This document shows positions 1-64,000 of a DNA stretch of 64,000 nt, piece by piece (position 1 is the stretch's first letter; each line of letters begins with the position of its first letter). This stretch comes from Methylomonas rapida. Its GTDB lineage: Bacteria; Pseudomonadota; Gammaproteobacteria; Methylococcales; Methylomonadaceae. Below the pieces are notes generated by a model, which was not told where the DNA came from, ran no database searches, and saw only the letters and a program-made list of their open reading frames with translations. The DNA is taken from assembly GCF_024360925.2 (NCBI RefSeq), contig NZ_CP113517.1:2294001-2358000 (forward strand). Reading direction: 5' to 3'. Both the position numbers and the translations under genes were made by a program.

Positions 1-17
1 TGAGGAGTCCTGTCACC

Positions 18-365
18 ATGACTGATATGCCAGAAAAACCAAAAATGGGTGAATACAAACGCCACCTGCTGGTTTGTACCGGCCCACGCTGCACCGAAAA
101 TGGTGAAGCCCAAGCCTTATTCGAAACCCTGGGCGAGAAGTTTAAAGCGGCGGGCATCGACAAAGGCGAACTCAGGGTCAAACGTACCCGCACCCACTGT
201 TTCGCCACCTGCAAATCCGGCCCCATTATGTGCGTACAACCCGATGGCGTCTGGTATTACAACGTCAATGAAGCCAATTTACAGCGTATCATCAATGAGC
301 ATTTGCTGGACGGCAAGCCGGTCGAGGATTTGATTTATCATCGAAGCGCTTGCCCGGTTCCATAG
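18..365 (+). CDS. [2Fe-2S] thioredoxin-like ferredoxin-type protein
   Basis: A 115-residue soluble protein with the cysteine pattern of the thioredoxin-like [2Fe-2S] family: CTGPRC near residue 20, HCFATC near residue 60, and MC shortly after. The family binds a [2Fe-2S] cluster and is thought to carry electrons or help tetrapyrrole metabolism; the exact partner is not known. A GAGGAG Shine-Dalgarno at 3-8 supports the ATG at 18. Siroheme synthase starts 18 bases downstream on the same strand, so a link to siroheme or cobalamin metabolism is likely but inferred. Confidence 0.85.
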   Translation: MTDMPEKPKMGEYKRHLLVCTGPRCTENGEAQALFETLGEKFKAAGIDKGELRVKRTRTHCFATCKSGPIMCVQPDGVWYYNVNEANLQRIINEHLLDGKPVEDLIYHRSACPVP

Positions 366-383
366 CAGTAACACCCAGTCGTC

Positions 384-1769
384 ATGGATTATTTCCCGCT
401 TTTCTTGAAAGTTAAAGGCCAAACGTGCCTGGTGGTAGGCGCTGGCGAAATCGCGGCGCGAAAAATTGAATTACTGATCCGCGCTGGAGGCAACATCGTC
501 GTGGTTGCTACAGAAATTGGTAACACGGTAGCCGCTATGCAGCATTCAAACCCGATCGTTATCCGCCAAAAAGCATTTTCGCATGAGGATGTCGACGGTA
601 TGGGACTTGTGGTCTCCGCTACCAATTGCAGAACCACTAACATCGAGGTCTCCAACGTGGCGCATCAGCGAAGAATCCCGGTTAATGTGGTGGATGATCC
701 GGCGTTGTGTTCTTTTATATTCCCGGCCATTATTGATCGCTCCCCTTTGCTTGTTGCCATTTCTTCGAGTGGTGTATCTCCCGTATTGACGCGGTTATTA
801 CGGGCCAGGATAGAAAGTGCCATCCCAGCGTCGTTTGGCCTGTTGGTTCAATTGGCAGAAAAATTCAAGTTATTGGTCAAACAACGCATTCCACAACCGA
901 GTCAGCGGAGAATTTTCTGGGAAAAAATTTTACAAGGATCGGTCGCCGAATTAGTTTTTGTAGGCAAGCAGGACGAAGCGGAACAACTGCTGCTATCGCA
1001 ACTGCAACAGGCCGATCCTGCTGTAAGTCAGGGTGAAGTGTATTTAATAGGTGCCGGCCCTGGCGACCCTGATTTATTAACGTTTAAAGCGTTGCGGTTG
1101 CTGCAGCAGGCTGATGTTGTCGTTTATGATCGACTGGTTTCCAACGAAATTCTTGATATGGCTAGGCGGGACGCCGAAAAAATCTATGTCGGTAAGCAGC
1201 GAGATAATCATAGCCTGCCGCAGGAGTCGATTAATCGATTGTTAACTGATTTAGCCCTGGCCGGCAAACGGGTCGCCCGATTAAAGGGTGGCGATCCTTT
1301 TGTCTTTGGTCGAGGGGGTGAAGAAATTGAGTCTATTATGCCACACGGGATCAGCTATCAGGTCGTGCCCGGCATTACGGCGGCGGCAGGCTGTGCCAGC
1401 TATGCGGGCATTCCCTTAACCCATCGAGATCATGCGCAATCCTGCACATTTGTCACCGGGCACTTAAAAGACGGCAGTATTAATCTCGATTGGCAGCATT
1501 TATCTCGTCCTAATCAAACGGTTGTGATTTTTATGGGACTGGCAGGATTGGCCACTATCTGCCGATCACTGATGGAACACGGTTGCCCGGCCAATCACCC
1601 CATTGCTGTCATTCAGTCAGGAACAACCAGAAACCAACGGGTATTAACAGGAACACTAGCCGATATGCCAGACCGTGTGGAACAGGCCGATATGGAGCCT
1701 CCGACACTGATTATTGTTGGTTCGGTAGTTACGCTCCATCAAAAATTGGACTGGTTTCAGACGTCATAG
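384..1769 (+). CDS. cysG: Siroheme synthase (CysG type)
   Basis: A fusion enzyme of 461 residues, the usual length for CysG. The N-terminal half is the precorrin-2 dehydrogenase/ferrochelatase domain, with the NAD-binding stretch VVGAGEIAARK near residue 17. The C-terminal half, from about residue 215, is uroporphyrinogen-III C-methyltransferase: it opens with VYLIGAGPGDPDLLTFKA and carries the RLKGGDPFVFGRGGEE loop. Together they turn uroporphyrinogen III into siroheme, the cofactor of sulfite and nitrite reductases, in the cytoplasm. It probably shares a transcript with the preceding [2Fe-2S] protein gene. Confidence 0.95.
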   Translation: MDYFPLFLKVKGQTCLVVGAGEIAARKIELLIRAGGNIVVVATEIGNTVAAMQHSNPIVIRQKAFSHEDVDGMGLVVSATNCRTTNIEVSNVAHQRRIPVNVVDDPALCSFIFPAIIDRSPLLVAISSSGVSPVLTRLLRARIESAIPASFGLLVQLAEKFKLLVKQRIPQPSQRRIFWEKILQGSVAELVFVGKQDEAEQLLLSQLQQADPAVSQGEVYLIGAGPGDPDLLTFKALRLLQQADVVVYDRLVSNEILDMARRDAEKIYVGKQRDNHSLPQESINRLLTDLALAGKRVARLKGGDPFVFGRGGEEIESIMPHGISYQVVPGITAAAGCASYAGIPLTHRDHAQSCTFVTGHLKDGSINLDWQHLSRPNQTVVIFMGLAGLATICRSLMEHGCPANHPIAVIQSGTTRNQRVLTGTLADMPDRVEQADMEPPTLIIVGSVVTLHQKLDWFQTS

Positions 1770-1863
1770 TAAAAATAAACTCTTACCATTGGGTGAGTTG
1801 ATAAGCGATCTGTCATTTCCAATGTTAGTCACTACATCCATCAGCTTAATCCATTAGTTATTG

Positions 1864-2967
1864 CTAATTTTTACCTTTTCGAGGGGATGGGCAAAAATAG
1901 CCAATAACGGACTCGATTGCGGCGTAAGGATCGCTATCCGATTGCTTGGCATCCAACAAGGCATGGCCGATTTTTGAAAGTAATCGTACCTTGTCGTTGA
2001 TCGCCTTGCCCTGTTGTTGAAACTGATGTTGATGCTTGTGCTTGGCTGCGCTGAATAACTTCAACAGGATACGGTCGTGTAGATCAATAATTTCGTCGAT
2101 AATGGTAGCTGTGCTTTCCAAGGTTACGGCCACGAGCGTGGCGTATCGGCGTTCGCTTTCAAACTTGCCGAGGTCCTGCGGCGTCATTTGCCCACCTTCG
2201 CGCGCGATTTTTAATAGCCGGTTCTGGTGAATGTGCCGACCAATGCCGTCCGGCAAGGCAATTGCCTGAAAGGTTTTCAGCCGCTCGATGTGTTCCAGCA
2301 TATAGCGGGAATTGGGCTTCAAAGACGATTGACGTAGCCAAACCAGCCAAGTCGTGTTGGAATCCGGCTTGATTTTCAGCAGTTCGTCGAGCCGTTGTCG
2401 ATGCAACGCCGTGAGCGGCTGGGCCAACGCCCGGTAGATGCTGCGATTCGCGCGGGTGATAGCTTCGGCACAGGCTCGCTCAATCACGGTAAGCGTCGGT
2501 AGAATCACTTTGCGTTGGCGCAGTGCTTCCAAAGCATGAGCCGCTAACACTACACCTTTATCGGTTTGCATGGCGAGATCGGCCAGTGTTTTCACCAGAA
2601 ACCGGAAATCGGATAATCCGAAGGCCGATACTCCAAGATAGCCGCGCAGTTCCTGGAAATGTTCGCGCCGCGTTTCATCGCGCTCGCCGTATTTTCGCCA
2701 AGCGCCGGGATCGGTCTTGATTTGGCCGGCGATCCAGTGGATTACCGATTCCGCTACAGTTGCATTCGCAGCTAAAGCGTAACCAGGGTAGCGCAGCAGG
2801 CAAAGCTGCACCGCGAAACCAAGGCGATTGGCATCGCCCCGGCGCTGTCGAATCAGAGCCCAGTCGGATTCATTGAAAGTGTAATGGCGAATCAGGTCGT
2901 CTTGAGTATCAGGCAAGGCCAGCAAACTGCCTCGTTCCATAGCGGACAAAACCAAGCGCCTGGACAT
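1864..2967 (-). pseudogene. tnpA: Tn3-family transposase, C-terminally truncated
   Basis: The 367 residues match the DUF4158-type N-terminal region of Tn3-family transposases: [14 protein letters not shown], then [17 protein letters not shown] near residue 42. Family members are about 950-1000 residues and have a DDE catalytic domain in the missing C-terminal part. Family-like sequence runs to about AAIESVI (residue 354) and is followed by an unrelated short tail and a stop, which marks a deletion or rearrangement near position 1905. The start codon lies two bases after the resolvase stop. The product should not be able to transpose. Confidence 0.85.
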
Positions 2968-2969
2968 GA

Positions 2970-3530
2970 TTACTCAGTGGTCTTCAAATATTGGTATAGG
3001 GTTTCGCGGCTAATGCCATACTCGCGGGCCAACTTGGCTTTCTGCTCGCCGGCACTGGCCCGGCTTTGTAACTCTGCTACCTGCTCAGTCGATAGTGCTT
3101 TCTTGCGCCCCCGGTAAGCGCCGCGCTGTTTGGCCAGCGCAATGCCTTCGCGCTGCCGTTCGCGGATCAGCGCCCGTTCGAACTCGGCAAACGCCCCCAT
3201 GACAGAAAGCAATAAATTGGCCATCGGCGAATCTTCGCCAGTGAAAGTCAAGCATTCCTTGACGAACTCGATGCGCACGCCGCGTTTGGTTAATTGCTGA
3301 ACCAAGCGCCGTAAGTCATCCAGATTTCTCGCCAAGCGGTCCATGCTATGCACGACGACCGTATCGCCTTCTCGAACAAACGCAAGTAGCTCGTCCAAGG
3401 CGGGGCGTTCGGTATCTTTGCCAGACGCCTTATCGGTAAAAACTTTACTGACCTCGACCTGTTCCAGTTGCCGTTCTGGATTTTGGTCGAACGAGCTGAC
3501 TCTGATGTAACCGATACGATGCCCTTGCAA
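2970..3530 (-). CDS. tnpR: Serine resolvase of Tn3-family element
   Basis: A small serine recombinase of 186 residues, full length. The catalytic domain opens with [16 protein letters not shown], with the nucleophilic serine of the YxRVSS motif near residue 12, and continues with the conserved [13 protein letters not shown] block. A C-terminal helix-turn-helix ([13 protein letters not shown]) binds the res site. The role is to resolve transposition cointegrates. The start is a TTG preceded by GAGGA on the minus strand. It appears intact while its transposase is truncated, so it could still act on res sites elsewhere. Confidence 0.9.
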
Positions 3531-3637
3531 ATAATTGTCCTCAAAAAACCAAAAGTGTCAGGATAAAATCTATAGCCTTTAGCGGCATGTGTCAATATTT
3601 GCAAAAACATACTCTATCATGACGTCAAAACAGTGCA

Positions 3638-3655
3638 TAACCTGACATCAGGTTA
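3638..3655. promoter_or_regulatory. 18-base palindrome upstream of tnpR
   Basis: TAACCTGA and TCAGGTTA are perfect inverted 8-mers around a CA centre. It lies between the stop of the outer membrane efflux gene and the resolvase. It could be part of the transposon res/promoter region or a small transcription stop. There is no T-run, so I favour a protein-binding site. The assignment is inference. Confidence 0.35.
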
Positions 3656-3665
3656 GGGTATAGTC

Positions 3666-5162
3666 TTAACTGACACCGCCGCCCATAGCTTGGTACAGAG
3701 CTGCGCTATCGACAAGGCGCTGCGCCTGAGCCGCGATCAAGTTAATTCTGGTCTGTTGCGCCGCTTGTTGTGCGATCAGTTGCTGAACGTAGCTGGCTGC
3801 ACCCAGTGCATATTGCCTCTGCACGGATTGCAAAGAGCCCTGTGCCGCAGCATCGGCGCCGGCCAATGCTGCCAATGCCTGGGCATCGTTCTCCAGTGCG
3901 CGCAGGACATCGGCCACATTGCGCAGGGATTCGAGCACCACGCTTTGGTAATTGGCTGCCGCGGCATCGAACGCGGCCAATGCCGCGCGCTTTTCGGCGG
4001 GCAGTGCGGGATTAAAGAGCGGCTGGGTAAGTTGTCCAAGGACATTCCATATTGCCGAACCGGGGCCGAACAATGCGCCTGCAACCAAGGTTTGCGTAGC
4101 AAGATCGGCGCTGAGATTAAGCTGCGGATACAGCTTGGCGATTGCGCTGCCGTATTCCGCGTTGGCAGCGTGTAACAGCGCTTCTGCGCCCAGGATGTCG
4201 GGGCGGCGGCGCACCAACTCGGAAGGTACGATTAAGGGTAAATCGGACGGTAAGGTGAATTCTTCCAGCGTGAAAACGGGTAATCGCCCATCTCCCGGAG
4301 CACGGCCGGTGAGTGCGGCTAACAGATGTTCATTCTGCTGACTCTGTTTGCGCAACACAGGAAGTCCCGCGCGAGTCTGTTCCACTTGGGTTTGCAGCGC
4401 CAATACCTCATCCGGTGCGCCCTGGCCAAGACGCACGCGTTCTTGGGTAATGTGCAATTGTTCATTTTGAGCGCGAAGAATGGCCGCCGTAGTCTGTATT
4501 TGTGCCGCAAGCCTGGCTTGGGTGATCGCGGCGGTAACGATGTTGCCCGCCAAGGTCAGCTGCGCACCTTCCAATTCGTGGTGACGATACTCGGTTTGGG
4601 CGGCTAAGGCTTCCAATGCGCGGCGGTTACCGCCTGCAAGATCGAGTTGGTAATTTACGTTAACACCGGCGTTAAACAAACTGAATTCCCGCGCCTGGCC
4701 ATCTTGTCCCAATACGATGGGATTAAAGCGTTGTCGTTGAGCGCTGAAACCGGCATCGACTTGAGGATACATCATCGCCCCCTCCTGCGCCGCATAGATT
4801 TCCTGTGCCTGACGTAACGTGGCCAGGGCGGAAGCCAGGGTGGGGCTGACCTGAAAAGCCTGCTCTATCAGTGCATCGAGCTTGGATGAACCCAGTTCAC
4901 GCCACCATTGTGCGCTCACGTTCGCGCCGATCTTGAAGTGCTGCGCATTCCCCAAAGCCGTGGCTGCGGATACCGTTTGAGTCGACAAAGGGATTGCGGT
5001 GTAGGCTGGCGTATCGGGGCCGGCCGGTGCTTTGAAATCGGGCCCTACGGTGCAACCCGCCAGCAATCCGGCGACAATCAAGGCTGTATATGTCCAGACC
5101 ACAATGCGATCAGTCTTCGTACGATCAGTGCCGGGACGCTGCATTCCTTCAACGTTGTCCAT
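3666..5162 (-). CDS. NodT-family outer membrane efflux lipoprotein
   Basis: An outer membrane factor (TolC/NodT type, OEP repeats) of 498 residues from the chosen start. I place the start at 5162 because the residues that follow form a lipoprotein signal with lipobox LLAGC and the family opening TVGPDF. The body has the paired alpha-helical OEP repeats rich in Ala, Leu and Gln (for example RRRPDILGAEALLHAANAEYG). It forms the outer membrane channel of a tripartite pump. It overlaps the cytochrome gene by 14 bases and is the last gene of the TetR-HlyD-permease-ATPase operon, so the pump's outer membrane part is encoded locally. Confidence 0.88.
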   Translation of the reverse strand: MDNVEGMQRPGTDRTKTDRIVVWTYTALIVAGLLAGCTVGPDFKAPAGPDTPAYTAIPLSTQTVSAATALGNAQHFKIGANVSAQWWRELGSSKLDALIEQAFQVSPTLASALATLRQAQEIYAAQEGAMMYPQVDAGFSAQRQRFNPIVLGQDGQAREFSLFNAGVNVNYQLDLAGGNRRALEALAAQTEYRHHELEGAQLTLAGNIVTAAITQARLAAQIQTTAAILRAQNEQLHITQERVRLGQGAPDEVLALQTQVEQTRAGLPVLRKQSQQNEHLLAALTGRAPGDGRLPVFTLEEFTLPSDLPLIVPSELVRRRPDILGAEALLHAANAEYGSAIAKLYPQLNLSADLATQTLVAGALFGPGSAIWNVLGQLTQPLFNPALPAEKRAALAAFDAAAANYQSVVLESLRNVADVLRALENDAQALAALAGADAAAQGSLQSVQRQYALGAASYVQQLIAQQAAQQTRINLIAAQAQRLVDSAALYQAMGGGVS

Positions 5163-5601
5163 AAAAATGTTCCACGAACGATTTACGGAAGCTCTGATGG
5201 CAGGCCAGACAACTGCTTTGCAGGTTCGCAAAGGCTGCAATCACGCCTTGCCCATCGTTCCGAGCAGCAACTTGCTCCAGCGCCCGCGCAGCTTGATGTG
5301 TTGTTTCATCATGACTTTCGAACGTGCCCACATCGGTGCCAATGAAAGTCAGGATACGCATCTTCTCGATGACAGGCGGCTTTGGATGCTCGGCGATCCG
5401 TGGCGTGATTTTGGCGACCAAAGCCCAATCTTCACGAGAAATGGCGTCAGTGATGGTCTGCATGTTCTTACCGAGTTCCTGCATGATCCTGTGTAGTTCT
5501 AACGGCTTGGCTTCGGTATCGCCATCGGCCCAAGCATGCGAGTAGATGCTGGCAAGCAATACGCCGGCAGTAATGACTGTAAAGATGTTTTCAGTTTTCA
5601 T
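5149..5601 (-). CDS. Cytochrome c'-like periplasmic protein
   Basis: 150 residues with a Sec signal peptide (cleavage predicted after AWA near residue 25) and a single haem c motif CLACH at residues 131-135, close to the C terminus. A C-terminal haem site on an all-alpha protein of this size is the class II cytochrome c (c') arrangement. Such proteins bind NO or carry electrons in the periplasm; the role here is unknown. It sits between the ABC ATPase and the outer membrane factor gene of an efflux operon, overlapping the latter, which is an uncommon place for a cytochrome. Confidence 0.8.
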   Translation of the reverse strand: MKTENIFTVITAGVLLASIYSHAWADGDTEAKPLELHRIMQELGKNMQTITDAISREDWALVAKITPRIAEHPKPPVIEKMRILTFIGTDVGTFESHDETTHQAARALEQVAARNDGQGVIAAFANLQSSCLACHQSFRKSFVEHFYGQR

Positions 5602-5627
5602 AAAGTGCCTTGAATTTCATTGTTTAT

Positions 5628-6338
5628 TCACTCGAATCCCCGTCCTTCGCCAGCTTCCTCATCGGTCACGCCGTCGCGGATATGGTAGATGCGTTTGAAG
5701 GTGGGAATAATTTTTTCGTCGTGGGTGACAACGATGATGGCGGTCTCGAACTGGCGTGCCATATCGTTGAGAATACGGATAACGGCCATGGCCCGCTCAC
5801 TGTCGAGCGGCGCGGTGGGTTCGTCGGCAAGAATAACAGGCGGGCGATTGACCAGCCCACGGGCGATAGCCACGCGCTGCTGTTCGCCGCCGGAAAGCTG
5901 CGACGGCATGGCGCGGGCGCGGTGTTGTACATCCAGCGCGGTGAGGAGCTCCAGTGCTTTCGCACGCGCTTTACTATTGGGAATCCCTGCCAACATCGGC
6001 AGCAGTGCAACGTTGTCGGTCACATCGAGAAAAGGAATCAGGTAGGGTGCCTGGAATACGAAGCCGATCTTGTCGCGCCGCAAGGCTCGCAGGTCACGTA
6101 CTTTCCAATCGTTGTCAAAGATCACCTCATCACCCAGAACCATGCGACCGGCAGTCGGATCGATCACCGCCCCCAGACACTTGAGCAGGGTGCTCTTACC
6201 GGAACCTGATGGACCGATGAGTCCTACCACTTCACCAGGAGCAACCTGCATGTCCACGCCCCTCAAGGCATGAACAGCGGTATCGCCCTCGCCGTAGCGT
6301 TTCTTTAAACCTTCAATGTGAATGCCTTTGCCGCTCAC
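5628..6338 (-). CDS. ABC transporter ATP-binding protein (MacB/LolD type)
   Basis: A 236-residue ATPase. Walker A GPSGSGKST is near residue 42, the Q-loop near residue 95 (FVFQAPY), the signature LSGGEQQRVAIARGL near residue 142, Walker B VILADEPTAPLDSE near 165, and the H-loop VVTHDEK near 200. The closest group is the MacB/LolD/FtsE-like ATPases that work with FtsX-type permeases. Only one base separates it from the upstream permease gene, so the two form one transporter. The substrate cannot be told from sequence. Confidence 0.92.
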   Translation of the reverse strand: MSGKGIHIEGLKKRYGEGDTAVHALRGVDMQVAPGEVVGLIGPSGSGKSTLLKCLGAVIDPTAGRMVLGDEVIFDNDWKVRDLRALRRDKIGFVFQAPYLIPFLDVTDNVALLPMLAGIPNSKARAKALELLTALDVQHRARAMPSQLSGGEQQRVAIARGLVNRPPVILADEPTAPLDSERAMAVIRILNDMARQFETAIIVVTHDEKIIPTFKRIYHIRDGVTDEEAGEGRGFE

Positions 6339-6339
6339 C

Positions 6340-7542
6340 TTAGCCTCCTATGGCGTCGGCCGGATCGACCTTGAGCGCCATACGGATAGCAACAAGGCTG
6401 GCCAATGCGCAGATTGCCAGCACAGCGAAAAAACCGGCGACGGAATCAAGTGGCTCCAACAGCACATACTTGGGGAAAATCGGCACCCAAAAGGTAGCGG
6501 TGATTTTCCCCACCACAAAACCTATAGTGCCAAGCGCAAGCGACTGCTGCATGATCATGCCGGCAATGGTGCGGTTCCTGGTGCCGATCAGTTTAAGCAC
6601 CGCGATTTCCCGAATTTTTCCCAAGGTCAAGGTATAGATGATGAAAGCAACAATGGCCGCGCTGACGATGCTCAGAATCACCAAAAACAAGGCGATTTGC
6701 CTGGCTGATTTATCGATTACTTTGTCCATCAGAATAGATTCCATCTGGGCACGGGTATAAACCTGCAGGCGCGTCCAGCGGCGAATCGTTTCGGCTGCAT
6801 CCTCAGGGAGTGTGCCGGGTTTGAGCTTAACAAGTACCGCATTAACATAGGTGTTGGTACTTTGCGATGCGTTCACCACAGCGAGTAGATCGGGAATGCC
6901 TGGACGATTGAAGTCCGGGTTCTCGGCATTGCGGCGGCGCTGCTGAACCAGGGCATCGTTGTCTTTCAGAAATTGCGCTTCTTGTGCGTCTTTAAGCGGG
7001 ATGAAAACCATCGGATCACCGTTATAAGACACCGTGCGTTTGGATAATCCGACGACCGTGTAAAAATTGCGGCGGATTCGGATGCGCTCACCGAGCTGAA
7101 ATCCGCTGGAAATATCGGCAATGGCTTCATAGTGGCTACGGGTGATATGTCGCCCGGCGACGAGATACCGGGGCTGTCCCGGCGTACCCGGCTTGCCGGC
7201 CGTGACGCCAACCACCATGGCGCTAACATCCTGATCGCCGTGACCTACCTGCATAATCAGATAGGTGATATTGGCTGCGTATTCTACCTCCGGCATATTC
7301 AGCAGACTGCGATACAGATCGTCGTACAGACTGGACGATTCGGCATAAGGCCCCTGAGTGCCCTGTTGCACCACCCACAGATCCGCGCCTGTATTGTCCA
7401 GCATCACCTGTGCATCGTCGACCATGCCTCGATAGATGCCGGCCATACTGAGCGTCACGCCGATCAATAAGCCTAATCCGACGCCGGTGAACACGAATTT
7501 ACCCCAGGAATGGAGAATATCGCGGCCCGCCAAGCTGATCAT
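6340..7542 (-). CDS. FtsX/MacB-like ABC permease
   Basis: A 400-residue inner membrane permease with the FtsX/MacB layout: one N-terminal membrane helix (FVFTGVGLGLLIGVTLSMAG), a periplasmic domain of about 230 residues, and three C-terminal helices ending near IRMALKVDPADAIGG. It pairs with the ATPase downstream and the HlyD-like adaptor upstream, whose stop overlaps its start by 4 bases. The three would move a compound from the periplasm or inner membrane to the NodT channel by a mechanotransmission-type cycle, as known for MacAB; substrate unknown. Confidence 0.9.
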   Translation of the reverse strand: MISLAGRDILHSWGKFVFTGVGLGLLIGVTLSMAGIYRGMVDDAQVMLDNTGADLWVVQQGTQGPYAESSSLYDDLYRSLLNMPEVEYAANITYLIMQVGHGDQDVSAMVVGVTAGKPGTPGQPRYLVAGRHITRSHYEAIADISSGFQLGERIRIRRNFYTVVGLSKRTVSYNGDPMVFIPLKDAQEAQFLKDNDALVQQRRRNAENPDFNRPGIPDLLAVVNASQSTNTYVNAVLVKLKPGTLPEDAAETIRRWTRLQVYTRAQMESILMDKVIDKSARQIALFLVILSIVSAAIVAFIIYTLTLGKIREIAVLKLIGTRNRTIAGMIMQQSLALGTIGFVVGKITATFWVPIFPKYVLLEPLDSVAGFFAVLAICALASLVAIRMALKVDPADAIGG

Positions 7543-8690
7543 CGTGCGGCACCGGGAATGTGTTCAACCACATGAATTCGGCTGTGTGTGGTCAGCGCCT
7601 TTTCGCTGTAAACCACTACCTGGTCGCCGTCCTTGAGGCCATCGCGTATTTGTATTTGGCCATCAAGATCAGCAACACCTAATTTAACGGGGGTAAAGTG
7701 CAGGTCGCCGTCCATAGCTTGCCAGACTCCAGCTTGCCCATTCTCACGATGGATGGCGGCATAGGGAATCACCGGGGCAACTGGTAGGGCAGGCAAGTCG
7801 ACTGTGACTTCGGCCAGTTCACCCAGAGGCGGCAATGGATCGGGAGGCAAATCGAAACTCGCCTTGGCAAGCATTTCTTCAGTTACGGCATCAGCTTTGG
7901 GTTCCACCCGCAGTAAGCGGCCGGCCAGCACATGGCCACTGCGGGAGCGCAACACAATGCGGGCTGGCAGTCCGGCGGCAAGTCCGGCGGCACTGATCTG
8001 GTCGAAGCGTACGTTCAACCATAAACTTTCGGGATCGATCACTTCCACCACAGCTTGACCAGCAACGACAGTTGTGCCGGGATCAGCATCTCGGGAGCTG
8101 ACCAAGCCATCAGCCGGCGCGATCAGACGCAGGTTACCCCGCTGCGTAATCAATGCCTCCCGGTCAGATCGGGCACGAGCGACGTCTTCATGGGCAACCG
8201 TAAGTACAGCATCCGCTATCTGCAATTCCTGTCGCTTGGTGTCGACTATTTCTTCGCTGGTCGAGCGTACTGCAAACAATTGTTCATATCGATGCAACTG
8301 GGCCTTCGCATACGCTTGCCGAGCCTTCGCTTCGCGCAATGCCGCTTCGGCACGCTTGAATGCCGATTCCTGCGAGTGGACGCGATCATCGAGATCGACC
8401 TGATCCATCTCGCCTAACACTTGACCGCCCTTCACCCGATCGCCCACATGCACCTCCAGACGTTGCACGCGACCGGCAACCGTGGGACCAATTTTGTAGG
8501 TATAGCGCGCCTCCACCGTGCCGATACCGAATAGCGCAGGGGCAATTGACTTTGACTTTACTTCCGCGACCGTCACGGTTACCGGTGCTAGCGGGCCGGA
8601 TCGTAAGGCGACGTAGACGAAAAGCACAAGCAACGGCACAATAACTGCCATAAGCGCCAAGGTGCGTTTTTGTAGAGGCATGCGATTCAT
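7539..8690 (-). CDS. HlyD/MacA-like periplasmic adaptor
   Basis: 383 residues with one N-terminal membrane anchor (LALMAVIVPLLVLFVYVAL) and the usual adaptor order: lipoyl half (GTVEARYTYKIGPTVAGRV), coiled-coil hairpin of about 90 residues, second lipoyl half with LIAPADGLV near residue 195, beta barrel, and membrane-proximal domain. It would bridge the ABC permease to the outer membrane factor. It overlaps the TetR gene by 4 bases upstream and the permease by 4 bases downstream, which implies translational coupling. Confidence 0.9.
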   Translation of the reverse strand: MNRMPLQKRTLALMAVIVPLLVLFVYVALRSGPLAPVTVTVAEVKSKSIAPALFGIGTVEARYTYKIGPTVAGRVQRLEVHVGDRVKGGQVLGEMDQVDLDDRVHSQESAFKRAEAALREAKARQAYAKAQLHRYEQLFAVRSTSEEIVDTKRQELQIADAVLTVAHEDVARARSDREALITQRGNLRLIAPADGLVSSRDADPGTTVVAGQAVVEVIDPESLWLNVRFDQISAAGLAAGLPARIVLRSRSGHVLAGRLLRVEPKADAVTEEMLAKASFDLPPDPLPPLGELAEVTVDLPALPVAPVIPYAAIHRENGQAGVWQAMDGDLHFTPVKLGVADLDGQIQIRDGLKDGDQVVVYSEKALTTHSRIHVVEHIPGAAR

Positions 8691-9295
8691 TGCGCACTCC
8701 GGATGCCACGCTGATAAATGGCAAAGACGCGTGGTGCATCGTGGCGGATACGCTCCACATTGCCGGCCAGCAGCGATTGCATGACCAGGCCTTGGATTGT
8801 GCCGATGAACAGGGTGGCCGCCGCTTCGGTATCGAGTGCGGCGGACAGCTCGCCGCAGGCCTTGCCCGCCTCGATCAGCCGGTGCAGGCGTTCTCCATAA
8901 CGCCGGATCAAAGCTTGCACTATGCGCTTGGGCGCGGTCTGCTCGGCACGTTGCAATTCACCAAACATCATTCGGGGAACCCCTGGATGCTCGGCCACGA
9001 ACTCGACGTGGCTCATGAATATCGCCTGCATCGCGGCTAGAGGCGATTCAATACCTTGCGCGGCGCAATCAATCCGGGCCAGAAGGCGTTCCGCCACCCA
9101 CTCCATGACTGCCTGCCAAATGGCGTCCTTGGTCGGAAAATGACGAAACAACGCGCCCTGGGTCAGGTTCATATGTTTAGCGATAGCCGCAGTTGTGATT
9201 TCGCTGGGGTTTTGCGAACCCGCCAATTCAACCACCGCCTCGACTGTTACGGCCCGTCGTTCATCCGCAGGAAGATGTTTCACATAAGTATTCAC
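8687..9295 (-). CDS. TetR-family transcriptional regulator
   Basis: The N-terminal TetR helix-turn-helix is clear: ITTAAIAKHMNLTQGALFRHFPTKDAIWQAVMEW. The C-terminal part is the variable ligand domain. I choose the GTG at 9295, giving 202 residues, because it has GAGAG just upstream and begins at the usual distance from the DNA-binding domain; a longer TTG start at 9322 would fall inside the palindromic operator. It is the first gene of the efflux operon and very likely represses it from the palindrome at 9311-9330. Confidence 0.9.
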   Translation of the reverse strand: MNTYVKHLPADERRAVTVEAVVELAGSQNPSEITTAAIAKHMNLTQGALFRHFPTKDAIWQAVMEWVAERLLARIDCAAQGIESPLAAMQAIFMSHVEFVAEHPGVPRMMFGELQRAEQTAPKRIVQALIRRYGERLHRLIEAGKACGELSAALDTEAAATLFIGTIQGLVMQSLLAGNVERIRHDAPRVFAIYQRGIRSAQ

Positions 9296-9310
9296 GGTTG
9301 CTCTCAAAAA

Positions 9311-9330
9311 GATAGTAATCAATTACTATC
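9311..9330. promoter_or_regulatory. Palindromic operator of the efflux operon
   Basis: GATAGTAAT and ATTACTATC are perfect inverted 9-mers around CA, 16 bases upstream of the TetR gene start. Size and place fit a TetR-family autoregulatory operator. A second, shorter palindrome, TTATC-GT-GATAA, abuts it at 9331-9342. Binding by the neighbouring TetR protein is inference. Confidence 0.65.
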
Positions 9331-9342
9331 TTATCGTGATAA

Positions 9343-9928
9343 ACAAATTATGCAAGCGGAAATTCACTCGCGGTAAGTTACGATAATTTCGACGGCTCAA
9401 TTGATCTAAGCATACGCATTTTGGACACCGGAATCGGTCGCGAAGTGAGAGCTAAGACTATTAAACTGGTCGCTAACTTAGTTTTCCGTTCCATTGCGCA
9501 TCACCCCCTGAATAAGGGCATGCCACGATAACCGAATCAGTGGAAATTTGACGTAAATTGAGGAAAAGTAAGCCGCAGCTATAGATCTTAGATTAGACGC
9601 TAACATACGATCTTATCCGCTTTGCGAACTGATTGTCATTACAGCTCTTAAACTCTTACCATAAAGGCTTAGCGTACTATTTTTTCCGAATTCTGCGGTT
9701 ACCCCTTATACAAAGCAGTCTGTCGTGGTCACCGGCAGTCGGCCAAAAAGAGACGAATAGGTACTGGTAAGGGTAAGTTTTTTGACATTAGTCATGAGAG
9801 CGGATCAGACAGCTAAGGGTCGCCTGGCGACCGTCTGCTCTTCAGATTCATTGCCGGAAAGCTGCCGTTCGTCACTGTGTCCAACAGGCCTTTAGCTGCC
9901 TAGTCTACCCACCTCAGCTATGTCGCCA
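9343..9928. other. Intergenic stretch without a recognisable gene
   Basis: I see no convincing coding frame, RNA gene or repeat here. The sequence is mixed in composition, and short words (for example GGAAAGCTGCCGTTCG near 9855) resemble words in the other long spacer near 17290, so both may hold decayed copies of the same unknown element. Confidence 0.4.
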
Positions 9929-10132
9929 TTAAGTTCTCAAAGCCGCCGCACAACAACCAATACCCTCGTTAATTTCGAACCCATTTTGCATGGCTTTTGT
10001 GATGGTGACTATGCAAATATCGAAGGTCATGTTTTCTATATCCAGCGGCACAGTTTGCTGTTGGCAAAATAGCAAAAATCGCGCAAGAGAATTGAATCCT
10101 TCCAGGCCTGCCTGACCCAGCGTGGCAGTCAA
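9929..10132 (-). CDS. Possible 67-residue protein following glgC
   Basis: A short frame whose TTG start overlaps the glgC stop codon (TTGA), so it could be translated by coupling. The product is slightly hydrophobic with two adjacent cysteines near the C terminus (GIGCCAAALRT). I recognise no family. Base composition is compatible with coding, but length and start codon make it uncertain. Confidence 0.3.
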   Translation of the reverse strand: MTATLGQAGLEGFNSLARFLLFCQQQTVPLDIENMTFDICIVTITKAMQNGFEINEGIGCCAAALRT

Positions 10133-11352
10133 TACACTCGGATTTGTCCTCGCTTACCTTTAGGTACGACTACAATCCCGGATGGGCTAATAGGGTAGCG
10201 TTGCCGATCAGTTGTGGGGTCATAGCCGATCACAGTGGCCGGTTCGATGAGATTATATCGGCCAATGATGGCACGACGAAGACGGGTGCCACTGCCTATG
10301 AAGTTGTAGTCCATGATGATGCAATCTTCAATATCGACGTCGCGCTCGATCATTACCTCATGCCGGATCACCGAATTACGAATATTGCCCCCATTGATAA
10401 TGGTCCCTCCGCCAATAATGCTGTTTCGAATTTCACCGCTAATGATCCTGGCTTCCGGCCCGAAATAGTGATCAGAATAAATGGGCCAATCGGGATTGAA
10501 GGTATCGAACAGAGGCTCCAGTCCAAGCAGGTCCATATGGGCTGCATGATAGGCATCAAGGTTGCCAACATCGCGCCAATAAGAGGGTTCTTCATAAGTT
10601 TTGACGCCTGGGATCCGGTTGGAGGTGAAATCATAAGTGCAGACCTTGTGCGTGCGAATCAGTCTGGGTAGTACATCATGGCCGAAATCTTTTTCTCCTC
10701 GAGCATGAGCTTCTTCCAAAGCATCAATGAGCACATGGGTCTTAAACAGGTAATTACCCATTGAGGAAAAACAGTGTTGCGGATCGCCAGGAATAGGCTT
10801 GGGTTGCGCTGGTTTTTCCTGAAAATCAATGATTCGGAACGAACTATCATGAGTGATGATGCCAAAGTTGTGACCCTGATCCAATGGCACAGGCAAGGCT
10901 GCCACCGTCATATCGGCCTCATGGTCCAAATGAAACTGAACCATTTGGTTAATATCCATGCGATAGATGTGATCGGCTCCAAAGACTGCCACTATGTCGG
11001 GGCGGTGATGTTCTATCAACCCCAGGTTCTGATAGACGGCGTCAGCAGTGCCCTGGAACCATTCCGGGCCACCGCGCATCTGGGCAGGCACGACAGTAAC
11101 GAAGTGATCCGCAATGATATTCGAAACCGACCATGCCCGTCGTATGTGCTCGATCAGTGATTGGGATTTGTACTGAACCAGCAAATAGATCGAGTGGATT
11201 TCGGAATTAACTAGATTGCTGAGCACAAAATCGACGATGCGGTAACGTCCGCCGAAAGGAACTGCTGGCTTGGAACGCTCTGCCGTAAGCGGGTTCAGAC
11301 GAGTGCCTTCGCCACCGGCCAATACTACCGCAAGTACTCTCGGGTTTGCCAT
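10129..11352 (-). CDS. glgC: Glucose-1-phosphate adenylyltransferase
   Basis: ADP-glucose pyrophosphorylase, making ADP-glucose from glucose-1-phosphate and ATP for glycogen synthesis. The nucleotidyltransferase motif LAGGEGTRLNPLT is near residue 10, WFQGTADAV near 95, FGADHIYRMD near 125, and the C-terminal left-handed beta-helix repeats end in RGQIRVY. I use the ATG at 11352 (407 residues), with GGAGAG eight bases upstream; an in-frame TTG eight codons earlier is less likely. The family is allosterically controlled by glycolytic intermediates. Confidence 0.93.
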   Translation of the reverse strand: MANPRVLAVVLAGGEGTRLNPLTAERSKPAVPFGGRYRIVDFVLSNLVNSEIHSIYLLVQYKSQSLIEHIRRAWSVSNIIADHFVTVVPAQMRGGPEWFQGTADAVYQNLGLIEHHRPDIVAVFGADHIYRMDINQMVQFHLDHEADMTVAALPVPLDQGHNFGIITHDSSFRIIDFQEKPAQPKPIPGDPQHCFSSMGNYLFKTHVLIDALEEAHARGEKDFGHDVLPRLIRTHKVCTYDFTSNRIPGVKTYEEPSYWRDVGNLDAYHAAHMDLLGLEPLFDTFNPDWPIYSDHYFGPEARIISGEIRNSIIGGGTIINGGNIRNSVIRHEVMIERDVDIEDCIIMDYNFIGSGTRLRRAIIGRYNLIEPATVIGYDPTTDRQRYPISPSGIVVVPKGKRGQIRVY

Positions 11353-11493
11353 CTTGCTCTCCGATTCTAAAGCCAAATACTCTCAATGAGAAAACACCTT
11401 TGGATCGCCTTTTAACATCGTTTCTTCGCGAGGTGATCCCGGTTGCTTAGCTGAACTGAATTACATCGTGTCGAGACTTCTGATAATCCAGAT

Positions 11494-11841
11494 TCAGGAT
11501 CGAATCATCGTAAGAATCATCTTGAATTGCTTCAGCGCCTTAAGACTGTGCGGTTGCTGCGCGGGTATGAGAATCATATCCCCTCCATGCAAGTGATTGG
11601 GTATACCTGCGATGCTGACTTCCGCTTCGCCTTCGAACACCTGCACCAGGGCGTCGAAGGGCGCCGTATGTTCGCTCAGGCCTTGTCCTTCGTCGAAAGC
11701 GAAGATGGTCACGTTACCCGTTGGCTTTTTGACAATTTCGCGGCTGACGATTGAGCCGTCCTGGTAGTTGACCAACTCGCTGACCCTGGCGATTTCGGCG
11801 CCATTGAGTCCTTTGGCCTTGGGTGTGTTTTCTGCTTGCAT
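11494..11841 (-). CDS. Cupin-domain protein
   Basis: A 115-residue single-domain cupin. The first metal-binding motif is visible around GLSEHTAPFDALVQVFEGEAEV (residues 54-75) and the second around GDMILIPAQQPHSL (87-100). Its function as enzyme or sensor is unknown. An AGGTGA Shine-Dalgarno supports the ATG. It lies in a run of minus-strand genes with rubredoxin and NO reductase and may belong to the same stress response. Confidence 0.82.
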   Translation of the reverse strand: MQAENTPKAKGLNGAEIARVSELVNYQDGSIVSREIVKKPTGNVTIFAFDEGQGLSEHTAPFDALVQVFEGEAEVSIAGIPNHLHGGDMILIPAQQPHSLKALKQFKMILTMIRS

Positions 11842-11922
11842 AATTCACCTTTTCAATCTGTTGTACCAAAGAGACAGAAGCCCGATATTTTCGAGATCTG
11901 TTGTCACGAGTGAAGTGATGGC

Positions 11923-12093
11923 TTATTCCATCAGTTTAAAAAAATCTTTAGGTGCTCCACAGATCGGACAAGACCAGTCATTGGGTATGTCGGCCCAAAG
12001 GGTTCCGGGAGCAAGGCCGCTATCGGGATCGCCCTTTGCTTCATCATAGATATGTTCGCATTCCCGGCACTGATACTTTTTAAAATTGGCCAT
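11923..12093 (-). CDS. Rubredoxin
   Basis: A 56-residue rubredoxin with the two CxxC knuckles that hold one iron: CREC near residue 8 and CPIC near residue 41. The start at 12093 has GGAGAATC just upstream and gives normal family length; the longer frame to 12147 is not needed. It is a small cytoplasmic electron carrier. Near an NO reductase and an NAD(P)H-flavin reductase it could take part in NO or oxygen detoxification, but no dedicated partner is visible. Confidence 0.93.
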   Translation of the reverse strand: MANFKKYQCRECEHIYDEAKGDPDSGLAPGTLWADIPNDWSCPICGAPKDFFKLME

Positions 12094-12186
12094 GATGATT
12101 CTCCAGAATGGATTAGTAATTTGGGTAGATGAAGCAGTCCACGGCAATGCTTTGGATGCCCAAAAGAAAAAAGGATAGCTTCGCCT

Positions 12187-12768
12187 TCATCTTTCAAGTA
12201 CCTCGGTTACTCGCTGCTTAAGCATGGGGAGCAACTCCTTCTCGAACCAAGGATTTCGGCTAAGCCAAATATTGTTTCGCGGACTTGGGTGCGGAAGGGG
12301 GATTATCTCGGGCCCATGGGATTGCCAACCTCGAACAGTCTCGGTAAGTGACGCGCGTGCTTCGCCGATGTGATACGCCTGTGCATACTGCCCAACAACC
12401 AACGTCACTTCAAGATGGTGCAGGTGACCGAGAAGTTGGCCGCGCCATGCCGCCGCGCATTCAGACCGTGGAGGAAGGTCACCGGATTTGCCCGTGCCGG
12501 GAAAACAAAGGCCCAGTGGTAGAATTGCGATCTGTTTCGAGTCGTAAAAGACTTCGCGCGTCACCCCCATCCACTCACGCAAACGCTCACCACTGGCATC
12601 ATCGAAAGGCACTCCGGAGTCATGAGCTTTTCTGCCGGGTGCTTGACTGGCAATCAACACTCTAGCCAGCGGGTGTATTTGTAGAATGGGTCGGGGGCCG
12701 TGCGGCAGATATGCTGCGCAAATACAGCAGTCTTGCACCTCGGTTAGCAAAGATTCAAATGCGCTCAT
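12187..12768 (-). CDS. Uracil-DNA glycosylase-family protein
   Basis: 193 residues with the UDG-superfamily fold. Motif 1 is in ASQAPGRKAHDSGVPFDDASG (residues 40-60) and the C-terminal motif is PLPHPSPRNNIW near residue 158. The HPSPRN variant is found in a little-studied group annotated as uracil-DNA glycosylase family proteins, so glycosylase activity is likely but its substrate is uncertain. Four cysteines near the N terminus are not arranged like a clear family 4 iron-sulfur site. GAGGAAC precedes the ATG. Confidence 0.8.
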   Translation of the reverse strand: MSAFESLLTEVQDCCICAAYLPHGPRPILQIHPLARVLIASQAPGRKAHDSGVPFDDASGERLREWMGVTREVFYDSKQIAILPLGLCFPGTGKSGDLPPRSECAAAWRGQLLGHLHHLEVTLVVGQYAQAYHIGEARASLTETVRGWQSHGPEIIPLPHPSPRNNIWLSRNPWFEKELLPMLKQRVTEVLER

Positions 12769-12828
12769 GGGTGACGTTCCTCACGACAGGCGAACAAACC
12801 GTAGTGGTACATTAATCGTGCTCTCCAG

Positions 12829-13197
12829 CTAACGGAAAAGCCAGTCATTTTCCTGGATCACTATCGCTTGGTTATGCTCTTCGTCCTTAGCTGCATAGAC
12901 GAGCGTGACGATCCCCTTGTCCAGTTCTTGTTTTAAGAGCCGGATTTGCTCGTGATTGTCCTTGAGTTCAGCGAGATACTGATCCTTGAATTCTTCCCAT
13001 CTGCCAAAATCATGGTCAAACCATTTCCGCAGTTCGGTGCTGGGAGCGATATCTTTGAGCCATAAATCAATGCCTGCTTTTTCCTTTGTCAAACCACGCG
13101 GCCAGAGCCTATCCACGAGAATACGCCGGCCGTCATGCTGGTCCGGCAATTCGTATACCCTTTTAATCTTGATGCTATGGTTTTCTGGCTGTTGCAT
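12829..13197 (-). CDS. DUF488-family protein (YeaO-like)
   Basis: 122 residues matching the DUF488/YeaO group: [18 protein letters not shown] near residue 25, LRKWFDHD near 56, and [14 protein letters not shown] near 100. The biochemical role of the family is unknown. It lies between a cupin and a glycosylase-like gene in the minus-strand group that includes NO reductase. Weak ribosome binding site. Confidence 0.88.
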
Positions 13198-13290
13198 TTG
13201 TGAATTGGATTCGCCGGTTGAGTTAAAAGAGTAATCACGAGGTATGGTGCAGTCGCATATTTGAAAATTGCCAGGCCAAGCACTAACAAT

Positions 13291-13620
13291 TTAATCTTTA
13301 AAGATAATTGTGAGCAAAACAACCGAATCAACGACTGCTTTAACTGAGTGCGGCTCATCGGGCATTAAATAAAGTAGCTGGCCGGATGCCAATAGTTGAG
13401 TAGTTCCTATTGCTACGCACTCAATTTCCCCGGTTATACAATGAATCACACACGGCCCTGAAACTTTGTGATCAGCAAATTCTTTGCCTGCCGGAAGAAC
13501 CAGGCGAACCAGTTCCATTTCATCTGTTTTCACAATGACTTTAGTTTTTTCGTTTGGTACGTCTTGCGCCCAAGTTGCCAAGTCAACAATTTCACCTGGT
13601 GATGCGTGATGCGTGGCCAT
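13291..13620 (-). CDS. Cupin-domain protein
   Basis: A 109-residue single cupin: LPAGKEFADHKVSGPCVIHCITGEIE (residues 43-68) and GQLLYLMPDEPHSVKAV (79-95) are the two motif regions. GAGGAAAG upstream fixes the ATG. It is 38 bases downstream of the NO reductase gene and probably co-transcribed. It is a second, different cupin from the one at 11494, and its function is unknown. Confidence 0.82.
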   Translation of the reverse strand: MATHHASPGEIVDLATWAQDVPNEKTKVIVKTDEMELVRLVLPAGKEFADHKVSGPCVIHCITGEIECVAIGTTQLLASGQLLYLMPDEPHSVKAVVDSVVLLTIIFKD

Positions 13621-13658
13621 GAATCTTTCCTCATAAGTTTAAATTTATCAGACACAAG

Positions 13659-15938
13659 CTAATGCACATCCAGCCAGCCTTTGATGGATGCGATTGCCAA
13701 CGGTATGGCGCCAAACAGGATAAATACCAGATCACCGGGCAGACGTAGCCACTCGATCAGGCGCGACCTTTCGCTGCCGATGTAATCAAGGCTGCGAGCA
13801 TGCCAGTATCCATGCTGAACGACATCCCAGACTTGCAACACGCCACTGGGGAACAAGCTCATGATTAACATCAGAGCCAGGCCAACATTGGAGCCCCAAA
13901 ATCCGACCCTTACGTATTTCTCGACGCCGACCCAGCGCAAATCGGAACTGGTCTGGCGCAACACGAATACCATCAGCGCCAATGCCAGCATGCCGAATAC
14001 CCCCATCATCGCGGCATGGCCATGGTTGGGTGTCAGTTGGGTGCCGACTTCATAGTAGCTGACGATAGGCAGGTTGATTAGAAAGCCGAAGATGCCGGCA
14101 CCGACGAAGTTCCAGAAGCCGACTGCCATCAAGAAATAAAACGTCCATTTATGCGGTATGGCTACCGATTTGCCGCAGACGTCGCAGTCGGCACGCGTGG
14201 TGCGCACGAAATCCCAGGCGTCCAGGGTCAGCAGCGTCAACGGCACCACTTCCAGCACCGAAACCATTGCCGACAGTGCCATATTAACGCTGCTCTGGCC
14301 GGTAAAATACCAGTGATGGCCGGTGCCAATTAGGCCTCCGGCGAAATATAGGATGGCGTCAAGGTAAATCACTCGAAGGGCGACGTTGCGCTGGGTAAGC
14401 CCTAGTTGATAAAACAGCAGCGCGACCAGCGTGGTGGCGAAGAATTCAAAGAAACCTTCGACCCATAAATGAATGATCCAGAAGCGCCAGGTATCGACCA
14501 CTGTGAAGTTGGTCTTTGCGCCGAAGAAGAGTGCCGGGATGTAGAACAGCGGAATCGCCAGTGAGGCCAGCAAGAACGCTCTGACCAACGGTTTCGCTTC
14601 TGACTCGTTCAGGGTATCAGGCTGTAGCAACTTAAATAAAAGCGTAAACCACACCAGCAGACCGGCGATAAGCAGGTACTGCCACAGGCGGCCGAGCTCC
14701 AGGTATTCCCAGCCTTGGTTGCCAAGCCAGAACCACCATTGACCCAGGATTTGCGAAATCCCCGCCCACTCGCCTAACAGGCTGCCGCCTATGACCACGG
14801 CGAAAGCACCGAACAGCAGATGAATCCAGCCCGCGAACCAGCGCGGTTCATCATTGCGCAGTGAACGGCCGAGAAACAAGGCTGCGGCGACAAAAGCGGT
14901 GGCAATCCAGAAAACCGCGGTTTGCAGATGCCAGGTGCGCATCAGATTGCTGGGAAATAGCTTCTCCAGCTCAAGGCCATAAAAACTGCCTGGATCGGCG
15001 CGATAGTGCGCCGTTGCACCGCCCACCAAGGTCTGAGCAAGAAACAGCAGCGCCACCACCACGAAAAATTTCACCAGTGCTAACTGACCGGCACTGGCTT
15101 GCCCAGGCAACAGATGAGGATGTACATGATGTCCTGTGCTAATCCAGCCAAGATAATCGAATTTTCCAAACATCAGTAGTACGATTCCAATACCGGCCAG
15201 CAGCACGATAAGGCTCAACGCACTCCATAACAGCGCACCGGGGACGGGCATATTCCCGACGCTGGGGTCGTATGGAAAATTGTTGGTGTAGGAGTAGTTC
15301 TCGCCGGGGCGGTTGGCCACCGAGGCCCAGGCAGTCCATGTGATGAAGGCGGTAAACTGGCGAAGTTCAGTCGGATCGCTGATCAATCCACGCTTGAGTC
15401 CGCCATTCCGTTCAGGATTCAGGAAATAATCCGTCCAATAAGCGATCTGCTTACGATAGGCGGATGTCTCCGGCACGGTCAGACGCAACGTTGCGCTGGC
15501 GGCATCATAATGATTGGTCTTTAGCTCGACTGCGGTTTGTGCATACACGGCGGCCAATTGGCCGGGCGTGAGTGAGGAAAGTGGCTGTTGGTATTGCTGC
15601 TGGGCAATGATAGTGGCGGTGTTCTCGCCGATTCGGTGCAATGCCTCGGCCGAATAATCTGGCCCCAAGTATGCGCCATGACCCCAGATACTGCCGTTGT
15701 TCATCAACCCGTATTTGAGAAAGATAGCCTGGCCTTCTTTGATTTCGTCACCGGAAAACAGGCGAACACCTTGTGCATCAACGATTTGGGCCGGAGTCGG
15801 CGGAGCATTACGATAGGCCAGCGATGTTATGACGATCAGGCCTGCAAAGCCCAGCACCATCACGATCAGCACCGTGCGCAGCCACCAGGGAGACAAATCA
15901 GGGGATTCTTTCATTAAGGGCTGCGCGGCAACATTCAT
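13659..15938 (-). CDS. norZ: Quinol-dependent nitric oxide reductase (qNor)
   Basis: A 759-residue integral membrane protein of the single-subunit qNor type, reducing 2 NO to N2O with quinol electrons. It has the N-terminal extension with a periplasmic domain (KYGLMNNGSIWGHGAYLGPDY) and about 14 membrane helices. Active-site features are present: HLWVEGFFEFF near residue 490, GTGHHWYFTG near 540 for the FeB histidines, and NHGHAAMMG near 635 for haem ligation. The glutamate of HLWVEG is retained, which argues against an NO dismutase. It follows a flavin reductase gene by 17 bases. Confidence 0.93.
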   Translation of the reverse strand: MNVAAQPLMKESPDLSPWWLRTVLIVMVLGFAGLIVITSLAYRNAPPTPAQIVDAQGVRLFSGDEIKEGQAIFLKYGLMNNGSIWGHGAYLGPDYSAEALHRIGENTATIIAQQQYQQPLSSLTPGQLAAVYAQTAVELKTNHYDAASATLRLTVPETSAYRKQIAYWTDYFLNPERNGGLKRGLISDPTELRQFTAFITWTAWASVANRPGENYSYTNNFPYDPSVGNMPVPGALLWSALSLIVLLAGIGIVLLMFGKFDYLGWISTGHHVHPHLLPGQASAGQLALVKFFVVVALLFLAQTLVGGATAHYRADPGSFYGLELEKLFPSNLMRTWHLQTAVFWIATAFVAAALFLGRSLRNDEPRWFAGWIHLLFGAFAVVIGGSLLGEWAGISQILGQWWFWLGNQGWEYLELGRLWQYLLIAGLLVWFTLLFKLLQPDTLNESEAKPLVRAFLLASLAIPLFYIPALFFGAKTNFTVVDTWRFWIIHLWVEGFFEFFATTLVALLFYQLGLTQRNVALRVIYLDAILYFAGGLIGTGHHWYFTGQSSVNMALSAMVSVLEVVPLTLLTLDAWDFVRTTRADCDVCGKSVAIPHKWTFYFLMAVGFWNFVGAGIFGFLINLPIVSYYEVGTQLTPNHGHAAMMGVFGMLALALMVFVLRQTSSDLRWVGVEKYVRVGFWGSNVGLALMLIMSLFPSGVLQVWDVVQHGYWHARSLDYIGSERSRLIEWLRLPGDLVFILFGAIPLAIASIKGWLDVH

Positions 15939-15955
15939 GGTGTTTCAAGCCTTCA

Positions 15956-16678
15956 TCAGTAACCTGAAAACTCTTCCGTGCGGATGTTGTCTTCATCGAC
16001 CCCCGCTTTGCTCAACATGTCACGCATCGCTTTTACCATTGGGGCAGGACCGTCTATGTAAAAAATGGGCAGCGTCAGATCGTCGATGAACTTCAGCAGC
16101 ATGGCTTTATTGATAAACCCGGTTTCGCCATGCCATTCGCGACTGGACTTTTCCATCTCGGCCATAGTGCCGACAAAGGTATAATTGGGGTTGGTGGCGT
16201 GTGCTGCGGACAAATTGTCCAGAAAGGCCGCATCTTCTGGTCTTCGATTAGCATAAAAGACCAGAATTCGGTGCGGAACCCGATCATGCAAGGCTTGCAG
16301 CACAATGCTTCTTACCGGCGTAACGCCTATACCACCGGTAAGAAAAACCGCCGGAACACTGGCATTGTTATGCAAGGTGAACGAGCCATAAGGCCCATCT
16401 AACATCACCTCGGTGCCGGGCTGCATGGTTTTTAATACCCGCTTAAACGCCGTATCACGCATGCGGGCCGCAAAAATAAGGTCGTCTTCGTAAGGGGCGC
16501 TGGCAAACGAAAACGCTCGTGTATTGCCTTCGGCATCTGTTTCAGCGGGATTTATCAATGTCAGGTTGCCGAATTGACCCGCTTTGAAGCTTAACCCGGG
16601 AGGCTTTTCAAAATGAAACGCCATGGTTCCTTCAGCAATTTCGCGGTTGCATTTCAGTTTGACGGTATATTTGGACAT
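15956..16678 (-). CDS. FAD-dependent NAD(P)H oxidoreductase (FNR fold)
   Basis: 240 residues with the two-domain ferredoxin reductase fold: FAD-binding RAFSFASAPYE near residue 54 and nucleotide-binding GGIGVTPVRSI near 115, ending in an FNR-like IRTEEFSGY. There is no [2Fe-2S] or globin domain in the chain, so its acceptor is separate. Being first in line before the NO reductase, it could reduce rubredoxin, a haem protein or the quinone pool; this is inference. AGGGGAG precedes the ATG. Confidence 0.88.
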   Translation of the reverse strand: MSKYTVKLKCNREIAEGTMAFHFEKPPGLSFKAGQFGNLTLINPAETDAEGNTRAFSFASAPYEDDLIFAARMRDTAFKRVLKTMQPGTEVMLDGPYGSFTLHNNASVPAVFLTGGIGVTPVRSIVLQALHDRVPHRILVFYANRRPEDAAFLDNLSAAHATNPNYTFVGTMAEMEKSSREWHGETGFINKAMLLKFIDDLTLPIFYIDGPAPMVKAMRDMLSKAGVDEDNIRTEEFSGY

Positions 16679-17540
16679 GGCGAACTCCCCTGACTTTTGT
16701 TAAAAAGCACAAAAAATAGCCGCAAGTACATGCTATACCGGCTGACATTGAACGCATCGGCATAGAGATTCTTCGTCGCGGCGTCTGCCAGAAAGGCTTT
16801 TCTTTTAGTGACCCGCACCATTTCCGGATGATGCCCGCACAAAAACATGCGCCAGTTTTTCAGACTGGGAAGGCAATGTTGTGAGCACGCCCTGTCGCAC
16901 AACCAGCGGGGACACCGTCCCCGGTATCCAGTAGCTCTTTGGGATACAAACCGCCTCATACCGTTACCGGTTCGGCTACATGAACTCCCGTAAAAAGTTG
17001 CACATAGCCGCTAGCCAAATTCGCGACTGTGATTATAGGTAACTATAGGAATTCATTTAATATAAGACAAACGATTTTTATTGGAATTTAATATCGGCAA
17101 ATCAAATGATAAAGCTGACATTCCGCATTCCCATGCAATATTTTGATAAAAAAATCCGGGGTCATATAGGTCTTGTTATCAAGCATCGATAGCTAAACTG
17201 ACCGGCGGCTATTGAATCAGCTGCTGTCAATACCACTAAAACGTGGCAGCCCGCTTATGGCCGTAGTGGCGCAGTCATAAAGTCAATTTGCTTGCGGAAA
17301 AGCTGCCATTCGCCGAACTTAATGATTGAAAATTTCGCCGGCATCACCAGCGGCCGGTTATGGCCGAAACCGAACGATCAAAGTCTCGCTGGGTTTGTAG
17401 CGGAATCGGTGAGGGATTAGCGATCAGAATACGCACCATAGACACATAAGTCACATGATCTTAGCTACTATTGCCCATTTTCGCACGAATCCTTACGGTC
17501 ACCCTAAAGATCACAGAGACTGCTCCAGAATTTATTTTCC
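16679..17540. other. Long intergenic region with decayed sequence
   Basis: About 860 bases with no convincing gene. The part next to 16678 must hold the promoter of the NO reductase group, but I could not recognise a NorR, NsrR or FNR site with confidence. Around 17290-17400 short words resemble the spacer at 9343-9928. A 101-codon frame at 16654-16959 on the minus strand has no family features and overlaps the reductase start. Confidence 0.4.
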
Positions 17541-17620
17541 TGGTTCCCACGGTTCGCCGTGGGAATCCATGCGCCGCGGAAGACCGATATGCATTCCCAC
17601 GCTGGAGCGTGGGAACGAGA
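17541..17620. repeat. Paired-hairpin palindromic repeat, copy A
   Basis: Two hairpins in a row: the first is GGTTCCCACGG...CCGTGGGAATCC, the second is ATTCCCACGC...GCGTGGGAAC, separated by about 25 bases containing GCGCCGCGGAAGACCGAT. Complete and partial copies recur at 18399, 20511/21989, 22763, 30624 and 39471/40948. The layout is that of REP/BIME-type elements. No RAYT transposase is in the window. Confidence 0.85.
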
Positions 17621-17642
17621 AAAACAGCAAAAGACAAGTTCC

Positions 17643-17667
17643 GTAGGGTACGCACGGCGTACCCTAC
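17643..17667. repeat. Second palindrome type (GTAGGGTACG hairpin)
   Basis: GTAGGGTACG and CGTACCCTAC are perfect inverted 10-mers around CACGG. It lies between palindromic repeat A and the HNH nuclease gene. It could act as a transcription stop or be another dispersed repeat; only one copy is in this window. Confidence 0.6.
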
Positions 17668-17731
17668 ATACTACCCAACCCTAACGTCTTTGGTCTACAC
17701 TGGGCCTTTTTCATCACCATTGGAGCGCTTA

Positions 17732-18370
17732 ATGAAACGACTATTCGCCGCCATTGCCCTGATCTTGGCCCTGCCAGCGCATGCCGAGTTATACAAATGC
17801 ATGGCTGGCGGCAAAGTCAGTTACCAGCAAGGTCCGTGCAGCGCAAGCCAAGATGAAACGATACTGGAAGTTGGAAAAGAATCCGAAAAGACGGATGATT
17901 ACTCTAAAATCTTTTCTCCGGCATCCATCAAAACGCCCACCATATTACGCGATGCGGAAGGCCGCATCGTTCGCAGCGAATCGGCGAAAAACGATTTCAA
18001 ATCAACGCATCCATGTCCGGCCAACGGCCATCGTTCAGGTTCGTGTCCAGGGTACGTAATAGACCATGTCACCCCTCTAGCATGCGGTGGCACCGATGCC
18101 CCGAGCAATATGCAATGGCAAACCGTAGAGGAAGGCAAGGCCAAAGATAAATGGGGACGCGACGGCTGCGAGGTTGTCCCCCAAACATATCATGCGGCAA
18201 GCAAGCCGTCGAAAAGGATTAAATTAAAACCGATAACATCGGGCAATGGCGGTGACTATGACGGTTACAGTTCTTATGGCGGCGGAGATTCAACCGTGCA
18301 CACTGGCCCGCGCGGCGGGCGTTACACGATTACCTCGGGCGGAAACAAAAGTTATCTGCCAAGGCATTGA
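17732..18370 (+). CDS. Exported HNH-nuclease-like protein with DUF4124-type N terminus
   Basis: 212 residues from the ATG at 17732, which has GGAG upstream and is followed by a clean signal peptide (MKRLFAAIALILALPAHA). After it comes a DUF4124-like piece (AELYKCMAGGKVSYQQGPC), then an HNH core with DHVTPLACGGTDAPSNMQW near residue 115. The C-terminal tail is Gly-rich and ends GPRGGRYTITSGGNKSY. An HNH domain behind a signal peptide suggests a periplasmic or secreted nuclease. The longer frame starting at 17471 merely reads through palindromic repeat A. It may belong to the mobile region. Confidence 0.8.
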   Translation: MKRLFAAIALILALPAHAELYKCMAGGKVSYQQGPCSASQDETILEVGKESEKTDDYSKIFSPASIKTPTILRDAEGRIVRSESAKNDFKSTHPCPANGHRSGSCPGYVIDHVTPLACGGTDAPSNMQWQTVEEGKAKDKWGRDGCEVVPQTYHAASKPSKRIKLKPITSGNGGDYDGYSSYGGGDSTVHTGPRGGRYTITSGGNKSYLPRH

Positions 18371-18398
18371 TTAAATTATTAAAAGGATAGGTTATCCC

Positions 18399-18428
18399 TC
18401 GTTCCCACGCTCCTGCGTGGGAATGCAT
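18399..18428. repeat. Palindromic repeat, single hairpin (copy B)
   Basis: GTTCCCACGC-TCCT-GCGTGGGAATGCAT, the reverse complement of the second hairpin of copy A. It sits between the HNH gene and the next gene, about 13 bases ahead of that gene's start codon, so it could affect its translation. Confidence 0.8.
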
Positions 18429-18440
18429 AAAGGAGAAGAG

Positions 18441-19220
18441 ATGACAACTGTTTGCCCAAAATGTGGTTACCAACGCCTGCCAAAAGATGATCATGAAGTG
18501 CCAGATTATCAATGCCCGGCTTGCGGGATTGTGTATGAAAAATTTTTGCAGCACAAAAACAAAGACCGAATGAATGGCTCACAAAAACGAGCAAGCAAGG
18601 TTACCAAGCAAGGCAATATCGAACTAACAGCTATCAAGGTATTGCAAATTAGAGATTGGATTTTTGATGCATTTGAAAAACTTCGGCTTGTCATATTACC
18701 CGTGCTTACTGAGCCGGCATTAATTAGACAACATCTTCCAACTATTGCCATGATTGTTTTAGCAATGGCATCAACGTGGTCTTTTGTCAGTCCAGCGCTG
18801 TTTTTTAAAAATTTACGCGAAACAGCCATAGAAAAAGATGCTAGCGATTTGGTTGGTTATATTGACTTTGAAAAGCTTAGAATGAATCTTAAAGCTACCC
18901 TACTTGAAACAATGAATACGCTTGATAAAAAATCAGCTAAAGAAGATTCTATGCAGGAGGCTGGCAAAGCATTAGGAATTATGATGGCTGATAAGATGAT
19001 AGATACCATGGTATCCCCACATGGCATAAAAGTCATGCTGAGCAAACAAAGCAACAAAAATACCCCATCCGATGAATTGCCGGATTTTGAATTCCACTAT
19101 GTTGATTTTAACAAAGCAAAAATCACTATTGGAGATGGTGTTGTGTCTTTAGATCGTACTGGGCCTTTTTCATGGGTGATGGTAGGTATAAATTTGAATA
19201 TGGAAAATAACACTCATTGA
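18441..19220 (+). CDS. Zinc-ribbon plus DUF2939 membrane protein
   Basis: 259 residues. The N terminus has a zinc ribbon: CPKCG (residues 5-9) and CPACG about 19 residues later. One membrane helix follows (IAMIVLAMASTWSFVSPALFF near residue 105), and then the DUF2939-like part with LVGYIDFEKLRMNLKATL. GGAGAAGAG upstream fixes the ATG at 18441. Codons are clearly more AT-rich than those of the neighbours, which suggests separate acquisition. Function unknown. Confidence 0.7.
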   Translation: MTTVCPKCGYQRLPKDDHEVPDYQCPACGIVYEKFLQHKNKDRMNGSQKRASKVTKQGNIELTAIKVLQIRDWIFDAFEKLRLVILPVLTEPALIRQHLPTIAMIVLAMASTWSFVSPALFFKNLRETAIEKDASDLVGYIDFEKLRMNLKATLLETMNTLDKKSAKEDSMQEAGKALGIMMADKMIDTMVSPHGIKVMLSKQSNKNTPSDELPDFEFHYVDFNKAKITIGDGVVSLDRTGPFSWVMVGINLNMENNTH

Positions 19221-19227
19221 CAATCCA

Positions 19228-19325
19228 TATTTCGGGCGCTAATCTAACCCCGTCGCCCACATGGGCGGCGCTGGATTGGCATCCGGTAAATTTCAACGGC
19301 ATAGGCCGCGTCATGCGGTTTTTTT
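19228..19325 (+). ncRNA. C4-type phage antisense RNA candidate
   Basis: About 100 bases before an Icd-like/antirepressor pair, where P1, P7 and related phages encode C4 RNA. Seen here: hairpin CGCCCA-CA-TGGGCG (19254-19267); TTGGCATCCGG (19276-19286), which can pair with CCGGTATGCCAA at 19398-19409 in the leader of the antirepressor with one bulged base; and a closing hairpin CCGC-GTCAT-GCGG with a T-run at 19306-19325. C4 RNA blocks expression of the downstream antirepressor by pairing with its leader. The assignment rests on position, structure and complementarity. Confidence 0.6.
19303..19325 (+). terminator. Hairpin and T-run closing the C4-like RNA
   Basis: Stem GGCCGC/GCGGTT (two G-T pairs) with loop GTCAT, followed by seven Ts. 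It would release a short RNA before the Icd-like frame and antirepressor. Read-through would be needed to express the antirepressor unless processing is used, as in P1. Confidence 0.55.
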
Positions 19326-19483
19326 ATGTCATGCATTCAGTTCGTTATTAGGTCGGGCTGGGTGAGGCAGTCGCAAGACTGGCCGGTCTCGTTGAAGCCG
19401 GTATGCCAACCTTACTCAGTCCGGCACCCATGATTGGCATCATGTTGCCGGTGAATAAATATTCAACGGAGACAGTCACATGA
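19313..19483 (+). pseudogene. Icd/Ash-like leader frame with an in-frame amber codon
   Basis: Reading from the ATG at 19313 gives MRFFYVMHSVRY, then TAG at 19349-19351, then VGLGEAVARLAGLVEAGMPT and on to a TGA that overlaps the antirepressor start (ATGA at 19480-19483). VMHSVR and the GEAVARLAGL segment are typical of the short Icd-like/Ash-family phage proteins I know from this position. Reading through the amber would give 55 residues plus the inserted one. It is either a decayed gene, an amber-suppressed one, or only a leader for coupling. Confidence 0.55.
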
Positions 19484-20280
19484 CAACTCAAGCGCTAACC
19501 ATCCCCTTTCACGATCAATCCTTGGTCGCCGCCCTCATTAACGATATGCCGCACGTGGCCTTAAAACCGATTTGCGATAATCTTGGTATCGATTGGACGG
19601 CCCAGTTTAGACGCATCAAGCGTAACGAGTTTTTGAATTCAACCGTTGCCATGATGGCAATAGTTGCCGAAGATGGAAAGCTCCGCGAAATGCTGATGAT
19701 GCCGATCAAATACCTCAACGGCTGGCTATTCGGCGTCGATGCCTCACGGGTCAAGCCCGAGATCAAACCCCGCTTGCTGGACTACCAGCGCGAATGCTTC
19801 AAGGTGTTGGCCACCCACTTCATGCCTTCACTCCGCAACGGCCTGGTCGAAATGCCGAACAGCCAACCCCAAGCCAACAGCCAGCCCAACACGCCGATCA
19901 AGCTCCAATTTCACAACCACTCGGTCAGGCTGGTCGCTGACGAAAACGGCGAGCCCTGGTTTATGGCCAATGACGTTTGCAACGTGCTGGGCTATGCCAG
20001 CGTAGCCAAAGCCCTCAAAGACCACTGTCGTAGTCAGGGCGTTACCCATCGTTATCCGGTCACACTGGAAATCGGGCCAAGGTATCCCAGTTTCATCAGC
20101 CTGGGCAACCTGTACCGCATGATCATTAAGTCGCGCCGGGCCGATGCCGAATCCTTCGAAACCTGGATTCTGGCCGAAGCCTTGCCCAAGCTGCGCCCGG
20201 CAAACCCTGGAGCGCCACGCCTGCCGGCGGCATCCAGCTACGGTGTCACCCTGGGCTTTGCGCCGCTGGACGACGGCTAG
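19480..20280 (+). CDS. Phage antirepressor (P22 AR N-terminal and BRO-N-like domains)
   Basis: 266 residues. The N-terminal 120 residues match the P22 antirepressor N-terminal domain: VALKPICDNLGIDWTAQFRRIKRNEFL and then LNGWLFGVDASRVKPE. The second half is BRO-N-like (LVADENGEPWFMANDVCNVLGY near residue 152). Antirepressors inactivate the phage repressor and trigger induction. The ATG overlaps the stop of the Icd-like frame, and CGGAGA lies eight bases upstream. Expression is probably controlled by the C4-like RNA. Confidence 0.88.
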   Translation: MTTQALTIPFHDQSLVAALINDMPHVALKPICDNLGIDWTAQFRRIKRNEFLNSTVAMMAIVAEDGKLREMLMMPIKYLNGWLFGVDASRVKPEIKPRLLDYQRECFKVLATHFMPSLRNGLVEMPNSQPQANSQPNTPIKLQFHNHSVRLVADENGEPWFMANDVCNVLGYASVAKALKDHCRSQGVTHRYPVTLEIGPRYPSFISLGNLYRMIIKSRRADAESFETWILAEALPKLRPANPGAPRLPAASSYGVTLGFAPLDDG

Positions 20281-20319
20281 CAACCCCGCCGCTGGCTGGT
20301 GACGCAGGGCAGAGACGAC

Positions 20320-20499
20320 ATGGTTCTCTGCTGTACGCTGGATGATGATCAAGAAGTCATGAGCTGGCAGGATTTCCGCAAGCAAATCGCTTACGAACCC
20401 ACCGAGCTGCAAGCCCTGATCGAGCAGATGCCCATTGATATGCTGGCGGGCGTGATGTACACCACCGCCAAACGTCTGTCCGCCTGCGCCGCTGATTAA
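20320..20499 (+). CDS. Small hypothetical phage protein
   Basis: A 59-residue frame from ATG 20320 (or 66 residues from GTG 20299), starting MVLCCTLDDDQEVMSWQDFRK. Acidic, no membrane segment, no family recognised. It follows the antirepressor by about 40 bases on the same strand and uses the same codon style, so it is probably a real small early gene. Its downstream region has been cut by the IS insertion. Confidence 0.5.
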   Translation: MVLCCTLDDDQEVMSWQDFRKQIAYEPTELQALIEQMPIDMLAGVMYTTAKRLSACAAD

Positions 20500-20510
20500 G
20501 CCCGGCTTCC

Positions 20511-20529
20511 TGGTTCCCACGGTCCGCCG
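20511..20529. repeat. Palindromic repeat copy C, left part cut by IS
   Basis: TGGTTCCCACGGTCCGCCG, the start of the first hairpin of the paired repeat. The remainder continues at 21989. The last ten bases (20520-20529, CGGTCCGCCG) are the left copy of the target duplication of the IS. Confidence 0.9.
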
Positions 20530-21988
20530 CTCATCGTTATACACATCTCTGTGCGACAACCTGCTGAGCTTCCAATGCAATGACAAAATCGCGCAAACGC
20601 TGCAGTCCGATCCACATGGCTTTGGCACCCGGCGGCCCGTCATGCTTGCGTCCGAGATAACCGCCCAAGCTCGCCACCAAGAGAATCACTTCGCCCAAGC
20701 GAGGTGGCGTAAGCGGCGGCGGGCAAAGCTTAACCACAATGTAAGCAGCCCGCCACTCCTGTGGATCGAAGATAATTTCACAATCCATGTCCGGCGTAGT
20801 CCGTCCCAACATCAGCGTGAACAATACCCGCCAGGCAATAACCATGTACAACGCTAAACAAGGTAGCAGTCGGTCCTCGGTTTCCAGATGCAGTCGCTTA
20901 ATCTGGCATCCGCTCTTGAGCACATGGAAGTACACTTCAATGCACCACCGCACGGCGTACCACATGACGATCGTTGCCGCCTGTTCGAAACAATCGATCG
21001 GCAAGCTAGTCAACAATAGCCATTCCAAACGTTCCACGCCAGACGGTGGTGCATCTTCGCGTGCCAGCACCGCATTGATGGTGAGTTCCGGTAGCCGATA
21101 CCCTATCCGCTTAGGCGGTTTGAGGGTCACTGTAATGGCGCGTAACGTGATATGCGCCAGTCGCGCCGTGCGGTTCGGTCGCGGTTTGACGTTCACCTCA
21201 GAGTAACCCAATACAGGAGCTTGCTCCACGGCGGCCCACAGGCATTTCGTACCGTTCTCCGGCGAAGCCAACACTCGGTTTTGCGCCGCACGTACGATCC
21301 ATTGAGCCCGTACCGCAGGTGCGTAGTCATGGTATTCGGCAAACCACTCGTAAATATCGCCCTCCCTGTCGGCAAGATTGATCAGCAGGGTGTCCGGCAT
21401 TTGCGCCTGTAAAGCGCAACTGTCCTGGTAACTTTCCAGCCAATGGCGACTCTCTTTTTCGTCTACGCCTTTGTGAAGTCGTTCACTCCTTTGGCTTGGG
21501 ATCTCTCGAGGCCAATACGATGCTTTCACGACACCCAAACAAATACGCGATGGCGTAAAGGCAACTGTCGGATGCAGGCGGCGCAAGTGTTTCTCCACGT
21601 CTTTCACTGTGCCAAGTCCCTTCGGCCCCAAGCAAATATTCTTATCGTCCTCGGTGGTGTCCTGTGCCAGCAGCACGATTGGGCTGCTCTTCATGCGCTC
21701 GATCGTGGCATCTCGATGCGGCGCCAGTATCTTCTCGAATGTCGTCTTAGCGTTATTGAAGAAGCGATAGGCTCCCATCGTCTCCTTCCAGCCTCCGCAG
21801 GCCGCCGGAATACTGAGTTGTGGATGCTCGCCCAATTGCTCCAATAGCAAGGCCAATCTCTTGTTTAGACGTTGATCTTCCAAATTGGCAGTTTGCACTT
21901 CTTCTTCGGCCCAGTTGCTCATCGCCTTTCTCCTGTTTCTGTGTCTCCTTGTAGTTTAGTCTTTGAGGGACTTGTGTATAACGATGAG
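20530..21988 (-). mobile_element. IS4-family (IS50/Tn5-like) insertion sequence, copy 1
   Basis: 1459 bases bounded by inverted ends CTCATCGTTATACACA (16 perfect bases) and flanked by the direct repeat CGGTCCGCCG on both sides. The left end continues TCT and the right end continues AGT, so the two ends resemble the Tn5 mosaic end and Tn5 outside end respectively. It carries one transposase gene. It has inserted into the loop side of a palindromic repeat. A second copy is at 39489. Confidence 0.93.
20537..21922 (-). CDS. IS4-family (Tn5-like) transposase, copy 1
   Basis: 461 residues with a Tn5-type N-terminal domain (WAEEEVQTANLEDQRLNKRL) and all DDE residues: Asp88 in LLAQDTTEDD, Asp185 in LADREGDIY and Glu329 in the YREK motif (Tyr322, Arg325, Glu329, Lys336). 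It should be active. It ends eight bases from the left IS end, as in compact ISs. A YREK motif and ends of the TTATACACA type place it with IS50. Confidence 0.95.
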   Translation of the reverse strand: MSNWAEEEVQTANLEDQRLNKRLALLLEQLGEHPQLSIPAACGGWKETMGAYRFFNNAKTTFEKILAPHRDATIERMKSSPIVLLAQDTTEDDKNICLGPKGLGTVKDVEKHLRRLHPTVAFTPSRICLGVVKASYWPREIPSQRSERLHKGVDEKESRHWLESYQDSCALQAQMPDTLLINLADREGDIYEWFAEYHDYAPAVRAQWIVRAAQNRVLASPENGTKCLWAAVEQAPVLGYSEVNVKPRPNRTARLAHITLRAITVTLKPPKRIGYRLPELTINAVLAREDAPPSGVERLEWLLLTSLPIDCFEQAATIVMWYAVRWCIEVYFHVLKSGCQIKRLHLETEDRLLPCLALYMVIAWRVLFTLMLGRTTPDMDCEIIFDPQEWRAAYIVVKLCPPPLTPPRLGEVILLVASLGGYLGRKHDGPPGAKAMWIGLQRLRDFVIALEAQQVVAQRCV

Positions 21989-22060
21989 CGGTCCGCCGTG
22001 GGAATCCATGCGCCGCGGAAGACCGATATGCATTCCCACGCTGGAGCGTGGGAACGAGAA
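21989..22060. repeat. Palindromic repeat copy C, right part
   Basis: Begins with the right target duplication CGGTCCGCCG, completes the first hairpin (CCGTGGGAATCC), then the GCGCCGCGGAAGACCGAT linker and the second hairpin. Apart from the IS, copy C is almost identical to copy A. Confidence 0.88.
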
Positions 22061-22101
22061 AACCTATCGCTCAGCGCATCCTACGGCCTGGCGTGTTCTT
22101 T

Positions 22102-22437
22102 TCAAGCATTCACCTCGCGGCTCAAGGCCTCGCCAATCCATTGATTGATGCTTTTGCCTTGGGCCGCCGCCGCGCTGACGATGCTGGCATGCAAATCGGC
22201 GGGGATGCGCACGTTGAATTTTCCGGAAAAGGCCTTGAACGGTTCTATGCCGGATTCTTGGCAGGCTTCAAGATACACGCGCAAAGAAATTTCACCTTCG
22301 CGCTTCAATCCAGCCACGTCGGCGGCATAAAAGTCCGCGCTGCCGCTCAAGCCCACAAACTCACCGCGAAACAACTCGAGGTCGGAATCGTAAGTAATCA
22401 CGGCCTTAACGCCGGCTATCATCATTTGATTAATCAT
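22102..22437 (-). CDS. hicB: HicB-family antitoxin
   Basis: 111 residues. The N-terminal half is the partly degraded RNase H-like HicB fold (DLELFRGEFVGLSGSADFYAADV) and the C-terminal half is a ribbon-helix-helix DNA-binding part (KFNVRIPADLHASIVSAAAAQGKS). It would neutralise HicA and repress the operon. Its start overlaps the toxin stop by 4 bases, in the toxin-first order normal for hicAB. Confidence 0.9.
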   Translation of the reverse strand: MINQMMIAGVKAVITYDSDLELFRGEFVGLSGSADFYAADVAGLKREGEISLRVYLEACQESGIEPFKAFSGKFNVRIPADLHASIVSAAAAQGKSINQWIGEALSREVNA

Positions 22438-22688
22438 GGATGTACTCCGTGAGATTTAAGCCAGTCGCGCACGCTGGCCACCGCGCCTTTATCGGTGTTG
22501 GGCGATGGATGCGGGCGGTGAAAAACGCGCACCTGGCCAAACAATACCACGCAAACCCGTGAACCTTCGCGTTCACTGACCGTTGCGCCCAGCTCCAGAA
22601 ACAGCGACTCGATGTCGCGCCATGGGATATTCGCGCCGACAGGATGCGCGAAAAGCGCCTCGATGGTTTTTTGGTGTTTGCGTTTCAT
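22434..22688 (-). CDS. hicA: HicA-family toxin
   Basis: 84 residues with the small double-stranded-RNA-binding-like fold: IPWRDIESLFLELGATVSEREGSRVCV, then HRPHPSPNTDKGAVASVRDWL. The usual histidine is followed by the KGAV...VRDWL C-terminal helix typical of HicA. It would cleave mRNA. With HicB it forms a stabilising or defence module placed between the IS and the phage head genes, where terminase genes would be expected. Confidence 0.9.
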   Translation of the reverse strand: MKRKHQKTIEALFAHPVGANIPWRDIESLFLELGATVSEREGSRVCVVLFGQVRVFHRPHPSPNTDKGAVASVRDWLKSHGVHP

Positions 22689-22695
22689 GGTGGAA

Positions 22696-22716
22696 TGGTA
22701 CTAAAAAACAGTACCA
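22696..22716. promoter_or_regulatory. Palindrome upstream of hicA (likely HicB operator)
   Basis: TGGTACT and AGTACCA are perfect inverted 7-mers around AAAAAAC, eight bases upstream of the hicA start codon. Known hicAB operons are repressed by HicB at palindromes in this place; binding here is inferred. Confidence 0.6.
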
Positions 22717-22762
22717 CTCTCAAGCCAATAGACTCAACAAAAAATAGGGCTCTCCCAGATTT

Positions 22763-22830
22763 ACCGTGGTCATCCATGCGACGCGTAAGACCGATATGCG
22801 TTCCCACGCTGGAGCGTGGGAACGAGAAAA
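22763..22830. repeat. Palindromic repeat copy D, degenerate
   Basis: Only a trace of the first hairpin (ACCGTGGTCATCC) is left, followed by an altered linker and a complete second hairpin GTTCCCACGC-TGGA-GCGTGGGAAC. The left arm of the first hairpin is missing. Confidence 0.8.
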
Positions 22831-22849
22831 AAGCGACCGCGGGAAAAAT

Positions 22850-22877
22850 AGTCTCATTTTTCACTAAAAATGAGACT
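22850..22877. repeat. Perfect 12-base inverted repeat, hairpin
   Basis: AGTCTCATTTTT and AAAAATGAGACT around the loop CACT. On the minus strand it is followed by ATTTTT, so it may end transcription running leftwards toward hicA; on the plus strand it lies about 50 bases before the gpW gene. Confidence 0.6.
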
Positions 22878-22928
22878 GGCTTTTCGGCATGATAACCCCA
22901 TGTCGCACGCAAACCGCCTTACATCCAG

Positions 22929-23141
22929 ATGAGCTTCGCCACCGAAACCTTGGCACTGGCTCAGGCCGCTTACCAAAAAGCCTTGGCCGGGCAGACCGTC
23001 GAATTCGGCGGCCGCCGTTTCACGTCACACGACATTGGCGCGCTGTTGAGCCAGGTCAAACATTGGCAAGCCGAAGTCGATAAGGAAGCGGCCAAGGCTG
23101 CCGGCACCGGCAAGCGCTCACCGATCAGGTTCTATCTATGA
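22929..23141 (+). CDS. gpW-like head-tail joining protein
   Basis: 70 residues with the gpW family pattern: AYQKALAGQTVEFGGRRFTSHDIGALLSQVKHW and a basic C terminus. In lambda, gpW sits at the portal and is needed for tail attachment. Its stop overlaps the portal start by 4 bases. It is the first surviving structural gene; the expected large terminase gene upstream is absent. Confidence 0.85.
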   Translation: MSFATETLALAQAAYQKALAGQTVEFGGRRFTSHDIGALLSQVKHWQAEVDKEAAKAAGTGKRSPIRFYL

Positions 23142-24748
23142 CCTCGCACGTCGCCGCCGATCTGTCGGATGCCCGTTTAGCCGCCTGGGTGCCGCCGATG
23201 AAATCGGCCGATGCCGATTTGCTGAGCGAGCTGCCGGTCATCACCAACCGCGCCCGCGATTTAGTACGCAACAATCCCATCGCGGCGGGCGCCAAGCAGA
23301 CGCTCACCGACAATATCGTCGGCAGCCAGTTGCGTTTATCCGCCCAGCCCAAATACCGCCTGCTGCACTGGGACAAAGAGCGCGCCAACGACTGGGCTAA
23401 TATTGCCGAAGATCAATTCGCCACCTGGGCCGACACGACCGAATGCGACGCCGCGCGCACGCAAACCCTGCAGGGCTTGACCACGCTTTCGCTCGGCAGC
23501 GCCTTCATGAACGGCGACGCGCTGGCGTTGGTGATGTGGCTGCCGCGCGTCGGCTCGCCGTGGGCCACCCGCTTGCAAACCGTAGAAGCCGATCGTTTGT
23601 CCACGCCGCCCTGGCTATTCAATCAAAAGCATGTGCGCAACGGTGTGGAAATCGACGATTTAGGCGCGCCGGTCGCGTACTGGATCCAAAAAAGCCATCC
23701 GGGCGACGAAAACTATTGCCCGGCGGGGCAAGACGATTGGGAGCGCGTTCCCGCATTCACCTCCAGCGGCCGCCGCCGCGTCATTCATTTGTTCGACAAG
23801 GACCGTTCCGGCCAAAGCCGGGGCAAGTCTATCTTTACCTCGGTCATGCGGGAATTCAAAGTGGCCGGCGATTATCTCGGCCACGAATTGCAGGCGGCGG
23901 CGTCCAATGCACTGATTGCGGCCTTTCTGGAATCCGATCTCGATCCGCAAACCGTTGCAGACTTGTTCGGCTCGGACATCGGTACCGCCTCTGACTACTG
24001 GCAACAGGTTAGCGCCGCCACGCACCGCAAGAAAATGGAAGGTGGCATGATGTTGAACCTGCCGCTCGGTACCAAGTTGTCAGGCTACAACCCCAACCGC
24101 CCGAATACCGCATTCAATGGCTTCATGGAGTCGGTCCTGCGCCATATCGCCGCCGGCCTGAACATCCCTTATGAACTGCTGCTGAAGGATTTCTCCAAAA
24201 CCAACTATTCCAGCGCCAGAGCGGCTTTGCTGGAAGCCTGGCGGTTTTTCCAGTCTAAACGCAAATGGTTGCAAGACCATTGGTTGAATCCGATCTACCA
24301 ATGCTGGATGGAAGAAGCCGTCAACGCCAACCGTATCGATGCGCCGCAATTTTACGACAACCTCCACGCTTATACCGGCGCCCGCTGGGTGTTTGCTGGC
24401 CGAGGCTGGGTAGACCCTGTGAAAGAAAGTAAGGCCTCACAGATGCGGATGGAAATCGGGTTGTCTACCCAACAGGACGAATGCGCCGAACAAGGCAAGG
24501 ATTATCAGGAAGTGCAAGACCAGCGCATCCGCGAATTGGTGGAGGCGTTCCAAAAGACAGAAGCCGCAGGCCTGCCGGAACAGGCCGCGTACCTCATCGC
24601 CGGATTCGCCGCGCCTGGTAAGGCCTCGGCATCTGTGCAGGCGCTGGATGCGATGCCGGATGACGTAGCAGACGACCAAAACAACGACGCTCAGCAACAG
24701 GACGATGATCCTCAGCAGAACAATAACTCTACATCAAGCAATGAGTAA
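23138..24748 (+). CDS. Phage portal protein (lambda gpB type)
   Basis: 536 residues of the lambda-type portal family: DLVRNNPIAAGAKQTLTDNIVG near residue 45, YWIQKSHPGDEN near 182, and HIAAGLNIPYELLLKDFSKTNYSSARAA near 347, the most conserved block. The C terminus is a Gln/Asn/Asp-rich tail. It forms the dodecameric ring through which DNA enters the capsid. Full length. Confidence 0.95.
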   Translation: MTSHVAADLSDARLAAWVPPMKSADADLLSELPVITNRARDLVRNNPIAAGAKQTLTDNIVGSQLRLSAQPKYRLLHWDKERANDWANIAEDQFATWADTTECDAARTQTLQGLTTLSLGSAFMNGDALALVMWLPRVGSPWATRLQTVEADRLSTPPWLFNQKHVRNGVEIDDLGAPVAYWIQKSHPGDENYCPAGQDDWERVPAFTSSGRRRVIHLFDKDRSGQSRGKSIFTSVMREFKVAGDYLGHELQAAASNALIAAFLESDLDPQTVADLFGSDIGTASDYWQQVSAATHRKKMEGGMMLNLPLGTKLSGYNPNRPNTAFNGFMESVLRHIAAGLNIPYELLLKDFSKTNYSSARAALLEAWRFFQSKRKWLQDHWLNPIYQCWMEEAVNANRIDAPQFYDNLHAYTGARWVFAGRGWVDPVKESKASQMRMEIGLSTQQDECAEQGKDYQEVQDQRIRELVEAFQKTEAAGLPEQAAYLIAGFAAPGKASASVQALDAMPDDVADDQNNDAQQQDDDPQQNNNSTSSNE

Positions 24749-24753
24749 AGAAC

Positions 24754-25104
24754 ATGGAAAACCAACATAGACATATCAAAGGCTATCGTGAATTAAGTCA
24801 GGAAGAAATCGACTTGATGAACCGTATCAAAGTAAAGGGTGAAGAACTGCTTTCTTTGCATGCCGAGCTATCCGGTCGCCTTTCTACTGATCATGACGTT
24901 AAATTGAGCGGTGCTCGCCGATCCATGGAAGGTAAGGAGTTCAATGGTGTTCCTTACAATGAACATACTGGCGCGTCAGATGAATGCCATGAATTTCGTC
25001 GTTTTATTGCCGCCGAGCCACAGAGATGGTCGGCAATAGGCAAGACAGATATCCAGACCGGCATCATGGCATTAGTTCGGGCGATAGCTCAGCCATCGGT
25101 GTAA
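24754..25104 (+). CDS. Acb2/Tad1-hairpin-like anti-CBASS protein
   Basis: 116 residues opening with NQHRHIKGYRELSQEEIDLM and closing with IGKTDIQTGIMALVRAIAQP, the two halves of the Acb2 helical hairpin family. Phage Acb2 proteins form hexamers that sequester cyclic di- and trinucleotides and so block CBASS defence. Tyr11 and Lys26, which I recall as ligand-binding residues in the studied phage protein, are at the same positions here. The middle (about residues 45-85) is longer than in the compact form. It lies between portal and protease genes, a moron-type position, with 5-base and 4-base gaps. Confidence 0.82.
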   Translation: MENQHRHIKGYRELSQEEIDLMNRIKVKGEELLSLHAELSGRLSTDHDVKLSGARRSMEGKEFNGVPYNEHTGASDECHEFRRFIAAEPQRWSAIGKTDIQTGIMALVRAIAQPSV

Positions 25105-25108
25105 GCCA

Positions 25109-26380
25109 ATGCCCCTGCGTAACCCCGCGCTGTTCGCGCGCATCTTCAACACCCCGCTGATGATTGGCGCGGCCAAACTGGATGCCATCATTGCCGGCAT
25201 CGGTCCGCGTTTCGGCATCGATGCGCCGCAGCCCGACCTATTCCTGACCGCCAGCGGCGAATTCAGGCGGCCAGGGTACCAGCTCGTCGGCAACGTGGCG
25301 GTCATCGACGTGTTTGGCATTCTGGCGCATCGCGGCAGCTTCGATGCCAATTGCAACTATATATTGGGGTACGACTGGCTGTCGAAAAAAATCGATATCG
25401 CCATCAACGACCCCGACGTTCAAGGCCTACTGCTGCAAATGGATTCCCCCGGCGGTGAGGTGGCCGGGGCGTTCGAACTGGCGCAGCAAATCCAGGCTGC
25501 CGGCCAGGTCAAGCCGATCAAAGCCGTGATTTCCAGCCTGGCCGCGTCAGCCGGCTATCTGATTGCCAGCGCCGCGCAAGACATTGCCATCGCCGAAACC
25601 GGTCTGGCAGGCTCTATCGGTGTCGTGATGCGCCACGTTGACGTATCCAAAATGGCTGCCGACCAAGGCATCAGCATCACGCACATCTTCGCCGGTGCGC
25701 AAAAGATCGATGGCCATCAATTCGCCGCCTTGCCGGATGACGTCAAAGCCAAATTTCAGGCCGAAATCGACGGCCTTTACACCCTATTCGTTGACACCGT
25801 GGCCGCCCATCGCGGCCTCGATGTCGCGGCCATCCGCGCACAGGAAGCCGGAATCTATCGAGGGCAGGACGCCATTCAGGCCGGATTGGCCGATCGTATC
25901 GCTACGCCGGACCAGGTTCTGGCCGAGATGCAGCAATCTTTTTCATCATCCCCAGGAGGTCGTTACATGACTACCCAAAAACCCGAAGCCGCCGCCGATG
26001 CCGCTGCGCTGGAGCAATCCCGCGCGGCCGGTTTTGAAGCCGGCAAACAGGACGGCCTGAAAGCCGGCGCGGAACAAGAGCGCGCCCGCATCAGCGCCAT
26101 TCTCAACCACGAAGCCGCCGAAGGCCGGCAAACGCAAGCCAAAGTCCTGGCGCTGGACACCGACATGACGGTCGAACAAGCCGCCAAAGTACTGGCCGTT
26201 TCGCCCAAAGAGGCCGCGCCCGCCGCGCAAGGCGATCAGTTCAGCCAGTACATGGCCAAACAGAAAAACCCGTCTGTCGGTGCCGACGGCGGCGACGAAC
26301 AACCCGAAACCGCCGCAGCGACCCAAGGCTGGCATGCCGCCATGGGGAAAGTCGTGGCCTTGAGAGGAGATAAACGCTAA
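25109..26380 (+). CDS. S49-family head maturation protease with scaffold region (gpC type)
   Basis: 423 residues. The N-terminal 285 are a SppA-like serine protease: [13 protein letters not shown] after DSPGG near residue 112, the likely nucleophile Ser147 in [12 protein letters not shown], and the likely general base Lys199 in [11 protein letters not shown]. The C-terminal 137 residues are a charged Ala/Gln-rich scaffold. This is the lambda gpC-Nu3 arrangement: protease and scaffold guide procapsid assembly and are then degraded. Stop and decoration start overlap (TAATG). Confidence 0.92.
25967..26380 (+). CDS. Nested scaffold protein (Nu3 type), in-frame internal start
   Basis: An ATG at 25967 in the frame of the protease gene has AGGAGGT at 25954-25960, a near-perfect ribosome site at ideal distance. 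The product would be the 137-residue C-terminal scaffold alone, starting [20 protein letters not shown]. Lambda makes Nu3 from inside gene C in just this way. Confidence 0.8.
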
Positions 26381-27234
26381 TGACTACCTTAACCGAAGGC
26401 CGGCATGCCGGCGAATTCCTGGTATCCGAGGGCCGTGGCTGGATCAGCCGCGAAGGCGTTGTCATCGATGTGGGTGAAAACCTGCAAGCGGGCGACGTGC
26501 TGGGCCAAATCACCCGCGCGAACAATGCCGCCGTGGTCACAGGGTCGATTGCGGCTACCGTATTGACCGTGACAGCCGTCACGTCCGGCAAGCTGGCCGT
26601 GGGTCAAGCCATTGCCGGCAGCGGCGTTACCGCCGGCACCACCATTACCGCGCTGGGTACCGGTACCGGCGGCGCGGGGACATATACCGTCAGCGCCTCG
26701 CAAACCGTGGCCAGCACCACCCTCACCGCCAGCAGCGCCAAGGCCGTGGCCGGTACCAATACCGGCGCGGGCGCCATGGGCGCCATTACGGTAAGCAATG
26801 CCGCCAAGCCGGGTGACTACACACTAAAAATCATCAAGACCGCCACCGGCGCCGGCGACTTCCAGGTCACGGATCCCGATGGCGTCGTAGTGGGCATCGG
26901 TACGGTCGGCGTCGCCTTCTCGGGCGGCGGCTTGTCTTTCACCCTGGCCGACGGCGATCCCGATTTTGCCGTAGGCGATACCTTCACCATCACCGTGGCG
27001 GACGGCAACGGCCATTATGCCTTGCACGATCCATCCGGTACCGATGGACGCGAGGTCGCCGCGGCGATTCTGTTCGATTTGGTCGATGCATCGTCCGCCA
27101 GCACAAACGGCGTGGCCATCGTCCGCGATGCGGAAATCAACGGTGACGAAATCGGCTGGAAAACCGGTATCAGCGACGCCAACAAAGCCGCCGGCATCGA
27201 GTCACTGAAATCACGCGGCATTGTCTTGCGCTAA
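26380..27234 (+). CDS. Head decoration protein with inserted beta domain
   Basis: 284 residues. The first 50 residues ([31 protein letters not shown]) and the last 75 ([17 protein letters not shown]...[13 protein letters not shown]) are the lambda gpD/HDPD decoration fold, which normally totals about 110-140 residues. Between them is a Gly/Thr/Ala-rich stretch of about 160 residues with beta-repeat character ([19 protein letters not shown]), which may form an outward-facing domain on the capsid surface. Confidence 0.85.
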
Positions 27235-27248
27235 CAGGAGAAACACAC

Positions 27249-28292
27249 ATGGCAACATTAGATATTTTTAGACAGGATGCCTTCAAGCTGCAATCAATGC
27301 TGGCGGCGATCAACGAAGTTGATCACCTGCCGCAGCAACTGGGGCAAATGGGCATTTTTACGCCAACGCCGGTACGCACGCAAACAGTATCGATTGAAAA
27401 GCTCGGCGAAACGCTATCGTTGATTCAAACCTCTCAGCGCGGAGAACCCGCTAAAAACCGCGAGACTGAAAAACGTGATATTCGTGACTTTAGAACAGTA
27501 CGGATTGCAAAAAAAGACCGCATTACTTCGTCTGAACTAGCCGATATTCGGGCATTTGGTACTGAAAGCGAGTTTCTTCAAGTGCAAACAGAAGTCGCCC
27601 GCCGCTTGATGGGCCCTGGCGGTCTTGCTAACGAAATCGAATTGACGCTGGAAAATATGCGGTTAGGCGCTATTCAGGGGATCGTGCCAGATGCGGATGG
27701 GTCAACGCTTATTAACTGGTACACCGTTTTTGGTGTCAATCAACCCAACGAAATCGACTTTGACTTAGATAACGCAAGCCCTGCCAGCGGCGCATTGATG
27801 AAAGCGTGCGACACCGTGGTAGATAGCATGCGCCGCGCGGCAAAAGGCGCATGGAACACTGGCACGCTGCCCATCGGCTTGTGTGGCTCGGCGTTTTGGC
27901 GTGATTTGATTGCGCATCCAGAAGTGCGGGCGGTTTATCAATACATGCTGCAGGGCGGTTTCAGAGATGGTCTTGATGGCATTCTTGGACGCGTGCAGCG
28001 TATTGAATACGGCGGCATTGTGTTTGTCAAATACTGGGGCACCGACGACGACACCAGCGTAGCCATCGGCACCGACAAATGTAAATTTTTCCCTGCCAAT
28101 TCGCCGGGTGTATTCAAAGAGGTATTCAGCCCGGGTGAACAATTCGCGCATATCGGCCAATTGGGTCAGCGTCTGTATCCATTGATCGTGCCGGATCGCG
28201 ATCGCGACATGTATGCGGACATCGAAGTGTACAGCTACCCGATGCACGTCTGCACCCGGCCTTTGATGCTGCAACGCGCCAAACGTACTTAA
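27249..28292 (+). CDS. Major capsid protein (lambda gpE type)
   Basis: 347 residues of the phage major capsid protein E family: LDIFRQDAFKLQSMLAAINEVDHLPQQLG at the start, then LRLGAIQG-like E-loop region and a C terminus ending VYSYPMHVCTRPLMLQRAKR. HK97-type fold by family. AGGAG at 27236 serves the ATG. Full length. Confidence 0.95.
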   Translation: MATLDIFRQDAFKLQSMLAAINEVDHLPQQLGQMGIFTPTPVRTQTVSIEKLGETLSLIQTSQRGEPAKNRETEKRDIRDFRTVRIAKKDRITSSELADIRAFGTESEFLQVQTEVARRLMGPGGLANEIELTLENMRLGAIQGIVPDADGSTLINWYTVFGVNQPNEIDFDLDNASPASGALMKACDTVVDSMRRAAKGAWNTGTLPIGLCGSAFWRDLIAHPEVRAVYQYMLQGGFRDGLDGILGRVQRIEYGGIVFVKYWGTDDDTSVAIGTDKCKFFPANSPGVFKEVFSPGEQFAHIGQLGQRLYPLIVPDRDRDMYADIEVYSYPMHVCTRPLMLQRAKRT

Positions 28293-28299
28293 CCGCCAC

Positions 28300-28635
28300 A
28301 TGGACCATAGCATGCCGGAAAAAGACCTGATGCCGTACCTGCTGGTGGGCCTCGTCTCCGCTTGGGGCGGTGTCGCCAGTTATATCCGCAAACTGCGGGC
28401 CGGATTATTCATCCGGTTTTCGCTGGCGGAGCTGGTCGGCGAAGTCACCATTTCCGGCTTCGTCGGTTTTCTGACTTTCTTTTTGTGTCAGGAATACCGG
28501 CTCAGCATGGAAATGACCGCCGTATTGACTGGCATCTGCGCCCACATGGGCAGCCGCGCTATTTTTACGATGGAAGTCGCCGCCGACAACGTGCTACGGC
28601 GCTGGGGCGGCGTCAAAATGAGAGGAGACCAATGA
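28300..28635 (+). CDS. Holin-like membrane protein (LydA/holin superfamily III type)
   Basis: 111 residues with three membrane segments: LMPYLLVGLVSAWGGVASYI, LVGEVTISGFVGFLTFFLC, and MTAVLTGICAHMGSRAIF. The pattern fits LydA-type phage holins, which permeabilise the inner membrane at lysis. No endolysin is nearby. It lies in the head module between capsid and head-tail joining genes, an unusual place for a holin. A second ATG four codons in is an equal start. Confidence 0.75.
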   Translation: MDHSMPEKDLMPYLLVGLVSAWGGVASYIRKLRAGLFIRFSLAELVGEVTISGFVGFLTFFLCQEYRLSMEMTAVLTGICAHMGSRAIFTMEVAADNVLRRWGGVKMRGDQ

Positions 28636-28883
28636 AGCGCTTAGTACTGATTGCGCTGCTGTCGGGTTGCAACGCCACGGCGCTGGACGACGGTTACCAA
28701 ATCGGCGACGGCCTGAACATGGCCGCGGACGGCCTGCAGCGTTTGCAAGCCGCCGTCGACCGCTACTGCAGCACGGCGCCGGGCGATCCGGCTCGCAACA
28801 CGGCGCTGGCCATCATTCGCAGACGCGATCCGGATATTCCGGAAAACGGCATTTGTACTGGCCTGCCCAATGAGGACTTCTAA
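28632..28883 (+). CDS. Small phage lipoprotein
   Basis: 83 residues with a very short lipoprotein signal MKRLVLIALLSGC; lipidation is predicted at Cys13. It overlaps the holin-like gene by 4 bases. After the signal the protein is soluble with two more cysteines (RYCST, GICTG). It could act as an outer membrane spanin-like partner, but sequence alone does not prove it. The longer frame from 28362 is a shadow of the holin gene. Confidence 0.65.
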   Translation: MKRLVLIALLSGCNATALDDGYQIGDGLNMAADGLQRLQAAVDRYCSTAPGDPARNTALAIIRRRDPDIPENGICTGLPNEDF

Positions 28884-29179
28884 TGTTCGAGCAGATGAAC
28901 GATAGCGTGCTGACCACCTTCGGCGAACCGTTTACCTACAAAGGCGCGGCGGGCGACGTGGTGCTGCAAGGCGTGTTCGATGAAAGCATCGATCAGGAAC
29001 AGATCGGCGGCATCGGCCTCAGCGACCGGGTGTTTACCTTGTCGCTGCAGACAGCCCACGTGGCGGCCAATGGCATCGCCTTGCGGGAAACGGTCAGGGT
29101 GCGCGGGTTGGATTATCAAATCATAGACCTCCATACCGACGTCGCCGGCATGGCCACCTTGATTTTACGGGCCTATTGA
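28883..29179 (+). CDS. Head-tail joining protein (gpFII-like)
   Basis: 98 residues, beta-rich, resembling the lambda gpFII head-tail connector group: LTTFGEPFTYKGAAGDVVLQGVFDE and a C-terminal TDVAGMATLILRAY. It would close the neck and bind the tail. It shares one base with the preceding lipoprotein stop. Confidence 0.75.
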   Translation: MFEQMNDSVLTTFGEPFTYKGAAGDVVLQGVFDESIDQEQIGGIGLSDRVFTLSLQTAHVAANGIALRETVRVRGLDYQIIDLHTDVAGMATLILRAY

Positions 29180-29186
29180 GCTGGCC

Positions 29187-29612
29187 ATGCTGACCCTGCA
29201 AACTGCTCTCATCGCCCGCATTCAAAGCCAGGTATCCGGATTCAAGACCATTGGCAATCCGTCGGTCATGGCCGGCCTGGGCCAGATTGGCCCCTTGTTG
29301 CCGGCCTGCTTGGTAGTGCCGGGCAAGGCAGAACCGGTGGTCAAAGCCGCCGATGCCTTACCCGCACAAGAAGAGCAGGCCTGGGACATCGTCGTCATCG
29401 TCGCGCACCAGCACACGCAAGCGGCCCACGGCCTGACCGAAAGCCTGGCCGCCAGTTTGATGGATGGCGTATTCAAAGCCGTGCAAGGCTGGAAAGCGTC
29501 GCCCAACCAGCGTAAAGGCTTCGTCTACCAAGGCCGCTCGGCGCCCAGTTACAGCATGGGCTATGCCGAATTTCCCATGACATTTACCGCATCAGCGGTG
29601 ATAGGACAGTAA
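29187..29612 (+). CDS. Tail terminator/completion-like protein
   Basis: 141 residues located where lambda has gpZ/gpU. It begins MLTLQTALIARIQSQVSGF and has IVVIVAHQHTQAAHG near residue 69, similar to the Gp37/tail completion group. It would stop tail tube growth or join the tail to the head. Family match is moderate; position is strong support. Confidence 0.65.
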   Translation: MLTLQTALIARIQSQVSGFKTIGNPSVMAGLGQIGPLLPACLVVPGKAEPVVKAADALPAQEEQAWDIVVIVAHQHTQAAHGLTESLAASLMDGVFKAVQGWKASPNQRKGFVYQGRSAPSYSMGYAEFPMTFTASAVIGQ

Positions 29613-29807
29613 ATGAGCCCAAAAAACAACACACAAGAATCGATTGATAGCGCCTTGGTCACTGTCACCTTGATAGCACCGCATAGCCATGCCGGCGAAC
29701 GCTTCCAAAAAAACGACACGATTAAAGTCACGCTGGCGCAAGCGGATTGGCTAAAAACATTGGGCATCATCGCCCAAGACACGCACACCCACACTCTAGG
29801 AGAATAA
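29613..29807 (+). CDS. Small phage protein (DUF7210-like)
   Basis: 64 residues: VTVTLIAPHSHAGERFQKNDTIKVTLAQADWL is the pattern of small proteins found before tail tube genes in related phages. Function unknown. It starts directly after the previous stop, and the tail tube gene follows after a GGAG. Confidence 0.65.
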   Translation: MSPKNNTQESIDSALVTVTLIAPHSHAGERFQKNDTIKVTLAQADWLKTLGIIAQDTHTHTLGE

Positions 29808-29810
29808 CCC

Positions 29811-30563
29811 ATGGTCGCATTAGCAAACGACGGCTTTCTATTAGAAGGCACCGCCTATTTCGATAGATTGAACGATCTAGGCCAATATCTCGGTTTGAAA
29901 GAGCTACCCGGCATAGCCAAGCTGGCGATCAAAACCAGCGCCGACATCAAAGACATGACCAGCAAGGATAAAGGCTATTACGGCCAAATCATCGCCTCGG
30001 TGGCTATCCCCAAACCCTCTGAGCTATCGGTCGCCTTGCGCAACGGCTCCAAAGAGGGCGTGGCGCTGGCCTTGATGGGCGATTACAGCACCTTGTCGGC
30101 AGGCGGCGGTTCCGTCACCGATGAAGCCGTGACCGCCAAACTGGGCTATTGGGTGCAACTGGCGCAGCGTAATATCACAGCGGCATCGGTGGTAGTGACT
30201 AATAGCGCGGCTGACGTAACGTATGTCGAAAACACCGACTACGAAATCAATTACGCGTTGGGCATGATCAAGGCGAAAGCTACCATCACCGACGGCCAAG
30301 CGCTCAAAGTCGATTACGCCCACGGCGCGGTCTCAGGCTGGAAAGTGCGCGGCGCCACCACACCGCAAGCCAAAGGCCGCTTGATCCTGGATGGCCGCAA
30401 CCTGATCAACAACAAGTCGGTGCGGTTCGAGGCGTACAGCTGCTTGCTGGTGTCCGATGGCGAATTCGACCTGATGGGCGACGACGTGACTGAGTTCAGC
30501 TTATCGGGCCGGCTGGAAACCCCGTCCGGCAAAACCGAACCGTTCATTATTGAGCAGTGGTAA
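29811..30563 (+). CDS. Major tail (tube) protein
   Basis: 250 residues. The fold region ASVAIPKPSELSVALRNGSKEGVALALMGDY and the C-terminal VRFEAYSCLLVSDGEFDLMGDD fit tail tube proteins. A middle piece, YVENTDYEINYALGMIKAKA, resembles the repeated G-x-x-DY-x-TG motif seen in the 1165-residue protein downstream. It polymerises around the tape measure. The last codons (IIEQW-stop) recur as a synonymous copy 50 bases downstream. Confidence 0.82.
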   Translation: MVALANDGFLLEGTAYFDRLNDLGQYLGLKELPGIAKLAIKTSADIKDMTSKDKGYYGQIIASVAIPKPSELSVALRNGSKEGVALALMGDYSTLSAGGGSVTDEAVTAKLGYWVQLAQRNITAASVVVTNSAADVTYVENTDYEINYALGMIKAKATITDGQALKVDYAHGAVSGWKVRGATTPQAKGRLILDGRNLINNKSVRFEAYSCLLVSDGEFDLMGDDVTEFSLSGRLETPSGKTEPFIIEQW

Positions 30564-30751
30564 GTCGCGTCCTGATTGGATGCGTGGAGTGAAACATCAT
30601 CGAGCAGTGGTAATGCTTGATCCGGTTCCCACGGTCCTCCGTGGGAACCTCTACCGGCCTTGGAGCACACTAGAACTCATGCCATTAGCGCAACCCGTAT
30701 GCATTCCCACGCGGGAGCGTGGGAACGAGAACAACAGCAGTGGTAATGCTT
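30552..30751. repeat. Threefold GAGCAGTGGTAA repeat around palindromic element E
   Basis: The tail tube gene end GAGCAGTGGTAA (30552-30563) recurs at 30602-30613. AGCAGTGGTAATGCTT occurs at 30603-30618 and again at 30736-30751, immediately on either side of palindromic element E, like a 16-base target duplication. Confidence 0.8.
30624..30731. repeat. Paired-hairpin palindromic repeat, copy E
   Basis: Hairpin one is GGTTCCCACGG-TCCT-CCGTGGGAACC, hairpin two ATTCCCACGC-GGGA-GCGTGGGAAC, with a longer linker of about 55 bases. It is inserted between two tail genes and flanked by 16-base direct repeats. Confidence 0.88.
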
Positions 30752-30766
30752 AGGGCATAAAAAACA

Positions 30767-30800
30767 AAACCCCCGGCAGACTGGCATCTGTCGAGGGTTT
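30767..30800 (+). terminator. Hairpin after the tail tube gene
   Basis: AAACCCCCGGCAGA and TCTGTCGAGGGTTT form a long stem with one mismatch and a G-T pair around CTGGCA. In tail operons a partial stop after the tail tube gene lowers expression of the genes that follow. The T-run is weak, so its strength is uncertain. Confidence 0.5.
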
Positions 30801-30835
30801 CTAACTCAAACCTAACCAACTAGGAATGAATATAC

Positions 30836-30973
30836 ATGCAGTTTAACGTAAACAACGGCGTAGTCAAGATGCTGGAAATTATTGCAAACCATAAATCGTT
30901 ACAGGTGCTGATAGCGCTATTTATTCTGTTGCACGAATTGCCGGATTTGATTGCCGCCATCCGCTGGTGGTAA
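30836..30973 (+). CDS. Small membrane peptide, 45 residues
   Basis: Starts MQFNVNNGVVKMLEI and has one hydrophobic helix (LQVLIALFILLHELPDLIA), ending AIRWW. AGGAA lies nine bases before the ATG and the stop is three bases before the tail chaperone gene. No family recognised. Its spacing and codons suggest a real gene of the tail operon. Confidence 0.55.
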   Translation: MQFNVNNGVVKMLEIIANHKSLQVLIALFILLHELPDLIAAIRWW

Positions 30974-30976
30974 ACC

Positions 30977-31306
30977 ATGAGACACAGCAAAACCATAGAA
31001 CTATCCGAAGGCCGCCTGGCCACCGTGCAAGAACTGCGGGTCAAAGATGCCCGCCGCCTAATTGCCAATCTCACCGGCGTCGGCTTGCCGGACATGCTGG
31101 GCGATAAATTCCCGGAAGTGGTCGGCCTGTTGGGCGACTGCGTGCAATTGCCGGAAGGGGAAGATTTCGACGACTTCAGTCTGGGCGATGCCAAAACCAT
31201 CATCGACACCTTTACCGAGGTAAACCGAGATTTTTTCGCCATGGTGGGGCTGGAACACCTGGCGCCAACCCCGTCGAACAACTCGACATCACCTGTATCG
31301 GCTTGA
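30977..31306 (+). CDS. Tail assembly chaperone, short form (gpG-like)
   Basis: 109 residues: SKTIELSEGRLATVQELRVKDARRL, then an acidic middle (LPEGEDFDDFSLGD). Position between tail tube and tape measure genes is that of lambda G. It would coat the tape measure during tail assembly. The gene contains a slippery heptamer T TTT TTC at 31231-31237, in the proper reading phase for a -1 shift into the longer product. Confidence 0.75.
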   Translation: MRHSKTIELSEGRLATVQELRVKDARRLIANLTGVGLPDMLGDKFPEVVGLLGDCVQLPEGEDFDDFSLGDAKTIIDTFTEVNRDFFAMVGLEHLAPTPSNNSTSPVSA

Positions 31307-31392
31307 TCGAGCGCGGCCATGGCGGCGTATTTGATTATGGGTGGTCGTTTTTCATGCGAGCGGTCAGCGGTGCCAAGCCATCAGGCCGATAG
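30977..31392 (+). CDS. Tail chaperone, -1 frameshift product (gpGT-like)
   Basis: Reading codons in phase up to TTC at 31235-31237, then slipping back one base, continues CGC CAT GGT and runs open for 51 codons to TAG at 31390. The extension includes NPVEQLDITCIGLIERGHGG and DYGWSFFMRAVSG, protein-like and typical of frameshifted T domains. The total is 138 residues. In lambda this GT product links the chaperone to the tail tube protein. Confidence 0.7.
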
Positions 31393-31546
31393 CCAGCAAA
31401 AACGCACCGACGCCAAAGCCCAGCATCAAGGCCCAAGCCAAGCCAAGCAAGCCCTGAAAAAGAGGCGTTCCGCCCAAGGCATCGATCAGTATCAACGCGG
31501 CGGCAATCGAAAACCCCAATACATAATCCGGATAGCGTTTAACCAT
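31364..31546 (-). CDS. Antisense two-helix membrane protein (possible)
   Basis: 60 residues from the ATG at 31546: MVKRYPDYVLGFSIAAALIL then a second helix, LLGLAWALMLGFGVGAFLLA. It fills the otherwise empty gap between the chaperone extension and the tape measure gene, and its start shares the word CATG with the tape measure start. Codon choice looks coding. If real it is a moron on the opposite strand; superinfection exclusion proteins often look like this, but that is speculation. Confidence 0.45.
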   Translation of the reverse strand: MVKRYPDYVLGFSIAAALILIDALGGTPLFQGLLGLAWALMLGFGVGAFLLAIGLMAWHR

Positions 31547-34500
31547 GGCCAATAATCTCGAAGTCAAAATAAAAATAGGTGCCGACGATAAGGAAGCGCT
31601 GGATGCGTTTGTGGCATTATCGCGGAAAGTGCGTGATACGCAATCGGACTTTCGGGCGGCTCAGGACACCGTCCAGCGCCTGGCGCGTGAAATCAAAGCC
31701 AGCGATGCACCGTCGAAGGAATTGACCAACGCCTTCGAAAAAGCCAAAAAAACCGTTTCTGATTTATCCGGCAAGCTCGACACCTACCGCAACAGCTTGA
31801 GCCAGCAACGCGCGGCGCTCACCGCTGCCGGGGTCGATGTCGCCAATCTGTCCGAAGCCTACCAAAAACTGGCGCGTTCCAGCGAAGCCGCAGCAAAAGC
31901 CCGCACGCTGGGCGATAGCTTCAAAACCCTGGATTTCAAACCCTTCTCGGAGATCCAGGCCAAAATCGACAGCCTGAACGCGGCTTATAATCACCTGGCA
32001 ACCTCCGGCAAGCTGTCCATGGGCGAACTGGCCAAGGCCAAACTGCAATTAAAGGACAAAACCGCCGAATTGCATAGCCAGATGAATAACTTCACCGGCG
32101 CACTGGATAACCTCAATGGCAAATGGCTGGCCTTTGCCGGGGCCTTGGCGGGTGCTGGCGTGGCGTTCAAAGGCTTGATCGATGCCGGCGTCAAGATGGA
32201 GGCTATCAAATCGCAGCTAGACGCCGTGACGGGCTCCGGCGCAAAAACCGCCGACGCCTTGAAATACATCCAGGACGAATCTAATCGGTTGGGCCAGCGC
32301 ACCGACGTAATGTCTGAAGGCTTCGCCAAACTGGCTGCTGCCGCCAAGGGCACGGCACTGGAAGGGGCACCGTTGAAAGAGGTATTTTCGGCGGTAGCCG
32401 AAGCGTCTACCGTCATGCATCTATCGGCGGATCGCACAAACGGCGTGCTTAATGCACTGTCGCAAATGATGGGCAAGGGCGTGGTTTCGGCGGAAGAGTT
32501 TAGGCAACAACTGGGCGACCAATTGCCGCAGGCCACGCAAGTCGGTGCCAAGGCCTTGGGCGTCACTACCGCCGAATTCACCAAGATGCTCAACAGCGGG
32601 CAAATCCTAGCCGCCGATTTTCTGCCCAAATTTGGCCAGGCTTTGCGTGATTCCGTGGCTGGTGGGCTGCCGCAAGCGGCCAACGGCGCCACGGCGGCCT
32701 TCAACCGGCTGTATAACGCCGTGCTGGCATTCAAGCAGGGCTTGGTCGATGGCGCGATCATGCGCGGCGTGGCCGTGCTGGCCAACGCGCTGGCTAAATT
32801 GCTGGAAACGGTCAATAAATTTTCTCCGATTACCAAAACCTTCATTGCCGCCTTGGCGACACTGGCGGGGGGCTTTGCCGCCTGGCGGCTGGCGATAGCG
32901 CCGGTGGTATCGGCGATCGGCAGCGCCTTGATTCCTGTGATGGCGGGCGCCACGCTGGCGACAGGGGCGTTGAGTGTTGCCTTGCGCGCCTTGCCGTTTG
33001 TTGGCTTGGGGCTGGCCATTTTCGAAGCCGGTAGGGCTTTTTATGGCTGGATCAGCGGCGCCAATCAGGCCCAACAAGCGACCCAGCAACTTAACCAGGA
33101 AACCACTAACATCGGTCCGCAGCTCGACGCGGCAGTGGCCGGCTATGACGCGGCCTTTGCCAAAATGTCGGAAAGCATGAAAGCGCTGACCGAAGCGCAA
33201 AAAGTGCAGTATGCGGAACAACTGGCCGCGCTGGACGCCAAACTGGCGCAAGAAATGGCCGCCATTACCACCAATGCCGGTTTGAGCGAACAGCAAAAAG
33301 AGCAAGCCAAAAATGAAGCCTTCGTGGCTGCCAGCGCCCAACGTCTGCAACTGATCCAAGCCTTCCAGGCTTTGCAGTTGCAGCAACTGGACGCCTACCA
33401 CGAGCAGGAACGCGCCGCCAAACAAGCCCAACTCGACAGCTTGAATGCGGATGAAATGGGCAAGCGGCAAACCCTGCAACAGCAACTGGCCCAGCTTGAT
33501 CTCGGTCACTTGCAGGCCCGCCGCGAAGTTTACGCGCAAGCGCAAACCGATCTGAACGCGCATATCACCAACCTGGTCAGCGAACGCCAGCGCGAACTGG
33601 ACGCGGCCAATACCATTGCCCGACAAATCGTCGGCAATGAAAACGCCCGCGAACAGGCCATTTTGACCATCCAGCGCGCCGCGATGAGCGAAAAGGAACT
33701 GATGCGCAGCAAGGAGCAGGAGGAAGCCGCCAAAATCGCCACCTTCAAAGCGGAGCTGGCCAAAGGGGAAGGGGCCGACCAAGAGAAGCTAAATACACTG
33801 GCCAATGACGCCGCCAAGCTGATCACCAATAACGCGGTGGAAAAAGCCAAGGCGGCGAAGAGTGGTTGGCTAGCGGATCAAGTCACAAAAGCCGGCGTCA
33901 GCCAGGTCAACGAGATTTATGATGATCTCAATGAAGTCCTGGGCCAGAGTAAAACCGCCCATGACGAAAATGCCGTTGCCATTGGCGGCGAAATGGAATC
34001 CGCGCAACAGGCATTGAGTTCCGTTTCTCAAGCCATTGACGCCATCGACCGAAAGCTGATCGATGCCAAGCAGGTGGTGGTGGAAGTCGAGCGCAACAGT
34101 CTGCAAAAAGCGCAGGCCATCATTGCCGACCTGGTGGCGCCCGCAACCAAAATCATCACCATCCAAACCCAAAACGCCGCCGGCCAAGCCACCGGCGGAC
34201 TGGCAGGGCAACCGACCGGCCTGCCATGGCGCAATTCGGCTCCGCTCATTGCAGGCTTTGCCGTCGGCGGCTTTGCCCGCAAGCAAGGCAAATTGGCCGG
34301 TTACGGTGGCGGGGATAAGATTCAAGCCCTGCTTGAGCCGGGCGAATTCATCGTGCGCAAGGAAGCCGTGCAAAAGCTCGGCGTGCCGGTACTGCAAGCC
34401 GTTAATCAAGGCGTGTTGCCGCTGCAACGGCGCTGGGGCGGCAGTATTGGCGACGCGGTCAATGAGGCCATCAAGAAAGACAAGCTGGAAGCCATCAAAC

Positions 34501-35024
34501 AAGCCCTGATTGCGGCGCAATCGGCGTCGGCCTACGAGGCCATTCGCGGGCGTAGCAGCTTGTTTGCCAATCGTGCGCGTGAAAAATCACTCTCAGGTAT
34601 CAACCTGGCCGGCCTGGACCCGGAAACCGCCGATCAAGTCCGGGAAGCCATGGCCAACGTGCCCGAGGCCAAACAGCTCAAGGCCAACCGCTTTACCTCG
34701 CTGGATTTCACCGGCTTTTTAAACAAGCGCAATGAACCGATCCGGGAGCAATCCATACGCGAGGGCTATGCCTTCAAGGCGCTGCTCGACAACTTGGGCA
34801 AGGTCTCCAGCAAAACCTTGGGCGATGGGGGTTTCAAAATCCCCAGCATACCCACCCTTCCGACCACCGAATCCGCAACGATGGCGCCGCCCAGCAAAAC
34901 CATCACCTTGCAATTCAAGGCGCCGGATGGTTCCGGGCAGGTGGCGGCGGCCTTCAACAGCGAAGCGGATGTATCGAAAATGCTGGACATCCTCAAACAA
35001 TCCGGCGCACGGGTGGGGGCATAA
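31545..35024 (+). CDS. Tape measure protein
   Basis: 1159 residues, the longest helical protein of the tail. It has N-terminal coiled coil (residues 1-180), a lambda-H-type tape measure domain at about 210-420 (ALSQMMGKGVVSAEEFRQQLGDQLPQ), membrane-like helices around 430-500, and long Gln/Ala-rich coiled coils to 860. The C-terminal part has GFAVGGFARKQGKLAGYGGGDK and LLEPGEFIVRKEAV, usual for these proteins. It sets tail length and may help DNA entry. Confidence 0.93.
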   Translation: MANNLEVKIKIGADDKEALDAFVALSRKVRDTQSDFRAAQDTVQRLAREIKASDAPSKELTNAFEKAKKTVSDLSGKLDTYRNSLSQQRAALTAAGVDVANLSEAYQKLARSSEAAAKARTLGDSFKTLDFKPFSEIQAKIDSLNAAYNHLATSGKLSMGELAKAKLQLKDKTAELHSQMNNFTGALDNLNGKWLAFAGALAGAGVAFKGLIDAGVKMEAIKSQLDAVTGSGAKTADALKYIQDESNRLGQRTDVMSEGFAKLAAAAKGTALEGAPLKEVFSAVAEASTVMHLSADRTNGVLNALSQMMGKGVVSAEEFRQQLGDQLPQATQVGAKALGVTTAEFTKMLNSGQILAADFLPKFGQALRDSVAGGLPQAANGATAAFNRLYNAVLAFKQGLVDGAIMRGVAVLANALAKLLETVNKFSPITKTFIAALATLAGGFAAWRLAIAPVVSAIGSALIPVMAGATLATGALSVALRALPFVGLGLAIFEAGRAFYGWISGANQAQQATQQLNQETTNIGPQLDAAVAGYDAAFAKMSESMKALTEAQKVQYAEQLAALDAKLAQEMAAITTNAGLSEQQKEQAKNEAFVAASAQRLQLIQAFQALQLQQLDAYHEQERAAKQAQLDSLNADEMGKRQTLQQQLAQLDLGHLQARREVYAQAQTDLNAHITNLVSERQRELDAANTIARQIVGNENAREQAILTIQRAAMSEKELMRSKEQEEAAKIATFKAELAKGEGADQEKLNTLANDAAKLITNNAVEKAKAAKSGWLADQVTKAGVSQVNEIYDDLNEVLGQSKTAHDENAVAIGGEMESAQQALSSVSQAIDAIDRKLIDAKQVVVEVERNSLQKAQAIIADLVAPATKIITIQTQNAAGQATGGLAGQPTGLPWRNSAPLIAGFAVGGFARKQGKLAGYGGGDKIQALLEPGEFIVRKEAVQKLGVPVLQAVNQGVLPLQRRWGGSIGDAVNEAIKKDKLEAIKQALIAAQSASAYEAIRGRSSLFANRAREKSLSGINLAGLDPETADQVREAMANVPEAKQLKANRFTSLDFTGFLNKRNEPIREQSIREGYAFKALLDNLGKVSSKTLGDGGFKIPSIPTLPTTESATMAPPSKTITLQFKAPDGSGQVAAAFNSEADVSKMLDILKQSGARVGA

Positions 35025-35192
35025 ATGGCCATGTCGATAAGCGTGTTCAAAGACTATAAAGAGGTTTGCGATCCGCGTTTTTACACAAAGACCGTAGAAT
35101 TTATACCGCAGGGCAATGGGGTTTATAAAATTACAGTCCGCCACGTTTTACGCGTGGGACGATTACAACTCGTGATAGTGACTGGGGTTTGA
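35025..35192 (+). CDS. Small tail-operon protein, 55 residues
   Basis: Begins directly after the tape measure stop (TAAATGG): MAMSISVFKDYKEVCDPRFY, basic C terminus ending in VGRLQLVIVTGV. Its stop is one base before the next gene. No family recognised. Tight packing on both sides makes it likely real. Confidence 0.55.
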   Translation: MAMSISVFKDYKEVCDPRFYTKTVEFIPQGNGVYKITVRHVLRVGRLQLVIVTGV

Positions 35193-35193
35193 T

Positions 35194-35574
35194 ATGGCAA
35201 TCACATTAGGCGCAATCACACTGCCATCGGATCTGTTATGGTCGGATGAATTCGACTGGACCCCGATCCAGCAAAACAAAAACTACACATTGACGGGTGC
35301 TTTGGTCATCGAATCCGGCAAGATGCTGGCAGGCCGCCCGATTACCTTAGCCGGTGGCGACAATCACGGCTGGGCCAGCCGCGCCACGGTCAAGGCCCTA
35401 TATGCCGCGTTGGATACCGACGCCACCCTGACCTTGACCCTCAACGACGCCAGAACCTTCAGCGTCAAGTTCGACCATGCCGCCACGCCGATTCAGGCCC
35501 GGCAAATCGTCGATTACAACAACCCCGGCGACAGCGACCATTACGCGCTGACCATTAAATTGATTACGGTGTGA
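35194..35574 (+). CDS. Hypothetical phage tail protein
   Basis: 126 residues, beta-rich: MAITLGAITLPSDLLWSDEF, then RPITLAGGDNHGWASRATV and a C-terminal DYNNPGDSDHYALTIKLI. Proteins of this type follow the tape measure gene in several proteobacterial prophages, so a distal tail or tail-tip role is likely. No catalytic motif. Confidence 0.6.
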   Translation: MAITLGAITLPSDLLWSDEFDWTPIQQNKNYTLTGALVIESGKMLAGRPITLAGGDNHGWASRATVKALYAALDTDATLTLTLNDARTFSVKFDHAATPIQARQIVDYNNPGDSDHYALTIKLITV

Positions 35575-35576
35575 CC

Positions 35577-35882
35577 ATGACTGCCCCATTTTCTGATATT
35601 GCCTTGTTAGACCGGGTTTATGCAAACGTCGATTTGCGGATTCCGCCACGCGCGGAGCGGATCAAGCGCCGTCTCGGCCTGGACGGTTTAATACATGTTC
35701 AATCTCAATCAGCAGCTTTTGTAGCTGCTCTTTGTCCTGCATCTCGGGCGGAACTTGCCGCACAGCCTGCTCCCAGCGCTCTACAAACTCATCTCGCAAA
35801 AGCCCGAGGTTTATGCCGGGCTGTTCGAGTACGGCTAGCGCAAACGCTCGAAGGGCTAGCGTTTCGCTTACGAGCTTCTTAA
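35577..35882 (+). CDS. Doubtful tail gene, 5' part only coding-like
   Basis: From ATG 35577 the first 38 residues look real (APFSDIALLDRVYANVDLRI) and share LDRVY-x-x-V-x-LR with residues near 48 of the 1165-residue protein downstream. After about 35690 the frame turns into an Ala/Arg-rich string, the mirror of the minus-strand gene at 35662-35934. I think a short tail gene has been cut by the inserted minus-strand gene. Confidence 0.35.
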   Translation: MTAPFSDIALLDRVYANVDLRIPPRAERIKRRLGLDGLIHVQSQSAAFVAALCPASRAELAAQPAPSALQTHLAKARGLCRAVRVRLAQTLEGLAFRLRAS

Positions 35883-35934
35883 TAGTGTTGTGCTGGCTCA
35901 ATACAGCGTTTTCCAGTTGTCCCATACGATCCAC
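35662..35934 (-). CDS. Minus-strand small helical protein inside tail operon
   Basis: 90 residues with a GTG start and GGAGA eight bases upstream: VDRMGQLENAVLSQHNTIKK, helical throughout with a coiled-coil-like heptad pattern, ending DKEQLQKLLIEIEHVLNRPG. It faces against the tail operon, as an independent moron would. No family recognised. Composition is more protein-like than the overlapping plus frame. Confidence 0.55.
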   Translation of the reverse strand: MDRMGQLENAVLSQHNTIKKLVSETLALRAFALAVLEQPGINLGLLRDEFVERWEQAVRQVPPEMQDKEQLQKLLIEIEHVLNRPGRDGA

Positions 35935-35958
35935 GGCAAATCTCCAAGGCGTTAAAAA

Positions 35959-38900
35959 ATGACCATCCTAGCAAACGACATAAAACTGATGAAAGCGGAC
36001 ACCATGTCCGACGTGGCTGAAGGCGGCGGCGCCATGACCGGCCAGCCGATCCTCGACGGCGTGTCCAATAACATGTTCGACGACGTGTCTACCTTGGATC
36101 GGGTGTACGGCGCGGTGCATCTGCGCAAAGCCTTCGGTGCCGTGCAAACCGCCAACCAAGACAAATATTACGGCGCTCATGCGATCATCAGCAAATTGCC
36201 GGGCGATCAGAAAATCGGCGTCAACCTGTTCAACACCGGCGACTGGTTCGACCGCCGGCCGGTTGCCGCGTCGCGCATCGAGAACTACCGGGCCCAAGGC
36301 CCCATCTACGCTGGCTTCTTGTGGGGCACGCAATACATGGGCAGCCGGGCGGTCACGATCTTTCAAGGCGTGACCGCGCCTTTGCCCGGCATCGGCGACG
36401 TGTTGCTGCTGGTCGCCAGCGGGGGCAGTCAGTATATCCGCATCGTTGATCTGGAGTATTCCGACCAGCAATTCACCGATGACAAAGGCACCTTTACCCG
36501 CCGCATCATTGAAATCGAAATCAGCGACGTGTTGCAGCGCGATTTCGTCGGCGCGGAAATGTCGCGATTCGACACGCTCAGCCCCGCGGCCAAAATCTAC
36601 AAAACCGTGGTGGCCAATGCCGCCCGTTATTATTCTGCCCGACCTTTGGCCTTGGCGGCCAATCTCAACGCCGTCGAAATCAAGGTCGATTCGGTTTACT
36701 CGCAAGTCGTGCCCGCCTCACAGGCCGAACGCGCCTTGGTTGACGTAGAATCCGCCTCGATTGCGGCGCCGGTGATGGACGCCGCGCAAACCACCACCAG
36801 CTTTAGTACCGGCATTACCTTCCAGGCCAATAGCACCTTATACCTGGGTAGCCCTTGCGTGCCGGGCTCGTTGGTGATCAGTGGCGGTGCCAGTTTGACC
36901 GACAATGCCGGCAAGGTGCTCAGCGGCAGTACCGTGGTGGGCAGCATCGATTACGCTGAGGGCCTGATTACGTTTGCGCCCACATCGCCAACCTACGGCA
37001 GTACAAAAACCGTGGTATTCCGGCCAGCCGCCGCGCCGGCCATGCCTGCCGATACCGATGCCATTCCAGTCACGGCGGCCAATCGCGGCTATGTCTGGGC
37101 TTTGACGCTCACGCCGGCGCCGAAGCCGGGCGCTCTGCGCGTCAGTTACCGCGCCATGGATAAATGGTATGAGCTGCGCGATAACGGCTCCGGCGGTTTG
37201 ATAGCGGATGAAGCGGGCATCGGCACGGGTACGGTCAATTACGTGACAGGCGGAGTGTCGATCACCACGGCGGCCTTGCCCGATGTCGGTTCTGAAATCA
37301 TGTTCGCCTGGGGGCAGGCCGCCGATTATTTCAATCGCTCTAATCTGGCGATAGGCAAAGTGACCTTCACGCATCAGCTCGGCAACATGGGCTTTGCCCC
37401 GGAAACCCTGGTTATCACCTGGAACGATGGCAGCGCCTGCACGGCTACTGTCAACGCCAGCGGCGTGATCAGCGGCGATGCCACCGGTAACGTCAACCTG
37501 GTCACGGGCGTGGTCAGCTTCAGCCCCAACAGTTTGCCGCTGGGCGGCACCACTTTTACCTTCAATTACAATTGGGGCACGCCGATCACCAAAACCTTGA
37601 CCGCGTTTAATATCAGCGGTAATCAGGTCACGCTGGATGTGGCGGACACCGATCTGGTGCCAGGCTCGATTTCGGTGGCGTGGAATGCGCCGTGGGCGGC
37701 TGACCCTATCAAACTATCTCCAACGCCAAGCGGTAGTATCAAGCAGGAAGATAGAGATAATGGCGTGGGTGGCCTTATCGGTGGGCGCTCTGCGACGATT
37801 GATTATGCAACAGGCATTCTGGTATTCAATCACAATACGTCGGGGATTTATAAAGGCGCGATGTACACCAAGGGTTCCAATCCCTATAAAGCTGGCCACT
37901 ACTCCGCGATTTACGACTATGGCTATTACTCAGCCAACACCACCGCGCCTTCGGAATTCGTCGTCACCTACCGCAAAACCAGCCCCGGCACGGCGGCGCA
38001 AGAAACCTTGGTGGCCAGTGCCTTGCAAATCGACCTGACGCCGGGCTACGCCGAAAACGTCATCCCAGGCAGCGTGCTGTTCACGTTGGGCGGCCGCACC
38101 TACTTCGACCGCCTGGGCCAGCTGTTTTACAACATCGACCGCGCCACAGGCTCTGCCACCTTGGGCGGCACGCTGGATTACACCACCGGCGTTTGCAGCA
38201 TTAGTGCCTGGGCCTCGGGCCAATCGCCCACGCCGTCACTGTTGGCACTGGCCACCAGCATGAACTGGCGACCGGTGGAAGTGGCGGTATTCCGCACCTT
38301 GGCCGCGCCGATCAAGGTAGGCGTGTTCCAGATTCGCGCGACCGCCGCCGATGGCACGCAACTGGAAGCCACTGCCAACGCTCAAGGTGATATTGTGGCC
38401 AGTCAGATTGAAGGCAAGATCGAATACGACACCGGCGTCGTCAAGCTGCGCTTTGGCGAACTGGTCACGGCAGCCGGCAACGAGGGCGAAGACTGGTACA
38501 TCGCTGAAAACGTCGAAAACGGCCAAATATGGAAGCCTAAGATGGTGCTGGCCAACAGCATTATTTACACTACCGTGTCCTATACCTATTTGCCGCTGTC
38601 TTCCGCCATTCTGGGCCTCGATCCGGTGCGCTTGCCTGCCGATGGCCGCGTGCCGATCTATGCGCCGGGGGATGTGGTGGTCGTGCTCAACGACCAAACT
38701 ACCACCGGCACCTTTACCAGCAGCTCAACCACTAACCTGGGCCGGGTGCGCCTCGCCAAACTGACGGTACGCGATTTGGGCGGCAATGCCTTGCCTACCA
38801 ACAAGTACACGGCTGATCTTGACGCCGGTACTATCACATGGGGCGATTTATCCGGCGTATCGCAACCATTGACTATCATCGACCGTATTGAGGACATGGC

Positions 38901-39456
38901 GGTGCTGACCGACGTGCAAATCACCGGGCAACTGGCTTTGTCGCAACCCTTGAGCCACAACTTCCCCAAGGAAGGCACGCTGGTTTCCAATGCCATCATC
39001 TGGGGCACGCTGTATGCGCGGACCAGCATTCCGTTCGATCAGCAAACCTGGACCAATGTCTGGAGCGATACCTTAATCGGCTCATCGGTCGCCGCGCAAT
39101 ACAACAACGTGCAATACCCGATAGCCGTCGATAACGCCAGCGCCATTCAGGAAAAGTGGGCGATCATCTTTACCTCGTCCACCGCCTTCAACGTCATCGG
39201 TCAAAACGTCGGCCAAATCGCCAGCGGCAACACCTCCGCCGATACCGCACCGATCAACCCCAACACCGGCCTGCCGTACTTCACGATACCGTATCAAGGC
39301 TGGGGTTCCGGCTGGGCCTCAGGTAACGTGCTCAGGTTCAACACCTACGCCGCCAATGCCCCGGTCTGGGTGATTCAGGCCATAGGGCAGGGCGAGGCGA
39401 CGGATGATGATTACACCTTTTGCCTCGAAATAAGAGGCGACATCGGTACTGTGTAA
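35959..39456 (+). CDS. Large tail protein with repeated beta motifs
   Basis: 1165 residues of a type found in tail regions of proteobacterial prophages; function unknown, probably a tail-tip structural protein. The first 220 residues are a separate domain (ANQDKYYGAHAIISKLPGDQ). From about residue 310 a motif of the form G-x-I-D/N-Y-x-T/E-G-x-V recurs, for example GSIDYAEGLITF, TVNYVTGGVSI, NVNLVTGVVSF, ATIDYATGILVF, GTLDYTTGVCSI and GKIEYDTGVVKL. Each looks like one small beta sandwich. It is complete; the next palindrome and IS lie downstream. Confidence 0.65.
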   Translation: MTILANDIKLMKADTMSDVAEGGGAMTGQPILDGVSNNMFDDVSTLDRVYGAVHLRKAFGAVQTANQDKYYGAHAIISKLPGDQKIGVNLFNTGDWFDRRPVAASRIENYRAQGPIYAGFLWGTQYMGSRAVTIFQGVTAPLPGIGDVLLLVASGGSQYIRIVDLEYSDQQFTDDKGTFTRRIIEIEISDVLQRDFVGAEMSRFDTLSPAAKIYKTVVANAARYYSARPLALAANLNAVEIKVDSVYSQVVPASQAERALVDVESASIAAPVMDAAQTTTSFSTGITFQANSTLYLGSPCVPGSLVISGGASLTDNAGKVLSGSTVVGSIDYAEGLITFAPTSPTYGSTKTVVFRPAAAPAMPADTDAIPVTAANRGYVWALTLTPAPKPGALRVSYRAMDKWYELRDNGSGGLIADEAGIGTGTVNYVTGGVSITTAALPDVGSEIMFAWGQAADYFNRSNLAIGKVTFTHQLGNMGFAPETLVITWNDGSACTATVNASGVISGDATGNVNLVTGVVSFSPNSLPLGGTTFTFNYNWGTPITKTLTAFNISGNQVTLDVADTDLVPGSISVAWNAPWAADPIKLSPTPSGSIKQEDRDNGVGGLIGGRSATIDYATGILVFNHNTSGIYKGAMYTKGSNPYKAGHYSAIYDYGYYSANTTAPSEFVVTYRKTSPGTAAQETLVASALQIDLTPGYAENVIPGSVLFTLGGRTYFDRLGQLFYNIDRATGSATLGGTLDYTTGVCSISAWASGQSPTPSLLALATSMNWRPVEVAVFRTLAAPIKVGVFQIRATAADGTQLEATANAQGDIVASQIEGKIEYDTGVVKLRFGELVTAAGNEGEDWYIAENVENGQIWKPKMVLANSIIYTTVSYTYLPLSSAILGLDPVRLPADGRVPIYAPGDVVVVLNDQTTTGTFTSSSTTNLGRVRLAKLTVRDLGGNALPTNKYTADLDAGTITWGDLSGVSQPLTIIDRIEDMAVLTDVQITGQLALSQPLSHNFPKEGTLVSNAIIWGTLYARTSIPFDQQTWTNVWSDTLIGSSVAAQYNNVQYPIAVDNASAIQEKWAIIFTSSTAFNVIGQNVGQIASGNTSADTAPINPNTGLPYFTIPYQGWGSGWASGNVLRFNTYAANAPVWVIQAIGQGEATDDDYTFCLEIRGDIGTV

Positions 39457-39470
39457 GGTACGCAAAGACT

Positions 39471-39488
39471 GGTTCCCACGGTCCTCCG
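39471..39488. repeat. Palindromic repeat copy F, left part cut by IS
   Basis: GGTTCCCACGGTCCTCCG, start of a first hairpin. Bases 39479-39488 (CGGTCCTCCG) are where the left target duplication should be. They differ at one base from the right copy at 40948-40957 (CGGTCCGCCG). Confidence 0.88.
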
Positions 39489-40947
39489 CTCATCGTTATA
39501 CACATCTCTGTGCGACAACCTGCTGAGCTTCCAATGCAATGACAAAATCGCGCAAACGCTGCAGTCCGATCCACATGGCTTTGGCACCCGGCGGCCCGTC
39601 ATGCTTGCGTCCGAGATAACCGCCCAAGCTCGCCACCAAGAGAATCACTTCGCCCAAGCGAGGTGGCGTAAGCGGCGGCGGGCAAAGCTTAACCACAATG
39701 TAAGCAGCCCGCCACTCCTGTGGATCGAAGATAATTTCACAATCCATGTCCGGCGTAGTCCGTCCCAACATCAGCGTGAACAATACCCGCCAGGCAATAA
39801 CCATGTACAACGCTAAACAAGGTAGCAGTCGGTCCTCGGTTTCCAGATGCAGTCGCTTAATCTGGCATCCGCTCTTGAGCACATGGAAGTACACTTCAAT
39901 GCACCACCGCACGGCGTACCACATGACGATCGTTGCCGCCTGTTCGAAACAATCGATCGGCAAGCTAGTCAACAATAGCCATTCCAAACGTTCCACGCCA
40001 GACGGTGGTGCATCTTCGCGTGCCAGCACCGCATTGATGGTGAGTTCCGGTAGCCGATACCCTATCCGCTTAGGCGGTTTGAGGGTCACTGTAATGGCGC
40101 GTAACGTGATATGCGCCAGTCGCGCCGTGCGGTTCGGTCGCGGTTTGACGTTCACCTCAGAGTAACCCAATACAGGAGCTTGCTCCACGGCGGCCCACAG
40201 GCATTTCGTACCGTTCTCCGGCGAAGCCAACACTCGGTTTTGCGCCGCACGTACGATCCATTGAGCCCGTACCGCAGGTGCGTAGTCATGGTATTCGGCA
40301 AACCACTCGTAAATATCGCCCTCCCTGTCGGCAAGATTGATCAGCAGGGTGTCCGGCATTTGCGCCTGTAAAGCGCAACTGTCCTGGTAACTTTCCAGCC
40401 AATGGCGACTCTCTTTTTCGTCTACGCCTTTGTGAAGTCGTTCACTCCTTTGGCTTGGGATCTCTCGAGGCCAATACGATGCTTTCACGACACCCAAACA
40501 AATACGCGATGGCGTAAAGGCAACTGTCGGATGCAGGCGGCGCAAGTGTTTCTCCACGTCTTTCACTGTGCCAAGTCCCTTCGGCCCCAAGCAAATATTC
40601 TTATCGTCCTCGGTGGTGTCCTGTGCCAGCAGCACGATTGGGCTGCTCTTCATGCGCTCGATCGTGGCATCTCGATGCGGCGCCAGTATCTTCTCGAATG
40701 TCGTCTTAGCGTTATTGAAGAAGCGATAGGCTCCCATCGTCTCCTTCCAGCCTCCGCAGGCCGCCGGAATACTGAGTTGTGGATGCTCGCCCAATTGCTC
40801 CAATAGCAAGGCCAATCTCTTGTTTAGACGTTGATCTTCCAAATTGGCAGTTTGCACTTCTTCTTCGGCCCAGTTGCTCATCGCCTTTCTCCTGTTTCTG
40901 TGTCTCCTTGTAGTTTAGTCTTTGAGGGACTTGTGTATAACGATGAG
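39489..40947 (-). mobile_element. IS4-family (IS50/Tn5-like) insertion sequence, copy 2
   Basis: 1459 bases, same length, ends and transposase as copy 1, 18,959 bases further on and in the same orientation. It has inserted at the same point of a palindromic repeat. The flanking 10-mers CGGTCCTCCG and CGGTCCGCCG differ by one base. Confidence 0.92.
39496..40881 (-). CDS. IS4-family (Tn5-like) transposase, copy 2
   Basis: The 461-residue product is the same as that of copy 1, with Asp88, Asp185, Glu329 and the YREK motif intact. Identity of the two genes implies a recent transposition or gene conversion. Confidence 0.95.
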   Translation of the reverse strand: MSNWAEEEVQTANLEDQRLNKRLALLLEQLGEHPQLSIPAACGGWKETMGAYRFFNNAKTTFEKILAPHRDATIERMKSSPIVLLAQDTTEDDKNICLGPKGLGTVKDVEKHLRRLHPTVAFTPSRICLGVVKASYWPREIPSQRSERLHKGVDEKESRHWLESYQDSCALQAQMPDTLLINLADREGDIYEWFAEYHDYAPAVRAQWIVRAAQNRVLASPENGTKCLWAAVEQAPVLGYSEVNVKPRPNRTARLAHITLRAITVTLKPPKRIGYRLPELTINAVLAREDAPPSGVERLEWLLLTSLPIDCFEQAATIVMWYAVRWCIEVYFHVLKSGCQIKRLHLETEDRLLPCLALYMVIAWRVLFTLMLGRTTPDMDCEIIFDPQEWRAAYIVVKLCPPPLTPPRLGEVILLVASLGGYLGRKHDGPPGAKAMWIGLQRLRDFVIALEAQQVVAQRCV

Positions 40948-41020
40948 CGGTCCGCCGTGGGAACCCATGCCGGCCTGAAAGACAGGTATGCATTCCCACG
41001 CTAGAGCGTGGTAACGAGAA
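40948..41020. repeat. Palindromic repeat copy F, right part
   Basis: Starts with CGGTCCGCCG, completes hairpin one (CCGTGGGAACCC), has a linker unlike that of copies A and C (CCGGCCTGAAAGACAGGT), and a second hairpin with two changes (CTAGAGCGTGGTAAC). Confidence 0.85.
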
Positions 41021-41034
41021 TAAGAGGACACGCA

Positions 41035-41451
41035 ATGACACTCGGGCTATCAACCACCATTAGAAACAACCGACTACAGACGATAGTCGACGCCTTCGAC
41101 GCCGGTACCGGCTCCGGCAAAATCCTGCTCTATACCGCCGGCTCTGGCCGACCGGCCACCGGCGCGGCCATCACTGATCAAGTTTTGCTCGGCACGATTA
41201 CGTTGTCAGATCCGTGCGGCACGGTCACCGATGGCGTATTGACCTTCGCCGCCTTTACCGAAGACTCGCTGGCCGACGCCACCGGCGATATCGCTTTTGC
41301 CCGGGGCGTCGATAGCGATGGTAATTTCGTGCTGGATATGGGCTGTGGGGTATCTGGCTCAGGGCAAGAGCTGATATTCAACACGCTATCCGTGCAAGCG
41401 GGCGGGGTGATTCAGATATTGAGCGGGTCGTTGACGGAGGGGAATGCGTAA
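41035..41451 (+). CDS. Hypothetical phage tail-tip protein
   Basis: 138 residues from ATG 41035, with AGAGGA ten bases upstream. Beta-rich: TLGLSTTIRNNRLQTIVDAF then LGTITLSDPCGTVTDGVLTF. Small proteins of this type lie among tail-tip genes in related prophages. The longer start at 41008 lies in the palindromic repeat. The natural promoter context is cut by IS copy 2. Function unknown. Confidence 0.6.
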   Translation: MTLGLSTTIRNNRLQTIVDAFDAGTGSGKILLYTAGSGRPATGAAITDQVLLGTITLSDPCGTVTDGVLTFAAFTEDSLADATGDIAFARGVDSDGNFVLDMGCGVSGSGQELIFNTLSVQAGGVIQILSGSLTEGNA

Positions 41452-42521
41452 TGGCTGGCGATCCCTATTGGTACGATAACGTCAAGTTGTTGCTGCCGAT
41501 GATCGGCGCAAACAATAGCACGACGTTTACTGATTTGGAGCGAGTGCCGAAGGTGGTTACGCCCTATGGCAATGCCAAAATCATCACATCGCAGGCCGAT
41601 CCGTTTGGCAACAATACCGGGGTGGGGTCTTTTAATGGGAATGGAGATTATCTACAACTTGTAGCGTTAGGACTAAAAAACAGGAACTTTACTGTGGATG
41701 CCTGGATAAAGCCATTATCAACCCACATCGGCGTGGTGATCAGCGCTTATAATAAAACCGGATATCAAGCCAACACTACTTACATAGTTTTTTACAACAA
41801 CGTAGTTTCTCTAGGAAACGGGCTTGTTGGCGTAGATTCGCCCACTTTACCTTTAGGCCAGTGGTCACTAATATCGTACACCTATAATCACGCGCAACAA
41901 AAGACAACCGGATTTTTGACCGGGCAGAATTTCGGCAGCGTAGTTGGCGCAATCACGAATGAGGCCCTGTCGTTTTTTGTCGGAGGTTCACCCGGCGATA
42001 ATAACTGGGGGACGTGGTGGTTTAACGGGTATATAAGCAATGTCCGGATTACGCTAGACGTAATCAGATACACAGCAAACTTTACCCCGCCCACCGCACC
42101 ATTCCCAGACTACAACACCCAAATCAGTGGCACCGTAGACGAAACCTTGGCAGCGTCCACTTTCGTGGCCGAAGCGCACCAAGCCAGCGACGGCGCATTG
42201 TCCGGTCGCAAGGTCTTTACCGGCGCGTCCTTTACCGTAGACATCAAAACCCCTGAAAAAGCCCATTATTTGACTGTCAAGCCCGATGTCGGCGCGGCAT
42301 GGAAAGCCTCGACCGCCTACGCCCTCAATGGCAAAACATTCCCAACCGACCCCATCACCAAACCCTACTACTACACCGCCACCGTCGCCGGCACCTCGGG
42401 CACCACAGAACCCAACTGGCCCACCACGCCCGGCCAAACCGTCACCGACGGCACGGTAACCTGGGAATGCGTAGAGCGCCTGGTGCAGCCGATCACCCAC
42501 GGGCCATTGATCCCCAGCTAA
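41451..42521 (+). CDS. Phage tail protein with LamG/concanavalin-like domain
   Basis: 356 residues. Residues 10-215 form a LamG-type beta sandwich: VGSFNGNGDYLQLVALGLKNRNFTVDAWIKPL and GYISNVRITLDVIRYTANFTPP. The C-terminal 110 residues are a different module with VGAAWKASTAYALNGKTFP, of the kind found in carbohydrate-binding or fibre proteins. A receptor-binding role on the host surface is likely. It shares one base with the stop before it. Confidence 0.75.
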   Translation: MAGDPYWYDNVKLLLPMIGANNSTTFTDLERVPKVVTPYGNAKIITSQADPFGNNTGVGSFNGNGDYLQLVALGLKNRNFTVDAWIKPLSTHIGVVISAYNKTGYQANTTYIVFYNNVVSLGNGLVGVDSPTLPLGQWSLISYTYNHAQQKTTGFLTGQNFGSVVGAITNEALSFFVGGSPGDNNWGTWWFNGYISNVRITLDVIRYTANFTPPTAPFPDYNTQISGTVDETLAASTFVAEAHQASDGALSGRKVFTGASFTVDIKTPEKAHYLTVKPDVGAAWKASTAYALNGKTFPTDPITKPYYYTATVAGTSGTTEPNWPTTPGQTVTDGTVTWECVERLVQPITHGPLIPS

Positions 42522-44891
42522 ATGGCCTACACGCCCAGCACCACATTCAATTTTAGCCAGGGCAGCTACACACCCGGCACGACGTTTAGCTTCAACACCG
42601 GCGAAGCGGTTGCAGGCGAGATAGCCGCCACGCTGTCCGGCATCACCGGCGCGTTCACGGGGTATTCATTCGCGCCCGGCACCGTGTTGGGCGCTTTGGC
42701 GGGGCAATTGCAAGGCGTGTCGGCTGATCTGGTCGGCAACGTCGCCGCGCAGGGCGTTTTATCCGCCACCCTAGGCGGTTTAACCGGCCAATTTGCCGCC
42801 GCCGTCGTCCCACAAGGCCAAATCGACGCCACGCTGACCGGCATCACCGGCACGTTCGAGGGTTTGAATGTCGCCAACATGGGCCAAATCAACGCCACAC
42901 TGCAAGGCGTGGGCGGCTATTGGTTCGCGGAATACGATTCCAACGTCCCGCGCTTTACTGTGGGCAGCGTTTGCAGCCGCCAACAAGACACCGGCACATT
43001 AACCCACGCCGCCCAAGCGCCCATCGATCAAACCACCCGCATCGATCACGCCACCGACTTGCCGCATACCCTTGCCACGCCGATCAATCCCGGCACTCGC
43101 TTGCCATACGGCCATACCAGCAAAACCCACATCCAGCGTTGCGGCACGGTAGCTGACGCCACGCCAGTAAACGCCAATATCCAATCGGTGCAAGACTTAT
43201 TGCAATGGGCGGCCAAGCATTGGCTGAGCGATGCCGAAGATGCCAAGCCAACAAACGCCAGCGCCGCGGCGGTCGTACAGCAAATGACCAAAATCCGCCC
43301 GCCCGATTGGCGGCATCCCGTGCAAGATAGCGGCACCACTCGGCACGATTTCATCAAGACCATCGCCGCAGAACCGGAAGCGCCGTGGCGCTATACGCCA
43401 AGTTCTACGTTTTCGCTATTCGCGAATCCAGACTATACGCCTACCGAGGTTTTTGACTGGCCCAACGTCGTCCCGCGCATCCACTTGGCCATGCGTCACG
43501 TCGTCGGTATCGACGGCCTGAGCTTTTTAGCGCCACGCCAACAGGCCGGCCAAACCAAAACCAAGCGCTGCATTCCGGTCGACCAAGCCCGTAGGCCGCC
43601 GCCAGGCCAATCGATCATGCCGGAACCAGAGCGGCCACCGTACGAACCGCCGCCCGACCACGTCACCGTTACCATCCCGACTCAACAGGTTTACCTCATG
43701 CAACACGTTATCAGCGTCAAAACCGTACCCGGCAACATCGACGTGCCGATGGGCAATGTCAGCTTATCGTACGATGCAGATTCATTCGCCTGGCAATTCA
43801 GCGGCACGTTGCTGGACGCCGCCGCGCTGGCATTGGTGCAAGCCGAAACCGCCGTGGAGCTGGCCGTCACCATCGACGGCTATCTCTGGCATGTGCTGGT
43901 CGAAAGCATCGAACACGGCATCCAGTTTGCAAAACACTCTATCAGCCTGAAAGGTCGCTCACTGACTGCAGAGCTGGGCGCGCCGTATCTGCTGCCCACC
44001 AGCGCCACCATGGGCGATACGTTGGCCGTGCAACAATTAGCCGATTCATTGATGCCGGTCGGCTGGTCGATTGTCTGGAACGCACCCACCTGGAACGTTC
44101 CCGCCGGCGCCTTCAGCTACACCAACCAAACCCCGATCCAAGTCTTGGCCGGCCTGGTCAATGATATTGGCTGTGTCGCCGTCCCGCACCCTAGCCAGCG
44201 CAGCATCACGGTACAGCCGCGCTATCCGGTTTATCCATGGTACTTTGCCGAAGCTCCGGCCGATCTGGAAATACCCGAAGACGCCTTGACCAGCGTCAAC
44301 CTGCGCCCATCTATCGCCACCCAAGCCAACGGCGTTTACGTGCACGGCGGCGAAATCGGCGGCGTGCTGGGATGGTGCAGGCTCACCGGCACCGACGGCG
44401 CGAAACTGGCCCCGACCATCAGTAACAGCCTGATGACCGACGTGATTGGTTGCAGGCTATTGGGCGAACGCATCCTGGCCGGCCAGCAAACACAACCCGT
44501 CATCAAATCCGCCACTTTGCCACTCGACGGCGATGTATTCCCGCTGGCCAGCGTAGGCGACCTGGTACAAATCACACTCGGCAGCGACATTATCAAAGGT
44601 ATCGTCAACAGCGTCAGCATCGATGCGAGTCTGAGCAAAGTCAGCCAAACCATTCAAATCGGCGAAGAAACCGCCAACATCTGGACCGCATTCACCAGTC
44701 TATTGCCGCGCGATCCGTTGCTAGTCGGCACCATCGCCAGCGTTACCGGTGAAACCAGCGTAGTGACCCTGCTGGATGCCGGCGTCGTCAGCGTGCGCGG
44801 CACGGGTACGGTGGGCGGTAAGGTGTATATCCGGGCAGGGCGGATAGAAGGCCCAGCGCCGACAATGACGCAGAATGAGATTGTGGTTTAA
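42522..44891 (+). CDS. Large tail-tip/hub-like protein
   Basis: 789 residues. The first 130 hold short repeats of the type I-x-A-T-L-x-G-I-T-G (EIAATLSGITGAF, QIDATLTGITGTF, QINATLQGVGG). Residues 380-789 look like a hub or tail-tip domain: QQVYLMQHVISVKTVPGNIDVP, then LVNDIGCVAVPHPSQRSITVQPRYP, ending with a small beta barrel (GVVSVRGTGTVGGKVYIR). It probably forms the distal tail baseplate. Starts directly at the previous stop. Confidence 0.65.
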   Translation: MAYTPSTTFNFSQGSYTPGTTFSFNTGEAVAGEIAATLSGITGAFTGYSFAPGTVLGALAGQLQGVSADLVGNVAAQGVLSATLGGLTGQFAAAVVPQGQIDATLTGITGTFEGLNVANMGQINATLQGVGGYWFAEYDSNVPRFTVGSVCSRQQDTGTLTHAAQAPIDQTTRIDHATDLPHTLATPINPGTRLPYGHTSKTHIQRCGTVADATPVNANIQSVQDLLQWAAKHWLSDAEDAKPTNASAAAVVQQMTKIRPPDWRHPVQDSGTTRHDFIKTIAAEPEAPWRYTPSSTFSLFANPDYTPTEVFDWPNVVPRIHLAMRHVVGIDGLSFLAPRQQAGQTKTKRCIPVDQARRPPPGQSIMPEPERPPYEPPPDHVTVTIPTQQVYLMQHVISVKTVPGNIDVPMGNVSLSYDADSFAWQFSGTLLDAAALALVQAETAVELAVTIDGYLWHVLVESIEHGIQFAKHSISLKGRSLTAELGAPYLLPTSATMGDTLAVQQLADSLMPVGWSIVWNAPTWNVPAGAFSYTNQTPIQVLAGLVNDIGCVAVPHPSQRSITVQPRYPVYPWYFAEAPADLEIPEDALTSVNLRPSIATQANGVYVHGGEIGGVLGWCRLTGTDGAKLAPTISNSLMTDVIGCRLLGERILAGQQTQPVIKSATLPLDGDVFPLASVGDLVQITLGSDIIKGIVNSVSIDASLSKVSQTIQIGEETANIWTAFTSLLPRDPLLVGTIASVTGETSVVTLLDAGVVSVRGTGTVGGKVYIRAGRIEGPAPTMTQNEIVV

Positions 44892-45014
44892 GCCATCAGT
44901 TTCTTGGCGATTAGTTTTTAACAAATTTGTTAAAAAGTCCTGACCTTCTATAAATCCGTATTCTTCAATGCGATCTTTAATCCAACTGGTATCATATGTC
45001 CAACAGTCGGTCAT
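44892..45014 (-). pseudogene. AntA/AntB-type antirepressor fragment
   Basis: On the minus strand the frame beginning at 45014 reads TSWIKDRIEEYGFIEGQDFL, the typical AntA motif W-I-x-x-R-I-E-x-x-G-F-x-E-x-x-D-F. After about 40 residues it loses family similarity and runs into the mirror of the tail-tip gene, so only the N-terminal piece is left. It probably marks the right edge of the prophage. Confidence 0.6.
44915..44936. repeat. 22-base perfect palindrome at right prophage edge
   Basis: TTTTTAACAAA followed at once by its reverse complement TTTGTTAAAAA. It lies inside the AntA-like fragment and just after the last tail gene. It could act as a two-way transcription stop or a binding or attachment site. 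Confidence 0.5.
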
Positions 45015-45086
45015 TCAGCGTAGCTTTTGGCGTAAGCAAACAACAGACTGATAAAATAACCCTTAAGAATCAATAGTCAATAAACA

Positions 45087-46751
45087 ATGGCGCAATACAT
45101 TTTTTCCATGAATCGGGTTGGCAAGGTAGTGCCACCCAAGAAATACATTCTGAAAGACATTTCCTTGTCGTTCTTCCCCGGCGCAAAAATCGGCGTACTG
45201 GGCTTGAACGGTTCCGGTAAATCGACCTTGCTGCGCATCATGGCCGGCGTCGACAAGGAAATCGAAGGTGAGGCGATTCCGCTGAAAGGCATCAACATCG
45301 GCTATCTGCCGCAAGAGCCCCAGCTCGATCCCAACAAAACCGTGCGCGGCAACATCGAAGAAGCCGTTCAGCACATCAAGGATGCGCTGGCAAAACTGGA
45401 TGCGGTTTATGCGGCTTACGCCGATCCTGATGCCGATTTCGACAAACTGGCTGCCGAACAGGCCAAGCTGGAAGACATCATCAACGCCTGTGACGGGCAC
45501 AATCTCGATCGTCAATTGGAAATTGCCGCCGACGCGCTGCGCTTGCCGGATTGGGACGCCGATGTGACCAAGCTGTCCGGGGGTGAAAAACGCCGCGTGG
45601 CCTTGTGCCGTTTGTTGCTGTCCAAGCCCGACATGCTGCTGCTGGATGAGCCCACCAACCACTTGGATGCCGAATCCGTAGCCTGGCTGGAACGTTTCCT
45701 GCACGATTACACTGGCACCGTCGTCGCGGTGACCCACGACCGTTACTTCCTCGATAACGTCGCCGGCTGGATTCTGGAATTGGACCGTGGCATGGGCATT
45801 CCTTGGGAAGGCAACTACTCGTCCTGGCTGGAACAGAAGGAAAAACGCCTGGAACTGGAGGAGAAACAGGAAACCTCCCGCCAGAAAGCCATGAAAGCCG
45901 AGCTGGAGTGGGTGCGCTCGAATCCGAAAGGCCGTCATGCCAAGAGCAAGGCGCGTCTGGCCCGTTTCGAGGAGTTGTCGTCGGTCGAAGTGCAAAAACG
46001 CAACGAAACCCAGGAAATCTATATTCCACCCGGACCTCGCCTGGGCGACGTGGTGATCGAAGCCGAGAATGTCAGCAAAGGCTTTGGCGACCGATTATTG
46101 ATCAACAACCTGAGCTTCAAATTGCCGCCCGGCGGCATCGTCGGCATCATCGGCCCGAACGGTGCCGGTAAGACCACGTTGTTCCGCATGATGGCCGGTT
46201 TCGAGAAGCCCGATTCCGGCACATTCACGATGGGTCAAACCGTGCAGTTGTCCTATGTCGAGCAGTTCCGCGACAACATGGACAATAACAGGACGGTCTG
46301 GGAAGAAATTTCCGATGGCCTGGACATGGTCACGGTCGGCAAGTATGAAACACCCTCACGGGCGTATTGCGGCCGCTTCAACTTCAAAGGGCCGGACCAG
46401 CAAAAACGCATCGGCGAATTGTCCGGTGGTGAACGCAACCGTGTGCATCTGGCCAAGTTGCTGAAAAGCGGCGGCAACGTATTGCTGCTCGACGAACCCA
46501 CCAACGACCTGGACGTGGAAACCTTGCGGGCATTGGAAGAAGCCTTGCTGGCCTTCCCCGGTTGCGCGGTGGTGATTTCGCACGATCGCTGGTTTCTGGA
46601 TCGGGTTGCGACCCACATGCTGGCCTTTGAGGGCGATAGCGAAGTAGTCTGGTTCGAGGGCAACTATGCCGATTACGAGGCCGATCGTCATCGTCGTCTG
46701 GGTATCGATGCCGACACGCCTCATCGTATCAAATACAAAAAAATCGGCTGA
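45087..46751 (+). CDS. ettA: Energy-dependent translational throttle protein EttA
   Basis: 554 residues, an ABC-F ATPase that binds the ribosomal E site and gates the first elongation step according to ATP/ADP. Two ABC modules: Walker [10 protein letters not shown] near 40 and GPNGAGKTT near 358; signatures [12 protein letters not shown] and [12 protein letters not shown]; Walker [12 protein letters not shown] and [11 protein letters not shown]. The linker between contains the basic [19 protein letters not shown] region. It is the first host gene right of the prophage. Confidence 0.96.
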
Positions 46752-46826
46752 CCGGCCTTGAATGCGCTGTCCGCTGACGTTTACCGAACGACGTGGACAG
46801 CAAAATATATGCGGGAACTTGAAAAG

Positions 46827-46855
46827 ACAAAGACATGTCCCAATTCTGTCTTTGT
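46827..46855. other. Hairpin between ettA and hfq
   Basis: ACAAAGACA and TGTCTTTGT are perfect inverted 9-mers around an 11-base loop, about 100 bases before the hfq start. A weaker hairpin GCTGTCC...GGACAGC lies at about 46775-46801. Either could end the ettA transcript or shape the hfq leader; there is no T-run after them. Confidence 0.35.
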
Positions 46856-46950
46856 ATCTGTCTGGCAAACCCCAATGACAGTGTGTTGAAATGAACAGGT
46901 TTAGCGGGTAATGTATTGCCGCAGCCTGAACAATAATAAGGAGAAAGAGG

Positions 46951-47193
46951 ATGTCAAAAGCGCAAAATTTGCAGGACAGTTTTTTGAATGCACTCAGAAA
47001 AGAGCATACCCCCGTGTCGATTTTTTTGGTCAATGGCATTAAATTGCAAGGGCGTGTCGATTCGTTTGACCAATACGTGGTGATGCTGAAAAACACGGTC
47101 AACCAAATGGTGTACAAACACGCCATTTCCACCATCGTCCCCAGTAAAAATGTCAGCATGCATCGCGATGCCGATAGCAGTGATGAAAGTTAA
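46951..47193 (+). CDS. hfq: RNA chaperone Hfq
   Basis: 80 residues. Sm1 motif [22 protein letters not shown] and Sm2 motif [11 protein letters not shown] are intact, with QNLQDSFLN at the N terminus for proximal-face RNA binding. The C-terminal tail is short. Hexameric Hfq pairs small RNAs with mRNAs. Strong AAGGAG upstream. It heads the hfq-hflX-hflK-hflC group. Confidence 0.97.
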
Positions 47194-47204
47194 GAGGTTT
47201 TTGT

Positions 47205-48485
47205 TTGTTTGAACGTCCTGATGCGGGTGAACGGGCTATTCTCGTTCACCTGAATTTGCAAGTCGGACAAGAAGATCTCGACGAGCTAAAAGAACTCACC
47301 AAATCCGCCGGCGCGCAGCCGGTTCACGTCGTGACCGGGAGTCGCTACAAACCCGACCCGAAATATTTCGTCGGCATCGGCAAAGTAGACGAAATAAAGG
47401 CTGCGGTCGCCGAGCACCAGGCCGACATCATTATCGTCAATCATCCATTGTCACCCAGCCAGGAACGCAATCTGGAGCGTGCGCTCGAGGTGCGGGTGGT
47501 CGATCGCAACGGCCTGATTCTGGATATTTTTGCCCAGCGCGCGCAAACGTTCGAAGGCAAATTGCAAGTCGAACTGGCCCAGCTCAAGCATTTGTCGACG
47601 CGCTTGATCCGTGGCTGGACGCATCTGGAGCGGCAGAAAGGGGGGATAGGTTTGCGCGGCCCCGGTGAAACCCAATTGGAAACCGACCGGCGTTTGTTGG
47701 GCGTGCGCATCAAGCAAATTCAGCAACGCTTGGAAAAGGTGGAAAAACAGCGCCATCAAGGGCGCAGTAAACGCAAAAAAGCCGAAATTCCGACCGTTTC
47801 CTTGGTCGGTTATACCAATGCCGGCAAATCGACCCTGTTCAACACCCTGACCGGTGCCGGCATTTATGCGGCCGACCAGTTGTTCGCGACGCTGGATCCC
47901 ACTTTGCGGCATTTGCCCCTGGGGAATAATGGTGAAGTGGTATTGGCGGATACCGTGGGCTTCATTCGGCATTTGCCCCATGAGCTGGTGGCGGCGTTTC
48001 GTTCGACCTTGCAGGAAGCCAGCGAAGCCGATTTATTGCTGCACGTGATCGATGCGAATGCCGAGGATAGGGATGAAACCATTTTTCAGGTCAATCAGGT
48101 CCTGGATGACATCGGCGCCGGCAAAATTCCTCAATTGAAGATTTTCAACAAGATCGACTTACTGGACGGCATTCCACCGCATATCGATTACGACGCCGAA
48201 GGCAAGCCGGTCGCGGTCTGGATTAGCGCGCAAAGCGGGGCCGGATGCGAGTTGTTGCAACAAGCTCTGATCGAATGTTTTTCCGATGGAAAAGTCATCA
48301 AAAAATGTTTTCTGTCTGCTGGACAAGCTGGTTTGAAGGCAAAATGGTTCGGACTGGTCAGATTCATCGATGAAACCGTCAATGATCATGGCGATTGCGA
48401 ATTGACGATAGAGATCGACAAAAAGCACTTGGGGTTGCTAAAGGATGTTCGGGTGGAGGAAGTGGCTCCGGTGCCGCATCAATGA
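47205..48485 (+). CDS. hflX: Ribosome-associated GTPase HflX
   Basis: 426 residues, TTG start 11 bases after hfq. N-terminal HflX domain (VHLNLQVGQEDLDELKEL), linker helix, then GTPase G1 GYTNAGKST near residue 203, G3 DTVGF near 250, G4 NKID near 315. It splits stalled 70S ribosomes under heat stress. AGGTTTTTG-rich spacing gives a modest ribosome site; MFERPDAGERA matches the usual family N terminus. Confidence 0.95.
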   Translation: MFERPDAGERAILVHLNLQVGQEDLDELKELTKSAGAQPVHVVTGSRYKPDPKYFVGIGKVDEIKAAVAEHQADIIIVNHPLSPSQERNLERALEVRVVDRNGLILDIFAQRAQTFEGKLQVELAQLKHLSTRLIRGWTHLERQKGGIGLRGPGETQLETDRRLLGVRIKQIQQRLEKVEKQRHQGRSKRKKAEIPTVSLVGYTNAGKSTLFNTLTGAGIYAADQLFATLDPTLRHLPLGNNGEVVLADTVGFIRHLPHELVAAFRSTLQEASEADLLLHVIDANAEDRDETIFQVNQVLDDIGAGKIPQLKIFNKIDLLDGIPPHIDYDAEGKPVAVWISAQSGAGCELLQQALIECFSDGKVIKKCFLSAGQAGLKAKWFGLVRFIDETVNDHGDCELTIEIDKKHLGLLKDVRVEEVAPVPHQ

Positions 48486-48620
48486 CGACGGCAGTCCCAG
48501 TTTGTTGCCCGGATGGCGGGAAATTACGATAGAATGACCGAGTTTGGCGCGGCATAAAATAAAGCGGTTTTTCTCATAACGCTAATATGCACAGTTTACA
48601 ATCCAATTGGAGCGTTTGGT

Positions 48621-49817
48621 ATGTCTTGGAATGAGCCCGGTGGTGGCAACAAAGACCCCTGGAGTGGTCGTAACGATCAAAATAATCCACCTGACTTGGA
48701 CGAAGTGATTCGTTCCTTGCAGGACAAGTTGGGCGGTCTGTTTGGTGGCGGCTCTGGGGGCGGTTCCTCGGACGGTTCCACCATGCGCGGCCTCGGTATC
48801 ATCGCCGCCGGCGCCGCTGTGCTGTGGGGCTTGAGCGGCTTTTACATCGTCGATGAAGGTACCCGTGGCGTGGTGACACGCTTCGGTGCTTATGTCGAAA
48901 CCACGACGCCCGGCTTGAATTGGCATGTGCCGACGCCGATAGAGCAGGTTCAGGTCATCAATGTCGAGCAGCAACGCTTCATCGAAGTGGGTTATCGCTC
49001 AGGCGGCGGTCAGGCCATGGGCTCTGTGCCGAAAGAATCCATGATGCTTACCAGGGATGAAAACATCGTTGACGTTCGTCTGGCGGTGCAATATCAGGTC
49101 AAGGACGCCAAAGATTATGCCTTCAACGTACTGGACCCCAATTCCACGTTGAAACAAGTCACCGAGAGCGTGCAGCGCGGCGTGATCGGCGCCAGCGACA
49201 TGGATTTCGTGCTGACCGAAGGGCGTAGTGAAATCGTCATGGCGATCAAGTCGGAGATTCAAAACGTGATGGATGCCTATAAGGCCGGCATTTTGATCAC
49301 CAGTGTGAATCTACAGGACGCTCAGCCCCCCGAACAGGTGCAAGGCGCGTTCGAGGATGCGATCAAGGCCCGAGAAGACAAGCAACGCTTGATCAACGAA
49401 GCGGAAGCCTATTCCAATGATGTAGTTCCGAAAGCGCGCGGCGCCGCTTCTCGCATCGTGCAAGAGGCCGAAGGTTACAAGGAAAAAGTCATCGCCCGGG
49501 CTAATGGTGACGTCAGCCGCTTTGGTCAATTGATGGTGGAATACAAAAAAGCCCCCGCGGTGACCAAACAGCGCATGTATATCGAAGCGATGGAGTCGGT
49601 ACTGGAGCGCTCCAACAACGTCCTGGTCGATGTCAAGGGCGGCAATAACATCCTGTATCTGCCGCTGGATAAAATGACCACGAAAATGAGTGAAGAGCAG
49701 CCGGCGGTCGCGCCTGTCAGCCATGAATCGACTTCGGTGGTTTCGCAACCCGTCAAGGAAGCGGTCAAAACCGATATTCGTGCTTCAGCCCGTGAACGTG
49801 ATGTGAGAGGACGCTAA
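48621..49817 (+). CDS. hflK: FtsH modulator HflK
   Basis: 398 residues. Gly/Asp-rich cytoplasmic N terminus, one membrane helix (LGIIAAGAAVLWGLSGFYIV near residue 57), then the SPFH/band-7 domain (VNVEQ...TRDENIVDVRLAVQYQVKD) and a helical region. With HflC it forms a large periplasmic cage around FtsH hexamers and modulates proteolysis. Stop and hflC start are one base apart. Confidence 0.95.
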   Translation: MSWNEPGGGNKDPWSGRNDQNNPPDLDEVIRSLQDKLGGLFGGGSGGGSSDGSTMRGLGIIAAGAAVLWGLSGFYIVDEGTRGVVTRFGAYVETTTPGLNWHVPTPIEQVQVINVEQQRFIEVGYRSGGGQAMGSVPKESMMLTRDENIVDVRLAVQYQVKDAKDYAFNVLDPNSTLKQVTESVQRGVIGASDMDFVLTEGRSEIVMAIKSEIQNVMDAYKAGILITSVNLQDAQPPEQVQGAFEDAIKAREDKQRLINEAEAYSNDVVPKARGAASRIVQEAEGYKEKVIARANGDVSRFGQLMVEYKKAPAVTKQRMYIEAMESVLERSNNVLVDVKGGNNILYLPLDKMTTKMSEEQPAVAPVSHESTSVVSQPVKEAVKTDIRASARERDVRGR

Positions 49818-49818
49818 G

Positions 49819-50673
49819 ATGGGAAACAAGATAATCGTCGGCGTTGGTGCGCTGTTTATTGGTTTGGTCATGTCGGTGTTTACCGTTTCCGAGACGGAAC
49901 GAGCCATTAAATTTCAATTGGGTGAGATCGTCGGCGCGGATTTCAAGCCGGGAATCCATTTCAAGATACCTTTCATCAATAACGTCAAAAAATTCGATGC
50001 GCGTATCCTGACCATGGATGCGACACCCGAGCGTTTTTTGACCGCTGAAAAGAAAAACGTCATCGTCGATTCGTTCGTTAAATGGCGTATCGGTGACGTA
50101 AAAGCGTTTTATACTTCGGTGGGCGGCGATATAAACCAAGCCAACATCCGCTTGGATCAAATCATGAAGGACGCCGCGCGTAGCGAATTCAGCAAGCGGG
50201 AAATCAAACAACTGGTTTCCACCGATCGCAGCGTCATTCGCGAAGCGTTGAAAACCAATGTATCGCCGCATGCGCAAAAGCTGGGTATCAACATTGTCGA
50301 CATCCAAGTCAAACGCATCGATTTGCCGAACGAAGTGAGTGCCTCGGTTTATCAACGGATGGAAGCCGAGCGGGCCCGGGTGGCACGTGAATTTCGTTCG
50401 CAAGGTTCGGAAGCGGCCGAAAGAATCCGCGCCGATGCGGACAAGCAACGCGAAATCATTCTGGCCAATGCCTATCGCGACTCCGAAGTCCTGCGCGGTG
50501 AAGGCGATGCCAAGGCCGCCGAGATTTTCGCCAATACCTACAGTGAGGACAGCGACTTTTATGCGTTCTATCGCAGCATGATCGCGTACAAGCAAAGCCT
50601 GGGCAAATCCGGCAACATCATGGTGCTGGAACCCGATTCGGATTTCTTCAAGTTCTTCAAACATCAAAAATAA
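49819..50673 (+). CDS. hflC: FtsH modulator HflC
   Basis: 284 residues. N-terminal membrane helix (IIVGVGALFIGLVMSVFTV), SPFH domain (FHFKIPFINNVKKFDARILTMD-like), and the Ala/Glu-rich helical C terminus with YRSMIAYKQSLG typical of HflC. Partner of HflK in the FtsH complex. A strong terminator follows at 50702. Confidence 0.95.
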   Translation: MGNKIIVGVGALFIGLVMSVFTVSETERAIKFQLGEIVGADFKPGIHFKIPFINNVKKFDARILTMDATPERFLTAEKKNVIVDSFVKWRIGDVKAFYTSVGGDINQANIRLDQIMKDAARSEFSKREIKQLVSTDRSVIREALKTNVSPHAQKLGINIVDIQVKRIDLPNEVSASVYQRMEAERARVAREFRSQGSEAAERIRADADKQREIILANAYRDSEVLRGEGDAKAAEIFANTYSEDSDFYAFYRSMIAYKQSLGKSGNIMVLEPDSDFFKFFKHQK

Positions 50674-50701
50674 GCCATACCATTTGAAACGTGGTGGAAA
50701 G

Positions 50702-50728
50702 CGCTCCGCTATCTAGGCGGGGCGTTTT
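50702..50728 (+). terminator. Terminator after hflC
   Basis: CGCTCCGC and GCGGGGCG pair (one G-T) around TATCTAG, followed by TTTT. It separates the hfq-hflXKC transcript from hisZ. Confidence 0.65.
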
Positions 50729-50748
50729 CTGCGATTGGGATAAAGAAA

Positions 50749-51942
50749 ATGCAAAAAAAAGACTCCTGGTTGTTACCAGAAGGCATCAGCGAGGCACTGC
50801 CGGAAGAGGCAGCGCATCTGGAGCGCCTGCGCCGGAATTTGCTCGACACGTTCGCGTGCTGGGGATACCAGCTGGTTATTCCACCCTTCGTGGATTTTCT
50901 GGATTCTTTGTTGACGGGTTCCGGGCATGATCTTGACCTGCAAACCTTCAAGCTGACCGACCAATTGAGCGGTGAAATGTTGGGCGTGCGCGCCGACATG
51001 ACCCCGCAAGTAGCCAGGATCGATGCGCACAATCTCAAACACGAGTGGCCGACCCGGCTCTGTTATGTCGGCACGACCTTGCACACCGTGGGCGACCCGC
51101 TGGAAAAGACTCGCAGTCCAATGCAGATAGGGGCGGAGTTATACGGTCATGCCGGCATCGAAAGCGATTACGAAGTGATTCAGCTGATGCTGGAAATGCT
51201 CGCCATTAGCGGCATTCAAAACGTGCATCTGGACATGGGCCATGTGGGCGTCTATCGGGCCTTGGTCGAACATGCCGGCTTGAACAAACAACAAGAAACC
51301 GAACTGTTCGATGTGTTGCAACGCAAAGCCAGAACCGAACTGGCGGAATTAATCGAAGGGTTTGCGATTTCCGCTCATTTCAAGGACATTTTCAACGCGC
51401 TGCCCAAATTGAACGGTGGCATCGACATCCTGTCCAAAGCGGCCCAACTGCTCGATATCGGCAATGGCGACATTCAAACCGCTTTGCAGGATTTGCAAGT
51501 CATCGCCGAAAAACTGCAACGCGATTATCCGTCTTTGACCGTCAGTTTCGATCTGGCCGAATTGCGCGGCTATCATTATCACACCGGTCTGGTCTTTGCC
51601 GCTTTTGTACCTTCGATAGGACGAGAAATCGCGCGGGGCGGGCGTTACGACAACATTGGTGCCGTGTTCGGCAGAGCCAGACCCGCGACCGGTTTCAGCG
51701 CGGATTTGAAAGTGTTGGCGGGCTTGTTGGCAGGCGAAGACGAAGCACCGGTACAAAGCATTTTCGCGCCCGCCGTGGAGGATTGCGAGCTGTCGCGGAC
51801 CGTTCGCGATCTGCGCGCCTCCGGCGTGCGGGTCATTCGGCAATTGCCCGGTCAAACAGGCGGCCCCGAGCAATTGGGTTGTAACGCCGTATTGGAAAAA
51901 CAAGATCAACAGTGGGTCGTCAGACCATTGGCTAGTCGTTAA
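50749..51942 (+). CDS. hisZ: ATP phosphoribosyltransferase regulatory subunit HisZ
   Basis: 397 residues, a histidyl-tRNA synthetase-like protein without a tRNA-binding domain. Class II-type motif 2 region MLGVRADMTPQVARIDAHNL near residue 78 and GGRYDNIGAVFGRARPATGFS near 290. With short-form HisG it makes the first enzyme of histidine synthesis and gives feedback control. The hisZ-purA pairing is common in gammaproteobacteria outside the enterics. Confidence 0.93.
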   Translation: MQKKDSWLLPEGISEALPEEAAHLERLRRNLLDTFACWGYQLVIPPFVDFLDSLLTGSGHDLDLQTFKLTDQLSGEMLGVRADMTPQVARIDAHNLKHEWPTRLCYVGTTLHTVGDPLEKTRSPMQIGAELYGHAGIESDYEVIQLMLEMLAISGIQNVHLDMGHVGVYRALVEHAGLNKQQETELFDVLQRKARTELAELIEGFAISAHFKDIFNALPKLNGGIDILSKAAQLLDIGNGDIQTALQDLQVIAEKLQRDYPSLTVSFDLAELRGYHYHTGLVFAAFVPSIGREIARGGRYDNIGAVFGRARPATGFSADLKVLAGLLAGEDEAPVQSIFAPAVEDCELSRTVRDLRASGVRVIRQLPGQTGGPEQLGCNAVLEKQDQQWVVRPLASR

Positions 51943-53262
<1,320 letters not shown>

Positions 53263-53271
53263 AATAACGCT

Positions 53272-53310
53272 CGAGCATGGACGCAGACTGTTGTGTGCAT
53301 GCTCGTTTAT
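53272..53310 (+). terminator. Terminator-like hairpin after purA
   Basis: CGAGCATG and CATGCTCG are perfect inverted 8-mers with an 18-base loop, followed by TTTATAAGT. Moderate strength. Confidence 0.45.
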
Positions 53311-53405
53311 AAGTATTCTCCGAAATTGACAACTGTCAGTAATAACAGTACCTTAGCCCGCTTTGCTTACACGTCGTCTTCAATCCTGAATCTCAAGAGT
53401 CATTA

Positions 53406-54590
53406 ATGGAAGAATTTCATCGCATCAGTCGTCTCCCGCCGTATGTCTTTAATATCGTCAATGAGCTGAAAGCCAAGGCGCGAGCCGAGGGCGAGGATAT
53501 TATCGATTTGGGCATGGGCAATCCCGACCAGCCGACCCCGCCGCATATTTTGAACAAGATGATCGAAGTGGCGCAGCGTGGCGAAACCCATCGCTATTCG
53601 GTTTCCAAAGGCATACCCCGCCTGCGCAGGGCCATTTGCACCTGGTACAAGAACCGCTTCGACGTCGATCTGGATTACAACACCGAAGCCATCGTCACGA
53701 TTGGCTCTAAAGAAGGTTTGTCTCACTTGGCCTTGGCGACCCTTGGGCCGGGCGACGTGGTATTGGTGCCGAATCCGGCTTATCCTATCCACCCTTATGG
53801 CGTCGTGATTGCCGGCGCCGATATTCGTCATGTGCCGTTGACGCCTGGGGTAGATTTCTTCGAAGAGTTGCGCAAGGGCATCGCCGAATGCTGGCCCAAG
53901 CCGAAGATGCTGATCCTGAATTTCCCCGGCAATCCGACGTGCCAGTGCGTCGAATTGGATTTCTTCGAAAAAGTGGTCGCGATCTGCAAGGAGCACAATA
54001 TCTGGATCGTGCACGACATCGCCTATGCCGACATCGTCTTCGACGGCTACGTGGCGCCGTCCATCCTGCAAGTACCGGGGGCCAAGGACATCGCAGTGGA
54101 ATTTTTCTCGATGTCGAAAAGTTACAACATGCCGGGCTGGCGGGTCGGCTTCATGTGCGGCAATCCGACTTTGGTCGCGGCTCTGACCCGCATCAAATCC
54201 TATATGGACTATGGCACCTTCACGCCGATCCAGGTCGCAGCGATTACCGCGCTGGAAGGGCCGCAGGATTGCGTCAAGGAAATCTGCGAAATGTACCGGG
54301 TACGCCGCGACGTGCTTTGTGATGGCCTGAATGGCATGGGCTGGCATGTGGAAAAACCCAAAGCCACGATGTTCGTGTGGGCGCCGATTCCGGATGCCTA
54401 TAAGGAAATGGGTTCCATCGAGTTTTCCAAAAAATTGATCATCGATGCCAAGGTGGCCGTGTCGCCGGGTATCGGTTTTGGGCAATATGGCGACGACCAT
54501 ATCCGCTTCAGCCTGATCGAAAACGAACACAGGACCCGTCAGGCCTTGCGCAGCATCCGTAATATGCTGAAGAAAGACAACGTTATATAA
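53406..54590 (+). CDS. alaC: Alanine-type aminotransferase (AlaC-like)
   Basis: 394 residues, class I PLP aminotransferase. Opening [20 protein letters not shown] is typical of AlaC; PLP-lysine lies in [15 protein letters not shown] near residue 240, and NPGNPT-like FPGNPTCQC near 178 replaces the usual NPxNPTG. It interconverts pyruvate and alanine with glutamate. Placed before hom and thrC with a 36-base gap, so it is likely part of the same amino acid operon. Confidence 0.9.
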
Positions 54591-54626
54591 TTACGAGTAT
54601 TTTGGGTTTAACGCTAGGAGTCGGGT

Positions 54627-55937
54627 TTGAAGCCAGTAAGAGTGGGTGTTTTGGGATTGGGGACCGTCGGCGGTGGTACCGTCAACGTATTGAAAAGGAA
54701 TGCCGAGGAAATTGCCCGCCGGGCCGGTCGGGAAATCGTGGTCAGCCGGGCTTCGGCGCGCAATCTCACCCAACGGCGCATCTGCGATACCCAAGGCATT
54801 GCCTTGACGGCAGACCCTTTCGAAATCGTCAATGATCCCGATATCGATGTCGTCGTCGAGTTGATCGGCGGCTATGATTTGGCCAAACAACTGGTGATGT
54901 CCGCGATCGCCAACGGCAAGCACGTGGTCACCGCCAACAAGGCCCTGATTGCGCTGCACGGCAACGAAATATTCGCCGAAGCCAGTAAAAAAGGCGTCAT
55001 GGTGATGTTCGAAGCCGCCGTCGCCGGTGGTATCCCCATCATCAAAGCCATCCGCGAAGGCTTGGCCGGTAACCGCATTCAATGGCTGGCCGGCATCATC
55101 AATGGCACCGGCAATTTCATCCTGACCGAAATGCGGGACAAGGGGCGCGATTTCGACGATGTCTTGAAGGAAGCGCAGGCTCTGGGTTATGCCGAAGCCG
55201 ATCCTACCTTCGACGTCGAAGGCATCGATGCAGGCCACAAACTGACCATTCTGGCCTCGATCGCTTTTGGCATTCCGCTGCAATTCGACAAGGTCTTCAC
55301 CGAAGGCATTACCAAGATCACCCGTCTGGATGTGGAATACGCAGAAGCCTTGGGTTACCGGATCAAGAATCTGGGCATCGCCCGCAAAACCGAACAAGGC
55401 ATAGAACTGCGCGTGCATCCGACCCTGATTCCGAAACGCCGCTTGATCGCCAATGTCGACGGCGTGATGAATGCCGTTCTGGTCTGCGGCGATGCGGTGG
55501 GGCCGACCTTGTACTATGGCGCCGGTGCGGGGGCCGAGCCGACTGCTTCGGCCGTGGTGGCCGACCTGGTGGATGTGGTGCGGGCGATGACCAGCGATCC
55601 GGAAAACCGTGTACCGCATCTGGCGTTTCAACCGGATGCCATCGTCGAGACCCCGGTGCTGTCCGCCGACAATATCCGGACCGCTTATTATTTACGATTG
55701 ATGGCGGACGACAAACCCGGTGTGCTTGCGGACGTGAGCCGCATTCTGGCGGCCCATCACATCAGTATCGAAGCCTTGATTCAGAAAGAGCCGCCGCAAG
55801 GCGAGACGTCGGTGCCTATCATCATGCTAACGCAGCAGACACAGGAAAAAGAAATGAACGCGGCGATTGCCGAAATCGAGGCGCTAACCACGGTCAATGG
55901 CAAAGTGGCTCGCATTCGCTTGGAAACCTTAGGATAA
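54627..55937 (+). CDS. hom: Homoserine dehydrogenase
   Basis: 436 residues, TTG start with CTAGGAG upstream. NAD(P)-binding GVLGLGTVGGGTV at the N terminus, catalytic region FEAAVAGGIPIIKAI near residue 130, GILNGTGNFIL-like GIINGTGNFIL near 158, and a C-terminal ACT domain (LMADDKPGVLADVSRILAAH) for threonine feedback. Converts aspartate semialdehyde to homoserine. Stop is three bases before thrC. Confidence 0.95.
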   Translation: MKPVRVGVLGLGTVGGGTVNVLKRNAEEIARRAGREIVVSRASARNLTQRRICDTQGIALTADPFEIVNDPDIDVVVELIGGYDLAKQLVMSAIANGKHVVTANKALIALHGNEIFAEASKKGVMVMFEAAVAGGIPIIKAIREGLAGNRIQWLAGIINGTGNFILTEMRDKGRDFDDVLKEAQALGYAEADPTFDVEGIDAGHKLTILASIAFGIPLQFDKVFTEGITKITRLDVEYAEALGYRIKNLGIARKTEQGIELRVHPTLIPKRRLIANVDGVMNAVLVCGDAVGPTLYYGAGAGAEPTASAVVADLVDVVRAMTSDPENRVPHLAFQPDAIVETPVLSADNIRTAYYLRLMADDKPGVLADVSRILAAHHISIEALIQKEPPQGETSVPIIMLTQQTQEKEMNAAIAEIEALTTVNGKVARIRLETLG

Positions 55938-55940
55938 AGC

Positions 55941-57035
55941 ATGGCAACAGAAAAACGTTATACAGGACTCATCGAACACTACCGCGACCGCTTGCCGGTT
56001 GCGGCCGATACCCGCGTGATCAGTTTGGGTGAGGGCAACACCCCATTGATTCAATTGCAAAACATTCCGCGCCTGATCGGCAAGGATGTCGATATCTACG
56101 TCAAATTCGAAGGCCTGAACCCGACTGGCTCCTTCAAGGACCGCGGCATGACCATGGCCGTGACCAAAGCGGTGGAAGAGGGCAGTCAGGCCATTATTTG
56201 CGCCTCGACCGGCAATACTTCGGCATCCGCGGCGGCCTATGCGGTTCGCGCCGGCATTCGCGCCTTCGTGCTGATTCCAGAAGGCAAGATCGCCCTGGGC
56301 AAGTTGGCGCAAACTTTGATGTACGGCGCCAAGATCATTCAGATTCGCGGCAACTTCGATGATGGCATGTCCATCGTCAAACAGATTGCCGATCATGCGC
56401 CGGTGACCATCGTCAACTCCATCAATCCTTACCGGCTGGAAGGACAAAAAACCGCCGCGTTCGAAATCGTAGACGAACTGGGCGATGCGCCGGATTTCCA
56501 TTGTCTACCCGTCGGCAACGCCGGTAATATCACGGCTTACTGGAAAGGTTACAAGGAATATTCGACCGATAGCGCGACTCACAAGGCGATCACGAAAAAA
56601 CGTCCGGTCATGTGCGGTTATCAGGCCGCCGGTGCCGCGCCATTCATTGCCGGCCACCCGATAGAACATCCGGAAACGCTAGCCACGGCGATACGCATCG
56701 GTAATCCACAATCCTGGGACGGCGCCTGGACCGCGCAAAAGCAATCCGGCGGCTGGTTTGCGTCGTTCAGTGACGAACAAATCCTGGCGGCGCAAAAAAT
56801 GCTTTCGCAATACGAAGGCATTTTCTGCGAACCGGCTTCGGCCACTTCTCTGGCCGGCGCGCTACACGACATCGGCAATGGCAATATTCCAGAAGGCAGC
56901 AAGATCGTCTGTACCTTGACCGGCAACGGCATCAAGGACCCGGATACCGCGATCATGCAATGCAAGGACGCGCCGACCGTCACGGTTGACGCGACGATGG
57001 ACGCGGTGAAAAAAGCCATCCTGGATTCGATGTAA
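55941..57035 (+). CDS. thrC: Threonine synthase
   Basis: 364 residues, the short class of threonine synthase. PLP-lysine in NPTGSFKDRGM near residue 59, GNTSASAAAYA near 92, and a PLP-phosphate loop LPVGNAGNIT near 192. Converts phosphohomoserine to threonine. Co-transcribed with hom; a strong terminator follows. Confidence 0.95.
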   Translation: MATEKRYTGLIEHYRDRLPVAADTRVISLGEGNTPLIQLQNIPRLIGKDVDIYVKFEGLNPTGSFKDRGMTMAVTKAVEEGSQAIICASTGNTSASAAAYAVRAGIRAFVLIPEGKIALGKLAQTLMYGAKIIQIRGNFDDGMSIVKQIADHAPVTIVNSINPYRLEGQKTAAFEIVDELGDAPDFHCLPVGNAGNITAYWKGYKEYSTDSATHKAITKKRPVMCGYQAAGAAPFIAGHPIEHPETLATAIRIGNPQSWDGAWTAQKQSGGWFASFSDEQILAAQKMLSQYEGIFCEPASATSLAGALHDIGNGNIPEGSKIVCTLTGNGIKDPDTAIMQCKDAPTVTVDATMDAVKKAILDSM

Positions 57036-57052
57036 TCGTTGCACTCGCAACA

Positions 57053-57078
57053 AAGCCGGCGTTTGCCGGCTTTTTTAT
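57053..57078 (+). terminator. Strong terminator after thrC
   Basis: AAGCCGGC and GCCGGCTT around GTTT followed by a run of Ts. Textbook Rho-independent stop. Confidence 0.9.
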
Positions 57079-57085
57079 TTGATAT

Positions 57086-58831
57086 ATGTATTTACAAGGC
57101 GTCAAAAGAATCATTGCTCCGCGGCCGCATCAAGGTGAACCGGCCAATTTGACGGGTCTCGACCCGGTATTGCAACGAATTTTCAGTAGTCGAGGCATTC
57201 AAACCGTCGAAGAACTGGATCGCAGTCTGGCGAAACTGCCTTCGCCCTGGTTGTTGAGCGGCATGCAAACGATGGTGGAGCATCTCATCGCCGTCATTAA
57301 AGAGCAGCAAGCCTTGACGGTCGTAGCCGACTTCGATGCCGATGGCGCGACCAGTTGCGCGCTGGCCATCAAGGGCCTGGCCTTGTTTGGCGTCAAACGT
57401 TTGAATTTCGTGGTACCCAATCGTTTCGAATACGGCTATGGCTTGACGCCGGAAATCGTCGAATTGGTCAAACGGCAACAGCCGGACGTGGTCCTGACCG
57501 TCGACAACGGCATCTCCAGCTTGGCCGGGGTACAGGCCGCCAAGGCCGCCGGCATCAAGGTGCTGATTACCGATCATCATTTGCCGGGACATGAGATGCC
57601 CGCGGCCGACGCTATCGTCAATCCCAATCTACCCGAAGACAAATTCCCCAGTCGCAATATTGCCGGGGTCGGCGTGATGTTTTACGTGCTGATGGCCTTG
57701 CGCATCCGACTGCGCGAATTGCACTGGTTTGAAGACAAGCGAATGGCCGAACCCAACCTGGCGCAATTGCTGGACTATGTCGCCCTGGGTACCGTGGCGG
57801 ACGTGGTGGCCTTGGACCAGGTCAACCGTGTTTTGGTGCATCAGGGGTTGTTGCGGATTCGCTCCGGGCAGTGTCAATGCGGCATCAAGGCCCTGGTGGA
57901 AGTATCCGGCCGGCGATTGGCCAACATTCACGCCGCCGATCTCGGTTTTTCCATTGCGCCGCGCCTCAATGCCGCCGGGCGCATGGATGACATGTCGCTG
58001 GGCATTCAATGCCTGCTGACCGACGATGCCGGCTTGGCAAAGGACATTGCAGAGCAACTCGATGTCTTGAATCAGGACAGAAAGGAAATCGAAGGTCAAA
58101 TGAAGAACGAGGCCATGGCGTTGTTGGCCGAGATGCGGGCGTTGGATGAAAAACATGTCCCAGCGGGCGTCTGCTTGTATGATGCCAATTGGCACCAGGG
58201 CGTGATCGGTATCTTGGCTTCACGGATCAAGGATAGGGTGCATCGACCGGTGATCGCATTCGCGCCGGCGGATAACGGCGAACTCAAAGGCTCCGCGCGC
58301 TCGATAGCCGGGGTACACATCCGCGATGTGCTGAGCGACATTGCCGCGACGCATCCCCAAATATTGAGCAAATTCGGCGGACACGCGATGGCCGCTGGCC
58401 TGAGTATTAAGCTGCACGATTATCCCCATTTTGCCTTGCTGTTTGCGGATATTGTCGCCAACAAACTGCATCAGGCCGATCTCCAACAAAAAGCCTGGAG
58501 CGACGGGCAACTCGATCCCGAACATTTGACGCTGGCCTTTGCCGAACAATTGCAGCAAGTCGCCATTTGGGGGCAGGCATTTCCGGAACCGGCGTTCGAC
58601 GGCATTTTCGACGTGTATCAATGCCGCATCGTCGGCAAGCAGCATCTGAAATTCGTGTTGAAATTGCCGTTCAGCAATGTATTGATCGACGCCATCGCTT
58701 TCTTTGCGGATAAACCGGAAAGTTGGTTGGGTTGCCGCAAGGTCAACGCGGTGTATAAACTGGATATCAATGAATATCGCGGCCAGCGTAGTTTGCAGCT
58801 GCAATTGCAGTACTTGGAAAAAATGGAGTGA
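57086..58831 (+). CDS. recJ: Single-stranded-DNA exonuclease RecJ
   Basis: 581 residues, normal length. DHH phosphoesterase motifs: VVADFDADGATSCA near residue 77, DNGISS near 138, LITDHHLPGHEM near 158; then the DHHA1 domain with GGHAMAAGLS near 430 and the OB-fold region at the C terminus. Degrades single-stranded DNA 5' to 3' in recombination and mismatch repair. It starts eight bases after the terminator T-run. Confidence 0.95.
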   Translation: MYLQGVKRIIAPRPHQGEPANLTGLDPVLQRIFSSRGIQTVEELDRSLAKLPSPWLLSGMQTMVEHLIAVIKEQQALTVVADFDADGATSCALAIKGLALFGVKRLNFVVPNRFEYGYGLTPEIVELVKRQQPDVVLTVDNGISSLAGVQAAKAAGIKVLITDHHLPGHEMPAADAIVNPNLPEDKFPSRNIAGVGVMFYVLMALRIRLRELHWFEDKRMAEPNLAQLLDYVALGTVADVVALDQVNRVLVHQGLLRIRSGQCQCGIKALVEVSGRRLANIHAADLGFSIAPRLNAAGRMDDMSLGIQCLLTDDAGLAKDIAEQLDVLNQDRKEIEGQMKNEAMALLAEMRALDEKHVPAGVCLYDANWHQGVIGILASRIKDRVHRPVIAFAPADNGELKGSARSIAGVHIRDVLSDIAATHPQILSKFGGHAMAAGLSIKLHDYPHFALLFADIVANKLHQADLQQKAWSDGQLDPEHLTLAFAEQLQQVAIWGQAFPEPAFDGIFDVYQCRIVGKQHLKFVLKLPFSNVLIDAIAFFADKPESWLGCRKVNAVYKLDINEYRGQRSLQLQLQYLEKME

Positions 58832-58838
58832 TCCCATT

Positions 58839-60359
58839 ATGTTGGACAAGACCTTGGCTTGGATCGATCGCCACTTATTGTGGCTGTTATCAGCGGTACT
58901 GGTATTACGTGCTGGTTTCTTGTTTGGCAACGGACTGGATCTGATTGGCGACGAAAGTTATTACTGGGATTGGTCGCGGCAACCGGACTGGTGTTATTAC
59001 AGCAAGCCACCGATGGTGGCCTGGCTGATCGGCGCATTTACCTGGTTATTGGGTGACTATACGGCCGTCGTGCGCTTGCCGACTTTGCTACTCGGCACGG
59101 TTTTCCTGGCTTATTTCCATGCCACGGCAAAAGCATTCTACGGGCCTAGGGCTGCGGCCATGGCTTTGCTGCTGATTTTGGCGACACCTATCAACGTGCT
59201 GGCCAATTTTTTGATGACCATCGATCCGCCGTTGTACTGTTTCTGGGTCATGGCGCTTTTTTACCTGCGCAAGGCCTTGTTCGATCACGACGCCAAAGCC
59301 TGGCTGTGGGCCGGATGCGCCAGCGCCGCGGCCTTGCTCAGCAAGCAAGTCGCCATAGCTTTGCCGGTGATATTGTTGCTGTTTTTGCTGATATCCTCAC
59401 CGCACCGAAAGTATTTGAAGCGCGAATACTGGCTGTATGTGTTGCCGATGTTGCTAGCCGCAGTGCCGATATTGCTGTGGAATCAGCAACATGATTGGGT
59501 GATGTTTGGCCATAGTAAGTCTCACTTTGGTGATCACGAAGCAACTAGTTGGCTGAAACATTTACAGCACGCGCTAGATTTTCTGCTCTATCAGTTGTTG
59601 CTGTTATCGCCACTGATATTTTTGCTGCTGCTGTTTACCAGTTTGCAGGGCATATTGGGCTTCAACAAGCTGTCTTCAGAACAACAATTCCTCTGGCTAA
59701 TGGGGCCATTAATGCTGTTGGGAGTATTGTTGCTCAGTGTACTGCAAAAAGTACAAGGCAACTGGCCGATGCCTTTTTATATCAGTGCCTTAATCTTGTT
59801 CGCCGGCACATGGGCGGCGGGCGCCTGGCAAAAGACCGTCAAATTTGCGCTGGCATTGGGTTATCTCATGGTGATGATGACCTATGTATTACCTTTACTA
59901 CTGCAGATTCTGCATTTAAAAGACAGCGAATTCGATCCTACCAAGCGTTTTAAAAGTTGGCAGGAACTGGCACTGAATCTGCATTTTGAGCGCTTGATCG
60001 CTCAAGCCAGTCTGGACGACACCTTCGTCGTCGCATTGGGGCATCGCTATCTGGCCAGTCAATTGGCGTTTTATTTGCCCGACCATCCAAAGGTCTATCG
60101 CTTCGAAGAATCGGGGCAGGTCATCAGCCAATATGAGGTATGGCCGGGGCCGCGGGATTTCGTCGGCAAGAATGCCTTCATCGTCGGCGAAGGCCGGCAA
60201 GCGAAGGTGCCGGAAGCCCTGAAAAACGCTTTCATGCGCCTGACTTTTTTTGCTGAGGTTGTCAATCCAAACAAGCCGGATGCGCCATATTCTATCTATC
60301 TGGCCGAGAATCTGCTGAGTTGGCCGGCTACTACCAAACAAGATGTCATAAAGGACTGA
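58839..60359 (+). CDS. GT39-family membrane glycosyltransferase (ArnT/PMT-like)
   Basis: 506 residues from ATG 58839, directly after recJ. Eleven or so membrane helices; the first periplasmic loop holds DESYYWDWSRQPDWCYYSKPP, the acidic and aromatic signature of ArnT/PMT transferases using polyprenyl-phosphate sugars. It may modify lipid A or another envelope glycan. The gene for a lipid phosphatase follows by one base, supporting an envelope role. The longer frame from 58704 overlaps recJ and is not used. Confidence 0.85.
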   Translation: MLDKTLAWIDRHLLWLLSAVLVLRAGFLFGNGLDLIGDESYYWDWSRQPDWCYYSKPPMVAWLIGAFTWLLGDYTAVVRLPTLLLGTVFLAYFHATAKAFYGPRAAAMALLLILATPINVLANFLMTIDPPLYCFWVMALFYLRKALFDHDAKAWLWAGCASAAALLSKQVAIALPVILLLFLLISSPHRKYLKREYWLYVLPMLLAAVPILLWNQQHDWVMFGHSKSHFGDHEATSWLKHLQHALDFLLYQLLLLSPLIFLLLLFTSLQGILGFNKLSSEQQFLWLMGPLMLLGVLLLSVLQKVQGNWPMPFYISALILFAGTWAAGAWQKTVKFALALGYLMVMMTYVLPLLLQILHLKDSEFDPTKRFKSWQELALNLHFERLIAQASLDDTFVVALGHRYLASQLAFYLPDHPKVYRFEESGQVISQYEVWPGPRDFVGKNAFIVGEGRQAKVPEALKNAFMRLTFFAEVVNPNKPDAPYSIYLAENLLSWPATTKQDVIKD

Positions 60360-60360
60360 T

Positions 60361-61065
60361 ATGCCGAATCGATCAATAAAGCGCGCCAAGCGAGAATTGT
60401 TGGTGTTGGTTTTTCTTGCGCTATCGACCACCTTGTTATTCTGGCTGACGGACCTGGATTCTCAATTGGCCGCGTTGTTCTATCACCCCGGCCACTCCCT
60501 CGCCGAATGGCCCTACCAATACTGGCCGCCCTTCAAGCTACTCTACGATTATGCGTTTCCGTTCACCGTCATCGGCGGTTTGACGGCATTGGTGATTTAC
60601 ATCGTTGGGCATTTTCATGCCCGCACGCGCAAATTCCGCCGCCGGGCCTTGTATATCTTGCTGGTGATCGCGTTAGGTCCGGGCGTATTGGTCAATCTGG
60701 TCGTCAAGGATCATTGGGGGCGGCCACGCCCGTTGCATACTCAGACTTTTGGCGGGCAATATGCTTATGTCCCGCCAGTGAAAGTTGGTCATACGCCAGA
60801 TAAATCTTTCGTTTGCGGCCACTGTTCGGTCGGCTATGCCTTTTTTGCGCTGTATTTTTTATCGCAAAACCACAAAACGTTTTATTTGATTCTGACCCTC
60901 GCGCTGGCCTGGATCATGGGCTTCACCCGGATGACATCGGGTTCGCATTTTTTATCGGACATTTTGTGGTCCGGCTATTTGGTGTTTCTGGTGGCTTTTT
61001 CCTTATATTACGGCTGGTTTATCCGGGTAATGCCGGGACAGCCCAGGCCGGACCATAACGCATGA
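60361..61065 (+). CDS. PAP2-family phosphatase (LpxE-like)
   Basis: 234 residues, six membrane helices. Phosphatase motif 1 KDHWGRPRP (K-x6-RP) near residue 119; motif 2 is [10 protein letters not shown], with Cys in place of the usual Ser before GH; motif 3 is [12 protein letters not shown] near 187. It would remove phosphate from a lipid such as lipid A, undecaprenyl pyrophosphate or phosphatidylglycerophosphate. Overlaps the next gene by 4 bases. Confidence 0.87.
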
Positions 61066-61517
61066 AACCGACTATCTGGGTGGATGCCGATGCCTGTCCC
61101 AACCTGATCAAAACCGTGCTATTCCGGGCGGCGCAAAAAAGGCAATTGAATCTGCGTCTGGTCGCCAATCAATTCATGGCGGTACCGCCGTCAAAATACA
61201 TCGCGGCGATACGGGTTGGCGGCGGTTTTGATGTTGTCGATGACTATATCGTTCAGCATGCGCAGGCAGGCGATTTGGTCATTACGGCCGATATTCCGCT
61301 GGCCGCCGAAATCATCAGGCTACAGGGTTTTGCGCTGAATCCGCGTGGCGAAGTTTACAGTCAAGACAATATCGGCGAGAAGTTGGCGATGCGCAATTTC
61401 ATGGCGGACATGCGTGATTGCGGCTTGCTGTCGGGCGGAGCCGCGGCAATGAGCGCCAAGGATGTGCAGAATTTTGCCAACGCCCTGGATCGCTTTCTGG
61501 CCCATCGTGCATCATAA
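61062..61517 (+). CDS. YaiI/YqxD-family protein (DUF188)
   Basis: 151 residues, full length. [22 protein letters not shown] at the start and [15 protein letters not shown] near 68 are the family's acidic PIN-like motifs. The family is widespread but its role is not established. Overlaps the PAP2 gene by 4 bases. Confidence 0.92.
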
Positions 61518-61544
61518 CGGGCTGGGTTTTGCCGGCGAGCTTGT

Positions 61545-61550
61545 TATAAT
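61545..61550 (+). promoter_or_regulatory. Likely -10 box of dapA
   Basis: A perfect TATAAT 39 bases before the dapA start, in an otherwise short gap. No clear -35 box at 16-18 bases upstream. Confidence 0.45.
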
Positions 61551-61588
61551 AGTCGCTGTTTTTCCTAAAATTCTGACGAGAGATTTGC

Positions 61589-62464
61589 ATGATTCAAGGT
61601 AGTATCGTTGCTTTGGTAACCCCGATGACGGAAGACGGCGCAGTCGACGACACCAGTCTGAAAAAACTGGTCGAGTTTCATGTCGAGCAGGGCACCGATG
61701 CACTGGTCGCGGTGGGTACTACCGGCGAATCGGCGACACTCGATGAAGACGAACATTGCCATGTGATCAAAGCGGTTGTCGAGTATGCGGCAGGACGCAT
61801 TCCCGTGATTGCAGGCACCGGCGCCAATTGCACCCGCGAAGCGATTCAGCTGACCGAAAGAGCGAAACAGGCCGGCGCGGACGCCTGCTTGCTGGTCACG
61901 CCGTATTACAATAAACCGACGCAAGAAGGCTTGTATCTGCATTACAAAACCATCGCGGAAGCCGTCGACATTCCGCAAATTTTGTATAACGTACCCGGAC
62001 GCACGGCTTGCGACATGCTGCCGGAAACCATTGGCCGCCTGGCGAAAATCCCCAACATCGTCGGGGTCAAGGAAGCCACCGGCAAACTGGAGCGCGTCAA
62101 GCAGATCCGCGAATTATGCGGCGACGACTTTGCGTTATATACCGGCGACGATGCCACCAGCATGGAATTTTGCCTGCTGGGCGGCAACGGCAGCATTACC
62201 GTTACCGGCAACGTTGCGCCAAAACTGGTACACGAAATGCTGTCCGCCGCGATGCAAGGGGATCGTGAAACCGCGGCCGCGATAGATGCCAAATTGCAAG
62301 GACTGCATAACGGCTTGTTCATTCAGTCCAACCCGATTCCGGTCAAATGGGCGGTCGCGGAAATGGGGTTGATGGGCAGGGGTATCCGCTTGCCGCTAAC
62401 CTGGTTAACCGAGGATTGTGTGCCAACAGTGCGCGCCGCGATGCAACAGGCCGGCGTATTATAA
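61589..62464 (+). CDS. dapA: 4-Hydroxy-tetrahydrodipicolinate synthase
   Basis: 291 residues, TIM barrel. GTTGESATL near residue 43, [10 protein letters not shown] near 106 (catalytic Tyr), NVPGRTACD near 134, and the Schiff-base lysine in [12 protein letters not shown] near 161. Condenses pyruvate with aspartate semialdehyde, first step to lysine and diaminopimelate. GACGAGAG upstream of the ATG. Confidence 0.97.
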
Positions 62465-62466
62465 AC

Positions 62467-63243
62467 ATGCATAATCCACGCATCCTGCGCTCATTCGCCG
62501 GTGCGGTGCTGCTATTGGGATTGTCGGCCTGTAGCACCATCAAAAGTTGGTTCCCGGACAAAGAGAGGGACTATCAATTCACCTCGGAGATTCCCGAGCT
62601 GATCGTACCGGATGACCTGAAAAACAAAGGTTTGGCCAGTTTGGCCGCCCCGTCGCCTCGGGCCAGCGACACGGCGTCGGAAGCCGCGTCAAGCGCAGCC
62701 GATGACAGTGTAGCCGAACAACAGACGGAAACCGGTTCAGCGGATCACACGACTCAGCAGGCCGGCACAGCAGATGAGCATGCCGAAGGGGTTGCGCCTG
62801 TCGCCAGCGGTGCCAGCAGTCTTCAAGTCGATCAACCCAAAACCCAGGCCACTCGGATGGTGGGACGTGCGCTGAGTCGGCAAAAAATGGAAATCGTCGA
62901 ACGTAACATCGACAAGGGTTATTTCTATGTCAAATTCGACCCCCATGCCATAGAAGTCAAAGACGACAGTATCTGGGACGAATTCACCTTCATGTTTGGC
63001 GACGACCCCAGCCAGGAACAGGAATACCGCATCACCGTCCGGCAGATCAGCGAACAAATGAGTGAAGTCACCATTCAAGACAGTGATGGTAAAACCCTTT
63101 CCAATGAAGTGGCCAATGCATTGCTCAAATTGATCACCGACGGCATCAATCAGTCTGTCGCTTCGCCCGCTGAAGATATGACCGAAGAACCATCGGAGCA
63201 GAATGCACCCGAAGAGGCAGCGCCCGAACCCTCTCCGCAATGA
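62467..63243 (+). CDS. bamC: Outer membrane assembly lipoprotein BamC-like
   Basis: 258 residues from ATG 62467, two bases after dapA. Lipoprotein signal with lipobox LSAC (LLLGLSACSTI), then the BamC start region KERDYQFTSEIPELIVPDDL. An acidic low-complexity linker (residues 60-120) precedes one helix-grip domain (RALSRQKMEIVERNIDKGYF). E. coli BamC is about 344 residues with two such domains, so this is a shorter form. Part of the BAM complex that folds outer membrane proteins. The dapA-bamC order is conserved. Confidence 0.87.
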   Translation: MHNPRILRSFAGAVLLLGLSACSTIKSWFPDKERDYQFTSEIPELIVPDDLKNKGLASLAAPSPRASDTASEAASSAADDSVAEQQTETGSADHTTQQAGTADEHAEGVAPVASGASSLQVDQPKTQATRMVGRALSRQKMEIVERNIDKGYFYVKFDPHAIEVKDDSIWDEFTFMFGDDPSQEQEYRITVRQISEQMSEVTIQDSDGKTLSNEVANALLKLITDGINQSVASPAEDMTEEPSEQNAPEEAAPEPSPQ

Positions 63244-63265
63244 AGGGTTTCGTAACAATCAAAAC

Positions 63266-63297
63266 AGTCCCTCGCCCGCGAGGAGTAGGGACTTTTA
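63266..63297 (+). terminator. Terminator after bamC
   Basis: AGTCCCT and AGGGACT stem with an inner CTCGC/GCGAG hairpin, followed by TTTT. Confidence 0.6.
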
Positions 63298-63390
63298 CGA
63301 TAACCTCCAATGAGAGGATTTCGGCCGGACTTACCGCCTGATTTCCGATATACCCTTACATAATTCGCTTTAACACTTTTTAAAATCATC

Positions 63391-64000
63391 ATGTTGACCA
63401 TTCCCGGAACCCCCGCCTTATCGTCATTTCGTATCGAAAAACTGCTCAGCCAATTGCAAAGTCTGGATGACAAGGTTCTGGCGGTTCGAGCGCGTTTCGT
63501 GCATTTCGTGCAGCTGGAGGGCGATTTATCTGACGCGGATCACGGCATGCTCGCCCGGTTGCTGGATTATGGTTATGCGGCCGATACCACGGAGCCGGAT
63601 GCCGAAGAAATCGTAGCTAAGTTATGGGTTGTTCCGCGTTTGGGTACCATATCGCCTTGGTCCAGCAAGGCCTCGGAAATTGCCGAGCGCTGCGGTTTGA
63701 CGGCGGTCAAGCGCCTGGAACGCGGCATCGAATATCGTTTTACCTGCTCTTCGGCATTGAGCGCGGATGCTTTGCATGAATTGTCGGCCTTGTTGCATGA
63801 TCGTATGACACAACAGGTGGTTTTCGCCGAAGCCGAACTGGATCTGTTTGCCGAGCACGAACCTCAGCCGCTGCAAACCGTGGCCATCATGGAGCGGGGC
63901 AGGGAAGCCTTGGTCAAAGCCAATACCGAATTGGGCCTGGCTTTGTCGGCTGACGAAATCGATTATTTGACGGACAGCTTTAGCCAATTGGGCCGTAATC
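63391..64000 (+). CDS. purL: Phosphoribosylformylglycinamidine synthase, N-terminal part (runs off the window)
   Basis: The first 203 residues of large-type PurL: MLTIPGTPALSSFRIEKLL and then WVVPRLGTISPWSSKASEIA, the conserved N-terminal block. It makes FGAM from FGAR and glutamine in purine synthesis. The full protein is about 1290 residues, so most of it lies beyond 64000. Confidence 0.95.
   Translation, partial: MLTIPGTPALSSFRIEKLLSQLQSLDDKVLAVRARFVHFVQLEGDLSDADHGMLARLLDYGYAADTTEPDAEEIVAKLWVVPRLGTISPWSSKASEIAERCGLTAVKRLERGIEYRFTCSSALSADALHELSALLHDRMTQQVVFAEAELDLFAEHEPQPLQTVAIMERGREALVKANTELGLALSADEIDYLTDSFSQLGRN

Follow-up and report, generated by a model that had tools for sequence, protein, structure and literature searches.

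What does a small gene wedged between the portal gene and the head protease gene in a damaged prophage of Methylomonas rapida encode, and could its product still act on cyclic nucleotide signalling in the host? The gene, here called acb2, lies in a window of 64,000 nucleotides of the M. rapida chromosome, the whole stretch of DNA that was analysed (Table 1). A preliminary description had placed an Acb2-like gene between portal and protease genes, and profile matches for both neighbors bear this out. We conclude that the acb2 product is very probably an Acb2-type cyclic nucleotide sponge, and that its gene is a small accessory of a tailed phage, located where the portal gene is followed by the head protease gene. 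This reading draws on the intact frame, family membership, the hairpin of a monomer model, conserved residues at both ends, purifying selection, and the fact that two backbone relatives lack the gene at this junction.

Table 1. Positions of the features discussed (window positions, or positions within a locus where its handle is given).
Feature	Position	Strand	Basis
IS transposase gene, Tn5-type domains, left copy	20537..21922	-	PF02281, PF14706
Structural part of prophage, head-tail adaptor to tail protein (boundaries approximate)	22929..44891	+	
Portal gene, lambda family, upstream neighbor, 5 bases ahead of acb2	23138..24748	+	PF05136, E 4.3e-104
acb2-like gene, Acb2/Tad1 hairpin family	24754..25104	+	116 aa; PF24729, PDB 8h2j/8ixz p26, fold match to Acb2
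Conserved N-terminal part, residues 1-30, with Tyr11 and Lys26	24754..24843	+	21/30 identical to PaMx33 Acb2
Variable-length hairpin-tip segment, residues 46-75 (helix end, small beta-hairpin, loop)	24889..24978	+	Row lengths, AlphaFold2 elements, pN/pS
Conserved C-terminal part, residues 88-114, with KTDIQT and Thr98	25015..25095	+	22/27 identical to PaMx33
S49 head protease gene, downstream neighbor, 4 bases past acb2	25109..26380	+	PF01343, E 3.9e-33
IS transposase gene, right copy, within tail region	39496..40881	-	Same 461-aa product
acb2 between PF05136 portal and Clp-type protease, viral contig	L068:1505-4446		acb2 product 56% identical
acb2 between PF05136 portal and Clp-type protease, viral contig	L082:1508-4449		acb2 product 56% identical
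acb2 between PF05136 portal and S49 protease, Stutzerimonas degradans	L087:4038-7600		acb2 product 77% identical

Family membership, fold and conserved ends

The acb2 frame runs on the plus strand from an ATG at 24754 to a stop at 25104 and comprises 116 codons with no internal stops. The HMM search proposed in the preliminary description places the product in the Pfam Acb2/Tad1 hairpin family (PF24729), with a match in two stretches that reaches 64.9 bits against a cut-off of 27 (E 7.7e-18). PDB sequence comparison further links it to the solved Acb2 "p26" proteins (8h2j/8ixz, E 1.2e-22 and 4e-22), and it matches two PHROG families that carry no function name (phrog_717, E 1.9e-26). Using tblastn, we identified matches to the product in 217 of 50,697 phage records at E 1e-3 or better; 20 of 72,556 plasmid records match acb2 at E 1e-8 or better. 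A chance open reading frame is rejected, since the matches to PF24729, phrog_717, Acb2 in the PDB and the phage records go far beyond chance. NCBIfam assigns no family to the product. A PADLOC scan of it likewise gave no match, as is expected because that library consists of defense genes and not of anti-defense genes.

The helical hairpin that had been foreseen is present in an AlphaFold2 monomer of the product (pLDDT 91.8). Its helices (H4-7, H16-58, H76-87 and H89-111) form a short N-terminal helix and two long antiparallel helices. The best structural matches are the Acb2 structures 8h2j/8h2x, and the model superposes on Acb2 crystal chains to 1.7-1.8 A across 88-89 residues. Tad1 proper is rejected, as the model has only helix H4-7 before H16 and no beta-sheet ahead of the hairpin. 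Judged by sequence and model, the assignment of acb2 to the Acb2 family is near certain. The gene is an ordinary, intact-looking family member in a broken prophage, and the setting is the interesting part.

Relatives were collected with words of the query sequence, so that the sample is biased toward close relatives of the query; of 91 related viral stretches, the best 80 were kept. Alignment A1 holds 63 of 97 sequences (query included), near-copies and some further sequences having been dropped (PaMx33, JBD67 and HJ05 included); conservation and length counts cover all 82 distinct rows. Both family motifs are present with Tyr11 and Lys26 where the preliminary description had put them. Tyr11 is kept in 81 of the 82 rows, and Lys26, Thr98, Asp99, Arg109 and Gln113 are invariant. 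We take Lys26 to be a ligand-half position in Acb2. The sole change at Tyr11 is a Cys in L060 (gene from 3001), which could be a natural binding-loss form comparable to T4 Y8A.

A profile alignment to T4 Acb2 pairs Tyr11 with T4 Tyr8, Thr98 with T4 Thr68 and Ala112 with T4 Phe82, with a numbering offset of one deduced from Tyr8. Of the three T4 residues, Tyr8 and Thr68 are retained, and Phe82 is replaced by Ala here as it is in PaMx33. According to one study, T4 Y8A disrupts the binding of cyclic dinucleotides, and the ligand is stacked on by Phe82 (PMC12657218); another reports lowered affinity for T4 T68M (PMC12657230).

Reviews of Acb2 suggest how such a protein would act. Once the phage genes are expressed, the acb2 product would form a hexamer in which each subunit is a helical hairpin. 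Two protomers would contribute their conserved N- and C-terminal parts to each pocket for a cyclic dinucleotide, and cyclic trinucleotides would be held at the ends of the hexamer's central channel. With its signals sequestered, a CBASS effector would presumably stay off. The ligands ascribed to Acb2 in reviews are 3'3'-cGAMP, 2'3'-cGAMP, cUA, cUU, cAA and cA3.

The portal/protease junction and the probably split prophage

The base composition of acb2 is atypical for the prophage's structural genes, with low GC overall (0.464) and at third positions (0.427). For comparison, eight structural genes were read as 4,033 overlapping in-frame stretches of 351 bases, and every one of these has higher values in both respects (means 0.590 and 0.704). 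The junction is empty in the closest backbone relative found (G040, L103; portal 61% identical), where the protease gene starts within the portal gene end. It is likewise empty in phage KLER1-1 (L110; portal 43.2% identical), in which the portal and protease genes overlap. Among the eight portal-bearing genomes (own included), the junction was read in G040 only, with L104-L109 (27-31% identical) set aside.

We identified three further loci (L068, L082 and L087) in which acb2 is directly flanked by a PF05136 portal gene on one side and a head-type protease gene on the other. Because these loci hold acb2 there, the junction is either a recurring landing spot for the gene or an old home lost in some lines. 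A simple recent arrival is favored by the low GC and the empty junctions but has to be softened, as L068, L082 and L087 fit old presence with loss or repeated gain equally well. Absent from the junction in two backbone relatives and present there in three other phage-like loci, acb2 seems to have a recurring home at this site.

Other acb2 relatives are placed elsewhere. Near neighbors (within 900 bases) amount to 10 proteins from 8 loci: terminase and portal (L009), capsid and neck (L011), endolysin (L006 and L012), Q (L013), DAHP synthase (L101), a protein of unknown function (L020) and portal (L087). The tblastn search for portal genes beside acb2 covered 96 loci. Neighbors may be missed in the 6 with fewer than 1,700 bases upstream and in L019, L021 and L047, which have fewer than 1,300 downstream, and too-distant portals would escape tblastn in any locus.

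The prophage genes in the window include adaptor, portal, protease, decoration, capsid, holin, tail and tape-measure genes, and the frames of acb2, portal, protease and capsid are full-length. A genome-wide search gave one GpA-type terminase match, upstream of the window (L122 14964-16943; G000:C1:2269964-2271943). Ahead of this terminase gene, L122 contains TOPRIM, DUF5906, Bro-N and Rha genes. The GpA terminase and adaptor genes are about 45 kb apart, separated by Tn3-type transposase genes (L122, L123) and by cobalamin and other host genes named by reading translations. Gene content and order suggest that the terminase part and the window prophage probably formed one element, and that the prophage was probably split by about 45 kb rather than merely trimmed. 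The earlier picture of a defective prophage with an intact acb2 gene stands as to the damage and the frame. It has to be qualified in that the prophage is probably split and not simply short of parts, with a GpA terminase gene upstream that is probably its own.

Several other features of the region were observed. The IS copies at window positions 20527-22004 and 39486-40963 share an identical 1,478-bp stretch, and a further copy opens L122, where it is interrupted and truncated by the edge of the locus. A HicB/HicA toxin-antitoxin pair (22102-22688, minus strand) lies between the IS and the structural genes. The product of the gene at 26380-27234 matches head decoration protein D over residues 3-281, against a profile of 116 positions, and its inner stretch matches a tail-fiber family and a family of unknown function, as in a decoration protein with an inserted domain. 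A 1,165-aa protein (35959-39456) matches phrog_6128, of unknown function, over nearly its whole length (1,293 bits).

Position and damage each lend themselves to another reading of acb2. Its place between portal and protease genes, repeated in L068, L082 and L087, would suit a head-assembly accessory or structural head protein. We reject this as highly improbable: two backbone relatives have overlapping portal and protease genes and no acb2, other acb2 relatives occupy unrelated places (by a DNA adenine methylase gene in VP882 and near replication genes in PaMx33), and family members are tested sponges. The damage bears on activity, not identity. We give an even chance that acb2 is no more than a silent relic: the sequence would be that of a correct Acb2, but the prophage would be dead and the gene neither expressed nor of any effect on the host. 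Consistent with this are the probable 45-kb split with its transposases and the IS copy inside the tail region. PF24729 also matches in one of 61 related genomes, M. rapida's own, and is unmatched in the other 60, though the two-piece match of the model means that misses are possible. Against a silent relic stand the full-length acb2, portal, protease and capsid frames and the presence upstream of TOPRIM, DUF5906, Rha, Bro-N and terminase genes.

The long hairpin tip

The preliminary description had singled out a longer middle (about residues 45-85). Compared with the 93-aa PaMx33 Acb2 this is correct, and 6 of the 57 query residues in 31-87 are identical between the two. As a unique feature the long middle is rejected, since the length is common among the relatives collected, with at least 115 aa in 26 of the 82 distinct rows. 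Row lengths span 93-118 aa in small steps. PaMx33 Acb2, the structurally studied form, is the shortest row and also has the longest terminal branch in the tree. Resolution of this tree is poor (87 columns for 82 rows; of 75 inner branches, 18 are starred and 33 open), and the long tip may have arisen once or more than once.

In the AlphaFold2 monomer the extra residues extend the hairpin, which is closed by a small beta-hairpin (helix to 58, strand residues 62-63 and 66-67, helix from 76). The tip is modelled confidently, with mean pLDDT of 92-98 in ten-residue blocks over 41-80. Ser57, Gly73 and Cys78 occur in all 26 long rows and Gly65 in 92% of them; the tip is nonetheless their least conserved part (mean 0.57 in 60-74 vs 0.87-0.89 at the ends). 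Tip pN/pS is 0.25-0.49 and below 1 in 8 of 8 pairs, compared to 0.19-0.25 for the whole gene, values of which only the direction counts with synonymous sites nearly saturated. The hairpin tip is under purifying selection. The simplest reading of the long middle is a tolerated, folded, longer hairpin tip.

An extra or different job for the tip, as another ligand site, a partner-binding knob or the basis of a different oligomer, seems unlikely to us. The confident model with its small beta-hairpin, the residues shared by the long rows and the pN/pS values all speak for such a job, and Tad2 offers a precedent, as its high cGG affinity is ascribed to a long insertion in a review (PMC12043709). Length variation in small steps, however, suits a tolerant loop, and conservation is lowest at the tip. 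Moreover, in phage JBD67, which has an Acb2 of 108 aa with an intermediate tip, Acb2 partly rescues an acb2 deletion according to PMC13083879, which points to ordinary function. Our literature search found no study of the longer Acb2 tip. The tip is open to direct testing.

Host signaling and comparison with known systems

The same chromosome carries genes of predicted cyclic nucleotide signaling systems. A CD-NTase gene (L005, G000:C1:1543000-1562000; 8730-9728, minus strand) matches the PADLOC cyclase model PDLC00802 (E 1.1e-152) and PF18144, and an S_4TM effector gene adjoins it (7798-8721, minus strand; PF18159, E 1.1e-77). Both are full-length frames, and by gene content the pair is a two-gene CBASS. 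SMODS domains occur in 12 of the 61 genomes, own included. Literature searches that partly covered titles and abstract starts returned no paper on S_4TM CBASS or the S-4TM ligand. This resident CBASS is a plausible target of the acb2 product, whose influence on host signaling would depend on expression. The locus documents a long-tip Acb2 sponge gene on the same chromosome as a CD-NTase/S_4TM system.

We also identified a type III CRISPR locus (L120, G000:C1:3136500-3156400; 6733-18796, plus strand) with Cas10, RAMP, Csm6-HEPN and Cad1-like CARF/adenosine deaminase genes; no repeat array was seen in this stretch at the settings used. Because the studied Cad1 responds to cA4 and cA6 and not to cA2 or cA3 (PMC11645235), a di-/trinucleotide sponge such as Acb2 would not be expected to block Cad1. 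mCpol (PF18182) has no match in the M. rapida genome, the one genome searched, and by this test the Panoptes trap, which Acb2 would trigger, is absent.

A joint reading is conceivable, in which a stably inherited acb2 dampens host CBASS or tunes other cyclic nucleotide signaling and the tip provides a site, for a ligand or a partner, that solved Acb2 lacks. We regard this combination as very unlikely; if it were true, long Acb2 proteins would have a different signal range.

As a probable Acb2-type sponge, the M. rapida protein is best compared with PaMx33/PaP2 Acb2 (p26; 8h2j, 8h2x, 8ixz), with which it shares family, fold and the conserved ends with Tyr11, Lys26 and KTDIQT (49 of 92 aligned residues identical). 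PaMx33 Acb2 differs in its short hairpin turn, the M. rapida protein being 23 residues longer, and its gene has another neighborhood. Among the phage matches, p26 of Vibrio phage VP882 comes closest; 115 aa align at 75.7% identity, the long middle included. The VP882 gene follows tail genes. None of the papers listed in our literature search mentions VP882. Pseudomonas phage JBD67 Acb2 is 60.5% identical and likewise encoded in a head-gene region, but has a shorter tip and neighbors that include a Mu F-like protein gene; the partial rescue by Acb2 of the JBD67 acb2 deletion is credited in PMC13083879 to Huiting et al. 2023. T4 Vs.4 (Acb2; 7uq2) is more distant, with 26% identity in structural alignment, a weak sequence match (profile E 0.073) and Phe82 where the M. 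rapida protein has Ala. Tad1 shares the PF24729 hairpin family name, but it has an N-terminal antiparallel beta-sheet, as described in PMC12043709, whereas the M. rapida model opens with a short helix at residue 4.
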